NCBI GenBank assembly: GCA_028869255.1
Contig: CP110972.1
Location: 5,804,001-5,868,000, forward strand
Length of the DNA stretch: 64,000 bases
Source of the DNA: Pseudomonas poae
Lineage (GTDB): Bacteria > Pseudomonadota > Gammaproteobacteria > Pseudomonadales > Pseudomonadaceae
Direction: 5' to 3'
Part shown: positions 1-64,000 of the stretch, piece by piece
Layout: every line of letters starts with the position of its first letter
How positions within the stretch are numbered: position 1 is the first letter of the stretch
Made by a program: the position numbers and the translations under genes
Notes under the pieces: model-generated
Databases searched by the model: none
The model's input: the letters and a program-made list of their open reading frames with translations, nothing else
Told to the model about the DNA's origin: nothing

Positions 1-1
1 C

Positions 2-2022
2 ACCGAAGAGCTGCCACCCAAGGCACTCAATACCCTGGCCGACGCGTTCCTGGCCGGTATCGAAAAAGGCCTGCAAAGCGCCGGCCTGAAGTTTGAAGCG
101 AAAAAAGTCTACGCCGCGCCACGTCGCCTGGCGGTATTGCTGACCGCGTTGGAAACCCAGCAGCCGGATCGCAGCATCAACCTCGACGGCCCTCCGCGTC
201 AGGCGGCTTTTGATGCCGAAGGTAACCCGACCCAGGCTGCCCTGGGTTTCGCCAAGAAGTGTGGCGTGGAACTGAGCGAGATCGACCAGAGCGGCCCGAA
301 ACTGCGTTTCAGCCAGGTCATCACCGGTAAGCCGACCGCCAGCCTGTTGCCGACCATCGTTGAGGACTCGCTGAACGACCTGCCGATCCCCAAGCGCATG
401 CGCTGGGGGCACGCAAGGAAGAGTTCGTACGCCCAACCCAATGGCTGGTGATGCTGCTCGGTGACCAGGTCATCGACTGCACCATCCTCGCCCAGAAGGC
501 TGGCCGTGATTCCCGTGGTCACCGCTTCCACCACCCAGAAGCCGTGCGCATCACCTCGCCGGCCAACTATGCCGCCGACCTGCGCGCCGCCTATGTACTG
601 GCCGATGCCAATGAGCGTCGCGAGCTGATCAGCAAGCGCACCGAAGAGCTGGCCCGCCTGCAGGAAGGCACCGCCATCGTGCCGCCAAGCCTGCTCGACG
701 AAGTGACCGCGCTGGTTGAATGGCCGGTGCCGCTGGTGTGCTCGTTTGAAGAACGTTTCCTCGACGTGCCGCAAGAAGCCCTGATCACCACCATGCAGGA
801 CAACCAGAAGTACTTCTGCCTGTTGGATGTGGACGGCAAGTTGCTGCCGCGCTTTATCACCGTGGCAAACATCGAGAGCAAGGACCCGCAGCAGATCATC
901 GCCGGTAACGAGAAAGTCGTTCGCCCGCGCCTGACCGACGCCGAGTTCTTCTTCAAGCAAGACAAGAAGCAGAAGCTCGAAGACTTCAACCTGCGCCTGC
1001 AAAACGTGGTGTTCCAGGAAAAACTCGGCAGCGTCTACGACAAGGCCGTACGGGTTTCCAAGCTGGCCGCCTACATCGCGCCGCGCATTGGCGGTGATGC
1101 CGCCTGGGCTGCCCGCGCCGGCATGTTGTCCAAGTGCGACCTGGCCACTGAGATGGTCGGCGAGTTCCCGGAAATGCAAGGCGTTGCCGGTTACTACTAT
1201 GCCCTCAACGACGGCGAGCCGGACGACGTGGCCCTGGCCCTGAACGAGCAGTACATGCCGCGTGGCGCCGGTGCCGAGTTGCCGACCACCTTGACCGGTG
1301 CGGCCGTGGCCATCGCCGACAAGCTGGACACCCTCGTCGGTATCTTCGGTATCGGCATGTTGCCTACCGGCAGCAAAGACCCGTATGCCCTGCGCCGTGC
1401 GGCCCTGGGCGTGTTGCGTATCCTGATCGACAAGAAGCTCGACCTCGACCTGACCCAGGCCGTGGTGTTTGCGGTTGGCCAGTTTGGTGGCAAGGTCAAG
1501 CAAGCCGGTTTGGCCGAGCAAGTGCTGGAATTCGTGTTCGACCGCCTGCGTGCGCGTTACGAAGACGAAGGCGTCGACGTTTCCGTGTACCTGTCGGTAC
1601 GTGCCCTGCAACCGGGTTCTGCCTTGGACTTCGATCAGCGTGTGCAAGCCGTACAGGCGTTCCGCAAGCTGCCGGAGGCGGATGCCCTGGCCGCCGTGAA
1701 CAAGCGCGTGTCGAACCTGCTGAGCAAGGCCGAAGGCCTGGGCAATGTCGACGTCGATCCTGGCCTGTTTGCCGATGCCAAGGAGTTCTCGCTGAACTCG
1801 GCCATCGCCAAAGCCGAAAACGCTGTGAAGCCGCTGATCGCCGAACGCAACTACGCCGAAGCACTGGCGCGCCTGGCCACCTTGCGTGAGCCGGTGGATG
1901 CGTTCTTCGAAGCGGTGATGATCAATGCCGAAGACGCGGGTGTGCGGAAAAATCGCTACGCCATGCTGGCGCGTCTGCGCGGCTTGTTCGTCAATATTGC
2001 CGACATTTCGACGCTGAGCTGA
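2..2022 (+). CDS. glyS: Glycine--tRNA ligase beta subunit, 5' partial, one apparent frameshift
   Basis: Beta subunit of the alpha2-beta2 glycyl-tRNA synthetase, which charges tRNA-Gly in the cytosol. The window opens inside the gene, at [16 protein letters not shown], so roughly the first ten residues are missing. Reading frame 2 is good up to PKRMRW (base 406). From about base 409 the same protein continues in frame 1 ([13 protein letters not shown]...) to the stop at 2020-2022. One base appears to be missing in or next to the G run at 405-409: tgg-ggc-gca-cgc is expected but the sequence reads tgggggcacgc. The restored C-terminal part contains the usual HD-like and anticodon-binding regions and ends ...[12 protein letters not shown]. 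gmhB starts 2 bases after the stop, as in other pseudomonads. The gene is essential, so I read the frameshift as a sequencing error. Confidence 0.93.
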
Positions 2023-2024
2023 CC

Positions 2025-2561
2025 ATGCTGAAACTGCTGATTCTCGATCGGGACGGGGTGATCAATTACGACTCCGACGCTTACATCAAATCGGTGGCGG
2101 AATGGGTTCCACTGCCCGGCTCGATCGAGGCCATCGCGCAGTTGAGCAAAGCCGGCTGGACGGTGGCCATCGCCACCAACCAGTCCGGCATCGCCCGCGG
2201 CTACTACGACATCGCCACCCTGGACGCCATGCACGCGCGCTTGCGCACGTTGGTGGCCGAGCAGGGCGGCGAGGTGGGGCTGGTGGTGTACTGCCCCCAC
2301 GGGCCGGATGAGGGCTGCGATTGCCGCAAACCCAAGCCTGGCATGTTGAAAACTATTGCAGAACATTACAAGGTGCCCTTGGCTGGGATATGGTTCGTCG
2401 GGGACAGCCTCGGTGACCTGGAGGCGGCCAAAGCCGTCGACTCTCAGCCAGTTTTGGTTAAGACCGGGAAAGGCGAAAAGACCCAGGCGAAAAACCTGCC
2501 GGTAGGCACCTTGATTTTTGACGATCTGGCGGCGGTTGCCGCAGAACTTATCAACAACTAG
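2025..2561 (+). CDS. gmhB: D-glycero-beta-D-manno-heptose 1,7-bisphosphate 7-phosphatase
   Basis: Removes the 7-phosphate of heptose 1,7-bisphosphate in the ADP-heptose pathway that feeds the LPS inner core; cytosolic HAD-superfamily enzyme. The 178-residue protein begins with the HAD nucleophile motif LDRDGV (residues 7-12). It carries the family's zinc-binding loop CPHGPDEGCDC near residue 90, followed by RKPKPGML and the acidic motif FVGDSLGDLEAA. Length and motifs are normal. It begins 2 bases after glyS and precedes a plsC-type acyltransferase, so the three genes are probably cotranscribed. A general histidinol-phosphatase-type HAD enzyme is the alternative, but the zinc loop favours GmhB. 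Confidence 0.92.
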   Translation: MLKLLILDRDGVINYDSDAYIKSVAEWVPLPGSIEAIAQLSKAGWTVAIATNQSGIARGYYDIATLDAMHARLRTLVAEQGGEVGLVVYCPHGPDEGCDCRKPKPGMLKTIAEHYKVPLAGIWFVGDSLGDLEAAKAVDSQPVLVKTGKGEKTQAKNLPVGTLIFDDLAAVAAELINN

Positions 2562-2643
2562 CCGCCCTCGACTTCCTGACCAAGGACTGTTCGGGAGTGC
2601 GCTTTTAACAGGCGGGCCTTGTCCCGCAACGGTAAATGCCGCC

Positions 2644-3414
2644 ATGTCGATTTTGCAGGCCATCAGAACCTTTTTCTTTTACCTGCTGCTGGGCACCAGT
2701 TCCTTCCTCTGGTGCACCCTGAGCTTTTTTATTGCGCCCTTCCTGCCGTTCAAGGCGCGCTATCGCTTTATCAACGTCTACTGGTGCCGCTGCGCGTTGT
2801 GGCTGTCCAAGGTGTTCCTGGGCATCCGTTTCGAGGTCAAGGGCGCCGAGAACGTCCCGGACCAGCCCTGCGTGATTCTGTCGAACCACCAGAGCACCTG
2901 GGAGACGTTCTTCCTTTCAGCGTACTTCTCGCCACTGAGCCAAGTACTCAAGCGTGAGCTGCTGTACGTGCCGTTCTTCGGTTGGGCCATGGCCATGTTG
3001 CGTCCGATCGCGATTGACCGTGACAACCCCAAGGCCGCACTCAAGCATGTGGCCAAGAAGGGCGACGAGCTGCTCAAGGATGGCGTATGGGTGCTGATCT
3101 TCCCTGAGGGGACGCGTGTGCCCTACGGCACCGTAGGCAAGTTCTCACGCGGCGGTACCGCATTGGCGGTCAACGCCAATCTGCCCGTGTTGCCGATTGC
3201 GCATAACGCCGGCAAGTTCTGGCCAAAGACCGGCTGGGCCAAACGTGAAGGCACCATCACCGTGGTGATTGGCGAACCGATGTATGCCGAAGGTGAAGGT
3301 CCACGTGCCATCGCCGCGCTGAATGACCGTGCTGCGGCCTGGAATGAAGCGCAACAACGGGCCATGGGTTCACTGCCTCCAGAGCCGGTTGTGGTCGACA
3401 CGCCGGTGATCTGA
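2644..3414 (+). CDS. plsC: 1-acyl-sn-glycerol-3-phosphate acyltransferase (PlsC family)
   Basis: Transfers an acyl chain to lysophosphatidic acid to make phosphatidic acid at the inner membrane. I chose the ATG at 2644 (MSILQAIRTFFFYL), giving 256 residues; an upstream in-frame extension overlaps gmhB and looks non-coding. A hydrophobic N-terminal segment at about residues 5-35 is followed by the catalytic block NHQSTWET, where the usual NHx4D aspartate is Glu. I know this variant from pseudomonad and xanthomonad PlsC-like proteins. The second block is FPEGTRVPYG. It is the last gene of the glyS-gmhB-plsC group and is followed by a bidirectional terminator. A second acyltransferase of this superfamily lies at 61809-62429, so the acyl acceptor of each copy is not certain. 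Confidence 0.88.
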   Translation: MSILQAIRTFFFYLLLGTSSFLWCTLSFFIAPFLPFKARYRFINVYWCRCALWLSKVFLGIRFEVKGAENVPDQPCVILSNHQSTWETFFLSAYFSPLSQVLKRELLYVPFFGWAMAMLRPIAIDRDNPKAALKHVAKKGDELLKDGVWVLIFPEGTRVPYGTVGKFSRGGTALAVNANLPVLPIAHNAGKFWPKTGWAKREGTITVVIGEPMYAEGEGPRAIAALNDRAAAWNEAQQRAMGSLPPEPVVVDTPVI

Positions 3415-3542
3415 GCATCTGTGGATAACCTGTGTACGGTTTGTTGGCGATTTGCCGTTTTTAACCTATAACAAGCTGATTTACTTACATATTTCCCAAG
3501 CTCATAAAATTGCGAAAAAGGTGCATAAGTTTTTTCCGCATT

Positions 3543-3571
3543 AAAAAACCGGTCCTTGAGACCGGTTTTTT
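3543..3571. terminator. Bidirectional intrinsic terminator
   Basis: A 12-base-pair perfect stem (AAAAAACCGGTC / GACCGGTTTTTT) encloses the 5-base loop CTTGA. The A tract on the left and T tract on the right allow termination from both sides. It lies between the convergent plsC and CHASE2 kinase genes. The rest of the 3415-3596 gap shows a perfect DnaA-box 9-mer at 3420-3428 and nothing else I can name. Confidence 0.9.
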
Positions 3572-3596
3572 ATGCACAGCGAAAAAGTACGTTTTT

Positions 3597-5878
3597 TCAG
3601 TCTTCCAGCAACGGTAAATACAGGCTGAAAGTCGTGCCTTTGCCCACCACGCTTTCGCATTCGATTCGCCCACCGTGGCGTTCCATAACGGCCTTGACCA
3701 TGGTTAGGCCCAACCCCAGGCCCTCACTGCCCTGGGCCGAGTCGAAGCGTCGATACTGGCTGAACAGCTCCGGCAAGTCCTCGGCCGCTATCCCCGGCCC
3801 CTGGTCGCTGATGCGGCATTCCAACCAGCCTTGTGCGCTGCCGTGGCTCAACCGGACGGTGGTACCGGACGCGGAATATTTGATCGCATTTTCCAGCACG
3901 TTAAACAACGCACGTGTGAGCAATGATTGATCGGCCGACACCATGCCCTCATCAGCCTCCTCCAGATCATGGACCAGGTGAATACCTTTGAGCTGAGCGA
4001 TCACCGCCACCTTAGTCGAAAGCATCCATCACCAGCATGGCGAACAGCGTCGGCTGAAACTGATAGCCGTCGGCCTCTGCCTTCGCCAATTGCACGAAGG
4101 ATTCGGTGAGGCTCAGGGCGCGTCGAACCTGCTGTTCGATCTGGGCGAACACCGGTGATTCACCGTTATGCACATCCAGCAGCGCGAGGATCGCCGAGTG
4201 TGGCGCCCGCAGGTCATGGGACAAAAAGCGCAGCATGGTCTCGCGGTGCTGTTGGGCATCGCGCTCCTGGCTCAGGTCGGTAAGGCTCAACAGCCAGCCC
4301 AGTGCGACGTCTCCGTCGGCGGGCAGCATAGGCGCGAGCTCCATGCGCAAGCTGCGCTGATGGATGTCACGGAACTCCACCAACTCCATCGCCGAGAGGG
4401 CAGGGCGCACGCCGTTATGCAGCGGTGGGTAACCGAGGTCGGCGAGCTCTTCGAGGAGGTTGGCGGCGACCAGATCATTGCCGAACACTTCGCGGGCAAT
4501 CCGGTTGGCCAGCAGGATATTGCCTTTGGGATCGGTAATCAGCGTCGCCACCGGCAGGCACTCCAGGCCATCGGCCATAAAGCGCCGGGTGTCGCGTGTG
4601 CGGCTGACGGCTTGCTCCAGGGCAAAGATCCGCGCCTGCAGTACGTCCCCGTTGCGGGTAGGCGCACGGCGCCGTTCGGGCAGTACTTTGGGCTCGTTGT
4701 CCAAGCGCGCCAGCTCCCAACCGAAATAAGCCAGGATCACGCTCAGGCGCCGCCAGTTCCAGATCAGGTAGCTCAGCAGCAGGCCGATCAGGCAAGCCGC
4801 CGGCGACCACCAATGCCCCAGACGCAACAGGGCCCACGCGCCGAGCAACGCCGTGGCCATACAGCCCAGGGTCATCCACAGCGCATAGCGTGGGCGGTAC
4901 AACAGCAAGCCCAGCAGCAATGCAACCAGGCTCGTCGCCAGGGTTGCCGCCAGCCAGCCGGGAAGATCAACGATGCTGCGCTCCCTGCAGCAGGCCATTG
5001 AGCACATTGGCCTGGATCTCCAAACCGGCGGTGGTGCCGACGGTGGAGGAGAGGGGCGTGACGAAGCGATCGCCCATTCCCGAGGCGGTGGCCCCGACCA
5101 GAATCAGGCGGTCGCGCAGTAACTCGGGCGGCACTTCACCCTGTAATACGCTGACGTAGGACACGCTGGGAAAATGGGTATGCGGCGCAATGAAAGGGAT
5201 ACGAATAGCATGCTCCCTGTGCCAGTGCTGATCGGTCGCCTCACGGGGCTCCCCGGGCATGGGCGCCTTCTCACCGCTCAGCTCATACGCCAGCCATGCC
5301 AGTTGCGCAGCGCCGGCATCGGGCGGACCCTCGCGCATATACAGGCTGCGCACCACGCCGTCGCTGTCGGCTTCCACGTTGATATGGCCAACGCCCTTGG
5401 CGCATTTGAGCAACGCCGACATTTGTGCACCTGGCTGGCTGTAGCTGGCAGTGCCCTCACGCACCAATGGCAGCAGAACGTTACCAGCGTTGCACACGGC
5501 ATCAGCGAGGCGCTTGTCATTGGCGGAGTTGCCGGGTTCGCTGAAGATCACGTCAAACAGAATGCCTGCCGGTTGCGCGGCACTCAGGCGATCGATCAGG
5601 TCGGCGTGCAAGCTACGCGGCCAGGGCCACTGGCCCAATTTTTTCAGGCTGGGATCATCAATCGTCACTAGCAAAATACGCGGGTCTACCGGCAGTGGGG
5701 TGAGACGGCGCAGGCTGTCATACAACGGATTATTCAGGGCAAGGCCAGGGCTCAGCGACAGGTATGCCGTGATCGGCAGCAACAGCAAACCAATCCACAG
5801 CCACTCGCGCACCAGGCCACGGAACAGGCGCTGAGCATGAGTAGGCTGGCGTTTTTCGGGCTTGCCCCAGAGCGTCAT
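3597..5878 (-). CDS. CHASE2-domain sensor histidine kinase (two apparent frameshifts)
   Basis: Inner-membrane sensor kinase with an extracytoplasmic sensory domain, probably signalling to the divergent regulator at 7126. With two single-base corrections it is one protein of about 759 residues. The order is: an N-terminal membrane anchor, a CHASE2 domain (about 40-290), three membrane segments (about 305-375), a PAS-like domain (LPVATLITDPKGNILLANR), a dimerisation domain with the H-box LSHDLRAP, and an ATPase domain with NVLENAIKYS, DQGPGIA and GLGLGLTMV. The first break is near 4983-4985, where an extra G turns QERSIVDLPG out of frame. The second is near 4014, where an extra base makes GAC-TAA instead of GAC-AAG. 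The start is 3 bases after the FecR-domain gene, so the two are coupled. Domain naming is confident; the stimulus is unknown. Confidence 0.85.
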
Positions 5879-5881
5879 TGG

Positions 5882-6828
5882 TCAGCCACCGAAAACCTGC
5901 GCCTGTGTGCTGGGCGGGTAGTAGAAAATGTCATAGACCCCGGTTTCTCCTTCCAGGCCATGTGCATCGTACGCCGACACCCGCACGTGATAGAACGACG
6001 CCTTGAGCCCAGTGAAGCTCATTTTTGGTTCACTGGAAAAGTTTTCCTGCTTGATATTCATAAACGCTTTATCGGTCGCCACCTGAGCCCGATAGCGTTG
6101 GGCACCGGTCACCGGCCGCAGGTATAAACGCCAGACCGGCGAATCACCTTTTTGTCCATCCTGGCCGATCAGCCTGGGGGCCGGCAGCAGCTCTACCGGG
6201 TTTAGATCGCCTTGTTGCTTGAACAGCAGCCCTTGGCGGGCATCGACTTTTACTTCGCCTTCAGTTGGGCTCTGTTTCTTTGCACGCTGGACCGCCACCT
6301 GGCCATCCAGCACTTCGAGTAACGTTTGCTCACCGTCATCGCTCACTCGAAAATGCGTACCGCGTACCCCCAGAACGCCCACCGGCGTAAGGATCTGGAA
6401 CCGATCGTAATCACTCGCACGCTTGATCACATACGCTTCGGCCTGGCCTTGTTCGAGTATGACCTGGGGGATCGACTGCTTCTCGACCATAGGTGCAAAC
6501 GTACCTGGGAACTGGAGGGCAACACCACCCGGGAACCGTCGCCCAGCAACAGGCTGACAAACGCCGACTCGGACGTTTTCACACCCTCCTGTTCATCAAT
6601 GGTCATACCTTCCTGCAATGGACTCGCCTTGCCCTTGGTGTCGAGCTTCCAGGCGACCCCGTTGAGGTGCTGCACCACGGCCGGTAATGGTTGCGCACGG
6701 CACAGGGCATGGTCATCGATATAGGGCGGGCGCACTTTGGTGGATGCACTGGCTGCGCCCACTGCCAGGATCAACAGTGAGGGCAGGGCACGACGCGTGA
6801 AGTGCGGGGAGGGGAGCATGGTACTCAT
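5882..6828 (-). CDS. Secreted FecR-domain protein (one apparent frameshift)
   Basis: Predicted exported protein of about 315 residues once the break is corrected. The N-terminus (RRALPSLLILAVGAASAS) looks like a cleavable signal peptide. The middle matches the FecR fold: EGMTIDEQEGVKTSESAFVS, then GDGSRVVLPSSSQVRL, then ILTPVGVLGVRGTHFRV and LEVLDGQVAV. The C-terminal third (SPVWRLYLRPVTGAQRYRAQ to YHVRVSAYDAHGLEG) resembles a fibronectin-like domain. A base is missing near 6489-6493, where RLH should run on to MVEKQSIPQV. Unlike the sigma regulator at 21217 it has no N-terminal cytoplasmic anti-sigma segment and lies next to a CHASE2 kinase, so a periplasmic sensory partner is likely. The start is uncertain: 6828 is used, 6852 or 6819 are possible. 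Confidence 0.75.
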
Positions 6829-7125
6829 CAAGGTCAAGGTTCCAGAGGGCATCTGACATCGGCGCGCAGGCGTTTACGGCAGCGCATGTGTCGGCTGATC
6901 CTTTTACTTACTGCCGGGAGCCGGTATCTTTCCTACATAGCTTTTCCACAGGGTCATCGCGGTCTTTCAATGGGTGAACCGCCCTTTGATATCAGCGTAC
7001 CGAGAGATCCAAGGGGTCATTGAATTTGAGCACAATTCTTCAGATTCGAAGGCCGGCAACTGCGCAGTATGTGCCGTTTATTCATGGCCGTCGGCTGCCA
7101 TATTTTAAGTAGAAGGACCCACGAC
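6829..7125. other. Divergent intergenic region between the FecR-domain gene and the response regulator
   Basis: About 300 bases separate the two divergent transcripts of the CHASE2 module, so both promoters should lie here. I see no promoter close to the sigma-70 consensus; a TTGAAT at 7020-7025 lacks a good -10 at the right distance. A ribosome-binding site AGAAGGA at 7111-7117 serves the regulator. Confidence 0.45.
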
Positions 7126-7848
7126 ATGCGTGTCGCGATACTGGATGACGAACCTGCTGAATTGCGGCGGGTGGAACAGACACTGCGCCAGATCCCCAGT
7201 ACAGCCGAACAGCCGTGGTCCCTGCATTGCTTCGAGCGCGGTGAAGACCTGCTGCGCCAACTGCGCCGGGAAACCTTTGACCTGCTGATACTCGACTGGC
7301 AATTGCCCGATATCAGCGGTATCGCTTTGCTGCGCTGGACCCGCGAACACATGGAATCGCCTCCCGCCGTGATCATGCTCACCAGTCGCGATGCGGAGAG
7401 CGATATCGTCACCGCCCTGAACAGCGGCGCGGACGACTACGTCAGCAAGCCCTTTCGCCCCAATGAACTGATCGCCCGAGTCAGCGCGGTATTGCGCCGC
7501 CACGGCCTGCAGAAGTCGGCGACCCATGAAGTCCAAAGCTTTAACGACCTGACCTTTGACGACGCTGAGCTGACCGTCACCCGCGCCGGCAAACCGATCA
7601 ACCTGACTGAGCGTGAATACCGCCTGGCCAGCTGCTTGTTCGCCAACCTCGCCCGGCCGCTTTCGCGTGAATACCTCTATGAGCGCTTTTGGTCCCACGA
7701 AGAAATGGTCTCGTCGCGCCCACTGGATACGCATATCTACCGGCTGCGTAACAAGCTGGGGCTGACGGCCGATCGCGGCTGGCAGCTGTTGACGATCTAT
7801 GGGTACGGCTATCGCTTGGAGAGTGTGGCAGCGCCTTCGCACAGCTAA
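7126..7848 (+). CDS. OmpR/PhoB-family response regulator
   Basis: Cytosolic two-component regulator of 240 residues. The receiver domain has the acidic pair DDE (7-9), the phosphoacceptor Asp57 in DLLILDWQLPD, the conserved Thr86 in MLTSRD and Lys108 in DDYVSKPF. The C-terminal winged helix (about 140-235) has the typical ending HIYRLRNKLGLTADRGWQLLTIYGYGYRL. I chose ATG 7126 because AGAAGGA lies 8 bases upstream and the protein then begins MRVAILDDEP; an extension upstream is not needed. It is divergent from the FecR-domain and CHASE2 kinase genes, which makes that kinase the obvious partner. Targets are not visible in the sequence. Confidence 0.9.
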   Translation: MRVAILDDEPAELRRVEQTLRQIPSTAEQPWSLHCFERGEDLLRQLRRETFDLLILDWQLPDISGIALLRWTREHMESPPAVIMLTSRDAESDIVTALNSGADDYVSKPFRPNELIARVSAVLRRHGLQKSATHEVQSFNDLTFDDAELTVTRAGKPINLTEREYRLASCLFANLARPLSREYLYERFWSHEEMVSSRPLDTHIYRLRNKLGLTADRGWQLLTIYGYGYRLESVAAPSHS

Positions 7849-7857
7849 AACCAAGAT

Positions 7858-7871
7858 GTTCCACGTGGAGC
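7858..7871. promoter_or_regulatory. parS: parS site (13 of 14 matches)
   Basis: GTTCCACGTGGAGC matches the Pseudomonas ParB-binding palindrome GTTCCACGTGGAAC at 13 of 14 positions. It lies just after the response regulator and before the shared terminator. Two perfect copies lie inside recF, and ParA/ParB are encoded at 25785-27464. Confidence 0.85.
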
Positions 7872-7892
7872 ATTTTAAAAATACGCACAATA

Positions 7893-7924
7893 AAAAAGGC
7901 CAACGCTAAGCGTTGGCCTTTTTG
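7893..7924. terminator. Bidirectional intrinsic terminator between the regulator and gyrB
   Basis: The inverted repeat AAAAAGGCCAACGC / GCGTTGGCCTTTTT with loop TAA lies between the 3' ends of the convergent regulator and gyrB. A on one side and T on the other allow use in both directions. Confidence 0.92.
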
Positions 7925-7943
7925 TTTTAGCCGTACTACCTGA

Positions 7944-11470
<3,527 letters not shown>

Positions 11471-11490
11471 CTAGCTTCTGCTGAGCATGG

Positions 11491-12594
11491 TTACAGGCGC
11501 ATCGGCATGACAACGTAAGCCGAGTCGTCGTTGTCGGATTCCTGCACCAGGGCGCTGCTGTTGGAGTCGGACAGAATCAGGCGAACCTGTTCGGTCGTCA
11601 TCACACCCAGTACGTCCAACAGGTAGCTCACGTTGAAGCCGATTTCCAGCGAGCCGCCGTTGTAGTCGACGCCCACTTCTTCTTCCGCTTCTTCCTGCTC
11701 CGGGTTATTGGCCTGGATTTTCAGCTGACCGTTGGCCAGTTGCAGGCGAATACCACGGTACTTTTCGTTCGACAGAATCGCAGTACGGCTGAAGGCTTCA
11801 CGCAGGGCCTGACGATCACCGATCACCAGCTTGTCGCCGCCTTTGGGCAGTACACGCTCGTAATCCGGGAATTTGCCATCGACCAGCTTGGACGTGAAGG
11901 TGAACTCGCTGGTAGTAGCACGGATATGGTGCTGGCCCAGTACGATGCTGACGGCGCCGTCCGGCTCGGTCAGCAGGCGCGCCAGTTCAAGAATACCTTT
12001 ACGCGGCACGATCACCTGGTGACGATCGGGCTGACCGATATCGGCACGCATCGAGCACATCGCCAGACGGTGACCGTCGGTGGCCACAGCGCGAATGACG
12101 CCTTCGGAGACTTCCAGCAACATACCGTTGAGGTAGTAGCGTACGTCCTGCTGGGCCATGGCAAAGCTGGTGCGCTCGATCAGACGACGCAGCTTGCTTT
12201 GCTCCAGGCTGCAGGTCAGCGAGCCCGGGCCTTCTTCAACCGTCGGGAAATCGTTGGCTGGCAAGGTCGACAAGGTGAAACGACTGCGACCCGCCTTCAC
12301 CACCAACTTCTGCTCGTCGACCTTGATGTCGATCAGCGCTTCGTTGGGCAGACTCTTGCAGATGTCCATCAGCTTGCGCGCAGGCACAGTGATTTCGCCT
12401 GGCTCAGCCGGTTCTTCCAGCTGAACCCGGCCAACCAGCTCGACTTCCAGGTCGGTACCGGTCAACGACAATTGCTGGCCTTCAACCACCAGCAGTACGT
12501 TGGAGAGCACCGGCAAGGTCTGTCGGCGCTCGACGACGCCTGCGACCAGTTGCAGGGGTTTCAACAGGGCTTCGCGTTGAATGGTGAAATGCAT
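11491..12594 (-). CDS. dnaN: DNA polymerase III beta sliding clamp
   Basis: Ring-shaped processivity clamp of the replicative polymerase. The 367-residue protein begins MHFTIQREALLKPLQLVAGV and contains the expected three repeated clamp domains. The C-terminus SAYVVMPMRL is the conserved clamp ending that lies near the partner-binding pocket. It is 38 bases downstream of dnaA and 20 bases upstream of recF on the same strand. Length is normal and the frame is intact. Confidence 0.98.
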   Translation of the reverse strand: MHFTIQREALLKPLQLVAGVVERRQTLPVLSNVLLVVEGQQLSLTGTDLEVELVGRVQLEEPAEPGEITVPARKLMDICKSLPNEALIDIKVDEQKLVVKAGRSRFTLSTLPANDFPTVEEGPGSLTCSLEQSKLRRLIERTSFAMAQQDVRYYLNGMLLEVSEGVIRAVATDGHRLAMCSMRADIGQPDRHQVIVPRKGILELARLLTEPDGAVSIVLGQHHIRATTSEFTFTSKLVDGKFPDYERVLPKGGDKLVIGDRQALREAFSRTAILSNEKYRGIRLQLANGQLKIQANNPEQEEAEEEVGVDYNGGSLEIGFNVSYLLDVLGVMTTEQVRLILSDSNSSALVQESDNDDSAYVVMPMRL

Positions 12595-12632
12595 GGTCTA
12601 GTCCCTTGCCTTAATAAGCTGCGCTGGTGTCA

Positions 12633-14153
12633 TCAAGTTGTCAGTGTACGCAGCAGGTTCTTGTAGTCCTCGCGAATATCCGCGTCGGATTCCTTAAGTT
12701 CATTGATCTTGCGGCAGGCGTGCAACACCGTCGTGTGGTCGCGACCGCCGAACACATCACCGATTTCCGGCAGGCTATGGTTGGTCAACTCTTTGGAGAG
12801 GGCCATGGCCACCTGACGCGGACGAGCCACCGAGCGCGAACGGCGCTTGGACAGCAGGTCGGAAATCTTGATCTTGTAGTACTCGGCCACGGTGCGCTGG
12901 ATGTTATCCACACTCACCAGTTTATCCTGCAGCGCCAGCAAGTCTTTCAGGGATTCGCGAATCAGCTCGATGGTGATGTCGCGGCCCATAAAGTGCGAGT
13001 GCGCGATAACCCGCTTGAGAGCGCCTTCCAGCTCACGCACATTGGAACGAATGCGTTGGGCAATGAAGAACGCGGCGTCGTGGGGCAGATCGACCTTGGC
13101 CTGGTCGGCCTTTTTCATCAGGATCGCGACGCGGGTTTCCAGTTCCGGCGGCTCTACCGCTACGGTCAGGCCCCAGCCGAAACGCGACTTCAAACGCTCT
13201 TCCAGACCTTCGATTTCCTTCGGGTAGCGGTCACTGGTCAGGATGACCTGTTGGCCGCCTTCGAGCAGGGCGTTGAAGGTGTGGAAGAACTCTTCCTGGG
13301 AGCGTTCCTTGCGAGCGAAGAATTGAATGTCATCGATCAGCAAGGCATCAACCGAACGGTAGAACCGCTTGAACTCGTTGATGGCATTGAGCTGCAGGGC
13401 CTTGACCATGTCAGCCACGAAGCGCTCCGAGTGCAGGTACACCACCTTGGCATTCGGGTTCTTCTTTAATAGGTGGTTACCCACCGCGTGCATCAAGTGA
13501 GTCTTACCCAAACCTACGCCACCATAAAGAAACAGTGGGTTGTAGCCGTGCTTGGGGTTATCGGCCACCTGCCAGGCGGCCGCGCGGGCCAACTGGTTGG
13601 ATTTACCTTCGACGAAGTTCTCGAAGGTAAAAGTGCGGTTCAGGTAGCTGGTGTGCTTGAGCGCGCCTTCAACCTGCACGGTACGCTGCTCGGCACGAAC
13701 AGGTGCCTGCTGGGAGCTGGCACCGGCCATCGGGTCGAAGCTGTCGCGGGACGGCTCTTCATTAATAGGCGCGTTTTTCTGCGACGAAGATTTCGAAGGC
13801 GTCTGGGCCACCGGCGCGGGCGAGTTATTAACAGGTGCCGCAGCGGCCTGAGCCTGCGAGGCGCTGGCCGCCAACGGTGCATTCGGCGCAGCACGAGGTG
13901 CCGAGCTGCGTTTGCTGCCTATTAATAAGGAGAGCACGGGCGCGAGGCCGTTGCCATGTTCATCGAGCAATTCGAGAACGCGGCTCAGGTACTTCTCGTT
14001 GACCCAGTCGAGTACAAAACGATTGGGCGCATAGACACGCAACTCGTCGCCTTCGGCTTCGACCTGTAGCGGACGGATCCAGGTGTTGAATTGCTGGGCA
14101 GGCAGCTCTTCGCGCAAAAGCTCCACGCACTGCTGCCAAAGTTCCACTGACAC
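12633..14153 (-). CDS. dnaA: Chromosomal replication initiator protein DnaA
   Basis: AAA+ initiator that binds DnaA boxes and melts oriC. It has 506 residues. Domain I is at about 1-85. A long Ala/Pro/Ser-rich linker follows (about 88-165). The AAA+ core has Walker [10 protein letters not shown] and Walker [10 protein letters not shown]. The C-terminal helix-turn-helix carries the signature [14 protein letters not shown]. It is transcribed away from oriC, with rpmH on the other side. Several DnaA boxes lie just upstream, so autoregulation is expected. The start MSVELWQQC is the usual one for Pseudomonas. Confidence 0.98.
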
Positions 14154-14738
14154 GGATATCCCCTAAGTTGAAAGCCGGTGAGGCAAAAACAGCCGCCATT
14201 GTAGCGGCCAGCCGCCCACTTATCCACATGTAGGTTGCTCACCGGGCGCCCAAAATCAATGCCTTAACTGCAAAAAAGGCGACCAATGGTCTGTGTATAA
14301 GCTCTGTGGATAAGCGTGCCTAAGCCCGTTGTACAAGTGGGGGCTAAAGTCTGTGGGTAACTGGCCTGTGGATAACATGCCATTCCACCCACAGCTTATC
14401 CGACAGTGCAGCACAGGCAAAGCACCGTTTTCCCCTGTAGTTGTCATTCTCTGTACAGCACGTGGAATATGGCCTTAAGGTAGTTATCCACAGAAGAAGC
14501 CATCCCTAGCTTTTATAAGCTTTACAGAAAAGCTTTAAATAACTTCCTTCTTTATTTTTATATCTATGGCATTGCCCGTGAGAGCCTGGCGGACAGGAAA
14601 GGGCTGATGACCCATAAAGATCTAATTAAAGGAAAAGCTGGTTGGAAATTGACCTAGAGGCTTGCTTTCTCTAGAATCGCCGGTCTCTTAAAACGGGGGC
14701 CATTCCGGCCCGTTGTGGACGAACCAGGTAACAACGCC
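14154..14738. other. oriC: Replication origin oriC between dnaA and rpmH
   Basis: This 585-base gene-free stretch has perfect DnaA boxes (TTATCCACA or its complement) at 14220-14228, 14305-14313, 14367-14375 and 14484-14492. Near matches lie at 14292-14300 (TGTGTATAA, which fits TTATNCACA) and 14352-14360 (TGTGGGTAA). An AT-rich tract follows at about 14510-14568, containing repeated AAGCTTT / AAAGCTTT elements, and is a good candidate for the unwinding element. The position between divergent dnaA and rpmH is the known Pseudomonas origin location. The right end also holds the rpmH promoter. Confidence 0.93.
14649..14677 (+). promoter_or_regulatory. Sigma-70 promoter of rpmH-rnpA
   Basis: TTGACC at 14649-14654 and TAGAAT at 14672-14677 are separated by 17 bases. 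Each hexamer differs from consensus at one position. This places transcription start about 55 bases before rpmH. Confidence 0.8.
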
Positions 14739-14873
14739 ATGAAACGTACTTTCCAACCAAGCACCATCAAACGCGCCCGTACCCACGGCTTCCGTGCTCG
14801 CATGGCTACCAAGAACGGCCGTGCTGTCCTGTCGCGTCGCCGCGCCAAAGGTCGTGCGCGTCTGGCAGTTTGA
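14739..14873 (+). CDS. rpmH: 50S ribosomal protein L34
   Basis: Small, very basic ribosomal protein of 44 residues ([18 protein letters not shown] ... [12 protein letters not shown]), the invariant size and sequence pattern of bacterial L34. It lies next to the origin and opens the rpmH-rnpA-yidD-yidC-mnmE series. The stop is 16 bases before the rnpA start. Confidence 0.98.
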
Positions 14874-14889
14874 TAATCCGGTACTGGTG

Positions 14890-15294
14890 GTGAGTCAGGA
14901 CTTCAGTCGGGAAAAGCGTCTGCTAACCCCCCGGCACTTCAAGGCAGTCTTTGACTCCCCCACCGGCAAGGTTCCGGGGAAAAATCTCCTGCTCCTTGCG
15001 CGTAACAACGATCTTGATCACCCCCGTCTCGGGTTGGTGATCGGCAAGAAGAGCGTAAAGCTCTCCGTTGAGCGCAATCGCCTCAAGCGTCTGATGCGCG
15101 AATCGTTTCGCCTCCACCAGGACACTCTGGTTGGTTGGGATATTGTTATCGTCGCGCGCAAAGGCTTGGGGGATGTAGAAAACCCCGAATTGATTCAGCA
15201 TTTCGGCAAGCTCTGGAAACGTTTGGCGCGTACCAACAAGCCAGCACCACCAGCGGCTACCGAAACTGTAGGGGTAGACAGCCTTGATGCGTAA
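14890..15294 (+). CDS. rnpA: Ribonuclease P protein component
   Basis: Protein cofactor of RNase P, which trims 5' leaders of pre-tRNAs. I chose the GTG at 14890, giving [21 protein letters not shown] and 134 residues; a longer reading upstream overlaps rpmH. The signature basic block [16 protein letters not shown] (about residues 55-70) is intact. The last 8 bases overlap yidD. Confidence 0.95.
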
Positions 15295-15532
15295 ACTGGC
15301 CATCGTTCCGATCCAGTTTTATCGCTATGCCATTAGTCCTCTGATGGCCAACCACTGTCGTTTCTACCCCAGTTGTTCCTGCTACGCGTTAGAGGCCATA
15401 GAAAATCATGGTCTTCTGCGCGGTGGCTGGCTGACCTTTCGTCGTTTAGGTCGCTGTCATCCGTGGAATCCCGGTGGTTATGACCCGGTTCCACCTATCC
15501 CTACCTCCCGTTCTTCTTCGATGGCCGAGTAA
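15287..15532 (+). CDS. yidD: Membrane protein insertion efficiency factor YidD
   Basis: Small membrane-associated protein thought to help YidC-dependent insertion. It has 81 residues with the family pattern: an amphipathic N-terminal helix ([17 protein letters not shown]), the cysteine motif [15 protein letters not shown], then HGLLRGGW and [14 protein letters not shown]. It overlaps rnpA by 8 bases and ends 2 bases before yidC, so translation is probably coupled. Start ATG 15287 gives the usual MRKLAIVPI beginning. Confidence 0.95.
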
Positions 15533-15534
15533 TC

Positions 15535-17217
15535 ATGGATATTAAACGCACGATCCTGATCGTCGCCCTGGCAATCGTGTCCTACGTCATGGTTCTTAAG
15601 TGGAACCAGGACTACGGCCAGGCTGCCCTGCCGACTCAGAATGTTGCTGCCAATCAGGCTGCGCCGGCTATTCCGGACACCCCGTTGGGTAACAATGCGT
15701 CCGCGAGTGCCGATGTTCCCAGCGCGAATGGCGAGACAAGCGCCCCTCTAGAAACGCCAGTGGTCACCAATAAAGACCTCATCCACGTGAAAACGGATGT
15801 GCTCGACCTGGCTATCGACCCACAAGGTGGTGATATCGCGCAGTTGAAACTGCCGCTGTATCCACGTCGCCAAGACCATCCGGATGTGCCGTTCCAACTG
15901 TTCGATAACGGTGGTGAACGTACTTATCTGGCGCAAAGCGGCCTGACCGGCACTGACGGTCCGGATGCTCGTGCTACCGGTCGTCCGGTTTATTCGACCG
16001 AACAGAAGACTTATCAACTGGCTGATGGCCAGAACCAGCTGAACGTCGACCTGAAATTCACTCAGGACGGCGTCAACTACATCAAGCGTTTCAGCTTCAC
16101 CCGTGGTTTGTACGACTTGAAGGTCACTTACCTGATCGACAACGAAAGCGCCAAGCCGTGGACGGGCAACCTGTTTGCCCAGCTCAAGCGTGATGGCAGC
16201 TCCGATCCATCTTCCAGCACCGCCACCGGCACCGCGACTTACCTGGGCGCAGCCCTGTGGACAAGTGGCGAGCCGTACAAAAAAGTGTCGATGAAAGATA
16301 TCGACAAGGGCGCGCTGAAAGAAACGGTTCAAGGCGGTTGGGTAGCCTGGCTGCAACACTACTTCGTGACCGCATGGATCCCGAACAAAGGTGAAGCCAA
16401 CCTGGTTCAAACCCGCAAGGACAGCCAGGGCAACTACATCATTGGCTTCACTGGCCCGGCGTTGACCGTCGCTCCAGGTGCCAAGGCTGAAACCAGCGCC
16501 ACTCTGTACGCCGGCCCGAAAAGCCAGGCAGTCCTGAAAGAGTTGTCCCCAGGTCTGGAACTGACTGTGGATTACGGCATTCTCTGGTTCATTGCCCAGC
16601 CGATTTTCTGGCTGCTGCAACATATCCACAGCATTGTGGGTAACTGGGGCTTCTCGATCATCTTCCTGACCATGCTGATCAAAGGGATCTTCTTCCCTCT
16701 GTCTGCCGCCAGCTACAAGTCGATGGCGCGTATGCGTGCCGTGGCGCCGAAGCTGGCCGCTCTGAAAGAGCAACATGGTGACGACCGGCAGAAAATGTCG
16801 CAGGCCATGATGGAGCTGTACAAGAAAGAGAAGATCAACCCGCTGGGTGGATGCTTGCCGATTCTGGTACAGATGCCGGTGTTCCTGTCGCTGTACTGGG
16901 TACTCCTGGAAAGCGTGGAAATGCGCCAGGCTCCGTTCATGCTGTGGATAACTGACCTGTCGATCAAAGACCCGTTCTTTATCCTGCCGATCATCATGGG
17001 CGCGACCATGTTTATCCAGCAGCGTCTGAACCCGACTCCGCCGGACCCGATGCAGGCCAAGGTAATGAAAATGATGCCAATCATCTTCACCTTCTTCTTC
17101 CTGTGGTTCCCGGCTGGTCTGGTGCTGTACTGGGTGGTCAACAACGTGTTGTCGATCTCTCAACAGTGGTACATCACACGTAAAATCGAAGCGGCTACCA
17201 AAAACGCTGCTGCGTAA
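15535..17217 (+). CDS. yidC: Membrane protein insertase YidC
   Basis: Inserts and folds inner-membrane proteins, alone or with SecYEG. The 560 residues show an N-terminal membrane segment (about 5-20) and a linker rich in Ala, Pro and Asn. A large periplasmic beta domain follows (about 75-340). The C-terminal insertase core has five hydrophobic segments, with the conserved NPLGGCLPILVQMPVFLSLYW and a basic tail. Length is normal. A perfect DnaA box lies within the gene at 16943-16951. A terminator follows. Confidence 0.98.
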   Translation: MDIKRTILIVALAIVSYVMVLKWNQDYGQAALPTQNVAANQAAPAIPDTPLGNNASASADVPSANGETSAPLETPVVTNKDLIHVKTDVLDLAIDPQGGDIAQLKLPLYPRRQDHPDVPFQLFDNGGERTYLAQSGLTGTDGPDARATGRPVYSTEQKTYQLADGQNQLNVDLKFTQDGVNYIKRFSFTRGLYDLKVTYLIDNESAKPWTGNLFAQLKRDGSSDPSSSTATGTATYLGAALWTSGEPYKKVSMKDIDKGALKETVQGGWVAWLQHYFVTAWIPNKGEANLVQTRKDSQGNYIIGFTGPALTVAPGAKAETSATLYAGPKSQAVLKELSPGLELTVDYGILWFIAQPIFWLLQHIHSIVGNWGFSIIFLTMLIKGIFFPLSAASYKSMARMRAVAPKLAALKEQHGDDRQKMSQAMMELYKKEKINPLGGCLPILVQMPVFLSLYWVLLESVEMRQAPFMLWITDLSIKDPFFILPIIMGATMFIQQRLNPTPPDPMQAKVMKMMPIIFTFFFLWFPAGLVLYWVVNNVLSISQQWYITRKIEAATKNAAA

Positions 17218-17242
17218 TTTACTCTGTGGATAACCACTCAAG

Positions 17243-17264
17243 ACGCCCCCTAGTGGGGCGTTTT
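17243..17264 (+). terminator. Intrinsic terminator after yidC
   Basis: The stem ACGCCCC / GGGGCGT has a 5-base loop and is followed by TTTT. It lies between yidC and mnmE, so mnmE either relies on read-through or has its own promoter. Confidence 0.8.
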
Positions 17265-17296
17265 GCTTTCCGTCATTTTTGTTCTGGAACCTGCTG

Positions 17297-18667
17297 ATGA
17301 GCGCTCCTCGTGAAACCATCGCTGCTGTCGCTACCGCTCAAGGTCGCGGCGGTGTCGGTATCGTTCGAATTTCCGGGCCGCTTGCCGGTAAGGCGGCGCA
17401 AGCGATCAGCGGCCGTGAACTGAAGCCGCGTTATGCCCATTACGGGGCGTTTCTGGATGCGGACAACAGCGTCCTGGATGAGGGCCTGGCGATCTATTTC
17501 CCGGGGCCCAATTCCTTCACCGGTGAAGATGTATTGGAACTGCAGGGCCACGGCGGCCCGGTCGTACTGGATATGTTGCTGCAGCGCTGCCTGCAATTGG
17601 GCTGCCGCCTGGCTCGCCCCGGGGAGTTCAGCGAACGCGCCTTTTTGAACGACAAGCTCGACCTGGCACAGGCCGAAGCCATTGCCGACTTGATCGAGGC
17701 CAGTTCTGCACAGGCTGCGCGCAATGCGTTGCGCTCATTGCAGGGGGCTTTCTCGCTGCGTGTGCATAACTTGACCGAGCAGTTGATCAGCCTGCGTATC
17801 TACGTGGAAGCCGCGATCGATTTTCCGGAAGAGGAAATCGACTTTCTAGCCGATGGCCATGTACTGGCGATGCTGGATAAAGTCCGTGATGAGTTATCCA
17901 CAGTGCTGCGTGAAGCCGGCCAAGGCGCGTTGCTTCGGGACGGCATGACGGTGGTGATCGCCGGTCGACCGAATGCGGGAAAATCCAGCCTGCTCAACGC
18001 TCTGGCAGGTCGCGAAGCGGCCATTGTCACCGAGATCGCCGGCACCACCCGAGATATCCTGCGCGAACATATCCACATCGACGGCATGCCGCTGCACGTG
18101 GTCGACACCGCCGGGTTGCGTGACACCGACGACCAGGTGGAAAAGATCGGCGTGGAGCGTGCGCTCAAAGCCATCGGCGAAGCGGACCGTGTGCTGTTGG
18201 TGGTGGATGCCACGGCGCCCGAGGCTGTGGATCCTTTTGCGCTATGGCCGGAGTTCCTCGAGCAACGGCCGGACCCGGCCAAAGTGACGTTGATCCGCAA
18301 CAAGGCAGACCTCACGGGCGAAGCCATTGCCCTGCAAACCAGTGAGGATGGCCATGTGACGATCAGCCTCAGCGCCAAGTCGGCGGGTGATGGCCTGGAA
18401 CTGCTGCGCGAGCACCTCAAGGCGTGCATGGGCTACGAGCAGACCTCGGAAAGCAGCTTCAGTGCCCGGCGCAGGCACCTGGAGGCGCTGCGCCATGCCA
18501 GCGCGGCATTGGAGCACGGTCGAGCGCAGCTGACGTTGGCGGGGGCAGGGGAGCTGCTGGCTGAGGATTTACGTCAGGCGCAGCAGCTGCTCGGGGAAAT
18601 CACCGGTGCATTCAGCTCCGATGATTTGTTGGGGAGGATCTTTTCCAGTTTCTGTATTGGTAAATAG
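17297..18667 (+). CDS. mnmE: tRNA modification GTPase MnmE
   Basis: With MnmG forms the complex that adds the (carboxymethyl)aminomethyl group to wobble U34 of certain tRNAs. I chose ATG 17297 ([19 protein letters not shown]), giving 456 residues, the usual length. Features are an N-terminal folate-binding domain, a G domain with [21 protein letters not shown] and NKAD, and the C-terminal CIGK motif whose cysteine is needed for activity. A perfect DnaA box lies inside at 17894-17902. Its partner mnmG is 4.5 kb downstream, separated by an iron-uptake cassette. Confidence 0.97.
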
Positions 18668-18686
18668 CCGGCTTATCCACAGCGCC

Positions 18687-21125
18687 TCACCAGTTGTAGG
18701 ACACCGTACCGAGCAAGGTACGGCTGTCGCCCCAGTAGCAACGGCCTGCGTCGTTGCAACCGGATACATATTCCTTGTCGAACAGGTTTTTGGCGTTCAC
18801 ATCCACTGACCAGTGTTTGTCTATTTGATAACCGACGGCCGCATCCACCAGCGTCACACTGCCGGCGTCCAACTTCCCGTATAGCGACGGCGCTGTGTAG
18901 GAAAAGGTACTGTCGAAATAGCGCACACCGCCGCCCAGGGAAAAACCTTTGAGTTGGCCATCCAGGAAACGGTATTTGCCCCACACCGAAGCCTGGTTGC
19001 GCGGAACGCCCGTCATCTGATGCCCCTCGACCAGCGAGGTGGCGGAGTCCTTGGTAATCCGGGCATCCGTGTAGGTATAAGCGGCGGTGACGTTCAGGTT
19101 CGGCGTGAGGTTGCTATTGACCTCCACCTCCACACCTTTGGCGCGGCTCTCGCCCACTTGGCGGTAACTGTTGGTGGTGGCATCGAGGTAGGTGTCGTCC
19201 TGTTTGCGCAGGTCGTAGACCGATAAGGTCATTGCCGTGTCCCAACCGATCGGTTCGTACTTAACGCCCACTTCGTATTGGCTGCTGGTAATCGGTTTCA
19301 GCGGCGAGCCGGCGTTGGAAATCTGCTGGACCGGCACAAACGCAGTGGAGTAGCTGACATACGGCGTCAGGCCGTTGTCGAACTGGTACATCACGCCGCC
19401 CTGGTAGGTGAACTTGCGATCTTCGGAGCCGATATTGCTGGCCGGTTTCACCTTGTCGCGAAAATCGCTGTCGACCCAATCCTGGCGGCCGCCCAGCAGG
19501 AACAACCAGTGGTCATACTTGCTCTGGACCTGTGCATAAACACCTTTCATCTGTTGCTCAAGCAAGGTGTTTTGCACCGCAATCGGCGTGGTGGGTTCGC
19601 GCAGGTACACCGGGTTATACACATTGATGGTGCCGGCGAAGCCTGCGTCCCAATCCTGGTTGAACGAGGTACGATCGTAGCTGGCGCCGAACAGTACGGT
19701 ATTTTCCAGCGCGCCCAGCTGGAATTTGCCTTCAAGCTGGTTATCCAGGGAGTAGACCATCGACTTGTTGTAGCGGTCGTAGGCGGTCATGTTCAGTTGG
19801 GTGCCGAACCCGCCGTTATTCAGTGCACTCGGCCAGGTCTCATGGCGGTTGATGCGCGACTGCATATAACGCGAGTTCTGGCGGTACTGCCAATCGTCAT
19901 TGAAGCTGTGGCTGAATTCGTAACCGGCGCTCCAGGCCTCACGTTCAAAGGTATTCCAGTCCGGATCGCCAAGCAGGGTGTGCTTGGAGAGTTTGCCGTT
20001 GGGATTTTTGAGCAAAGTGCCGGCTGCCGGTAGGCCGAGTTCCAGGTTGGTGTGATCTTTCTGGTAGTTGGCCAGCAGGGTAAGGCTGTTGTAGTCGTCA
20101 AAATTCAGGGTCAGGGACGGCGCGATGTAGAGACGATCGTCCGGGACATGATCCGTTTGTGTATCGGACTTGCGGCCGAGCATCACCACCCGACCAAGGA
20201 TGTTGTCGCTGTCATTGAGCGGGCCGGAGATATCCACACCGACTTGGCGCCGGTTATTCGAGCCATAACCCAGCTGCACCTCGCCTTGTGGGGTCGCCGT
20301 GGGGTGTTTGCTGACCAGGTTCACCAGGCCTCCCGGGGCGTTTTCACCGTAGAGCAGGGAAGAAGGCCCACGGAAAATCTCGACGCGCTCCAGGCCGTAC
20401 GGCTCGCTGGTAGTGTCATACCGGTTGCCTTGCACGCGTAAGCCATCACGCAGCAGGCCGTAGCCGTAATCCGTGGCGTTAAAACCGCGAATGAAGAACA
20501 GATCACCGGCCAGGCTGTCGCCAGCGGCGAAAGGCGGCGCGAAGATCCCCGGTACATAACCCAGCACTTCAGTCAGGGTCTGGGACTTCTGGTCCTTGAT
20601 GCGCTGGCCGGTGACCACCGAGACCGAGCGCGGGGTTTCCGACAGCGGGGTGCTGGTCTTGGTCCCGATGCGGCTATTTTGCGCTTTGTAGCCTACATCC
20701 CCGGCAATCTCCTGATTAAACCCCGCCTGTTGATAAGTACTGACGGTGGTGGGCGAGAGGGTCAGTTGACCGGTGGGAGCGGCCTGCAACACATAGCTGC
20801 CGGGCGCCTGGACGACCGCTTGCAACCCCGAGCTTTGCAGCAGCAGCGCGAAACCCTGGTCCACCGAGTAGTCACCTTCAAGCCCTGTGGTGTTCAAACG
20901 CGCCGTTTGCTCGGGCGAGAAGGACAGAATCACATTGGCCCTGGCGGCAAATTGGCTCAAGGCACGGTCCAGCGGCCCCGCGGCGATGGCGTAATGTTGC
21001 ACCGCGCTGGCGGCCATGGCGCCGGTCGAGAGCAACACACCGGTGGCGACGGCCGAGGTGAGCAGCAAACCATAGGTCATGCCGTGGCGGGAGAGTTGCT
21101 GGCGAAGCTTGGTAGGGAGGCGCAT
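18687..21125 (-). CDS. TonB-dependent siderophore receptor with N-terminal signalling domain
   Basis: Outer-membrane receptor of 812 residues, likely for a ferric siderophore. A signal peptide (about 1-39, ending GAMAAS) is followed by an STN signalling domain (YAIAAGPLDRALSQFAARAN..., about 45-115). The plug domain (about 160-290) has SETPRSVSVVTGQRI and the FRGPSSLLYGENAPGG block, and a beta barrel follows to the C-terminal aromatic Trp (SYNW). The STN domain plus the upstream FecR and FecI genes indicate cell-surface signalling: ligand binding releases the sigma factor and raises receptor expression. A Fur box lies upstream of the sigma gene. The siderophore cannot be named from sequence alone. 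Confidence 0.92.
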   Translation of the reverse strand: MRLPTKLRQQLSRHGMTYGLLLTSAVATGVLLSTGAMAASAVQHYAIAAGPLDRALSQFAARANVILSFSPEQTARLNTTGLEGDYSVDQGFALLLQSSGLQAVVQAPGSYVLQAAPTGQLTLSPTTVSTYQQAGFNQEIAGDVGYKAQNSRIGTKTSTPLSETPRSVSVVTGQRIKDQKSQTLTEVLGYVPGIFAPPFAAGDSLAGDLFFIRGFNATDYGYGLLRDGLRVQGNRYDTTSEPYGLERVEIFRGPSSLLYGENAPGGLVNLVSKHPTATPQGEVQLGYGSNNRRQVGVDISGPLNDSDNILGRVVMLGRKSDTQTDHVPDDRLYIAPSLTLNFDDYNSLTLLANYQKDHTNLELGLPAAGTLLKNPNGKLSKHTLLGDPDWNTFEREAWSAGYEFSHSFNDDWQYRQNSRYMQSRINRHETWPSALNNGGFGTQLNMTAYDRYNKSMVYSLDNQLEGKFQLGALENTVLFGASYDRTSFNQDWDAGFAGTINVYNPVYLREPTTPIAVQNTLLEQQMKGVYAQVQSKYDHWLFLLGGRQDWVDSDFRDKVKPASNIGSEDRKFTYQGGVMYQFDNGLTPYVSYSTAFVPVQQISNAGSPLKPITSSQYEVGVKYEPIGWDTAMTLSVYDLRKQDDTYLDATTNSYRQVGESRAKGVEVEVNSNLTPNLNVTAAYTYTDARITKDSATSLVEGHQMTGVPRNQASVWGKYRFLDGQLKGFSLGGGVRYFDSTFSYTAPSLYGKLDAGSVTLVDAAVGYQIDKHWSVDVNAKNLFDKEYVSGCNDAGRCYWGDSRTLLGTVSYNW

Positions 21126-21216
21126 AGGTGGGTAAGCCCTGAAGGTAGCGTCGTAATTACCGGTAGGGCCGTGTCAGGTAAAAAAAAGATAACCCCCTGT
21201 GGATTATTTTTTGCGA

Positions 21217-22161
21217 TCAGGCGATTCGCTGCACCGAGACCCAAAAACGGGTGAAGTATTTCACTTGGATCGGCAGGGTTGCCTGCAGGTTGGCCAGCAC
21301 GGCATCAGTGGAGTCCAGGCGAAATGTCCCGGAAACACGCAGCCGTGCCGAGGCTGAATCGCACTGCAATACACCTGCTCGATAGCGAGCGAGTTCGTCG
21401 ATCACCTCCCCGAGCCTCGCATTCAGCACGATCAATTGACCATCGACCCAAGCAGCCTGAGCGCCACCATAGGGATGGTTGGGCCCCACGTGTTGCCGAT
21501 CAAAGTCAGCGCTTTCACCGGCATTCAGCAACCGGCCTCGGTCGGGTTGATCGCCCGGCGACAGACTTACCCGGTCTTCCAGCACGCCTACCCGCGTGGA
21601 ATCCTCCAGCTGGCGCACTGTAAAACGCGTGCCCAGTGCTTGAATCCGGCCCTGGCGGGTGTCGACATAAAACGGCGTTTGCCCACCCGATTTGCCGGTG
21701 TGGATAAGTATTTCACCGTGGCGCAGACGTATCAGGCGCTGGCGCCCGTCGAATACCACATCAATCGCCGTGTGGGTGTTGAGATCAATCCGTGTGCCAT
21801 CGGCCAGCTCGATGCGCCGCCGTTTACCCACGGGGGTGCGGTAGTCTGCCCACACACTGCCCAGCGGCGTATGTTGCTGAACATTCCAACCCAGGTAGCC
21901 GGTGGCGCCGAGTACCAGCATCCACTTGAGTACCTGGCGGCGTTGTTGCGTGGACGACAAGGCGCGGCGAGTCAGATCCTGGGGAAGGGCGCCGAGGCTG
22001 CGCTGCAATTGTTCCATCTGGTTCCACGCCGCCTGGTGGGTCGGATCGCCATTGAGCCATTGTTGCCAGGCTTGTCGATCTGCGGGTGTCGGGGGCTGGG
22101 ACTGAAACTGTACATACCAGCTGGCTGCGGCTTCGAAGGTCTTGCGATCGGGCGCAGCCAT
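21217..22161 (-). CDS. FecR-family anti-sigma / sigma-regulator protein
   Basis: Inner-membrane regulator of the neighbouring FecI-type sigma factor. It has 314 residues from ATG 22159-22161, overlapping the sigma gene stop by one base (TAATG arrangement). The cytoplasmic N-terminal part has the family pattern WQQWLNGDPTHQAAWNQME. A membrane segment lies near residue 90 (WMLVLGATGYLGW), and the periplasmic FecR domain follows (ADGTRIDLNTHTAIDV, LRHGEILIHTGK, VLEDRVSLSPG). The C-terminal domain probably contacts the STN domain of the receptor at 18687. An alternative start at 22188 would lie inside the sigma gene. Confidence 0.92.
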   Translation of the reverse strand: MAAPDRKTFEAAASWYVQFQSQPPTPADRQAWQQWLNGDPTHQAAWNQMEQLQRSLGALPQDLTRRALSSTQQRRQVLKWMLVLGATGYLGWNVQQHTPLGSVWADYRTPVGKRRRIELADGTRIDLNTHTAIDVVFDGRQRLIRLRHGEILIHTGKSGGQTPFYVDTRQGRIQALGTRFTVRQLEDSTRVGVLEDRVSLSPGDQPDRGRLLNAGESADFDRQHVGPNHPYGGAQAAWVDGQLIVLNARLGEVIDELARYRAGVLQCDSASARLRVSGTFRLDSTDAVLANLQATLPIQVKYFTRFWVSVQRIA

Positions 22162-22673
22162 TACAGGCCGGCCATGATCAGCGAACATTCAGTCAGGGCG
22201 CGGATCATGTGTTTCTTCACCGTGGTTAACGACACCTGCAGTTGCTCGGCGATCTGTTGATAAGTCAGGCCCTCGATCTGCGACAGCATGAAGATCCGCC
22301 GCGCTCGCTCCCCAAGGCCGGCCAGGGCTTTATCCACAGCCACCAGGGTTTCAATGATGATTGCCTTGTCTTCTTCACTGACGGCGCAGGCGTGCGGGCG
22401 TTCGGCCAGGGTTTGTTTGTAAGCCTGCTCGATGGCGTGTCGCCGGTAGCGGTCAATCACCAGCCCCCGAGCGATGGTCGCCAGATAGTCCCGTGGTTCG
22501 AGGATCTGCGCCGCATGGCGCCCTCCCAGAATACGCACAAACGTATCGTGCGCCACGTCGGCCGCATCGCAGGTGTTGTGCAATTTTCCTTTCAGCCACC
22601 CGTGCAACCACGAATGGTGTTGCTCATAGATGTGCTGGACCGCAGCCGTGTGTGAAGGAGGGGACATAGGCAT
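22161..22673 (-). CDS. FecI-family extracytoplasmic-function sigma factor
   Basis: RNA polymerase sigma factor for iron-uptake genes. About 170 residues with region 2 (YEQHHSWLHGWLKGKL ... DVAHDTFVRIL) and region 4 (ARRIFMLSQIEGLTYQQIAEQLQVS, then TVKKHMIRALTEC). It forms a three-gene cassette with the FecR regulator and receptor downstream and has a Fur box 12 bases upstream, so it should be made under iron starvation. The start is uncertain: ATG 22673 is used; ATG 22667 and TTG 22679 are alternatives, and none has a strong ribosome-binding site. Confidence 0.92.
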   Translation of the reverse strand: MPMSPPSHTAAVQHIYEQHHSWLHGWLKGKLHNTCDAADVAHDTFVRILGGRHAAQILEPRDYLATIARGLVIDRYRRHAIEQAYKQTLAERPHACAVSEEDKAIIIETLVAVDKALAGLGERARRIFMLSQIEGLTYQQIAEQLQVSLTTVKKHMIRALTECSLIMAGL

Positions 22674-22684
22674 GGACAAGGCAG

Positions 22685-22703
22685 GTTAATGATAATCGCT
22701 ATT
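22685..22703. promoter_or_regulatory. Fur box upstream of the FecI-type gene
   Basis: GTTAATGATAATCGCTATT matches the 19-base Fur consensus GATAATGATAATCATTATC at 15 positions by my count. It lies immediately before the sigma factor gene, where repression by Fe-Fur would be expected. Confidence 0.8.
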
Positions 22704-23229
22704 ATTAACTGCGCCGTCGTTTTCTCACAATAGCCGTGTTTTTTCTGTGATGAACCCAGAGTCGAAGGTTTTCGGTGGCTTCGCCGTGGCTGCGATTTAC
22801 CTCTGATCATCGAATTCTGTGGATTAAGCCCTGTGAATAACCGCCCCTGTGCCCAGTTGATAACAGGGCCTGAAACCTGAGTAAAAACCCCTCTGTGGAT
22901 AACCACCTGTTTAATCCACAGGCTTAAAGCACTTATCCAAGGGCCTCATTGGCACATGACCACAGACTTTTGAATCGCTATACACAACGTAAAAAAAGGC
23001 CTGTAGAGATCTATCCACAGAATCTATGCTCAGTAGAAATAAACATAAAAACAAAGATTTAATAAATTTCTCTCTTTTTAATTTCTATTGTCCTTGATTC
23101 ATCCACAGCTGGTTAAATTTTGTGCAAAGGGTTCTTTAGGGAGGGTTAAGTCCCTATACTTGCCGCCAAAGCTCTAAAACTCTTTCAACAAACAATTCCT
23201 GATTACCTACATAAGCAGGCACGAGGTGC
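22704..23229. other. Gene-free region upstream of mnmG with DnaA-box cluster and AT-rich tract
   Basis: This stretch has one perfect DnaA box (22894-22902) and TTATTCACA in reverse at 22832-22840, which fits TTATNCACA. One-mismatch copies lie at 22818-22826, 22912-22920, 22978-22986, 23011-23019 and 23099-23107. An AT-rich tract of about 65 bases follows at 23025-23095. The arrangement copies that of oriC at 14154. Old work on pseudomonad replication described origin-like activity near gidA (mnmG), which I recall only in outline. It may be a second origin-like element or a DnaA titration site. Confidence 0.6.
23132..23160 (+). promoter_or_regulatory. Possible sigma-70 promoter of mnmG
   Basis: A good -10 TATACT at 23155-23160 lies 17 bases after a weak -35-like TTCTTT at 23132-23137. 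It sits about 70 bases before the mnmG start, just after the AT-rich tract. Confidence 0.5.
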
Positions 23230-25125
23230 GTGGTGGATTTCCCTTCCCGTTTTGAAGTGATCGTCATCGGCGGCGGTCATGCCGGTACCGAGGCAGCACT
23301 GGCGTCAGCACGCATGGGCGTAAAAACCCTGTTGCTGACGCACAACGTGGAAACCCTCGGTGCCATGAGTTGCAACCCCGCCATCGGTGGGATCGGCAAA
23401 AGCCATTTGGTCAAAGAAATCGACGCCCTTGGCGGCGTCATGGCCATGGCCACCGACAAAGGTGGTATTCAATTTCGCGTGCTCAACAGCCGCAAAGGCC
23501 CAGCAGTGCGTGCTACCCGGGCACAAGCTGACCGCATCCTGTACAAGGCAGCGGTACGTGAAACCCTGGAAAACCAGCCAAACCTGTGGATATTTCAACA
23601 AGCGGCGGATGACCTGATCGTCGAACAAGACCAGGTACGCGGTGTTGTCACGCAAATGGGCCTGCGTTTCTTTGCAGAATCCGTGGTGTTGACCACCGGT
23701 ACGTTCCTCGGCGGACTTATCCACATCGGCATGCAGAACTATTCCGGTGGTCGCGCTGGTGATCCGCCGTCGATTGCCCTGGCAAAACGCCTGCGTGAAT
23801 TGCCGCTGCGCGTCGGCCGTCTGAAAACCGGGACCCCGCCACGTATCGACGGGCGTTCCGTGGATTTCTCGGTGATGACCGAACAAGCCGGCGATACGCC
23901 GATTCCGGTGATGTCGTTCATGGGGTCCAAAGAGCAGCACCCGAAACAGGTGAGCTGCTGGATTACCCACACCAATGCGCGAACCCACGAAATCATCGCC
24001 GCGAACCTTGACCGTTCGCCGATGTATTCCGGGGTGATCGAAGGCATTGGCCCGCGTTATTGCCCGTCGATTGAAGACAAGATCCACCGCTTTGCCGACA
24101 AGGAAAGCCACCAGGTCTTTATCGAGCCCGAAGGCTTGACCACCCACGAGCTGTACCCGAACGGGATTTCCACTTCCCTGCCGTTCGACGTGCAAATCCA
24201 GATCGTGCAGTCGATTCGCGGCATGGAAAACGCGCACATCGTGCGCCCGGGCTACGCCATCGAGTACGACTACTTCGACCCGCGAGACCTGAAATACAGC
24301 CTCGAAACCAAAGTGATCGGCGGTTTGTTCTTTGCCGGGCAAATCAACGGCACCACCGGTTACGAAGAAGCCGGCGCCCAGGGTTTGCTGGCCGGGACCA
24401 ACGCCGCACTGCGTGCACAAGGCAAAGACAGCTGGTGCCCACGTCGCGATGAGGCGTACATCGGCGTGTTGGTTGACGACCTGATTACCCTCGGTACCCA
24501 GGAGCCGTACCGGATGTTCACATCCCGAGCCGAATACCGCCTGATCTTGCGTGAAGACAACGCCGACCTGCGCCTGACCGAAAAAGGTCGCGAGCTGGGC
24601 CTGGTCGATGATGCGCGCTGGCAAGCCTTCTGCAAAAAACGCGAAAGCATCACGCTCGAAGAGCAACGCTTGAAAAGTACCTGGGTCCGCCCAGGCACCG
24701 AGCAAGGCGACGCGATTGCCGAAAAATTCGGCACGCCGCTGACCCACGAATACAACCTGCTGAACCTGCTGTCCCGTCCGGAAATCGACTACGCTGGCCT
24801 GGTCGAAGTAACAGGCCAGGGCGCAGAAGATCCACAGGTCGCCGAACAGGTCGAGATCAAAACCAAGTACGCCGGTTACATTGACCGCCAACAGGATGAG
24901 ATCGCCCGCCTGCGCGCCAGTGAAAACACCAAGCTGCCTGTGGATATCGACTACACCGGGATTTCCGGGTTGTCGAAAGAAATTCAAAGCAAGCTGGGGA
25001 TAACTCGGCCGGAAACTCTAGGCCAGGCATCACGTATCCCCGGTGTCACGCCGGCAGCCATTTCGCTGTTGATGATTCACTTGAAAAAACGCGGCGCGGG
25101 CCGTCAGTTGGAGCAAAGCGCTTGA
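23230..25125 (+). CDS. mnmG: tRNA uridine-5-carboxymethylaminomethyl modification enzyme MnmG
   Basis: FAD-dependent partner of MnmE in wobble-uridine modification (formerly gidA). The 631 residues start at GTG 23230 with the dinucleotide fold [21 protein letters not shown]. Then come the conserved [21 protein letters not shown] block, [13 protein letters not shown], and the C-terminal helical domain that binds MnmE. The gene overlaps rsmG by 4 bases. A perfect DnaA box lies inside at 23717-23725. Length and frame are normal. Confidence 0.97.
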
Positions 25126-25766
25126 GTTCGTTGGTCACCTCGCAACATGCCGAAGAGTTATCCACAGGCGCGCTCCAATTGGGCGTTGACCTGACCGAAG
25201 CCCAGCACGAATTGCTGTTGGGTTATCTGGCCCTGTTGATCAAATGGAACAAGGCTTACAACCTGACCGCAGTGCGCGATCCCGATGAAATGGTCTCGCG
25301 CCATTTGCTCGACAGCTTGAGCGTCATGCCGTTTATCGAAAACGGTCGTTGGCTCGATGTCGGCAGCGGTGGCGGCATGCCCGGCATCCCGTTGGCCATC
25401 CTGTTTCCCGAGTCGCAAGTGACCTGCCTGGACAGCAACGGCAAGAAAACCCGCTTCCTGACCCAGGTAAAACTCGAACTCAAGCTGGATAACCTCCAAG
25501 TTATCCACAGTCGCGTCGAAGCCTTCACGCCTGAACAGCCTTTCAACGGAATTGTTTCCCGGGCATTCAGCAGCATGGAGAACTTCAGCAACTGGACCCG
25601 CCACCTGGGCGACCGCGACACCCGCTGGCTGGCAATGAAGGGCGTTCATCCAAGCGACGAGCTGTTAGCATTGCCGGCAGACTTCCACCTCGATAGCGAA
25701 CACGCCTTGGCCGTACCCGGTTGCCAAGGCCAACGCCATCTGCTGATACTGCGCCGCACGGCATGA
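25122..25766 (+). CDS. rsmG: 16S rRNA (guanine527-N7)-methyltransferase RsmG
   Basis: Methylates G527 of 16S rRNA using S-adenosylmethionine (formerly gidB). It has 214 residues starting at TTG 25122, which overlaps the mnmG stop (TTGA), giving [18 protein letters not shown] as in other pseudomonads. The SAM-binding motif is [19 protein letters not shown] (about residue 70-90), and the family motif HSRVEAF and the SRAFSSM block follow. Two perfect DnaA boxes lie in the gene (25158-25166 and 25501-25509). Confidence 0.96.
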
Positions 25767-25784
25767 TTGGGAACACAAGCAAGA

Positions 25785-26582
25785 ATGGCTAAGGTATTCG
25801 CGATAGCGAACCAGAAAGGTGGCGTGGGTAAAACCACCACCTGCATCAACCTCGCAGCATCCCTGGTGGCAACCAAGCGCCGGGTGTTGTTGATCGATCT
25901 CGATCCACAGGGCAACGCCACCATGGGTAGCGGTGTGGATAAACACGGCCTGGAAAACTCGGTCTACGACTTGCTGATTGGCGAGTGCGACCTGGCCCAG
26001 GCCATGCACTACTCCGAACACGGCGGTTATCAACTGCTGCCGGCCAACCGCGATTTGACTGCGGCGGAAGTGGTGCTGCTGGAAATGCAGATGAAAGAAA
26101 GCCGTCTGCGCAGTGCCTTGGCGCCGATCCGCGAGAACTACGACTACATTCTGATCGACTGCCCACCGTCGCTGTCGATGCTCACGCTCAACGCGCTGGT
26201 GGCCGCCGATGGGGTGATCATCCCCATGCAGTGCGAGTACTTCGCGCTCGAAGGGTTGAGCGACCTTGTGGATAACATCAAGCGTATCGCCGAGTTGCTC
26301 AACCCGAACCTGCAGATCGAAGGCCTGTTGCGGACCATGTATGACCCGCGCCTGAGCCTGATGAACGATGTTTCGGCGCAGCTCAAGGAACACTTCGGCG
26401 ACCAGTTGTACGACACCGTGATCCCGCGCAACATCCGTTTGGCCGAAGCGCCAAGCTACGGGATGCCTGCGCTGGCGTACGACAAAACGTCGCGTGGCGC
26501 CATTGCCTACCTGGCGCTGGCCGGCGAGATGGTTCGCCGTCAACGCCGCAACTCACGCACCGCTGCAGCCCAGCCAACTTAA
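25785..26582 (+). CDS. parA: Chromosome-partitioning ATPase ParA (Soj)
   Basis: Nucleoid-bound ATPase that moves ParB-parS complexes and so segregates the origin. I chose ATG 25785 (MAKVFAIANQKGGVGKTTTC), giving 265 residues. The deviant Walker A is KGGVGKTT; the later motifs YDYILIDCPPS and DLDPQGNATMG are intact. There is no N-terminal helix-turn-helix, as is usual for chromosomal ParA. It is 18 bases after rsmG and 9 bases before parB. Two perfect DnaA boxes (25934-25942, 26267-26275) lie within it. Confidence 0.96.
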   Translation: MAKVFAIANQKGGVGKTTTCINLAASLVATKRRVLLIDLDPQGNATMGSGVDKHGLENSVYDLLIGECDLAQAMHYSEHGGYQLLPANRDLTAAEVVLLEMQMKESRLRSALAPIRENYDYILIDCPPSLSMLTLNALVAADGVIIPMQCEYFALEGLSDLVDNIKRIAELLNPNLQIEGLLRTMYDPRLSLMNDVSAQLKEHFGDQLYDTVIPRNIRLAEAPSYGMPALAYDKTSRGAIAYLALAGEMVRRQRRNSRTAAAQPT

Positions 26583-26591
26583 GGAATCCCC

Positions 26592-27464
26592 ATGGCCGTC
26601 AAGAAACGAGGTCTCGGACGTGGACTGGATGCACTGCTGAGTGGTCCGACCGTCACATCGCTTGAAGAACAAGCGGTGCAGGCCGACGAGCGCGAGCTGC
26701 AGCACTTGCCCCTGGACCTGATCCAGCGTGGCAAATACCAGCCACGTCGGGACATGGACCCCCAGGCGCTGGAAGAACTGGCGAATTCGATCAAGGCCCA
26801 GGGCGTGATGCAGCCGATCGTGGTGCGCCCGATTGGTGGCGGTCGTTTTGAAATCATTGCCGGCGAACGCCGCTGGCGGGCCAGCCAGCAGGCCGGCAAA
26901 GAGACCATCCCGGCGATGGTGCGCGATGTGCCGGATGAAACCGCCATCGCCATGGCGTTGATCGAGAACATCCAGCGTGAAGACCTCAACCCGATCGAAG
27001 AAGCGATCGCGTTGCAGCGTTTGCAGCAGGAATTCCAGCTGACCCAGCAACAGGTAGCCGAGGCCGTGGGTAAATCCCGCGTGACCGTGTCCAACTTGCT
27101 GCGCCTGATTGCGCTGCCGGAAGTGATCAAGACCATGTTGTCCCACGGCGACCTGGAGATGGGCCACGCCCGTGCTTTGCTCGGGTTGCCGGAAAATCAA
27201 CAGGTTGAAGGGGCGCGACACGTTGTCGCACGGGGGCTCACCGTTCGTCAGACCGAGGCCCTGGTTCGCCAGTGGCTCAGCGGCAAACCTGCACCGGTCG
27301 AAACAGTCAAAACTGATCCGGATATCGCCCGTCTCGAGCAGCGGCTGGCCGAGCGCCTAGGCTCTGCGGTGCAAATTCGCCACGGCAAGAAAGGCAAAGG
27401 GCAGTTGGTCATCGGATATAACTCCCTTGATGAGCTTCAGGGCGTCCTTGCCCACATCCGCTGA
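26592..27464 (+). CDS. parB: Chromosome-partitioning protein ParB (Spo0J), CTPase
   Basis: Binds parS and spreads as a CTP-dependent sliding clamp to build the partition complex. The 290 residues begin with a basic stretch (MAVKKRGLGRGLDALLSG) that normally stimulates ParA. The N-terminal CTP-binding domain has PRRDMDPQALEELANSI and the GERRWRAS motif. The helix-turn-helix is at about residues 150-180 (QQVAEAVGKSRVTVSNLLRL), and a C-terminal dimerisation domain follows. Its target sites are the three parS palindromes 14-19 kb away at 7858, 10405 and 11035. Confidence 0.97.
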   Translation: MAVKKRGLGRGLDALLSGPTVTSLEEQAVQADERELQHLPLDLIQRGKYQPRRDMDPQALEELANSIKAQGVMQPIVVRPIGGGRFEIIAGERRWRASQQAGKETIPAMVRDVPDETAIAMALIENIQREDLNPIEEAIALQRLQQEFQLTQQQVAEAVGKSRVTVSNLLRLIALPEVIKTMLSHGDLEMGHARALLGLPENQQVEGARHVVARGLTVRQTEALVRQWLSGKPAPVETVKTDPDIARLEQRLAERLGSAVQIRHGKKGKGQLVIGYNSLDELQGVLAHIR

Positions 27465-27509
27465 AACATTTGCTTATGTAGCGCGTGATCGGAAATCACT
27501 ACCCGGCAG

Positions 27510-27538
27510 TTGAATAGGGGCAGAACCGCCCCTATACT
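27510..27538 (+). promoter_or_regulatory. Sigma-70 promoter of the atp operon
   Basis: TTGAAT at 27510-27515 and TATACT at 27533-27538 are spaced 17 bases apart, about 75 bases before atpI. The spacer holds the inverted repeat AGGGGC / GCCCCT, which may be a regulator site or may only be fortuitous. Confidence 0.75.
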
Positions 27539-27612
27539 CTGCGCGCATTTTGTCGGCACAAATTATGCCAAGTTATTGATTTCCGGCAGCCGACCATTGA
27601 GGAGCAAGAGTG

Positions 27613-28906
<1,294 letters not shown>

Positions 28907-29024
28907 GACCAGTCTCGACTAGTCTGATGTCCTTCCCGGTGAAACGGGAAGGTGGCCCACCAGGGCTATGAAACGATTTGTTTTACCGCTTTAAAATCTA
29001 AAAAACCTAAACCATACGACGTAA

Positions 29025-29297
<273 letters not shown>

Positions 29298-29353
29298 TCA
29301 CTCGTCTTTTCGAGTGATTGGTGTGTTGTGCAACGAATGAGCGAGGTATTGGC

Positions 29354-29824
29354 GTGAACATTAATGCAACCATTATTGGTCAGTCCTTAGCGTTCTTGAT
29401 TTTTGTCGTTTTCTGCATGAAGTTCGTATGGCCTCCGGTCATCGCAGCTTTGCACGAACGTCAGAAGAAGATCGCAGATGGGCTGGACGCTGCCTCCCGT
29501 GCAGCTCGCGACCTGGAGTTGGCCCAAGAGAAAGCGGGCCATCAACTGCGCGATGCTAAGGCACAGGCAGCTGAAATCATTGAGCAAGCCAAGAAACGCG
29601 GTAATCAGATTGTTGAAGAGGCTGTTGAAAAAGCCCGTATCGACGCTGACCGTGTGAAGGTTCAGGCTCAGGCCGAGATCGAACAGGAATTGAACGGTGT
29701 CAAAGATGCGCTGCGTGCCCAACTGGGTGCTCTGGCCGTCGGCGGTGCTGAGAAGATCCTGGGTGCCACAATCGATCAAAACGCGCACGCGGAGCTGGTA
29801 AACAAACTGGCTGCTGAAATTTAA
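29354..29824 (+). CDS. atpF: F0F1 ATP synthase subunit b
   Basis: Peripheral-stalk subunit linking F0 and F1. I chose GTG 29354 ([20 protein letters not shown]) because it gives the family length of 156 residues and has GCGAGG just upstream. One N-terminal membrane helix is followed by a long charged coiled coil (about residues 30-140) rich in Ala, Glu, Gln and Lys. atpH follows 12 bases later. Confidence 0.97.
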
Positions 29825-29836
29825 GCGAGGGCGATC

Positions 29837-30373
29837 ATGGCAGAATTGACCACGTTGGCCCGACCTTACGCTAAGGCAGCCTTCGAGCACGCCCAGGCCC
29901 ACCAGCAGCTGGCCTCTTGGTCAGCCATGCTCGGCCTGGCTGCAGCAGTGTCGCAAGACGACACCATGCAGCGCGTGCTCAAGGCCCCGCGACTGACGAG
30001 CGCAGACAAGGCCGCCACTTTTATTGAAGTGTGCGGCGACAAGTTTGATGTGAAAGTGCAGAACTTCATTCACGTCGTTGCCGAAAACGACCGTCTCCCG
30101 CTTTTGCCGGAGATCGCCGCTCTGTTCGACCTGTACAAGGCCGAGCAAGAGAAATCGGTAGACGTTGAAGTCACCAGTGCTTTTGCATTGAACCAAGAAC
30201 AGCAAGACAAACTCGCCAAGGTTCTCAGTGCACGACTCGACCGGGAAGTGCGCCTGCAAGTTGCGGAAGACAAATCCCTCATTGGGGGTGTTGTCATTCG
30301 CGCCGGCGACCTGGTTATCGATGGCTCGATTCGCGGCAAACTCGCGAATCTTGCCGAAGCATTGAAATCTTGA
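29837..30373 (+). CDS. atpH: F0F1 ATP synthase subunit delta
   Basis: Connects the b subunits to the top of F1. The 178 residues show the family beginning [18 protein letters not shown], the central [17 protein letters not shown] segment, and the C-terminal signature [25 protein letters not shown] (about 145-170). atpA starts 21 bases after its stop. Confidence 0.97.
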
Positions 30374-30394
30374 GTTTGAAGGGGCAGCAGAGCA

Positions 30395-31939
30395 ATGCAG
30401 CAACTCAATCCTTCCGAAATAAGTGAAATTATCAAGGGCCGCATCGACAAGCTCGATGTGACCTCCCAAGCCCGTAACGAAGGCACTGTCGTCAGCGTAT
30501 CTGACGGCATCGTGCGGATTCACGGTCTGGCCGACGTAATGTACGGCGAGATGATCGAGTTTCCGGGCGGCGTCTACGGTATGGCCCTCAACCTGGAGCA
30601 AGACTCCGTAGGTGCCGTTGTATTGGGCGCTTACACCAGTCTGGCTGAAGGCATGAGCGCCAAGTGCACAGGCCGCATCCTGGAGGTTCCGGTTGGTAAG
30701 GAACTGCTGGGTCGCGTAGTCGACGCACTGGGTAACCCTGTTGACGGTAAAGGTCCACTGGGCAACACCGAGACCGACGCGGTCGAGAAAGTTGCTCCAG
30801 GCGTGATCTGGCGTAAGTCGGTAGACCAGCCTGTACAGACTGGCTACAAGGCTGTCGATGCCATGATCCCAGTCGGCCGTGGCCAGCGTGAGCTGATCAT
30901 CGGTGACCGTCAGATCGGTAAAACCGCTCTGGCGATCGACGCGATCATCAACCAGAAGAACAGCGGCATTTTCTGCGTCTACGTAGCCATCGGTCAGAAG
31001 CAATCGACCATCGCCAACGTGGTTCGCAAGCTGGAAGAAAACGGCGCCCTGGCCAACACGATCATCGTGGCTGCCAGTGCTTCGGAATCTCCTGCGCTGC
31101 AATTCCTGGCACCGTACTCCGGTTGCACCATGGGTGAATTCTTCCGCGACCGCGGTGAAGACGCGCTGATCGTTTATGACGATCTGTCCAAGCAAGCAGT
31201 GGCTTACCGCCAGATTTCCCTGCTGCTGCGCCGTCCACCAGGCCGTGAAGCTTACCCAGGCGACGTGTTCTATCTCCACTCCCGTCTGCTGGAGCGCGCA
31301 TCCCGCGTTTCGGAAGAGTACGTAGAGAAGTTCACCAACGGCGCAGTGACCGGCAAAACCGGTTCCCTGACCGCACTGCCGATCATCGAAACCCAGGCTG
31401 GCGACGTTTCCGCGTTCGTTCCGACCAACGTGATTTCCATCACCGACGGTCAGATCTTCCTGGAATCGGCCATGTTCAACTCGGGCATCCGCCCTGCAGT
31501 GAACGCCGGTGTTTCGGTATCCCGTGTGGGTGGTGCCGCTCAGACCAAGATCATCAAGAAGCTCTCCGGTGGTATCCGTACCGCTCTGGCTCAGTACCGT
31601 GAACTGGCGGCATTCGCCCAGTTCGCTTCTGACCTGGACGAAGCGACCCGTAAGCAACTTGAGCATGGTCAGCGCGTTACCGAGCTGATGAAGCAGAAGC
31701 AATACGCCCCAATGTCGATCGCTGACATGGCGTTGTCGCTGTATGCCGCTGAGCGTGGGTTCCTGACCGACGTTGAAATCGCCAAGGTCGGCAGCTTTGA
31801 ACAAGCGCTGATTGCTTACTTCAACCGCGATCACGCCGAATTGATGGCGAAGATCAACGTGAAGGGTGACTTCAATGACGATATCGACGCTGGCATGAAA
31901 GCCGGTATCGAGAAGTTCAAGGCCACCCAAACCTGGTAA
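30395..31939 (+). CDS. atpA: F0F1 ATP synthase subunit alpha
   Basis: Non-catalytic nucleotide-binding subunit of the F1 hexamer. It has 514 residues with Walker [14 protein letters not shown] (about 170-182), the [16 protein letters not shown] segment, and the alpha/beta signature [21 protein letters not shown], which carries the arginine finger region nearby. Length and frame are normal. atpG follows after about 50 bases. Confidence 0.98.
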
Positions 31940-31989
31940 GCCGCAGCGGGAGCCGCAAGGCTCCCGCTTGCTAACCTGATAGGTGTTAC

Positions 31990-32850
31990 ATGGCAGGCGC
32001 AAAAGAGATTCGCAGTAAGATTGCGAGCATCAAAAGCACGCAAAAGATTACCAGCGCCATGGAAAAAGTGGCGGTCAGCAAAATGCGCAAGGCACAAATG
32101 CGCATGGCTGCTAGCCGTCCTTATGCGGAGCGTATCCGCCAGGTAATTGGGCATCTGGCCAACGCCAACCCGGAATACCGCCACCCGTTCATGATCGACC
32201 GCGAAGTTAAGCGTGTGGGTTATGTGGTTGTGAGCAGTGACCGTGGTTTGTGCGGTGGTTTGAATACCAACCTGTTCAAGGCCCTGGTCAAGGACATGGC
32301 GGTAAACCGCGAAAAAGGCGTCGAGATCGATCTGTGTGTTGTTGGTAGCAAGGGTGCGGCCTTTTTCCGTAACTTCGGCGGTAACGTCGTTGCAGCTATC
32401 AGCCACCTGGGTGAAGAGCCGTCGATCAATGATTTGATCGGCAGTGTGAAGGTGATGCTGGATGCGTACCTGGAAGGCCGGATTGACCGCCTTTCCGTGG
32501 TATCCAACAAGTTCATCAACACCATGACCCAGCAGCCAACCGTGGAGCAATTGATTCCACTGGTGGCGACTCCGGATCAGGAACTCAAGCACCACTGGGA
32601 CTACCTCTACGAACCAGACGCCAAAGAGCTGCTTGACGGCTTGATGGTGCGCTACGTGGAGTCGCAGGTGTACCAGGCGGTGGTCGAGAACAACGCAGCT
32701 GAACAAGCGGCGCGGATGATCGCGATGAAAAACGCTACCGATAACGCCGGTGATCTGATCAGCGATTTGCAGCTGATCTACAACAAGGCGCGTCAGGCTG
32801 CGATCACCCAAGAGATCTCGGAAATCGTCGGCGGCGCTGCCGCGGTTTAA
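31990..32850 (+). CDS. atpG: F0F1 ATP synthase subunit gamma
   Basis: Central rotary shaft of F1. It has 286 residues with the conserved N-terminal helix [20 protein letters not shown], the [16 protein letters not shown] motif (about 78-93), and the C-terminal helix [28 protein letters not shown]. Both helices form the coiled-coil axle. No unusual feature is seen. Confidence 0.98.
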
Positions 32851-34254
<1,404 letters not shown>

Positions 34255-34298
34255 TCCCGGCGCCCGGCAACGGGCGCTCATCAGGTTGAGGCAATCAG

Positions 34299-34715
34299 AT
34301 GGCTATGACAGTCCATTGCGATATCGTCAGCGCGGAAGGGGAAATCTTCTCCGGTCTGGTCGAGTTTGTTACAGCGCACGGCGACCTGGGTGATCTTGGT
34401 ATCGCTATGGGTCATGCCCCGCTGATCACAAGCTTGAAGCCAGGTCCGATCACTCTGACCAAGCAAGGCGGGGAAAAGGAGGTGTTTTACATCTCCGGTG
34501 GTTTCCTCGAGGTTCAGCCGAACATGGTCAAGGTACTTGCCGACACTGTGCAACGTGCTGGCGACCTGGATGAAGCTTCTGCTCAGGAAGCCGTAAAGGC
34601 TGCCGAGAAGGCCCTGAACGAAAAGGGTGCGGACTTCGACTACAGCGCTGCTGCTGTACGTCTGGCCGAAGCTGCAGCTCAGCTGCGCACGCTCCAGCAG
34701 TTGCGCAAGAAGTAA
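34299..34715 (+). CDS. atpC: F0F1 ATP synthase subunit epsilon
   Basis: Rotor subunit that couples gamma to the c-ring and inhibits ATP hydrolysis. It has 138 residues: an N-terminal beta sandwich ([20 protein letters not shown] ... [14 protein letters not shown]) and a C-terminal helical hairpin ([14 protein letters not shown] ... [14 protein letters not shown]). Last gene of the atp operon, followed by a terminator. Confidence 0.97.
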
Positions 34716-34750
34716 ACGGCCACGCCGTCATGCTTCATGTGCGATTGATT

Positions 34751-34778
34751 AAAAAGGGTAGCCTCGGCTACCCTTTTT
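34751..34778 (+). terminator. Intrinsic terminator of the atp operon
   Basis: The inverted repeat AAAAAGGGTAGCC / GGCTACCCTTTTT closes on a CTCG-type tetraloop and is followed by more T residues. It lies between atpC and glmU. Confidence 0.93.
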
Positions 34779-34838
34779 CTTTTTCAGCAAAACACTTCTT
34801 TGGTCTGAAGCCGGACCGCCCAGGATTGGTAGCCACTC

Positions 34839-36206
34839 ATGTCTCTTGAAATCGTCATTCTCGCCGCAGGCCAGGGCACCCGCATGCGTTCGGCACTGCC
34901 CAAGGTGCTGCACCCGGTTGCCGGCAACTCCATGCTGGGCCATGTTATCCACAGCGCCCGGCAGTTGAACCCGCAGCGAATTCACGTGGTGATCGGCCAC
35001 GGTGCCGATGTGGTGCGTGAACGCCTGGCCGCCGATGACCTGAATTTCGTTTTGCAGGACAAACAACTCGGCACCGGCCACGCCACCGCGCAAGCCGTGC
35101 CGTTCATCAACGCCGACACGGTGCTGATCCTCTACGGCGACGTGCCGTTGATTGAAGTGCAAACTCTGCAACGCCTGCTCAAGCACGTCGTCCCCGGCCA
35201 GATGGGCCTGCTCACCGTTGAGTTGGATGACCCGACCGGCTATGGCCGCATCGTGCGCAACGCCGACGGCAAGGTCGCGGCCATCGTCGAGCACAAGGAC
35301 GCCAGCGAAGCCCAGCGTGCTATCACTGAAGGCAATACCGGCATTCTGGCTGTTCCGGCCAACAAGCTTGCTGACTGGATGAGCCGTCTGTCCAACAACA
35401 ACGCCCAGGGCGAGTACTACCTTACCGACGTAATCGAAATGGCCGTGAGTGATGGCCTGCTGGTCGCCACCGAGCAGCCCCACGACCCGATGGAAGTGCA
35501 GGGCGCCAACGACCGCAAGCAGCTTGCAGAGCTTGAGCGTCATTACCAATTGCGCGAAGGCCGCCGCCTGATGGCCCAGGGCGTGACCCTGCGTGACCCG
35601 GCGCGATTCGATGTGCGCGGTGAAGTCAGCGTGGGCCGCGACGTGCTGATCGACATCAACGTGATCCTCGAAGGTCGTGTGATCATTGAAGACGACGTGG
35701 TGATCGGCCCGAACTGCGTGATCAAGGACAGCACCCTGCGCAAGGGCGTGGTGATCAAGGCCAACACTCATATCGACGGCGCGGTGATGGGCGAGGGCAG
35801 TGACGCCGGCCCATTTGCGCGGCTGCGCCCTGGCACAGTGATGGGCGCCAGGGCCCATGTGGGTAACTTCGTGGAGCTGAAGAACGCCGTAATGGGCGAC
35901 GATGCGAAGGCGGGGCACCTGGCCTACCTCGGTGACGCAACGATCGGGGCTCGCAGCAACATTGGCGCCGGCGCCATCACCTGCAATTACGATGGCGCCA
36001 ACAAGTACCAGACGACTATTGGCGAAGATGTATTTATCGGCTCCAATAACTCGCTGATCGCACCCGTCACCATCGGGGATGGCTCGAATACCGCAGCGGG
36101 TTCAACCATCAATCAGGATGTGGATAAGTCTCAGCTGGCAGTGGCCCGTGCGCGTCAGCGCAACATCGACGGTTGGAAACGCCCGGTCAAAATCAAAAAG
36201 ACCTGA
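34839..36206 (+). CDS. glmU: Bifunctional UDP-GlcNAc pyrophosphorylase / glucosamine-1-phosphate acetyltransferase
   Basis: Makes UDP-N-acetylglucosamine, precursor of peptidoglycan and LPS, in the cytosol. The 455 residues have an N-terminal uridylyltransferase domain with [20 protein letters not shown] (about 7-26) and GTGHATA. The C-terminal half is a left-handed beta helix of hexapeptide repeats ([16 protein letters not shown] ...) with the acetyltransferase segment [14 protein letters not shown]. It is the first of the glmU / regulator / glmS group. Perfect DnaA boxes lie at 34945-34953 and 36119-36127 and overlap its stop region at 36208. Confidence 0.97.
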
Positions 36207-36240
36207 GTTATCCACAATATTGCCGTGTAATGCTATCTCC

Positions 36241-36330
36241 TGTGGGAGCTGGCTTGCCTGCGATAGCTGTCTGACATTCAACACGAATGTCGCCTGACAA
36301 TCCGCTATCGCAGGCAAGCCAGCTCCCACA
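36241..36330. repeat. REPIN (inverted REP pair)
   Basis: A 26-base arm beginning TGTGGGAGCTGGCTTGCCTG is repeated in perfect inversion at 36305-36330, separated by 38 bases that contain a smaller imperfect inverted repeat (GACATTC / GAATGTC). This is the standard form of the mobile REP doublets common in fluorescent pseudomonads. It lies between glmU and the DeoR-family gene. The arms differ from those of the copy at 60752. Confidence 0.9.
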
Positions 36331-36424
36331 TTTATTTGTTGGTGTTGTCAAAATACCCGCAAAAATTTACGGCCCGCCGCTTGACGATCTTTCACCAATA
36401 GGTTTTGATTGCCTTCGTTATCTT

Positions 36425-36461
36425 TCGAAACGAAACTTATCATCACCATGTCGAAACGAAA
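36425..36461. promoter_or_regulatory. Direct repeat TCGAAACGAAA, candidate DeoR-family operator
   Basis: The 11-base sequence TCGAAACGAAA occurs at 36425-36435 and again at 36451-36461, 26 bases apart, with the second copy immediately after the regulator's ATG. On the other strand it reads TTTCGTTTCGA, the kind of sequence bound by DeoR/GlpR-type repressors. Autoregulation is an inference. Confidence 0.55.
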
Positions 36462-37215
36462 TACACCCCAACGACGGCACAACATCCTGACCTTGCTCAA
36501 TGAACAGGGCGAAGTCAGCGTGGACGAGTTGGCCAAGCGTTTCGAAACCTCGGAAGTGACCATCCGCAAGGACTTGGCCGCGCTGGAAAGCAACGGCCTG
36601 CTGCTGCGTCGCTACGGCGGCGCAATCACCATGCCCCAGGAGCTGGTCGGCGACGCCGCGCAACCCATCTCGGCCTACAAGCGTGCTATCGCACGTGCGG
36701 CCGTGATGCGCTTGCGTGAACACGCGCGCATCATCATCGACAGCGGCAGCACCACCGCCGCCATGATCCCCGAGCTGGGCCACCAGCCCGGCCTGGTGGT
36801 GATGACCAACTCCTTGCACGTGGCCAGCGCCTTGAGCGAACTGGAACACGAGCCGGTGCTACTCATGACCGGCGGCACCTGGGATCCGCATTCGGATTCA
36901 TTCCAGGGCCAAGTCGCCGAGCAAGTGCTGCGTTCCTACGACTTTGATCAGCTGTTCATCGGCGCCGACGGCATCGATCTGCAGCGCGGCACCACCACCT
37001 TCAATGAATTGCTGGGCCTGAGCCGCGTGATGGCCGAGGTCGCCCGCGAAGTGGTGGTGATGGTCGAATCCGACAAGATCGGCCGCAAGATTCCCAACCT
37101 GGAACTGCCCTGGGGCAGCGTCCATACCCTTATTACCGATGATCGCCTGCCGCTTGAGGCCCGCGACCAGATCCAAGCCCGCGGCATTACGCTGATATGC
37201 GCGGCAATCATCTAG
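36448..37215 (+). CDS. DeoR/GlpR-family transcriptional regulator
   Basis: Sugar-phosphate-responsive repressor or activator, 255 residues from ATG 36448 ([21 protein letters not shown]). The N-terminal helix-turn-helix reads [20 protein letters not shown], followed by the family motif [14 protein letters not shown]. The C-terminal effector domain has [14 protein letters not shown] and [15 protein letters not shown], as in phosphosugar-binding DeoR proteins. It ends 10 bases before glmS and follows glmU, so control of glucosamine-6-phosphate synthesis is the natural guess. An upstream start in frame at 36409 is less likely because it removes the operator-like repeats from the promoter. Confidence 0.9.
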
Positions 37216-37225
37216 GAGAAGCACC

Positions 37226-39058
37226 ATGTGTGGAATTGTAGGCGCAGTCGCTGAACGCAACGTCACCGCCATCCTGCTTGAAGGCCTCAAGCGCCTGGAA
37301 TACCGCGGCTACGACAGCGCCGGTGTGGCGGTCTTCACCAACGCCGGCAAGCTTGAGCGCGTACGTCGCCCAGGCAAGGTCAGCGAACTGGAGCAGGCCC
37401 TGCTCGGTGAGCCGCTGGTCGGCCGCCTGGGCATTGCCCACACCCGTTGGGCCACCCACGGCGCGCCGTGCGAACGCAACGCCCACCCGCACTTCTCCGG
37501 TGATTTGGCCGTGGTGCACAACGGCATCATCGAAAACCACGAAGTGCTGCGCGAACAGCTCAAGGGCCTTGGCTACGTGTTCACCTCGGACACCGACACT
37601 GAAGTGATCGCGCACCTGCTGAATCACAAGCTCAAGGACCTCGGCGACCTGACCGTCGCCCTCAAGGCCACCGTCAAGGAACTGCACGGCGCCTATGGTC
37701 TGGCCGTGATCAGCGCCAGCCAGCCCGACCGCGTAGTGGCTGCACGCAGCGGTAGCCCGTTGGTGATCGGCCTGGGTCTGGGCGAGAACTTCCTGGCCTC
37801 CGACCAACTGGCGCTGCGCCAGGTCACCGACCGCTTCATGTACCTGGAAGAAGGCGATATCGCCGACATCCGCCGCGAAAGCGTGGCGATCTGGGACGTA
37901 AACGGCAATTCCGTCGAGCGCGAAGCCGTGCAATACCGTGACGGTGCTGAAGCGGCCGACAAGGGCGAGTTCCGCCACTTCATGCTCAAGGAAATCCACG
38001 AGCAACCGGCCGTGGTGCAACGCACCCTGGAGGGTCGCCTTGGTGACAAGCATGTGCTGGTCAACGCCTTTGGCCCGCAAGCCGCCGAGCTGTTCGCTAA
38101 AGTGCGCAATGTGCAGATCGTCGCCTGCGGCACCAGCTACCACGCCGGCATGGTCGCGCGTTACTGGCTGGAAGAGCTGGCCGGCATCCCGTGCCAGGTC
38201 GAGGTCGCCAGCGAATTCCGCTACCGCAAAGTGGTGGTGCAGCCTGACACGCTGTTCGTGACCATCTCTCAGTCCGGCGAAACCGCCGACACGTTGGCCG
38301 CCCTGCGCAATGCCAAGGAGCTGGGTTTCCTCGCCAGTCTGGCGATCTGCAACGTGAGCATCAGCTCCCTGGTGCGCGAATCCGACCTGACCCTGCTGAC
38401 CCAGGCCGGTCGCGAAATCGGCGTAGCCTCCACCAAAGCCTTCACCACCCAGTTGGTTGGCCTGCTGCTGCTGACCCTGTCCCTGGGCAAGGTGCGCGGC
38501 ACCCTGGCTGAAGGCGTCGAAGCACGCCTGGTGGAAGAGCTGCGCCGCCTGCCGACCCGCCTCGGCGAAGCCCTGGCCATGGACAGCACCGTGGAAAAAG
38601 TCGCTGAGCTGTTCGCCGACAAGAACCACACCCTGTTCCTCGGCCGTGGCGCGCAATACCCGGTGGCGATGGAGGGCTCGCTCAAACTCAAGGAAATCTC
38701 CTACATTCACGCCGAAGCCTACCCGGCTGGTGAGTTGAAACATGGCCCGTTGGCCCTGGTGGATGACGACATGCCAGTGGTCACCGTGGCGCCGAACAAC
38801 GAACTGCTGGAAAAACTCAAATCCAACCTGCAGGAAGTGCGCGCACGTGGCGGCCAATTGATCGTGTTCGCCGACGAAAAAGCCGGCATGACCAACGGCG
38901 AAGGCACTCACGTGATCAACATGCCGCACATCCACGACACCCTGTCGCCGATCCTCTACACCATCCCGCTGCAGCTGCTGTCTTACTACGTGGCCGTGCT
39001 CAAGGGCACCGACGTGGACCAGCCGCGCAACCTGGCGAAGTCGGTGACGGTGGAGTAA
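37226..39058 (+). CDS. glmS: Glutamine--fructose-6-phosphate aminotransferase
   Basis: Makes glucosamine-6-phosphate from fructose-6-phosphate and glutamine, the first step to UDP-GlcNAc. It has 610 residues. The N-terminal nucleophile cysteine is residue 2 ([11 protein letters not shown]), and the glutaminase motifs THTRWATHG(A) and HNGIIEN follow. Two SIS domains come next ([14 protein letters not shown] and [41 protein letters not shown]). The C-terminus ending [13 protein letters not shown] is the conserved lid. The region just after glmS is the classical Tn7 target in Gram-negative bacteria; no Tn7 ends are evident, but accessory glycan genes begin here. Confidence 0.98.
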
Positions 39059-39221
39059 CTCGCCGCTCCCTGGAGACTCGGCTGTGGTCCCAAGGATAAA
39101 AGTGTAAGCGCGTGGACGCCGGTTGGTATTGCATGACATCGGCGCCCGTTTATTTGTTCAGCACAGGGAATATTGCGTCGATGGTTCCTACAGCCCTATC
39201 TGAAATGTTGGTGTGTACTTC

Positions 39222-40148
39222 ATGAGTGCGTCCGGTACTTCACCGTTGCCCAAAGTGGCTGTTTTATTGGCCGCCTACAATGGTGAACAATGGGTCGACG
39301 AACAAGTACAGTCCATCCTGAAGCAGCAGGATGTGGATGTTAGTTTGCATATCAGTGTCGACGAGGGACGCGATAATACTCAGTCGTTATCTGAGGCGTA
39401 TGCGGCGAAGTACTCGAAGGTCACGTTGTTGCCTTCTGGCCGATTTGGCAGTGCCGGGCGCAACTTTTTCAGGTTGTTGCGGGATGTAGAACTGACTGAA
39501 CTGGATTATGTGGCCTTCGCGGATCAAGACGATATCTGGCTGCTCGATAAGTTAAAGCGATCCATCGAGCAACTGTCCGAGCACCAGGTCGGTGCGTACT
39601 CCAGTAACGTGCTCGCCTTCTGGCCTGATGGGCGCCATGAGGTAGTGGACAAGGCCCAGCCGCAAGTGCGCTGGGATCATCTTTTCGAGGCAGCGGGGCC
39701 GGGGTGTACGTATGTGCTCAGCCCGCCGTTGGCCATAGCCTTGCAAGCCTTCGTACGCGAACAATGGCACGCGCTGCAAGATGTCGCGTTGCATGACTGG
39801 TTTACCTACGCGTTTGCCCGGCAGGCCGGTTGGGGATGGGTCATCGATTCCCGGCCCAGCCTGCTGTATCGCCAGCATGGCAATAATGAGTTTGGCGCCA
39901 ACACCACCTGGCGCTCGATGTTCGGACGCCTCAAGCGGGTGCGCGAAGGATGGTGGTTCGAGCAGATCGCCTTGATTAATCGGTTGGTGGGTGCTGATTG
40001 CATTCCACCGCTGGATGGCAAGGCTTTCGGGCGTCCTCAGTTTGCGTGGATGTTCAAGAATGCTCGCCAGTGCCGTCGTCGTCGACGTGATCAAGTACTG
40101 TTCGCCGCGCTGTGTGCAGTTGCCTGGTGTATGGGCGGAACTAGATGA
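39222..40148 (+). CDS. Family 2 glycosyltransferase
   Basis: Probable rhamnosyl- or related sugar transferase for a surface polysaccharide. The 308 residues from ATG 39222 start with the GT-A fold (VAVLLAAYNGEQWVDEQVQSIL, about 12-33). The metal-binding region is YVAFADQDDIWLLDKL (about 95-110), and the acceptor side has a DWFTYAFARQAGWGWV segment and RQHGNNEFG. An earlier in-frame ATG at 39213 is possible. The C-terminus is very basic (CRRRRRDQVL) and ends abruptly at GGTR. It stands alone between glmS and an 867-base gene-poor region. The first base of the glycan locus is therefore not sharply defined. Confidence 0.82.
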   Translation: MSASGTSPLPKVAVLLAAYNGEQWVDEQVQSILKQQDVDVSLHISVDEGRDNTQSLSEAYAAKYSKVTLLPSGRFGSAGRNFFRLLRDVELTELDYVAFADQDDIWLLDKLKRSIEQLSEHQVGAYSSNVLAFWPDGRHEVVDKAQPQVRWDHLFEAAGPGCTYVLSPPLAIALQAFVREQWHALQDVALHDWFTYAFARQAGWGWVIDSRPSLLYRQHGNNEFGANTTWRSMFGRLKRVREGWWFEQIALINRLVGADCIPPLDGKAFGRPQFAWMFKNARQCRRRRRDQVLFAALCAVAWCMGGTR

Positions 40149-41015
40149 CTGACCGCTTATAAACGTCTGCGGGACGGCATCAGTAGAGTGTCCGCTCTAT
40201 TTTATTATTTACCCTCTTTGAATATCGAAGAGTCGCTGCCGGGCTGTTCATCTCCAACACTCTCACGCCTCAAGAGGCGAGCCTGTTCACGGGCGTGCCT
40301 TGGCCCGACTCTGCACCGAAATTATTACCTTACCGATGACCCTCTGGACGAACTGGTGGTGGATACGTGCTGTCGTAGAGGGGGATGTTGCTTCTTGACG
40401 GCTATGTTCCGTAACTGGCAGTTGACCCGAGCGCTTGTATTGGGCCCAGGAGAGGGTCTGTAGGCGACACGTTTGACCCTTTGTGATTCCCCGACTTCAC
40501 TCAGGAAAGATCATCCTTGAGTGCGGTAGAGCCGGGAGTCTGATGCCTTTATGCCATCGCGAGATTGGCCAGCAGTACTGGGCTAATTTTGCAAAATGAT
40601 GACTGGCGGGCAAAAAAAACAGATGAAGTTCCCGGCCAGTTCCGACAAGATGCGTTGCGATATTTCGAAACGGCTACGGCCAGGGATGCTGCTAGCAGCG
40701 AAAGGTTTGGTATGGATTACCTGAAACACACGGTGTGCTCGCCACGGTGGAGCAGATTTTGTTAATGGTTGCTGTCGTTTTGCCATTATTTTTATCGCTG
40801 AATACTGCGCATCCTGTGCTCGCACTGCGAGCAACTAAATTGCCATCTCCGTTGCGGGGTGGTGTCCGTCTGTTTCGAAGATTCTATTAAACTGCCAGGG
40901 TTACGGACTTCAGTCCCAGCGCTCCTGCGACTAATTCTCAATAGTCGCTGACGTTTTAATTGCGACAAATGGGCAAACCCCGGTTGTCTGAAAATATTCG
41001 AGTAAGGAGTGTCAA
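40149..41015. other. Gene-poor region, possible decayed gene remnants
   Basis: No convincing intact gene lies in these 867 bases. Short protein-like stretches occur in different frames: YKRLRDGISRVSALFYYL around 40160-40215 and GLFISNTLTPQEASLF around 40235-40285, neither starting nor ending cleanly. This suggests a decayed gene. Base composition looks more AT-rich than in the flanking genes. The last part contains a ribosome-binding site TAAGGAG before the aldolase gene, and probably that operon's promoter. Confidence 0.45.
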
Positions 41016-41816
41016 ATGAATCGCCGTGAACGCAAGATGCTGGAACTGCTCAAACGCGGTAAAGAAGAATACGGTTATCTCGCAGTTAAGGCCGAGTTCG
41101 AAGCAGAAGGGACTCGTGTTGACGAATTACTGCGCCTGATCGAACTCGCGCGTCGTGCCGACCTGGATATCGCGCTGAAGATCGGTGGCTGCGAGGCAAT
41201 CCGCGATTTGCTGGAAAGCAAGCAGATTGGTGTTGAATACATCATCGCACCGATGATCGAATCCGCTTATGCCGTGAAGAAATTCATCGAAGCGAAGAAC
41301 AAGGTCTACAACAAGGAAGATCAGGAAGACACCAAGTTCCTTTTCAACCTCGAAACTATTACCGGTTTCAACAACCTGAACGAGCTGATTCAGGCCGCAA
41401 GCGTGCCGGACGGTTTGGACGGCGTAGTATTCGGCCGTGTCGATTTCTCGCTGTCGAACGGCTACAGCCGTGACGACATCAACCATCCAAAAGTGACCGA
41501 GTACGCTCTGCAGACAGGTACCGCGGCCAAGGCTGCCGGCCTTGAGCTGGTCGTTGGTGGTGGTGTTTCCAGTGACGCGATCGAAGAACTGAAAAAACTC
41601 GAAGCCAACCACCTGGCGCGTTTCGAGACCCGCAAGGTTGTCTACGCGGCTGAATCGGTACGCACCTGCGATATCGAAAAAGGCCTGCTCAATGCCGTGC
41701 ATTTCGAGCTCCTTTGGCTGGAAAACAAGCGCGAGTACTACGGGTTGATCGAGAAGGAAGATGACAAGCGCATCGCCATGCTCGACTCCCGCTGGAAACT
41801 CCTGGGCGGTCAATAA
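41016..41816 (+). CDS. HpcH/HpaI-type aldolase (citrate lyase beta-like)
   Basis: Predicted divalent-metal-dependent aldolase or lyase joining pyruvate-like enolates to aldehydes. The 266 residues begin [20 protein letters not shown]. Family-type features are [18 protein letters not shown] (about 80-97), [15 protein letters not shown] near 115, and [15 protein letters not shown] (about 135-150), which corresponds to the family's DGVFIGPxDLSxSLG. The usual degradation-pathway partners are absent. Instead it opens an operon with an SDR, a dehydroquinate-synthase-like cyclase, an extended SDR and a glycosyltransferase, so a role in sugar-precursor synthesis is likely. Substrate unknown. Confidence 0.75.
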
Positions 41817-41819
41817 GAC

Positions 41820-42545
41820 GTGGTCGCTGCCACGACAGCGCGGCCTCGCATCGCGATCTTTGGCGCCTCCGGCGCCATCGGTTGCGGGCTGGTGGAATGG
41901 TTCGCTGACCGCGGGTGGGACGTTGCTGCCATCGTTCGGCGAGTGACTGCCGGCCCTGGGGCGCATGAGCAGGTGACCACCGTTGTGTGGGATCCACTTG
42001 CCGGCGAGCCCCTGCCGGCCGTGCTAGCCCAACTCGATGCGGTGGTCTGGGCGCAAGGCGATAACTGCACCGACAACATTACCGACCTGGATTACGAGCG
42101 CCACATGCGCATGTACGAAGCCAACGTCGGTCATGTGCTGGTGTCACTGAATGCTCTGCTGGGCGCCGATGCACTGGTCAACGGTGGGGCGCGCCTGTGC
42201 GTCATCAGTTCGATCTGGCAGAACATCGCCCGGCAGAACAAGCTCTCCTATTGCGTCACCAAGGCCGCGTTGCAGGGGCTGGTGCGTTCGGTGTCCCTTG
42301 ATCTGGCCGATAAAGGCCACGTGATCAATGCGGTACTGCCTGGCGCGCTCGATACGCCCATGACGCGTGCCAACCTCAGTGCCGAACAGATCGGTCGATT
42401 GGAAGCTGCGACGCCAGGTTCTCAATTGGCAGGTGTCGCCGATGTGGCTGCGGTGGTGGAGTTTTGCTGCTCGCCTGGGCATCGGTCCATCACCGGCCAA
42501 TTTCTGACGGTTGACAAAGGGTTTTCTCATGCGCGCATCGTTTAA
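41820..42545 (+). CDS. Short-chain dehydrogenase/reductase
   Basis: NAD(P)-dependent oxidoreductase of 241 residues starting at GTG 41820, 3 bases after the aldolase. It has the cofactor motif IFGASGAIGCGL (about 12-23). The active-site Ser/Tyr/Lys are in VISSIWQN and YCVTKAALQGLVRS (the YxxxK motif, with Tyr near residue 141). The C-terminal GQFLTVDKGF corresponds to the family's typical end. The gene overlaps the cyclase gene by 17 bases, indicating coupling. It may reduce a keto-sugar or keto-acid intermediate. Confidence 0.85.
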   Translation: MVAATTARPRIAIFGASGAIGCGLVEWFADRGWDVAAIVRRVTAGPGAHEQVTTVVWDPLAGEPLPAVLAQLDAVVWAQGDNCTDNITDLDYERHMRMYEANVGHVLVSLNALLGADALVNGGARLCVISSIWQNIARQNKLSYCVTKAALQGLVRSVSLDLADKGHVINAVLPGALDTPMTRANLSAEQIGRLEAATPGSQLAGVADVAAVVEFCCSPGHRSITGQFLTVDKGFSHARIV

Positions 42546-43620
42546 CATCAACAGCTCGACGGGCGTGTATCACGTGTCGCTGGGCGAAGGCCTGGTTCAG
42601 GAAGTGGTGGCTACCCAAGCCCACCGGATTTTCCTGGTGGACAGTCGCCTGATGCCTCAGGTGGCGTTTGTCACAGACCCGATCATCGCTGTCGACGCAA
42701 CCGAAGAAAACAAGTCTCTGGAACGGATCGCGCCTGTCATCGAAGCGCTCAAGCGCCATGGTGCGACGCGTGATACCGAGATCGTCGCAGTGGGCGGCGG
42801 GATCATCCAGGACATCGCGACATTCGTCGCCTCGATTTATATGCGTGGCCTGCGCTGGCACTACTGCCCGACCACGCTACTGGGCATGGTCGATTCCTGT
42901 ATCGGCGGCAAGTCATCGATCAACGTCGGTGCGCTGAAAAATCTGGTGGGTAATTTCCATCCACCGGCCAGTATTCTGATTGACCTCGCGTTCGTGCATA
43001 GCCTGAGCGCCGAGCAACAAACCAGCGGCCTGATGGAGTCGGTTAAAATCTGCTACGCCCGGGGCGCACAAGCCTTTGCGGCTTACCTGGATTTGCAGCC
43101 CGCGCCACCGCTCAAGTCAGAAACCGCTTTCGCCATCATCGAGCAGAGTCTGACCACTAAAAAGTGGTTCATCGAAATCGACGAGTTCGACCGTGCCGAA
43201 CGCCTGTTGCTGAACTTCGGTCACACCTTTGGCCATGCTGTGGAGTCAGCCACCAGCTTTGCGATCCCTCACGGTATCGCGGTGGGTGTAGGCATCCTGA
43301 TGGCCTATCGGTATGCCCAGGTAGCGGCAATCCTGACGCCTGAGGGTGAAGCCCGCGCCGGGCGCCTGGTTGCCCACGTGCAAGACCTGCTGCAGCCGAT
43401 GCGTCACACCCTTGCGCCACTGGTCGGGGTGAGTGCCGATGAGTTGCTCAAGCACTTCGCGAGCGACAAAAAGCACTCCCAGAGCCATTACCGGGTAATC
43501 GTTCCGGTCGGTGACGGTGATTTGCAGCGGTTGTCGGTTGAGCGTACCCCGGCTGTTCAAACGCTGATCGCAAATGCTTTTGCCCAAGGCGCAGAGCTCG
43601 CCATTCATGGCGGTGCCTGA
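42529..43620 (+). CDS. 3-dehydroquinate synthase-like sugar phosphate cyclase
   Basis: NAD- and metal-dependent cyclase of the dehydroquinate synthase superfamily, 363 residues from ATG 42529 with AAAGG upstream. Recognisable motifs are GGGIIQD (89-95) for NAD, GGKSSIN (126-132), LKNLVGNFHPP, the metal ligands Glu170 in LMESVKIC, His in NFGHTFGHAVES (232/236) and His248 in IPHGIAVG, and DKKHSQSHYR near the end. The usual HGEAV has Ile in place of Glu. A normal aroB normally lies near aroK, not in a glycan operon, so this is probably a paralogue making a carbocyclic sugar or acid. It overlaps the SDR by 17 bases and the next gene by one. A redundant AroB is the alternative. Confidence 0.82.
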   Translation: MRASFNINSSTGVYHVSLGEGLVQEVVATQAHRIFLVDSRLMPQVAFVTDPIIAVDATEENKSLERIAPVIEALKRHGATRDTEIVAVGGGIIQDIATFVASIYMRGLRWHYCPTTLLGMVDSCIGGKSSINVGALKNLVGNFHPPASILIDLAFVHSLSAEQQTSGLMESVKICYARGAQAFAAYLDLQPAPPLKSETAFAIIEQSLTTKKWFIEIDEFDRAERLLLNFGHTFGHAVESATSFAIPHGIAVGVGILMAYRYAQVAAILTPEGEARAGRLVAHVQDLLQPMRHTLAPLVGVSADELLKHFASDKKHSQSHYRVIVPVGDGDLQRLSVERTPAVQTLIANAFAQGAELAIHGGA

Positions 43621-44567
43621 TGGACAGTTTTAACCAGGTCGACTTCGTCGTTATCGGGGCAACCGGCTGGTTGGGTCAGGCTACCCTTGAACACCTGTTC
43701 CGCCAGCTCGCGCCGGCCGACAGGTCACGGGTACATGCCTTTGCTTCGACCGCCCGGCCATTGGTCCTGCGCGACGGCACCGTCGTACAGGTTGAGGCTC
43801 TATCTTCTTTGCCGGCGCTGCGTACGTCCCGGCCTGCGCTGGTGTTCCATTACGCGTTCCAGACCAAGGATCGCGTTGGGGCCAACAGCCAGGAGGTCTA
43901 CACGCTCCTCAATCGCAGCATTCGTGAAGCGTTGCTGCAGTTTGTCGACGCTAACCCGATTGCTGGTTTGTTTGTGCCCTCCAGTGGAGCGGCCTATGCA
44001 GGGATGGATGCGGACAACCAGAGCGATGGAGCGATTTATGGCCGTTGCAAACTGGACGATGAGCGTGTCTTCGAGGCCATTGGCCAGCAGTACCGCTTCC
44101 CGGTGGTGAGCCCGCGGGTATTCAACGTCAGCGGGCCCTACATCAATAAGCACAATCTGTACGCGTTGGCGTCGATCATCAGCGCGTGCCTGGCGAACGA
44201 GCCGATCAGTGTGCGTGCGACTCACCCGGTGATTCGCTCCTACTACAGCGTCACTGACCTGATTGAGTTGTGCTGCCGTCTGATGTTCAGCGCCCGTGAT
44301 AAAGGCCCTGTGTTCCACGTGTTCGATACCGTGGGTACTGAAGTGGTCGAGGTTGGAGAGCTGGCGCTGCGCTGCCAAACATTGCTTGCGCCGCACCTGG
44401 CTATCGAGCGACCTGCACTGAGTGAAAAGCCGGCAGACCGATACGTGGGCGATCCCACTGCGATTCGTGAGTTCGAACGCAACCTGCAGTTGACCCCGCT
44501 TGGGTTGGATCAGCAGATCAAACTGACCGCCGACTATATGAGCAGCCTTGCTGAAAGTGACAAGTAA
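43620..44567 (+). CDS. NAD-dependent epimerase/dehydratase-family protein (extended SDR)
   Basis: Probable nucleotide-sugar reductase, epimerase or dehydratase, 315 residues. It has the Rossmann motif VIGATGWLGQATLEHL (about 12-27), LFVPSSGAAYAGMD, and the YxxxK catalytic pair in YGRCKLDDERVF (about 141-152). PRVFNVSGPYI follows, as in sugar epimerases. The start overlaps the cyclase stop by one base (TGATG) and its own end overlaps the next gene by one (TAATGA). It is a candidate to reduce the branched keto-sugar produced by the ThDP enzyme at 50608, as YerF does in yersiniose synthesis. Confidence 0.8.
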   Translation: MDSFNQVDFVVIGATGWLGQATLEHLFRQLAPADRSRVHAFASTARPLVLRDGTVVQVEALSSLPALRTSRPALVFHYAFQTKDRVGANSQEVYTLLNRSIREALLQFVDANPIAGLFVPSSGAAYAGMDADNQSDGAIYGRCKLDDERVFEAIGQQYRFPVVSPRVFNVSGPYINKHNLYALASIISACLANEPISVRATHPVIRSYYSVTDLIELCCRLMFSARDKGPVFHVFDTVGTEVVEVGELALRCQTLLAPHLAIERPALSEKPADRYVGDPTAIREFERNLQLTPLGLDQQIKLTADYMSSLAESDK

Positions 44568-45652
44568 TGACCGAAACTCGATCAATATTCATGCCTGTGC
44601 GGCGTAACCCTTATTACATTGTCACCGCTCGTTATGTGCGCACTTCCGCCGGGATCAAGGCGCTGCATTTTCTGTGTCACGCGCTCAATCGCATGGGCGA
44701 GCAAGCCTTTTTGATCATGCACCCGCACTTTCCATCGTATTTGGCGGGTCATCCATCACTGAACACGCCGGTGCTGACCAAGCGCGTCATGGATTACCAC
44801 CGTGCGCAGGGTCTGACCCCTATCACCATCTATCCCGAGAGCATCCGGGGCAACCCTGTTCAGGCGCCCTTTATTGTTCGGTATGTGTTGAATTATGCCG
44901 GCGTCCTGGGCGGTGACACACGGTTTCCGGAGTCGGAGTATTGCATCTCCTACAGCGAAGCCATTGCCGCAACAGTGCCGGAGTCGAAACAGACTCTTTT
45001 CATTCCGGCCTCGGACCCTAACTTTTTCGTACCGCCCGCACCGGGTACCAAACGCCAGGGTGGGTGTTTTTATGCGGGTAAGTATAAAAACTACTACGGT
45101 GGCAAGACCTTTGCGGTCACCGACGGGCTGGTTGAGATCGTTCGGGATCGTGATGATGAGCAGACCCCCGAGCAGATTCGTGACCTGTTCCAGCAAAGCG
45201 AGCGGTTCTACTGCTATGAAAACTCGGCATTGGCCATTGAGGCCATGCTGTGCGGTTGCCCGGTAGTGTTCTTGCCGAACGAGCACTTTACCGAGCTGAT
45301 TGGCAAGGGCGAGCACGGGACTGAAGGTTACGTATGGGGTGACGGCGACGCGGCTGGTTTCAAGCGTGCGCAAGAGACCGTGGGTGTGGCGCGCGAGCGT
45401 TACTTGAGCCTGTATGAGCGTGCGGAAGGCGTGCTGGTGGATTTCGTTGCGCAGACTCAGGTACTGGCCCAGGCGACGGCTTACGATGTGCCCATGAGTG
45501 AAACATACGTTGAAAAAGTTTCTCGTTCTTTCCGTTACTTCAGCTTCATCAAGATGGTTCTTTTGATGGTTCGGGAGCGGGGTCTTGTTCATACCGCCGG
45601 TCTGATCCTCGCACGCCTGAAAACGGGCCGAATTCGACTCACCGATGCATGA
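44567..45652 (+). CDS. Glycosyltransferase-like protein (GT-B type)
   Basis: Likely cytosolic glycosyltransferase of the surface-glycan pathway, 361 residues. The N-terminal half (YIVTARYVRTSAGIKALHFLCHALNRMG) resembles a GT-B acceptor domain. The C-terminal half has the donor-side block YENSALAIEAMLCGCPVVFLPNEHF (about 220-244), with the Glu/Ala/Met and GCPVV pattern common in GT-B enzymes, and a basic, partly hydrophobic tail. It is the last gene of the 41016 operon. I cannot name the donor sugar. Confidence 0.7.
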   Translation: MTETRSIFMPVRRNPYYIVTARYVRTSAGIKALHFLCHALNRMGEQAFLIMHPHFPSYLAGHPSLNTPVLTKRVMDYHRAQGLTPITIYPESIRGNPVQAPFIVRYVLNYAGVLGGDTRFPESEYCISYSEAIAATVPESKQTLFIPASDPNFFVPPAPGTKRQGGCFYAGKYKNYYGGKTFAVTDGLVEIVRDRDDEQTPEQIRDLFQQSERFYCYENSALAIEAMLCGCPVVFLPNEHFTELIGKGEHGTEGYVWGDGDAAGFKRAQETVGVARERYLSLYERAEGVLVDFVAQTQVLAQATAYDVPMSETYVEKVSRSFRYFSFIKMVLLMVRERGLVHTAGLILARLKTGRIRLTDA

Positions 45653-45878
45653 AGAAGCGCATGGAAAAGGTTATACCTGGTGGCCCGCCACTGACTATCT
45701 GCATCGCCACTTAATAGGGGTGGCGATCAGGTGCATGCGCGGCTGCTTTTTATAAAGCACAATCTCCGTATCCGTTATGGGTCTGTAGACGACTAGTTAG
45801 AAGATAATACGAACGCCGCCGGGTTGTGCCACGACCAGCCCCGATAAAACTTATTTTGGAATAATGCAGGAGCAAACG
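45653..45878. other. Intergenic region between the two glycan operons
   Basis: These 226 bases separate the aldolase-cyclase operon from rfbFGH. An inverted repeat ATCGCCAC / GTGGCGAT (45703-45710 and 45720-45727) could be a terminator-like hairpin or an operator. A T run occurs later, near 45748. The right end has the ribosome-binding site CAGGAG for rfbF. No clear promoter was found. Confidence 0.4.
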
Positions 45879-46649
45879 ATGAAAGCAGTGATTTTGGCTG
45901 GTGGGCTTGGCAGCCGCCTGAGTGAAGAGACGAGCACGCGGCCAAAACCTATGGTTGAAGTGGGTGGCCGTCCAATTCTCTGGCACATCATGAAAATCTA
46001 CTCTCATTATGGCGTGAATGATTTCGTGATTTGCCTGGGCTACAAGGGCTATGTCATCAAAGAATACTTCGCCAACTATTTCCTGCACATGTCGGACGTT
46101 ACCTTCGACATGGCGAACAACAAAATGGAAGTCCACCAGAACAACGCCGAGCCATGGCGTGTGACCCTGGTTGATACCGGGGCTGAGTCTCAGACCGGCG
46201 GTCGCCTGCGTCGCGTTCGTGATTATCTGGAACCGGGCGAAGATTTCTGCTTTACCTATGGCGACGGCGTTGCCGATGTCGATATCGGCAAACTGGTGGC
46301 CTTCCACAAAGCCCACGGTAAAAAGGCAACGGTCACCGCGACCCAGCCCCCAGGCCGTTTCGGCGCTCTGAACATCAACGATCACCATGTGGAAAGTTTC
46401 CGCGAGAAACCCCACGGCGATGATTCCTGGATCAATGGCGGTTACTTCGTGCTCAAGCCGGAAGTCATCGACCTGATCGAGGCCGACGACACCATCTGGG
46501 AGCGTGAGCCCCTGGAAGCGCTGGCCCGCGACCGTGAGCTGCTGGCCTATGAACACGGCGGCTTCTGGCAGCCGATGGATACCCTGCGCGAGAAACAACA
46601 GCTGGAGGACTTGTGGGAACGCAAGGTCGCCCCGTGGAAAGTATGGTGA
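45879..46649 (+). CDS. rfbF: Glucose-1-phosphate cytidylyltransferase
   Basis: Makes CDP-glucose from glucose-1-phosphate and CTP, the first step of the CDP-3,6-dideoxyhexose pathway (also called ddhA). It has 256 residues from ATG 45879, the family length, with CAGGAG upstream. The nucleotidyltransferase motif is [21 protein letters not shown] (about 5-25), followed by [30 protein letters not shown] and [13 protein letters not shown]. It overlaps rfbG by 7 bases. Confidence 0.95.
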
Positions 46650-47725
46650 TCAATCCGGCGTTCTGGCAGGGCAAGCGGGTATTCCTGACGGGACATACCG
46701 GTTTCAAAGGCGGCTGGTTGGCGCTGTGGCTGCAGGAAATGGGCGCGATCGTTACCGGGTTCGCCCTCGAACCGCAGACCACCCCCAGCCTGTTCGACGT
46801 TGCGTCGGTGGGCGAGCGCATGACCTCGATCATCGGCGACATTCGTGATGGCGCAGCCTTGGCGGCAGCCGTTGCCCAGGCGCAGCCGGAGATCGTACTG
46901 CACTTGGCGGCGCAGCCACTGGTCCGCTATTCCTACGACGCACCAGTAGAAACATTCGGTACCAATGTAATGGGTACCGTGCATCTGCTGGAAGCGGTTC
47001 GTGCTTGCCCCACTGTGCGTTCCTGCGTCGTGGTCAGCTCCGACAAATGCTACGAAAACCGCGAATGGCCTTGGGGCTACCGCGAAAACGAAGCCATGGG
47101 CGGTTATGACCCCTACAGCGCGAGCAAGGGCTGTACCGAACTGGTGACAGCCTCTTATCGCAGCTCGTATTTCAACCCGGCCCGCCACGCTGAACACGGT
47201 GTTGGGTTGGGCAGTGGCCGTGCAGGCAACGTGATCGGCGGCGGTGACTGGGCCGCAGATCGTCTGGTGCCGGATCTGCTGGGGGCATTTGAGCGCAAAG
47301 AAGTTGCTATCATCCGCAACCCGGGAGCGATTCGCCCTTGGCAGCATGTGCTCGAGCCGCTGTCGGGCTACCTGGTGCTGGCCCAGCGTCTCTATGAGGA
47401 CGGTGCACAGGTGGCCGAAGGCTGGAACTTCGGCCCTGCAGACTCCGATGCCCAGCCCGTGAGCTGGATTGCCGAGCGCATGACGCAGTGCTGGTCCGAC
47501 GGCGCTCAATTCCGTATCGAAGCAAATGCTGCGGCCCCTCACGAGGCCAACTACCTCAAGCTCGATTGCTCCAAGGCCCGTGCGCGATTGTCTTGGACAC
47601 CACGCTGGTCCCTCGCCCGTGCGTTGGATGAGGTAGTGGGCTGGCACCGAGCGTTTCTGGCCGGCAGCGACATGCGACAAGTGTGTATTGATCAAATTTC
47701 GAGCTTTTCTCAAGCCCGACCATAA
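46643..47725 (+). CDS. rfbG: CDP-glucose 4,6-dehydratase
   Basis: Converts CDP-glucose to CDP-4-keto-6-deoxyglucose (also ddhB). It has 360 residues from ATG 46643 ([20 protein letters not shown]). The dinucleotide motif [14 protein letters not shown] is at about residues 16-29. The family-typical [27 protein letters not shown] and the Tyr/Lys pair in [14 protein letters not shown] follow. Overlapping ends with rfbF and rfbH (TAATG) point to strict co-translation. Confidence 0.95.
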
Positions 47726-49059
47726 TGAACACGGATTACCTGATGACCACCCAAGACGACCTCAGAAAACAGATTGACGACCTGGCCCAGCAATACTCCA
47801 AGACCGCGTTTGCGCGTCGTGAATTCGTGCCTGGCGTGACCGCCATTCCACCGGCAGGCAAAGTGATCGATGGGGCCGAAGTCGGCCTGATGATTCAGGC
47901 CTCGCTGGATGGTTGGTTGACCACTGGCCGTTTCAACACCGAATTCGAAAAGCGCCTCAGCAAGTTCCTTGGCGTCAAGCACGTACTGACCACCAACTCC
48001 GGTTCGTCAGCCAACCTGCTGGCGTTCACCGCGCTGACCTCGCCAACCCTGGGCGATCGCGCAATCAAGCCGGGTGACGAAGTGATTGGCGTGGCGGCGG
48101 GCTTCCCCACCACCGTCAACCCGATCATCCAGAATGGTGCGATCCCGGTATTTGTCGACGTTGACCTGGCGACCTACAACATCAACCCGGACCTGATCGA
48201 AGCAGCCATTTCGCCGAAAACCAAGGCGATCATGCTGGCTCACACCCTCGGCAACCCGTACAACCTGCGCAAGATTCGCGAGCTGTGCGACAAGTACAAG
48301 CTGTGGTTGGTCGAAGACTGCTGCGACGCCCTGGGTTCTACCTATGACGGCAAGCTGGTCGGCACCTTTGGCGATATCGGCACCTTGAGCTTCTACCCGG
48401 CTCACCACATCACCATGGGTGAAGGCGGCGCGGTATTCACCAACAAGTCCAAGCTGCGTCTTGCGGTCGAATCCATTCGTGACTGGGGCCGCTCGTGCTT
48501 CTGCCCGCCAGGTGAAGACAACACCTGCAAGAAGCGTTTTTGCTGGCAACTGGGTGATCTGCCGTATGGCTACGATCACAAGTACACCTACTCCCACCTG
48601 GGCTATAACCTCAAGATTACCGACATGCAGGCCGCTTGCGCTCTGGCGCAAATGGACAAGCTGCCGTCCTTCATCGAGGCGCGCAAACATAACTTTGCCT
48701 ACCTGAAGGAGCGGCTCGCGAGCTGTGCGGAGTTCCTGATTCTTCCGGAAGCCACTGAAGGCGCTGAGCCGTCGTGGTTTGGTTTCCCGATCACCTTGAA
48801 GGACGCGATCCCGTATCAACGTCTTGATCTGCTGACGTTCCTGGACGAGCACAAAATTGGTACACGACTTCTCTTCGCCGGGAATCTGCTGCGCCAACCG
48901 TATATGATTGGCCGCGAATATCGTGTGTCGGGCACTTTGGAAAACACTGACCGGATCATGAGCAAGACGTTCTGGGTTGGCGTTTGGCCAGGTCTGACCC
49001 ATGAAATGCTTGACTACGTCGTAGATCGTATCGAAACGTTCTTCGGTATCAACAAATAA
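47725..49059 (+). CDS. rfbH: CDP-6-deoxy-4-keto-glucose 3-dehydrase (E1)
   Basis: PMP- and iron-sulfur-dependent enzyme that removes the 3-hydroxyl to form the 3,6-dideoxy skeleton (also ddhC). It has 444 residues. His227 in [13 protein letters not shown] stands in place of the lysine of ordinary PLP aminotransferases, the hallmark of E1. Cys200, Cys258, Cys260 and Cys268 have the spacing of the known [2Fe-2S] ligands. The start is ATG 47725 overlapping rfbG; ATG 47743 (MTTQDDL) is an alternative. E1 normally needs a reductase (E3, DdhD), which is not visible in the window. Confidence 0.95.
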
Positions 49060-49070
49060 TAGGACGCCCC

Positions 49071-49874
49071 TTGAGTAAGCGCTTTTCTAAACGAGTAAGT
49101 GAAGCCTGGAGTGATTTGCGCGCTGCTTTGGTTGCGACGGAAACCTGGATTTTCCTGGGAAGTCATGACATCAAGCAGCGGTATCGGCGTTCAGTGCTGG
49201 GGCCGTTCTGGATCACCCTCAGTACCGCCGTGTTGATCGGCGGCCTGGGCGTGATGTATGCCGGGTTGTTCAAGATGGATGTGAATGACTACATCCCCTA
49301 CCTTGCTGCCGGCATGATCACCTGGAACTTCATGACGCTCGTGGTCACTGAAAGTTGCTTTGTGTTCACGGGGGCGGAAGGCAGTATCAAGGCGGCAAGG
49401 ATACCCTTGTCGTCCTATGTGCTGCGGCTGGTGTGGCGCAACATCCTGGTGTTCCTGCACAACTCGGTCGTATTGATCGGTGTGGTGGTGTGGTTCCTGC
49501 CGTTCAACTTCATGAACTTGTTGATGGCCTTGGTCGGGCTGGCGGTGATCGGGGTGTTCCTGTTCTGGCTGGCACTGCTCGTCGGCCTGCTCAGCGCGCG
49601 TTTTCGCGATATCCCGCTGATTGTTGCCAACGTGATGCAGGTGGTGTTTTTCATGACGCCCATCATGTGGAAAGCGGAGGTGCTGAGCTCGCGGATGTGG
49701 ATCGCCGAGATGAACCCGTTCTACTACATGCTCGAACTCGTTCGTAACCCGCTGCTGGGCCAGCCATTGACCATGAGCGTCTGGACCGGTGTGGCCGCGA
49801 TTGTGCTGGTTACCGCGGTGGCCTCTTTTCTTTTGTTTGCGCGTTTTCGTACGCGCATTGTTTATTGGTTGTAA
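49071..49874 (+). CDS. wzm: ABC transporter permease for polysaccharide export (Wzm-like)
   Basis: Inner-membrane channel subunit for lipid-linked O-polysaccharide. It has 267 residues starting at TTG 49071 with a GGAC-type ribosome-binding site. It contains about six hydrophobic segments and the ABC-2 type beginning KQRYRRSVLGPFWITLSTAVLIGGLG. MNPFYYMLELVRNPLLG near residue 225 is the typical C-terminal coupling region. wzt follows 3 bases after the stop. Confidence 0.92.
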   Translation: MSKRFSKRVSEAWSDLRAALVATETWIFLGSHDIKQRYRRSVLGPFWITLSTAVLIGGLGVMYAGLFKMDVNDYIPYLAAGMITWNFMTLVVTESCFVFTGAEGSIKAARIPLSSYVLRLVWRNILVFLHNSVVLIGVVVWFLPFNFMNLLMALVGLAVIGVFLFWLALLVGLLSARFRDIPLIVANVMQVVFFMTPIMWKAEVLSSRMWIAEMNPFYYMLELVRNPLLGQPLTMSVWTGVAAIVLVTAVASFLLFARFRTRIVYWL

Positions 49875-49877
49875 CCC

Positions 49878-50624
49878 ATGGCCCACATCATTGCTAAGGA
49901 CCTGGTAGTCGAGTTTCCGATTTACCAGGGCGCGCAAAGGTCGATGCGCAAAACGTTCCTCAAGGCGGCGTCAGGAGGAAAGCTGGCTGGCTCCGACTCG
50001 CGAGTGCTGGTCCGTGCGGTTGACGGCGCCACGTTCTCGATCAACGACGGTGAGCGCGTCGGTTTGCTGGGCCACAATGGCTCGGGCAAGACCACATTGC
50101 TGCGCGCCTTGAGCGGTGTGTATGAGCCGGCCAGCGGTACGCTCGACATGGACGGTTCGATCACCTCACTGCTGGATATTTCCCAAGGCTTCGACCTCGA
50201 CTCCAGTGGCCTTGAGAACATCACCCTGCGCGCCATCACCATGGGGCATTCGCCGAAGCGGATCAAACCGCACATCGATGAGATCTGCGATTTCTCCGGG
50301 TTGGGCGACTACCTGAAGCTGCCCGTTCGTACCTATTCGAGCGGGATGATGATGCGCCTGGCATTTGCTATCTCGACCTCCGTCGGCTCCGACATCCTGT
50401 TGATGGACGAATGGCTGAGCGTTGGCGACGATGATTTCAAGGCACGAGCCACCGAGCGGCTCACCCATCTGTTCAACCGTGCAGCGATCGTCGTGATTGC
50501 CTCGCACGATACCGCGCTGCTCGCGCGCACTTGTACGCGAATCCTGCACGTGGAACACGGCAAGATCATTCGCGAACAAACCGCTCAAGAATTCACCGGG
50601 AGTGATCATGCAGAAAAAGTATAG
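49878..50624 (+). CDS. wzt: ABC transporter ATP-binding protein for polysaccharide export (Wzt-like)
   Basis: ATPase partner of the upstream permease. It has 248 residues with Walker A GHNGSGKTTLL (about 63-73), the signature YSSGMMMRLAFAI, Walker B ILLMDEWLSVGD and the switch HDT. It ends soon after the nucleotide-binding domain, so the C-terminal carbohydrate-binding domain found in Wzt proteins that read a capped O-chain is absent. Export should therefore not need a terminal cap. The last 17 bases overlap the ThDP enzyme gene. Confidence 0.92.
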   Translation: MAHIIAKDLVVEFPIYQGAQRSMRKTFLKAASGGKLAGSDSRVLVRAVDGATFSINDGERVGLLGHNGSGKTTLLRALSGVYEPASGTLDMDGSITSLLDISQGFDLDSSGLENITLRAITMGHSPKRIKPHIDEICDFSGLGDYLKLPVRTYSSGMMMRLAFAISTSVGSDILLMDEWLSVGDDDFKARATERLTHLFNRAAIVVIASHDTALLARTCTRILHVEHGKIIREQTAQEFTGSDHAEKV

Positions 50625-52392
50625 CGATTGGGTCAGTACCTGGCTGGCAGAAGCAGGCTACACCCACTGCTTCTTCGTAGCAGGCGGCAATATCATGCAC
50701 CTGCTGGAAAGCCTCAGCCATAACCTGACCTGCGTCCCCGTCGTGCATGAAGTGGCGGCAGGTATCGCGGCAGAATATTTCAACGCCACCAACGGCCAGG
50801 GCCACAAAGCCTTGGCGCTGGTCACTGCAGGCCCTGGCCTGACCAACATCGTCACGGCTTTGTCCGGTGCCTTCCTCGAAAGCCGCGAACTGCTGGTGAT
50901 CGGTGGTCAGGTCAAGACTGCAGACTTGAGCCACGGCGAATTGCGTCAACGCGGTATCCAGGAAATCGACGGTATTGCCATCGCTCGTCCTGTCACCGTC
51001 GCCGCCGAGCGCCTGGACACCCAGCTCTCCCGCGAAGCTTTCCTGGCCCTCTGCGCAGCTACCGAGCGTGGCCGCCCGGGCCCGGTGTTCATCGAACTGC
51101 CGCTGGACGTGCAAGGCCGCTTGATGAGCGCCGAAGAACTGCCGACCACGCCTGCCGTTGCCGTTACTGGCAAGCCAATGCCGTTGCCTGCCGATGTTCG
51201 CACGGCCGAGACCTCGCTCGACGAGGTGCTGGGCCTGTTGCGCGGCGCTCAACGCCCTGCGGTGTTGATTGGCGGCGGCGTCAGCCATGAAGCGGCGGCG
51301 GCGTTGACAGCCATCGCCGAGCAGCACTCGTTGCCGTTGTTCACAACCTGGAATGGCCTGGACCGTATCGCCGCCGACCATCCATGCTATTTCGGCCGGC
51401 CCAATACCTGGGGTCAGCGCTACGCCAACCTGCTGCTCCAGCAGGCCGATCTGGTGCTGGCGCTGGGTACGCGGCTTGGCCTGCAGCAGACCGGTTTCAA
51501 CTGGCAGGAATTCGGGCGTGGCGGCAAGGTCGTGCAGGTGGACTGCGATGTGGCCGAACTGACCAAGGGCCACCCACGTGTCGACGTGCCGATCTGTGCC
51601 GACGTCAACCCGTGGCTCAAGAGCCTGGCTTCCAGGCTCGAAGGTCAGTGGAGCGAGTGGCACGGCTACTGCCGCCAGGTTCAGGCGTCTTTGCCATTGA
51701 TCGAAGAGAACGTGACCCACGAGGGTTACCAATCACCGTTCAAACTGGTGGAGCATCTGTCTACTTTGCTCACCGCAGACGACGTGGTTGTGCCTTGCAG
51801 CAGCGGCGGCGCGTTCACGGTCATGATGCAGGTGTTCGCACAGAAGGCCGGCCAGCGCGTGGTGACCAACAAGGGCCTGGCCTCGATGGGTTACGGCTTG
51901 AGCGGTGCGATTGGCGCGGCATTTGCCAACCCGGATCAGCGCGTAGTGTTGGTTGAAGGTGACGGCGGCTTTGCGCAGAACCTCCAGGAAATCGGCACGG
52001 TTGGCGTTAACCGCCTGAACGTGAAGATCTTTATCTTCGATGACTCGGGCTATGCGTCTATTCGTTCGACCCAACGTAGCTACTTCGGTGGGCGTTACGT
52101 GGGTTGTGACATCGAAACGGGCTTGGGTCTGCCAAACTGGGCTGCGTTGTTTACCGCCTACGGTATTCCGGTGGTGCACGTAGAGCCAGGCTTTGAAAGC
52201 TCGCAGGCGTTCACCGCTCAACTCGAGAGCGATGGCCCGGGCGCCTTCATCGTCAAGGTCGACCCTGAGCAAACCTATTTCCCAAAAATCACCAGCCGAG
52301 TCACGCCAACGGGCATGGCTTCCAACCCGTTGCACCAGATGTCGCCTGATCTGGATGACGCGTTGGCGCAGCAGGTTACGCGCTTTCTGTAA
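50608..52392 (+). CDS. Thiamine-diphosphate-dependent enzyme, YerE/acetolactate-synthase-like
   Basis: ThDP enzyme of 594 residues from ATG 50608. The activating glutamate is Glu48 in PVVHEVAAGIAAEYF. The central Rossmann domain spans about 205-340. The C-terminal ThDP-binding motif starts GDGGFAQN (451-458) and ends in DDSGYASI. The start KKYSDWVSTWLAEAGYTHCFFVAGGNIMHLL resembles, from memory, YerE, the enzyme that transfers a two-carbon unit from pyruvate to CDP-3,6-dideoxy-4-keto sugars in yersiniose synthesis. Lying directly downstream of rfbFGH it is well placed for that reaction. An unrelated acetolactate-type decarboxylase is the alternative. Overlaps wzt by 17 bases. Confidence 0.82.
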   Translation: MQKKYSDWVSTWLAEAGYTHCFFVAGGNIMHLLESLSHNLTCVPVVHEVAAGIAAEYFNATNGQGHKALALVTAGPGLTNIVTALSGAFLESRELLVIGGQVKTADLSHGELRQRGIQEIDGIAIARPVTVAAERLDTQLSREAFLALCAATERGRPGPVFIELPLDVQGRLMSAEELPTTPAVAVTGKPMPLPADVRTAETSLDEVLGLLRGAQRPAVLIGGGVSHEAAAALTAIAEQHSLPLFTTWNGLDRIAADHPCYFGRPNTWGQRYANLLLQQADLVLALGTRLGLQQTGFNWQEFGRGGKVVQVDCDVAELTKGHPRVDVPICADVNPWLKSLASRLEGQWSEWHGYCRQVQASLPLIEENVTHEGYQSPFKLVEHLSTLLTADDVVVPCSSGGAFTVMMQVFAQKAGQRVVTNKGLASMGYGLSGAIGAAFANPDQRVVLVEGDGGFAQNLQEIGTVGVNRLNVKIFIFDDSGYASIRSTQRSYFGGRYVGCDIETGLGLPNWAALFTAYGIPVVHVEPGFESSQAFTAQLESDGPGAFIVKVDPEQTYFPKITSRVTPTGMASNPLHQMSPDLDDALAQQVTRFL

Positions 52393-52444
52393 TAGCTATT
52401 GAACGGGCAGCCTGTGGGCTGCCCGGTTCACAGCTGACCCTCTA

Positions 52445-52471
52445 CCGCGAGCCTGTCTCGCGGTTTTTTTT
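52445..52471 (+). terminator. Intrinsic terminator of the glycan operon
   Basis: The stem CCGCGAG / CTCGCGG with loop CCTGT is followed by eight T residues. A further inverted repeat GGGCAGCC / GGCTGCCC (52405-52424) lies just upstream. Both lie between the ThDP enzyme gene and the convergent pbpC. Confidence 0.92.
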
Positions 52472-52494
52472 ACCGGCCAGGCGTTCGAGCCCGC

Positions 52495-54795
52495 TCACGG
52501 CACAAACTCCACCTTCAACCCCCGGCTCGCGCTACGCCCCTGATCATCACTGACCCGCAACCAATATTCCCCCGATTTGCCCGGCCGCCAGTTCAGCGTG
52601 GTTTGCGGTGGGCCCTGGCCAATCAGCGTCTGGTCGGCGAACCAGTACAAGGTCGCCGCATCACTGGCCGCGTTGGCGCTCAGCGGGATGCTTTCCTGGG
52701 GCTGGGACAGGCGCAACTGGTAGCTCACCTGCGTCAGCGGCGAGCGGATTTGCGGCGCTTCGCTCTGGTCGCTGACGCGATTGGGCTGACAGTTCTTCAT
52801 CACATTCGGCGGTGTGCGCCGGGGCAGGCCGGCGGCGCGGTACAGGCGCTGGACGTCGCTGGGCCAGAACTCGAAGACTTCTTCGCGGGTGTATTGCGCC
52901 TCGAACGGTGGGCACGCGGCCTTGCCGGTGCGGGTGTCGATCAGTACCGGGCGGTGCAGGTTGGACACGCGTATCGGCGAGACGCCGGGGATGTACCAGG
53001 TCTTGCGGGTTTGCGGGCACCAGCGGTTGGGCAACTCGCCGGAAGCGGCGCAGACGTCGATGCGCACCAGCCCGGCGGGTGGTTTGTCGGGTTTGATCAG
53101 CACATTCGGCAACGCCAGGGGCAAGGCATCGGCGATGCGAAAGAACAGCGGCGCGGCGGTCTTGGCGCCGATAAACGCCGGGTTCGGGCGACCATCAAAG
53201 TTACCTACCCACACCACCAGCACGTACGGGCCGACCAGGCCGGCGCTCCAGGCGTCGTGAAAACCCCAGGACGTGCCGGTTTTCCAGGCGGTACGCCAGT
53301 GGCGATCGGGCAAACCATCCGGGCGCGGGTTGCGGCGCAGCATGTCGCGCACCATAAACGCGGCTTGCGGGGTGAGCAGTTGGGGGCCGGTGGATGGCGG
53401 CTGGTCCTGCACATAGCGCAATGGCCGCAGATGCCCGTCGCCGGCCAGCATCACATACAGCTGCGCCAGCTCCTCCGGCGTCATCTCACCGCCGCCGAGG
53501 GCCAGCGCCAGGCCGTAGTGGCTTTCACCGCGCAGGCCCTTGATACCGGCGCGTTGCAGCAATCCATACAGAGACGGCGATTTTACCTGGCTGGCCAGCC
53601 ACACAGCGGGGATATTGCGACTACGGATCAGGGCGTCCCGCGCAGTCAGTGGCCCGACAAAACTGCCGTCGAAATTTTCTGGCTGGAAGTAGCCGAAGTT
53701 ACTCGGCAAATCCTTGAGGATGCTCATGGGGTGGATAACCCCTTGGTCCAGCGCCAGCCCATAGAGGAATGGCTTGAGGGTCGACCCTGGCGAGCGCCGC
53801 GCCAGCACGCCGTTGACCTGGCCGTGGATGCTTGTGGATAAGTAATCCGCCGAGCCCACCAATGCCTTTACGCTCTGATCACGGCTGTCGATCAGAATCG
53901 CCGTGGCGTTTTCCACGCCGGTGCTGCGCCGTTCAGCGATAAAGCCGGTGATCAGGCGTTCGAGTAATTGCTGCAAGGGCAGGTTAAGGGTGCTGTTCAA
54001 CTCATTGTCCGGCTGGGACGCCAGCAACTGTTCGCTCAGGTGCGGTGCCAGAAACGGGATCTGCTGGCGGTTGCGCGCCTCCAGCGGCAAGTCGAGCAAA
54101 CTGCCGTTACGCGGGTCTTGTGGATAAGTTTCACGCCAGTCGGCCATCAACCGCAGCCGCGCATTTTGCAGGGATGGCCCAAAGCGTGCGCGCCGCCCCG
54201 GCTGCTGGGGAATCACCGCCAGCGCCAGGGATTCCGACAAGGACAACTGCGATGCTGACTTGCTGAAGTAAATCCGGCTCGCCGCCTCGGCGCCTTCGAT
54301 ATTGCCGCCCATGGGGGCCAGGTTCAGGTAAGCCTCGAGAATATCGTGCTTGCTGTACCGCGCCTCCAACCACAATGCCAGGGCCATCTGTTGCAGCTTG
54401 CCCGGTACCTGGCGGGTGTTGAGGTCCCACAACCGCCGTGCCAGTTGCATGCTCAAGGTCGAGCCGCCCTGACGCTGGCCGCCGCTGTAGGTGGCCATGG
54501 CCGCCCGCAGCAACGCCGGCGGATTGACCCCGGGGTGCCAGTAGAAATTGCGGTCTTCCTTGAGCAGTAAGGCTTCGACCAGTGACGGTGATATGCGCTC
54601 CAGCGGTAGCCATAAACGGTATTGGCCGTCATCCGCCAGCGTCATGCGCAGCAATGAGCCGTCGTCGGCCAACACCACCCGTGAGGAGCTCACGGTCTGT
54701 TCCAGCGGGGCGTGCGGCCATAGCCGCAACCCCGCCAACAGCACCGCCGCTGCCAGCAGCGGCGGCGTCAGTCGCTTAAGGCTTGGTAATTTCAA
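52495..54795 (-). CDS. pbpC: Penicillin-binding protein 1C
   Basis: Bifunctional peptidoglycan glycosyltransferase/transpeptidase of 766 residues in the inner membrane. An N-terminal membrane anchor precedes the glycosyltransferase domain (LKEDRNFYWHPGVNPPALL and GQRQGGSTLSMQLAR, about 75-120). The transpeptidase domain has SPGSTLKPFLYG (SxxK serine near 340) and KTGTSWGFHDAW (KTG near 515). A C-terminal beta-rich PBP1C-specific domain follows (about 680-766). It overlaps the end of the alpha-2-macroglobulin gene by 20 bases, the same pairing as yfhM-pbpC in E. coli. Two perfect DnaA boxes lie inside. Confidence 0.96.
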   Translation of the reverse strand: MKLPSLKRLTPPLLAAAVLLAGLRLWPHAPLEQTVSSSRVVLADDGSLLRMTLADDGQYRLWLPLERISPSLVEALLLKEDRNFYWHPGVNPPALLRAAMATYSGGQRQGGSTLSMQLARRLWDLNTRQVPGKLQQMALALWLEARYSKHDILEAYLNLAPMGGNIEGAEAASRIYFSKSASQLSLSESLALAVIPQQPGRRARFGPSLQNARLRLMADWRETYPQDPRNGSLLDLPLEARNRQQIPFLAPHLSEQLLASQPDNELNSTLNLPLQQLLERLITGFIAERRSTGVENATAILIDSRDQSVKALVGSADYLSTSIHGQVNGVLARRSPGSTLKPFLYGLALDQGVIHPMSILKDLPSNFGYFQPENFDGSFVGPLTARDALIRSRNIPAVWLASQVKSPSLYGLLQRAGIKGLRGESHYGLALALGGGEMTPEELAQLYVMLAGDGHLRPLRYVQDQPPSTGPQLLTPQAAFMVRDMLRRNPRPDGLPDRHWRTAWKTGTSWGFHDAWSAGLVGPYVLVVWVGNFDGRPNPAFIGAKTAAPLFFRIADALPLALPNVLIKPDKPPAGLVRIDVCAASGELPNRWCPQTRKTWYIPGVSPIRVSNLHRPVLIDTRTGKAACPPFEAQYTREEVFEFWPSDVQRLYRAAGLPRRTPPNVMKNCQPNRVSDQSEAPQIRSPLTQVSYQLRLSQPQESIPLSANAASDAATLYWFADQTLIGQGPPQTTLNWRPGKSGEYWLRVSDDQGRSASRGLKVEFVP

Positions 54796-57700
54796 GCTGG
54801 CCTACTTTGCCGCGCCCTTGCAGGGTGGTTTCGTACATGCCTTCGGCGTAGGCCGGTGGCGTATTGAAGGTCCCTGCGTGGGTGGCACGCACGCGATACA
54901 CGAAAGTGCCTACATCGCGCAGCGCAGTGCCGTACAACACCACCCGATCATCACGTACATCCACGTAGTCTGGTTGCCAGGTGCTCAAGTCGGTTTCGCC
55001 AATGGGCGCCTGCCACGTGTCGGCTTCCTCGCTGTCTTCCACGTACTCGGACTCTTCGCCTTCGCCTTCCTCGGTACTGGCGGCTTGCGGTTCCGGCGGC
55101 AAGTTATACACAGGCTCCACGCCACCCGGCAGCAGGTCGACCACGGCCACTTGCTGCACCTGTGTCGCGGTCGGTGGCGCGCAGGCGCAGGCGCACCAGG
55201 AACTCATCGCCCACGGCCACCGTGCTCACCGGTTCGCCTTTGAGGTCGAGGTATTCGTGGATGATTTCCAGGCCATTGTTGATCGGCTTGAGCTTGGCGC
55301 CCTTATCGAAACCGGCTTCGCTGAGCATGTAGAACGCGGCCGGGCCGTCGGTTTTTTCCATCACCAGCTTTTGCGTGGCGCCCGGTACGGCGGCGCGAGG
55401 TGGCTGGCCAGCCATCTCCAGCAGTTGTTGCTGTTTGTCACCCAGCCAGGCGGTGGCCTTGAGGCTCATATCGCTTTGCGCACGCTGGCCGTAGTTGTCC
55501 AGGGCACGCAGCAACAAGGCTGCCGACAGCGAGTTGTAGCGCTGTTCGTTAAGGCGTTTGCCGAGTTTGTCCAACAGCGCCGTCGGCACATCCTCCAGCA
55601 GCTCGGGGAAGTGGCGCGCCAGCAGGTGCAGGTGTTCGGCGTCGTGCACCAGCGGGTCGTAATACAGGCCGTCGCTGTCCCACTTATCCACAAGCGAACG
55701 CCACGGGATCTTGCGGAACAGCGTATCGGCCTGGCGATCCTGCTTGAGCAGCTTGTAGCTGGCGGCCAGGTAGGCGGCGCCCAGGTCGTTCTGCCAAGTG
55801 TCCTTGAAGTAGCTTTCGTAACGCTCGCGGATGTCACTCAAGGCGCCGCTCACCAGAATCCCTGACGGCTCAGCAGGTAACTGGCATAGGCACGGTTGCG
55901 CAACTCCGACAGACCTTCGCTCGGGCCGTTGGCCAGATCCGTCAGATAAGCATTCGAGCGCAGCAGCAAATCTTCCGGTACCGGCAGCCCGCGTTCCTTG
56001 GCTTCGATCAGGAAGTCGGTGGCGTACAGGCTGGCATACGGCGCCACGTCGGGGTTGGCCGCCCACAACCCGAAGCCACCGGCCTGGTTCTGACGCTGGC
56101 GCAGCATGCGCACCGCACTGGCGAAGGCTTGTTCGGCTTCGGGCGCAGTGCCGCCCCAGATCAACGCCGGCATGGCCTTGGACACCAGTTGCTCAGTGCA
56201 GGCGTAGCCGTAGTCATCCAGGTAATGCTTGAGGCCGTTGGCCCACACCAGCGGCGAGGCGGCTACGCCCAGCTGCACGTTGCGCAGTTGGCTGAACAGT
56301 TCGCGGGTGGGTTTGAGTTCTTTGCTGGCGCTGTCGAAGCGGCCCAGGCTCAAGGCCACACGGTGTTCACTCAGTGGGCGGATCGAGGTGGTTTCCGCCA
56401 CCTGGATACGTTTGCCATCCGCCAGCACCGCGACAAAGCGCAGGTCCGCCGAGCCGAGGGTTTCGCCGACCTTGATCGTGAACTCGGCGGTGCCTTCCTT
56501 GCGCGGTTGCAGCGACAGGGTGCTGCCTTTGTCGCCCTGCACGTTGAGGCCGTCGCTGGTCTGCAGCTCAAACTTCACATCCGCCGCCGCGTCGAGGTTG
56601 CTGAACACCCCCGCACTTACGTTGAACACATCCCCTGGCGCCACAAAGGCCGGGACGTTCGGCGTGATCACGATGGGCCCGCGTACTTCGGTGTTGGCCT
56701 CGCTCACGCCCACGCTGTCTGCATCCACCGCCACCGCGAACAGGTGCAGCTTGCCGTTGAAGCTGTCCGGCACCTGGTAATGCAGCACGGTTTCGCCGGC
56801 CGGCAAGTCCACCAACCCCGACCACCAGGCCACCGGCGGCTGATGTTTACGCTTGAACGGGTTGAGGTGGTTGGCCAGGGCGCCTTCCGTATCGCCACCG
56901 GGCGCTGCCCCACTGAGCAGCCGGCTGAATTCCGGCAGGATGAGGTCAAGAATCTGACTGGTGCCGACTTCCAACGCACGCTTCTGAAAGAAGAAACCCA
57001 ACGGGTCCGGCGCCTGGTAGCGCGCCACTTGCAAGATGCCTTCGTCCACCGCATACACCACGGCGCGGCCGGGGCGGTCGGCGCTCACCTTGATATCAAG
57101 GGTCTGCCCCGGTTCGATCTGCGCCGGGCCTTCGACCTTCAGCGCCATGCGTCGCGCATCCAGGTTGATGCCAAATGGCACCACGCCGTAGGACAACGGG
57201 CTCATATAAACCTCGGCTGAACCCATGTCCCGCACAAACTGCACGTTGACGTAGGCATTGCCCTCCAGCCCCGCAGGCACGCGGATATGTTGCACGCTGT
57301 TGGTGCTGTCGGCCTTGAACCATTGCTGGGTGTAGACCTTGTCGCGCTCGATGGTGATCAAACCGGCACCGGTGTACGGCGCACGAATGCTGATCGCTAT
57401 CTCATCGCCGGTGGCGTAGCTGCGTTTATCCAGGCGCAGTTGCAGTTCGGCGTTGCGCTCCAGCGAGCGCGAGGTGTTGCCACGCCCGGCCACGCTGTAG
57501 TCGATCTGGTTCAGCAGGTTGCCGTTGGCGTCCTTGAGTTGCAGGGTGAAATCACCCGGTGTTGCGGTGTTCAGGGTTTGCTTGGCGCCTTCTTTGGTCA
57601 TTACCAATGGCGAGGCCGGTTGGCTGATGTTCTTGATGCGCGACTCGTATTTGTAGGTGCCATTGGACTGTTTCACCAGCACCGACACATAGCGGTGCTC

Positions 57701-60577
57701 GACCACCTCGGTGGTCAGGCCGTCCACCGCCAGCGGCGTGAGGTCTGGCGCGACGGCCAGCCATTGCACCTGGCGCGGGGCGTCCTTGGCGACGTACGAC
57801 AGCGAGTCCTGACTTTTCACACCGACCAGATAGGGCGCGGACGACACCAGCAAGGCACTTTGCGCCGCCACATTGCGGCCACCTTCGGCCTCGAACACCT
57901 GGGTCATCACTTGCAGGCGATAGGTGCTGTTGGCGAAGCGTTGCAGGTTCAGGTCGAGCACGGCTTGGCCGTTGTCGTCGACAGTGGTTTCGGCCAGGTC
58001 TTCGGTGCTGGCCTCTTCCAGTGAGTCGTTGAGACGGAAGCGGTAATCGGGGTACCGCTCAAAGGCCGCAAGCGTAGGGCTCAGGGACATCTTCGCGGTT
58101 ACACGGCGGCCTGCCGCCGGGGCGCCGAACAAGTGCATCGCGGTGACCTTGGCCACCACCTGGTCCGGTGGAATCCAGCCCTGCACGGGCGTGTCGTGCA
58201 GGCTCAAGCTGACCTTCATGCGGTCCGGCTCGAAATCGCGAACCTTGAAGCTGACACTGCCGAGGTCAGTGCGGGTATTTTTCTGCCCAATCAACTGCAG
58301 GGTCGCGGTGTAATCCCCGGCGGGGGCGACCTCGCTGCTGGGGAAATCAAAGGTTTCAAAACCGCTGGCAGACAGTTTCAGTGGCTGGCGGATCACTTCC
58401 AGGCCACGCGGGTCGGTGATTTGCAGCTCCACCGGCAGCCCTTGCAGCGCGCCTTTCCAGTTGCCGCTGCGCACGATCATGCCCAGGTGGGCGGTTTCGC
58501 CGGGCCGGTACAGGCCACGGTCGGTGAACAGGTAGGCGCTGAGGCGATCAATCGCACCGTCCTCTTCCAAACCGCCTACATCAAAGCGCGACAAATCCAA
58601 TTGCTGCGACTGGCGGGCAATCGGCAGGAACGACTGGTCATTGCCGCGGGTGACCACATACATCAGCGGCGTTTTCTCACGGCGCAGTTCATCCAGCTTG
58701 GCGAAATGCGCATGGCCTTCGGCATCGGTGCGGCCACTGCTGACCGGCAAACCGTTACGGCCAATGATGTCGACTTGTGCCTCGGCCACCGGCGAACCGT
58801 TGCCGATGGACTGCACATACACATCATGGCTGCCGTCGCTGGAACGCTTGGCGATGATGCCGAGGTCGGTGACCACGATAAAACGCAGGTCGCTGGTGCT
58901 GCTGCGGTCGTACTCGAACGTGCGCGGGGCCGGGTCATCCTGCGGGCTGAGCTTGAGCACGAAAATGCCGCGCCGGCCGCCGTTGGCGGTGAGGTAGTGG
59001 CTGAGGTCCACGTTGTCGTAGACGGTTTTGGCCGGGTCGTTGGATGACAGCGCAATGTCCAGCGACTGACGCTCTACCATGCGGTCGAAGTATTCGTTAC
59101 CGAAATTCGGCCGGGCAAAGCTGCCGCTGCTCTGGTCCACCAGGTGTTGCAACTGGTTGGGTAGCAGGCGGGCGATTTCCACATGCGCGCCGGGCACGCC
59201 ACGGGCCATGAAACCCAGGCGTTTTTCGCCATTGAGGCTAAGCAGGGCGCCGTCGGACAAGAACTGCAAGGTGCGCGGGTAGGCCGGCATGCTGATCAGC
59301 GAGGCCGTAGGGTTTTTTGCCAGGTAACCGCCGATGGCTTCCAGGTTGGCCGGCACGCGTACATACAGTGCGCGACCCGCAGGGGCCTTGAACTTGAACG
59401 CGTGCAGGGTGTTCAGCGGCTCGACGCTGGGCACGTGGGTCAGGTTGACCTTGGTGCTGCGGGCCAGCAGCGCGTCGTCGATGTCGTTGCTGTTATAGGG
59501 CCGCGTGTCGTCCTGGGCTTTTTCCGGCAACAGCCAGGCCTGGACCTTACCGGCAATGGTGTTATCGGCTACAGCGCTGGAGCTGCTGAACATCAGCACC
59601 GGCTCCGGCTCACCACGCTCGTTATCCACAAAGCTGACTTCGGCGCCGGTGAAGGTCAGGCGATAGCGGCCGGGCACCGTGACTTCCGCCACCAGCGGCG
59701 CAGTGCTGGCATTGCCGCCGTCGCGGGCCTTGAGCCCTTCATCGAGCTTGGCGCTGACCGGCGTGCTTTCCAGCGGAGTGGCCAGGGCGGCAGAACGTAC
59801 GTAGGCGTTGAGCCTGGTGTCGTCGAAGCTGATTTCCGGGCGGTTGGGCAACTGGGCGTCGCGGTAGGCCAAGCCTTTGCCCAGGGTTACCGAGACGCGC
59901 TTGCGTAGGCTGTCTTCATCGACCGGGTGGGAAAAGTGGAAGGTCGCCACCAGCTGTTTCAGCGTTGGGTTGGATGGATCCTGGTACAGCTCGTTGGCGG
60001 CCAGGGTGGCGCGGAACGGTTGCGTGGAAAACTGGCTGCTGTACTGGTCCAGCAGCACGCCGTCGGCCAGCAGGTTCTTCTTGGCCAGGTCCAGGGTGTA
60101 ATGGGCGTCGATGGGCCAGTCTTTTTCCGGCACGAACAACAGGCTGCGGTCGTCTGCCCAGCGCCAGGTACCCGCGACTTCGGGCTTGAGCGTGATGCCC
60201 TGCGTGACCGGCTTGCCAATGGCGGCCAGCGGGGCCACCGACTCGGCGAAGCGCACCTGCAAGTTATCCACAACCGGCGTTTGCTGGGTGTAGTCGGTCA
60301 GGTTCGGTTTATGCAGCGAGTAGCTCGCGGTGTGCGGCTGCGGCAGGTTGGAGTACCAGTGCCAGCCGTAGAAACCGGCGGCGGCCAGCAGCACAAGCCC
60401 AAGCACCCCGGCACCCGTCTGACGTGGGTAAGCGCGGGCTTTACCACCCAGTTGCGTCAGGCCACGGCCGATGGCACGCAGCCACAGCGGAGGATGCCAC
60501 TGGCCGAAAACGGCCCCCACCACAGTCAGAAACACGCCGGCAACACGACGGCTGATGGCTTTGAGCGAATCGAACAT
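54776..60577 (-). CDS. Alpha-2-macroglobulin family protein (two apparent frameshifts)
   Basis: Large periplasm-facing protein believed to trap foreign proteases and defend the cell envelope with PbpC. Corrected length is about 1933 residues from ATG 60575-60577 (MFDSLKAISRR), chosen for its AGGGA site 8 bases upstream; ATG 60586 is possible. It is anchored by one membrane helix (TGAGVLGLVLLAAAGFYG) rather than by a lipobox. The thioester motif CTEQ is present, with Cys at bases 56198-56200. A missing G near 55860-55862 breaks the frame at SRQGILVSG, and an extra base near 55159-55160 breaks it at DRDTVQQVAVV. Overlap with pbpC marks an operon. The true form could be intact. Confidence 0.9.
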
Positions 60578-60751
60578 GGTGAGCATCCCTGGCTAAGTGC
60601 GGCGTATCTTACAGGTATCTTTGATACAAAAGATGACGCGGATACGCCGCACAGCGTGGATGTTTACCGAGTTAGCGGGATGAAAAAGGAGCGAGGGGGG
60701 AGCAGCAGCGGTTTCGGATTTTTCCCGCTCTCGAAAACACTGCAAAACAAA

Positions 60752-60842
60752 GGTGGGAGCGGGCTTGCTCGCGAAAGCGCTAGGTCAGTCACCAGATGCA
60801 TTGGCTGACAGATTGCCTTCGGGAGCAAGCCCCCTCCCACAT
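60752..60842. repeat. REPIN-like inverted REP pair
   Basis: The arm GGTGGGAGCGGGCTTGCTCG is faced by the inverted arm GAGCAAGCCCCCTCCCAC at 60823-60840. The arms are imperfect copies, separated by about 45 bases. It lies in the intergenic region between the alpha-2-macroglobulin gene and the cdsA-like gene. The REP core differs from that of the copy at 36241. Confidence 0.88.
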
Positions 60843-60874
60843 TTTGATCTTCATCAGGCCTGAGGGCGGTGGCC

Positions 60875-61807
60875 TCAAGTCCACCAGTACCGCACCAGGT
60901 GGAAGAAAATCGGCGCGGCAAAACATACCGAATCCAGCCGGTCCAGCATCCCGCCGTGCCCTTCGATCATATGCCCCCAGTCTTTAACGCCCCGGTCGCG
61001 CTTGATCGCGGACATCACAATGCCGCCCGCAAACCCCAGCAGGTTGATCAGCAGCGCGATCAAAAATGACTGCCACGGGTTGAACGGTGTGGTCCACCAC
61101 AGCGCCGCGCCGATCAGGGACGACAGCAAAATTCCGCCGACAAAGCCTTCCACGGTTTTGGAGGGCGACAGGTTGGGCGCGATCTTGTGTTTGCCGAACA
61201 GTTTGCCGCACACGTACTGCAACACGTCCGAGAGCTGCACCACGATCACCAGGTAAGCGATCAGCAGCAGGTTGCGGCCTTCGTAGCCGGGGATGTCGAG
61301 GGTCAGCAGCGCGGGCACGAAAGACACGCAGAACACCGCGATCATCAGGCCCCACTGCACTTTCGAGGCGCGTTCCAGGAAGTGCGTGCTGTCGCCGCCC
61401 AGCGAAGCGAGGATCGGCAGCAGCAGGAACACGTACACCGGGATAAAGATCGAGAACAGCCCGTACCAGTCCGAGTAGATCAGCAGGTATTGCAGCGGCA
61501 GGGCCAGGTAGAACGCGGCGACCAGGGCCGGATAGTCGCTGCGGCGGGTGGGAGTGAGGGTGAGGAATTCACGCAGGGCGTAAAACGACACGGCGTAGAA
61601 CAGCAGGATCACTGCGCCGGTGCCCAGCCAGAAGGCGATGCCGATCACCACCACCATCACCCACCAGGCGTTGATGCGGGCGTTGAGGTTGTCGATCACC
61701 GCGTTCGGCGTACCACGGGTGCGCAATTTGAGGATCAGGCCGATCAGCGAGGCGAGCACCAGGATCGCGCCGATCCCGCCGAACAACATCAGGGTTTGGC
61801 TATCCAT
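60875..61807 (-). CDS. Phosphatidate cytidylyltransferase-like protein (YnbB/CdsA family)
   Basis: Membrane enzyme that would make CDP-diacylglycerol. It has 310 residues from ATG 61805-61807 (MDSQTLMLFGG) and about eight hydrophobic helices. The CdsA signature region is SKTVEGFVGG (residues about 205-215), and the C-terminal motif KRDRGVKDWGHMIEGHGGMLDRLDSVCFA has the family's conserved HGG-DR pattern. It follows the acyltransferase gene by one base. With the PAP2/dual-specificity phosphatase it resembles the ynb cluster of E. coli, so it is probably a second, specialised CdsA. Confidence 0.88.
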   Translation of the reverse strand: MDSQTLMLFGGIGAILVLASLIGLILKLRTRGTPNAVIDNLNARINAWWVMVVVIGIAFWLGTGAVILLFYAVSFYALREFLTLTPTRRSDYPALVAAFYLALPLQYLLIYSDWYGLFSIFIPVYVFLLLPILASLGGDSTHFLERASKVQWGLMIAVFCVSFVPALLTLDIPGYEGRNLLLIAYLVIVVQLSDVLQYVCGKLFGKHKIAPNLSPSKTVEGFVGGILLSSLIGAALWWTTPFNPWQSFLIALLINLLGFAGGIVMSAIKRDRGVKDWGHMIEGHGGMLDRLDSVCFAAPIFFHLVRYWWT

Positions 61808-61808
61808 G

Positions 61809-62429
61809 TCAGACGTGCTCCGGGGCAAGGGCGAGCAGGGCGTCGCGGGTGCGGGCAAGGAAGTCGGCTTTGTCTTCACCGTCTTCCAATTGCAGCGGCG
61901 CGCCGAAGCTGGTGGTGCACAGCAAAGGCAGCGGCAGTACGCGGCCCTTGGGCATGACCCGGTTGAGGTTGGCGATCCACACCGGGATCAATTCGGCCTG
62001 TGGGTAACTTTTCGCCAAGTGGTACAGGCCGCTTTTGAAGGGCAGCAGGCCGTCTTCCAGATTGCGCGTGCCTTCGGGAAAAATGATCAGCGAATCGCCG
62101 CCTTCCAGCGCGTTGAGCATCGGCTGCAGCGGGTTATCCACAGGGTCTTTGCGCTCGCGGTCGATCAGCACGCCGTTGAACACGCGGTTGATGATGTAGC
62201 GGCGCAGGGCACTTTTGTTCCAGTAATCGCTGCCGGCCACCGGGCGCGTGAATTTGCGCAGGTTCTGCGGCAGGGAGGCCCACAGCAACACGAAGTCGCC
62301 GTGGCTGCTGTGGTTGGCAAAGTAGATGCGCTGCACCGGCACGGGCGCGCAACCCAGCCACAGGCTGCGGGCGCCAGTGACGGTGCGGGCCATGGAGGTA
62401 ATCAGCGTGGCGACCACGGGTTCGAACAT
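61809..62429 (-). CDS. Lysophospholipid acyltransferase family protein
   Basis: Predicted acyltransferase of 206 residues with the catalytic NHSSHGD motif (NHx4D, about 39-45) and FPEGTRNLEDG (about 120-130). It lacks the long N-terminal hydrophobic region of PlsC at 2644. The stop is directly before the cdsA-like gene, so acyl transfer and CDP-diacylglycerol formation may be linked steps. The substrate is not known. Confidence 0.85.
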   Translation of the reverse strand: MFEPVVATLITSMARTVTGARSLWLGCAPVPVQRIYFANHSSHGDFVLLWASLPQNLRKFTRPVAGSDYWNKSALRRYIINRVFNGVLIDRERKDPVDNPLQPMLNALEGGDSLIIFPEGTRNLEDGLLPFKSGLYHLAKSYPQAELIPVWIANLNRVMPKGRVLPLPLLCTTSFGAPLQLEDGEDKADFLARTRDALLALAPEHV

Positions 62430-62438
62430 GGGGATTCC

Positions 62439-62882
62439 TTATCCGGCGAAAGGCAGCCAAGGGCTGGCGAGGATCACGAGCAGGGTCAGCAGCGCTTGCG
62501 CGCCCAGCAGCCAGGCCTGTTTGCGCAGCAGTTTGAGGGCGCCGCGACGGCGCTCGGTCCAGGGCCGGCCCGCCCGCTTGGGCGATTGCAGGCCGAGGCT
62601 TTGCAGGGCCTGGTCGAGGTCCGCCGTACGGTCGAGGTCGCGGGCCAGCAGCGCGAACAGGTCGGCGTCGAAGGCCACGCGCAGCGCCCAATACTTTTGC
62701 AGCAGCCCGAGGATAATCATCCACAGGGCAAGCAGCAGGCAGAGGGTCGAAATACTCGCCATCAGCAACTGGGCCAGGCCGAACAATACGCCGGCCACGG
62801 TCAAGCCTGTGGATAACTGGTCCAGCGAGCGCCCACGGCGCAGCAGGCTGGCGACTAGCTGGAGTTCCATATCAGCGGGCAT
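62439..62882 (-). CDS. Small membrane protein of unknown function
   Basis: Predicted membrane protein of 147 residues that I do not recognise. I chose ATG 62880-62882 (MPADMELQLVASLL) because GGAGGG lies 8 bases upstream; ATG 62868-62870 would give MELQL. Hydrophobic segments span about residues 25-65 (probably two helices) and 115-145 (one). A charged cytosolic stretch with KRAGRPWTERRRG lies between. It overlaps the phosphatase gene by 11 bases and precedes the acyltransferase, so it belongs to the same operon. Confidence 0.65.
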   Translation of the reverse strand: MPADMELQLVASLLRRGRSLDQLSTGLTVAGVLFGLAQLLMASISTLCLLLALWMIILGLLQKYWALRVAFDADLFALLARDLDRTADLDQALQSLGLQSPKRAGRPWTERRRGALKLLRKQAWLLGAQALLTLLVILASPWLPFAG

Positions 62883-64000
62883 GGGGCAAACCCTCCAAAG
62901 CTTTACGGTGAGCGGGGTGCAGGACCACATGGGCCCGCGCTGTACGAATAATAGCCAGCGCCTCATCAACCGTGGCGGCTCGGCCGCTGTGCAGCAGCCA
63001 GGCCGCGACGGCGGTGGCGCTGCGCGAATAACCCAGGGCGCAGCACACCAGCAACGGGCCGCTTGAGCGCAGGCGTTCGATGGCCTTGGCCGCTTGCAGG
63101 CATTCGATGGGTGTTGGGGCGACCAGGTCCAGCACCGGGACGCACTCATAAGCGCGGCCCTGTGGATTAATCGGCAATTCGGCGCACAGATCGACGATTG
63201 CCTTGAATGAACCTTGCTCGTTACGCGCAGGAATCCGCCCAAGCCAGACGTTATCCACAATCAGGTCGGGGTGTGGATGCTTGCGTGTCCACAGGCGTGA
63301 ATTGATCCACGCGCCGACCAGATAAGGTGCATACAGCCAGCGTGCGGCGGGTGTCAGGCGGCCATCGGCGCGTTTCTGAAAGCCCGCCGCGCCGAGTACG
63401 AAATAGTTGGCCTTGATCAACCCCAGTGAAACCGCCGGCCACAGCAGCCACAGCCAACCGCCGCCCAGCCCGAACGCGACAATCACCAACGCCAAAGCAC
63501 CCAGCCCGTAGCGCACGCCCAGCCGCCAGCGCTTTGTGTCCCGGGTAAGCCGCGCATTCAGCAGCGGGCTTGGATGCTCCAGCGGCCACAACCACACGCA
63601 CAGCCACCCGGCGAGGGCGCCTGTGGGTAAGTCGATAAAGTGATGTTGATAAGTGGTCAGCACTGAAATGCCGATCAGTGCGAACCAGCCATGCACCAGC
63701 CAGCGCCAGACACCTTGGGTATGCCGCTGGTACATGACCCACAGGATCACCAGCAGCGCGATATGCAGCGAGGGCGCCTGGTTGAACGGCTTGTCGAAAC
63801 CCGCCAGGACGGCAAACAGCCAACCGAACACGCCGTCCAGCTCCGGCCGTTCAAAGGTGAAGCGCAGCGGCCAGATCAGGAAGCAGCTCACGGCGATGAC
63901 CTGCGCACTGAGCAGGCGCAACGCGTGTTGCTTCAGCTCATGCCGGGTGTTGGGCAGCAGCAGGGAGAAGCCGTAGAGCAGGTCGATGGACCAGTAGGGC
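62872..64000 (-). CDS. PAP2 / dual-specificity phosphatase fusion protein, 5' partial
   Basis: Membrane phosphatase with two catalytic modules, cut by the window end on its N-terminal side. The visible 375 or so residues have PAP2-type motifs (PSLHIALLVILW and YQHHFIDLPTGALAGWL) followed by a soluble domain. That domain carries the cysteine phosphatase loop CALGYSRSA (Cx5R) and an upstream Asp-containing DLCAELPINPQG. This arrangement matches YnbD of E. coli. It is the first visible gene of the operon running through the membrane protein, acyltransferase and cdsA-like gene. Substrates could be phosphatidylglycerol-phosphate-like lipids. Confidence 0.88.
   Translation of the reverse strand, partial: PYWSIDLLYGFSLLLPNTRHELKQHALRLLSAQVIAVSCFLIWPLRFTFERPELDGVFGWLFAVLAGFDKPFNQAPSLHIALLVILWVMYQRHTQGVWRWLVHGWFALIGISVLTTYQHHFIDLPTGALAGWLCVWLWPLEHPSPLLNARLTRDTKRWRLGVRYGLGALALVIVAFGLGGGWLWLLWPAVSLGLIKANYFVLGAAGFQKRADGRLTPAARWLYAPYLVGAWINSRLWTRKHPHPDLIVDNVWLGRIPARNEQGSFKAIVDLCAELPINPQGRAYECVPVLDLVAPTPIECLQAAKAIERLRSSGPLLVCCALGYSRSATAVAAWLLHSGRAATVDEALAIIRTARAHVVLHPAHRKALEGLPHAR

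What the first reader, a model, noticed from the sequence alone, without database searches (positions are those of the whole stretch)
41016..52392. Glycan locus combining a sugar cyclase, an aldolase and a branched-dideoxysugar route
Two neighbouring operons hold an aldolase, SDR, dehydroquinate-synthase-like cyclase, extended SDR and glycosyltransferase, then RfbF, RfbG, RfbH, an ABC exporter and a YerE-like ThDP enzyme. RfbFGH give CDP-3,6-dideoxy-4-keto sugar and YerE-type enzymes add a two-carbon branch. Adding a cyclase and an aldolase to this set is unusual and could build a longer branched or carbocyclic sugar, comparable in idea to yersiniose, caryophyllose or caryose. The sequence shows the gene set and order; the product is inference.
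Basis: partly seen in the sequence, partly recalled or inferred. Interest (0 to 1): 0.78.

Follow-up and report, generated by a model that had tools for sequence, protein, structure and literature searches.

The report
Pathway genes for caryophyllose-type branched sugar
This Pseudomonas surface-glycan locus carries a gene set found in unrelated bacteria, with close matches in known makers of the rare 12-carbon sugar caryophyllose, and suggests that a relative of a ring-forming enzyme helps build the sugar's long side branch, probably without closing a ring.

Summary
The gene set is real: aldolase, two SDRs, an AroB-like enzyme, RfbF/G/H, Wzm/Wzt and a YerE-like ThDP enzyme in two tight operons between glmS and pbpC. 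The 'glycosyltransferase' matches no family. The combination recurs: in 20 loci with this AroB-like type (window included, two phyla) the aldolase is in 19, a YerE-like gene in 19, an Rfb gene in 19. The closest named relatives outside Pseudomonas of the AroB-like and ThDP enzymes include Trinickia caryophylli (72-73%), a caryophyllose producer; a mycobacterial genome that is probably M. marinum, another producer, has the set. In 8 compared loci without the AroB-like gene, 5 have a HAD phosphatase and 3 a NeuB-type synthase (one has both, one neither).
Best explanation: RfbFGH make CDP-3,6-dideoxy-4-ketoglucose; the aldolase makes a phosphorylated 2-keto-3-deoxyheptonate; the AroB-like enzyme eliminates the phosphate and SDR1 reduces the product (CH2OP becomes CH3); the ThDP enzyme adds the resulting six-carbon unit at C4. 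The product would be caryophyllose, rather than a two-carbon branch or a carbocycle. Membership in one pathway is well supported; the non-cyclising outcome and the exact product are inferred.

The parts
39213..40148 (+). family-2 glycosyltransferase between glmS and the locus, probably part of the glycan locus
   Evidence: PF00535; 84% in L095
41016..41816 (+). HpcH/HpaI-type aldolase; proposed pyruvate + tetrose-4-phosphate aldol to 2-keto-3-deoxyheptonate-7-phosphate
   Evidence: PF03328 41 bits, cut-off 25; of 23 other tabulated loci that hold a relative (40-92%), 23 have a YerE-like and/or Rfb gene and 21 a YerE-like gene (not L007, L172)
41820..42545 (+). SDR1, classical short-chain dehydrogenase; proposed reductase of the methyl ketone left by the AroB-like enzyme
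   Evidence: PF13561, PF00106; found at E 1e-6 in 19 of 20 loci with the AroB-like gene and 0 of 8 without
42529..43620 (+). AroB-like phospholyase (DHQ-synthase fold, TIGR04425-like); ATG at 42529 preferred to the TTG at 42511 because most aligned relatives start there
   Evidence: TIGR04425 292.7 bits (cut-off 400), aroB 248.7 (cut-off 305); start from alignment A1; 14 of 14 landmark residues kept
43620..44567 (+). SDR2, extended SDR; proposed reductase of the C1' ketone left after branching
   Evidence: PF01370 60 bits; match at E 1e-6 in 13 of 20 AroB-like loci, window included; extended SDRs are common, so this is weak
44567..45652 (+). conserved protein of unknown family, possibly a GT-B transferase
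   Evidence: no Pfam/NCBIfam hit, no PDB profile hit better than E 0.84; 40-87% relatives in L095, L103, L170, L171
45864..46649 (+). RfbF, glucose-1-phosphate cytidylyltransferase
   Evidence: TIGR02623 over cut-off
46613..47725 (+). RfbG, CDP-glucose 4,6-dehydratase (true start probably ATG near 46646)
   Evidence: TIGR02622 over cut-off
47725..49059 (+). RfbH, CDP-6-deoxy-4-ketoglucose 3-dehydratase
   Evidence: PRK15407 over cut-off
49071..49874 (+). Wzm-type ABC-2 permease
   Evidence: ORF, 92% in L095; not run against a family library
49878..50624 (+). Wzt ATPase, short form of 248 aa
   Evidence: best NCBIfam match galactan Wzt, 232 bits, below its cut-off of 400
50608..52392 (+). YerE-like ThDP carboligase of the T. 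caryophylli / mycobacterial clade
   Evidence: PF02776/PF00205/PF02775; 73% to T. caryophylli P0245; tree
52444..52464 (+). terminator-like hairpin after the second operon

Best explanation
The locus makes and exports a glycan containing caryophyllose or a close stereoisomer: a 3,6-dideoxyhexose with a six-carbon polyhydroxy chain at C4. RfbF, RfbG and RfbH make CDP-3,6-dideoxy-4-ketoglucose (established for these families). The aldolase joins pyruvate to a tetrose-4-phosphate, probably D-erythrose-4-phosphate, giving a 2-keto-3-deoxyheptonate-7-phosphate (inferred). The AroB-like enzyme carries out the oxidation, phosphate elimination and re-reduction of DHQ synthase, but the product leaves as, or returns to, the open 2,6-diketo-3,7-dideoxyheptonate instead of staying a cyclohexane (inferred). 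SDR1 reduces the new methyl ketone, so that CH2-O-phosphate has become CH3 (inferred). The YerE-like ThDP enzyme decarboxylates this keto acid and adds its six-carbon acyl unit to C4 of the keto sugar; SDR2 reduces the C1' ketone (inferred). Wzm/Wzt export the chain (inferred from family).
For: 1) Co-occurrence in two phyla: of 20 loci with the AroB-like type (window included), aldolase 19, YerE-like 19, at least one Rfb gene 19, SDR1 19; L103 has the window's gene order. 2) Known producers: the closest named non-Pseudomonas relatives among the 120 hits listed are in Trinickia; T. caryophylli has the AroB-like protein at 72% and the ThDP enzyme at 73%, and its LPS holds caryophyllose and caryose. 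Genome G1313, probably M. marinum (its CYP142 is identical over 401 residues to PDB 7smz; chromosome 6,453,310 bp, against 6,451,936 for ATCC 927T), carries RfbF-GT2-YerE-aldolase-SDR1-AroB-like. The MMAR_2331 mutant lacks caryophyllose-bearing LOS; by order MMAR_2331 should be the aldolase (inferred). 3) Swaps: homologues of two HAD phosphatases (queries from L126 and L173) in 0 of 20 AroB-like loci and 5 of 8 others; NeuB (query from L128) in 3 of those 8. Each alternative can yield a 2-keto-3-deoxy acid (inferred). 4) All 14 DHQ-synthase landmark residues, including those recalled as binding carboxylate and phosphate, are kept in 24 of 24 glycan-type rows. 5) The published side chain (1,3,4,5-tetrahydroxyhexyl, C6' a methyl) is the decarboxylated, reduced form of the predicted acid; its C8-C9 D-erythro pair matches erythrose-4-phosphate (my reading of the names).
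Against: No reaction has been measured. With DAHP the intermediate of DHQ synthase is recalled to close the ring readily, so a non-cyclising outcome needs protonation in the active site or a retro-aldol; the only pointers are two substitutions (DSS to DSC, HGE to HG[I/V/L/A]) whose effect is unknown. In T. caryophylli only presence was shown, not adjacency, and its aldolase was not among the 120 listed hits. The name M. marinum for G1313 is an inference. The aldolase does not always go with the AroB-like gene: of 6 non-own aldolase genomes in the phylum sample 3 lack it (L172-L174), and of 7 mycobacterial loci with the aldolase 2 lack it (L121, L126). L127 has AroB-like and SDR1 but no aldolase. 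L170 and L005 pair the cassette with a different ThDP clade (34%, 33%), so the branch there may differ. SDR2 matched in only 13 of 20. Only two HAD queries were tried, so other phosphatases in AroB-like loci are not excluded; the L131 HAD match is weak (29%, 54 bits).
Confidence: 0.62

Rival explanations
1. The AroB-like enzyme does close a ring and the locus makes a carbocyclic sugar such as caryose, or a sugar carrying a dehydroquinate-like ring.
For: The fold and all landmark residues are those of DHQ synthase; NCBI's family name says 'cyclizing'; T. caryophylli makes caryose as well as caryophyllose.
Against: The same kind of gene is in the locus of the probable M. marinum genome, while the residues listed for M. 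marinum LOS in PMC5706390 include no carbocycle; cyclisation uses up the 2-keto group that a ThDP donor needs; HAD phosphatases are found in loci that lack it.
Confidence: 0.15
2. Same logic, but the branch is of another length or stereochemistry (a different aldose phosphate accepted by the aldolase), so the sugar is a new relative of caryophyllose.
For: Branched sugars with other chains are known (erwiniose, gastriose); aldolase substrate cannot be read from sequence; L170 and L005 use another ThDP clade.
Against: 72-73% identity of AroB-like and ThDP enzymes to T. caryophylli favours the same product.
Confidence: 0.13
3. RfbFGH and the ThDP enzyme make yersiniose (two-carbon branch), and the aldolase, SDRs and AroB-like enzyme make a separate quinate-like substituent or serve the shikimate pathway.
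For: YpYerE prefers pyruvate; yersiniose A is reported from Pseudomonas mandelii (title in the reference list seen); the genome's other aroB copy has a frame break in this assembly.
Against: The sets are found together in 19 of 20 loci; the protein scores better to TIGR04425 than to aroB and misses the aroB cut-off; gyrB, an essential gene, is also frame-broken in this assembly (ORFs), so the aroB break is likely a sequencing error.
Confidence: 0.1

Closest known systems
Caryophyllose pathway of Mycobacterium marinum LOS (MMAR_2331-2333 region)
   Same: order GT2 - ThDP enzyme - aldolase - SDR1 - AroB-like with RfbFGH alongside, in a genome that is probably M. marinum; 53% identity for the ThDP enzyme, 58% for the aldolase (L125)
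   Different: AroB-like only 35% identical (L125); a trehalose-based LOS, not a Wzm/Wzt-exported chain; the passages seen link MMAR_2331-2333 to caryophyllose but say nothing of an AroB-like gene
Trinickia (Burkholderia) caryophylli caryophyllan/caryan LPS
   Same: AroB-like 72%, ThDP enzyme 73%; LPS chains made of caryophyllose and caryose
   Different: gene neighbourhood could not be fetched; whether caryose uses the same genes is unknown
YerE / yersiniose A pathway
   Same: CDP-3,6-dideoxy-4-ketohexose acceptor and a ThDP branching enzyme; RfbFGH and a ketone reductase (recalled)
   Different: two-carbon branch from pyruvate; no aldolase or AroB-like gene (recalled). The best solved relatives score far lower (8rph 284 bits, with the CDG motif the review gives for JanthE; 5ahk 191, recalled as PpYerE) than the 1018 bits to T. 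caryophylli
NCBIfam TIGR04425, AroB-related putative sugar phosphate phospholyase (cyclizing)
   Same: best-scoring family of the AroB-like protein, full length, 293 bits
   Different: below its cut-off of 400; 'hypoth_equivalog' without an assigned reaction; the name assumes cyclisation
Gastriose of Mycobacterium gastri (MygE)
   Same: long branch added by a YerE-like enzyme accepting C3-C8 keto acids with benzaldehyde
   Different: recalled structure ends in CH2OH; the aldolase + HAD phosphatase arrangement seen in L126 would fit it, but L126 is unnamed

Membership tests
CDP-3,6-dideoxyhexose pathway (RfbFGH) | cytidylyltransferase, CDP-glucose 4,6-dehydratase and RfbH dehydratase above curated cut-offs | tested here: met
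YerE-like ThDP lyase | three ThDP domains and GDG motif beside RfbFGH | tested here: met
   GDG seen in the translation
Yersiniose-type YerE | pyruvate as donor, two-carbon branch | not testable with these tools
   clade membership speaks for long donors; needs assay
Caryophyllose pathway | same gene set in the known producers | tested here: inconclusive
   set in the probable M. marinum genome; in T. caryophylli only AroB-like and ThDP enzyme seen, not adjacency
Caryophyllose pathway | caryophyllose in the glycan of this strain | not testable with these tools
   needs NMR/MS
AroB (3-dehydroquinate synthase) | score above the TIGR01357 equivalog cut-off | tested here: not met
   248.7 against 305
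AroB fold and chemistry | Zn, carboxylate and phosphate ligands of DHQ synthase (positions recalled) | tested here: met
   14 of 14 landmark positions
TIGR04425 | score above family cut-off of 400 bits | tested here: not met
   292.7; full-length and best family, so a relative of it
HpcH/HpaI aldolase | PF03328 above gathering score | tested here: met
   41.4 against 25; equivalog models such as HpaI are missed by far

The most novel reading that the evidence does not exclude
A DHQ-synthase-fold enzyme has been recruited as a non-cyclising phosphate lyase: together with an SDR it turns a terminal CHOH-CH2-O-phosphate into CHOH-CH3, making 2-keto-3,7-dideoxyheptonate, a donor used by a ThDP enzyme to put six-carbon branches on bacterial surface sugars in at least two phyla. 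This would be a new reaction outcome for the sugar-phosphate cyclase superfamily and complete the caryophyllose pathway.
Probability: 0.5. Interest if true: 0.82.

Novelty: new variant of a known kind. Interest (0 to 1): 0.67.

Why it matters
Caryophyllose has been known since the 1990s, but in the papers I could search I found no description of how its long branch is built. If right, this gives a complete testable gene set for it in a Pseudomonas, a genome signature for long-branched sugars in Actinomycetota and Pseudomonadota, a function for a family known only as 'putative phospholyase (cyclizing)', and a new outcome for DHQ-synthase chemistry. The enzymes could also serve to make chiral tertiary alcohols.

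Tried and rejected
A carbocyclic final product was considered first and set lower once the AroB-like gene turned up in the locus of a genome that is probably M. marinum. Yersiniose plus an unrelated cyclitol was set lower because of co-occurrence. A second AroB for the shikimate pathway was set lower: it misses the aroB cut-off, although the genome's own aroB is frame-broken in the assembly, as is gyrB. Membership in TIGR04425 is not claimed (below cut-off).

Paper searches for TIGR04425 (0 papers), for two of four terms among '3-dehydroquinate synthase', caryophyllose, branched sugar and YerE-like (4 papers, none listed with both '3-dehydroquinate synthase' and caryophyllose; PMC6851490 not opened) and for four of six pathway terms (0 papers) gave no prior description. 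Of 18 papers with 'caryophyllose' I saw passages of PMC7821131, PMC5706390, PMC13354803 (one section of it too), PMC4403928, PMC9026286 and PMC12247030 (one section and part of the reference list of the last) and did not open the rest. The two papers most likely to hold a prior description (Steitz 2022, Krug 2024) are not held, so prior publication cannot be excluded.

Rows dropped or overlapping: L169 is the same genome as L102 and was left out of the table; L006 and three other loci (L025, L038, L046) have no row in the residue table because no ORF matched the script's motif filter. P0016, P0056 and P0120 are in the residue table only. The 9 comparison rows there are taken as ordinary AroB because they lack the glycan-type motif. 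The outgroup row of the ThDP tree is extremely long (branch about 10) and the root is for drawing only.
Full report
What is there. The window is from a 6.8 Mb single-contig genome that I take to be a Pseudomonas, since the nearest named relatives of its proteins are. The reported genes lie between glmS (37226-39058) and pbpC (52495-54795, minus strand). They form two tight runs. The first is aldolase, SDR1, AroB-like, SDR2 and a protein of unknown family (41016-45652); the second is RfbF, RfbG, RfbH, Wzm, Wzt and a YerE-like ThDP enzyme (45864-52392), followed by a terminator-like hairpin. Family searches support most labels. Exceptions: 44567-45652 has no match in Pfam, NCBIfam or, as a five-sequence profile, the PDB; Wzt is below its family's cut-off; Wzm was not run. 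The AroB-like protein scores 293 bits to TIGR04425 (cut-off 400) and 249 to aroB (cut-off 305), so it is a full member of neither. The genome has a separate aroB.

The combination is conserved. I compared the window proteins with neighbourhoods of relatives and tabulated 28 loci at E 1e-6: 20 with the AroB-like type (window included) and 8 without. Selection: L005-L009 are the 5 of 80 loci from the genome-contig scan that carry the glycan-type motif; L095 came from 298 genomes of the window's genus, own included, of which 2 matched the AroB-like protein, one being the window's own; L102 and L103 are the 2 of 399 from the order of a Ramlibacter genome; L107-L109 are the neighbourhoods of the 3 of 394 from the class of a Phycicoccus genome that matched the aldolase; L121-L131 are the 11 of 297 from a genus rich in PE proteins, taken to be Mycobacterium, that matched the ThDP enzyme; L170-L174 come from the 7 of 398 genomes of the phylum that matched the aldolase, the other two being the window itself and the genome already seen as L102.

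Of the 20 loci, 19 have the aldolase (not L127), 19 a YerE-like gene (not L007, a 4.3 kb contig), 19 at least one of RfbF/G/H (not L109, a 5.6 kb contig), 19 SDR1 (not L108) and 13 SDR2. L103, from another order, has the window's gene order including the unknown protein. L095, in another genome of the genus, has matches to all 12 window proteins tested (84-98%). Because loci were picked with one of these genes, the counts by query are: AroB-like query, 8 loci besides the window, aldolase in 8 and YerE-like in 7; actinobacterial aldolase query, 3 loci, both others in 3; phylum aldolase query, 6 non-own genomes, AroB-like gene in 3; mycobacterial ThDP query, 11 loci, aldolase in 7 and AroB-like gene in 6. 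So the AroB-like gene is nearly always in this company, while the aldolase and the ThDP enzyme also occur without it.

The known producers. Outside Pseudomonas, the closest named relatives in the 120 listed hits of the AroB-like protein are Trinickia caryophylli (72%) and T. acidisoli (70%); for the ThDP enzyme they are the same two species at 73%. Another source of caryophyllose is M. marinum LOS (PMC5706390, passages). Among the mycobacterial genomes, G1313 has a CYP142 identical over 401 residues to PDB 7smz, 'Cytochrome P450 142A3', an entry I recall as from M. marinum, and a chromosome of 6,453,310 bp against 6,451,936 bp published for ATCC 927T (PMC5958268, first part of the text). I take it to be M. 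marinum, without proof. Its locus L125 reads RfbF, GT2, YerE-like, aldolase, SDR1, AroB-like, with RfbH and RfbG divergent. MMAR_2332 is the ThDP enzyme, and the MMAR_2333 mutant is cited to a paper titled as on a glycosyltransferase. Mutants of MMAR_2331, MMAR_2332 and MMAR_2333 accumulate a LOS-II precursor, described as LOS-II lacking the terminal caryophyllose. By order MMAR_2331 would be the aldolase and MMAR_2329 the AroB-like gene; this is my inference from position.

Swaps next to the ThDP gene. The 8 loci without the AroB-like gene also show no SDR1 match. Five match one of two HAD-type phosphatase queries taken from L126 and L173 (L126, L131, L172, L173, L174; L131 weakly, 29% and 54 bits), three match a NeuB-type synthase taken from L128 (L128, L129, L131), and L121 neither, only transposase-like remnants after the aldolase. 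Neither HAD query matched any of the 20 AroB-like loci; other phosphatases were not looked for. In the ThDP tree the pair L128/L129 sits inside a group of AroB-like mycobacterial loci on short branches (support of that group 87/93), so the cassette seems to have been exchanged while the ThDP enzyme stayed. NeuB enzymes, an aldolase with a phosphatase, and an aldolase with a phospholyase and a reductase can all yield a dephosphorylated 2-keto-3-deoxy acid (inferred), which is what a ThDP enzyme of the long-donor kind needs. The review PMC12247030 (section 2.1 read whole) states that ErwE prefers long hydroxy-functionalised keto acids, that MMAR_2332 has a similar preference, and that M. gastri MygE takes C3 to C8.

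Mechanism. Caryophyllose carries a 1,3,4,5-tetrahydroxyhexyl chain at C4. Removing the CO2 of 2-keto-3,7-dideoxyheptonate and reducing the resulting ketone gives exactly this chain; that acid equals a DAHP-type aldol product whose CH2-O-phosphate has become CH3. DHQ synthase chemistry (oxidation, beta-elimination of phosphate, re-reduction; recalled) leaves an enol that, if protonated instead of attacking C2, is a methyl ketone; SDR1 would reduce it. All 14 landmark residues of DHQ synthase (numbering recalled) are kept in 24 of 24 glycan-type rows, as in the 9 comparison rows, so a carboxylated sugar phosphate is a likely substrate. Two changes set the type apart: DSS to DSC (24 of 24 against 0 of 9) and HGE to HG[I/V/L/A] (24 of 24 against 1 of 9). 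From the systematic names, caryophyllose C8-C9 have the D-erythro configuration of erythrose-4-phosphate and C7 the opposite configuration to DAHP, which would explain why a dedicated aldolase is needed (my derivation, not checked by tool).

Limits. No reaction is shown. Ring closure of the DHQ-synthase intermediate is recalled to be easy, so the open product is the weakest step; a retro-aldol from a ring, or a final carbocycle, is not excluded. The Trinickia neighbourhood was not seen. The M. marinum name is inferred. L127 lacks the aldolase, L172 showed no YerE-like gene in the 19.9 kb fetched, and L170 and L005 pair the cassette with another ThDP clade (34% and 33%), so other products are likely in some genomes. 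The two papers most likely to have treated these clusters (Steitz 2022; Krug 2024) are not held, and the searches for a prior description cover only the held library.

Verdict. New variant of a known kind, with a directly testable new reaction.

Noticed in passing
window 7944-10425 (-): gyrB is split over two overlapping frames; in an essential gene this points to an indel error in the assembly. The alpha-2-macroglobulin-like gene at 54776-60586 (-) looks broken in the same way.
   Followed up: partly
L004 (G000:C1:5377300-5379700): The genome's canonical aroB is broken into two frames in this assembly, probably by the same kind of error; a true loss compensated by the AroB-like gene is not excluded.
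   Followed up: partly
L172, L173, L174: A second cassette: aldolase (40-44% to the window's), radical SAM/SPASM protein, SDR and HAD phosphatase, with a 33% YerE-like gene (L173, L174) and/or Rfb genes (L172, L173), without an AroB-like gene.
   Followed up: partly
L128, L129, L131: Mycobacterial loci with a NeuB-family synthase near the YerE-like gene, suggesting sialic-acid-like 2-keto-3-deoxy acids as branch donors.
   Followed up: partly
L127: YerE-like, SDR1 and AroB-like genes without an aldolase, followed by a sugar-kinase-like gene and a DegT-type aminotransferase (the last two read from the translation only).
   Followed up: no
L121 after 11733: Transposase-like remnants directly after the aldolase, where other mycobacterial loci have SDR1 and the AroB-like gene: possibly a locus that lost them.
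   Followed up: no
window 44567-45652: Protein conserved at 40-87% in four other loci with no family match in Pfam, NCBIfam or PDB profile search; a possible unrecognised glycosyltransferase family.
   Followed up: partly
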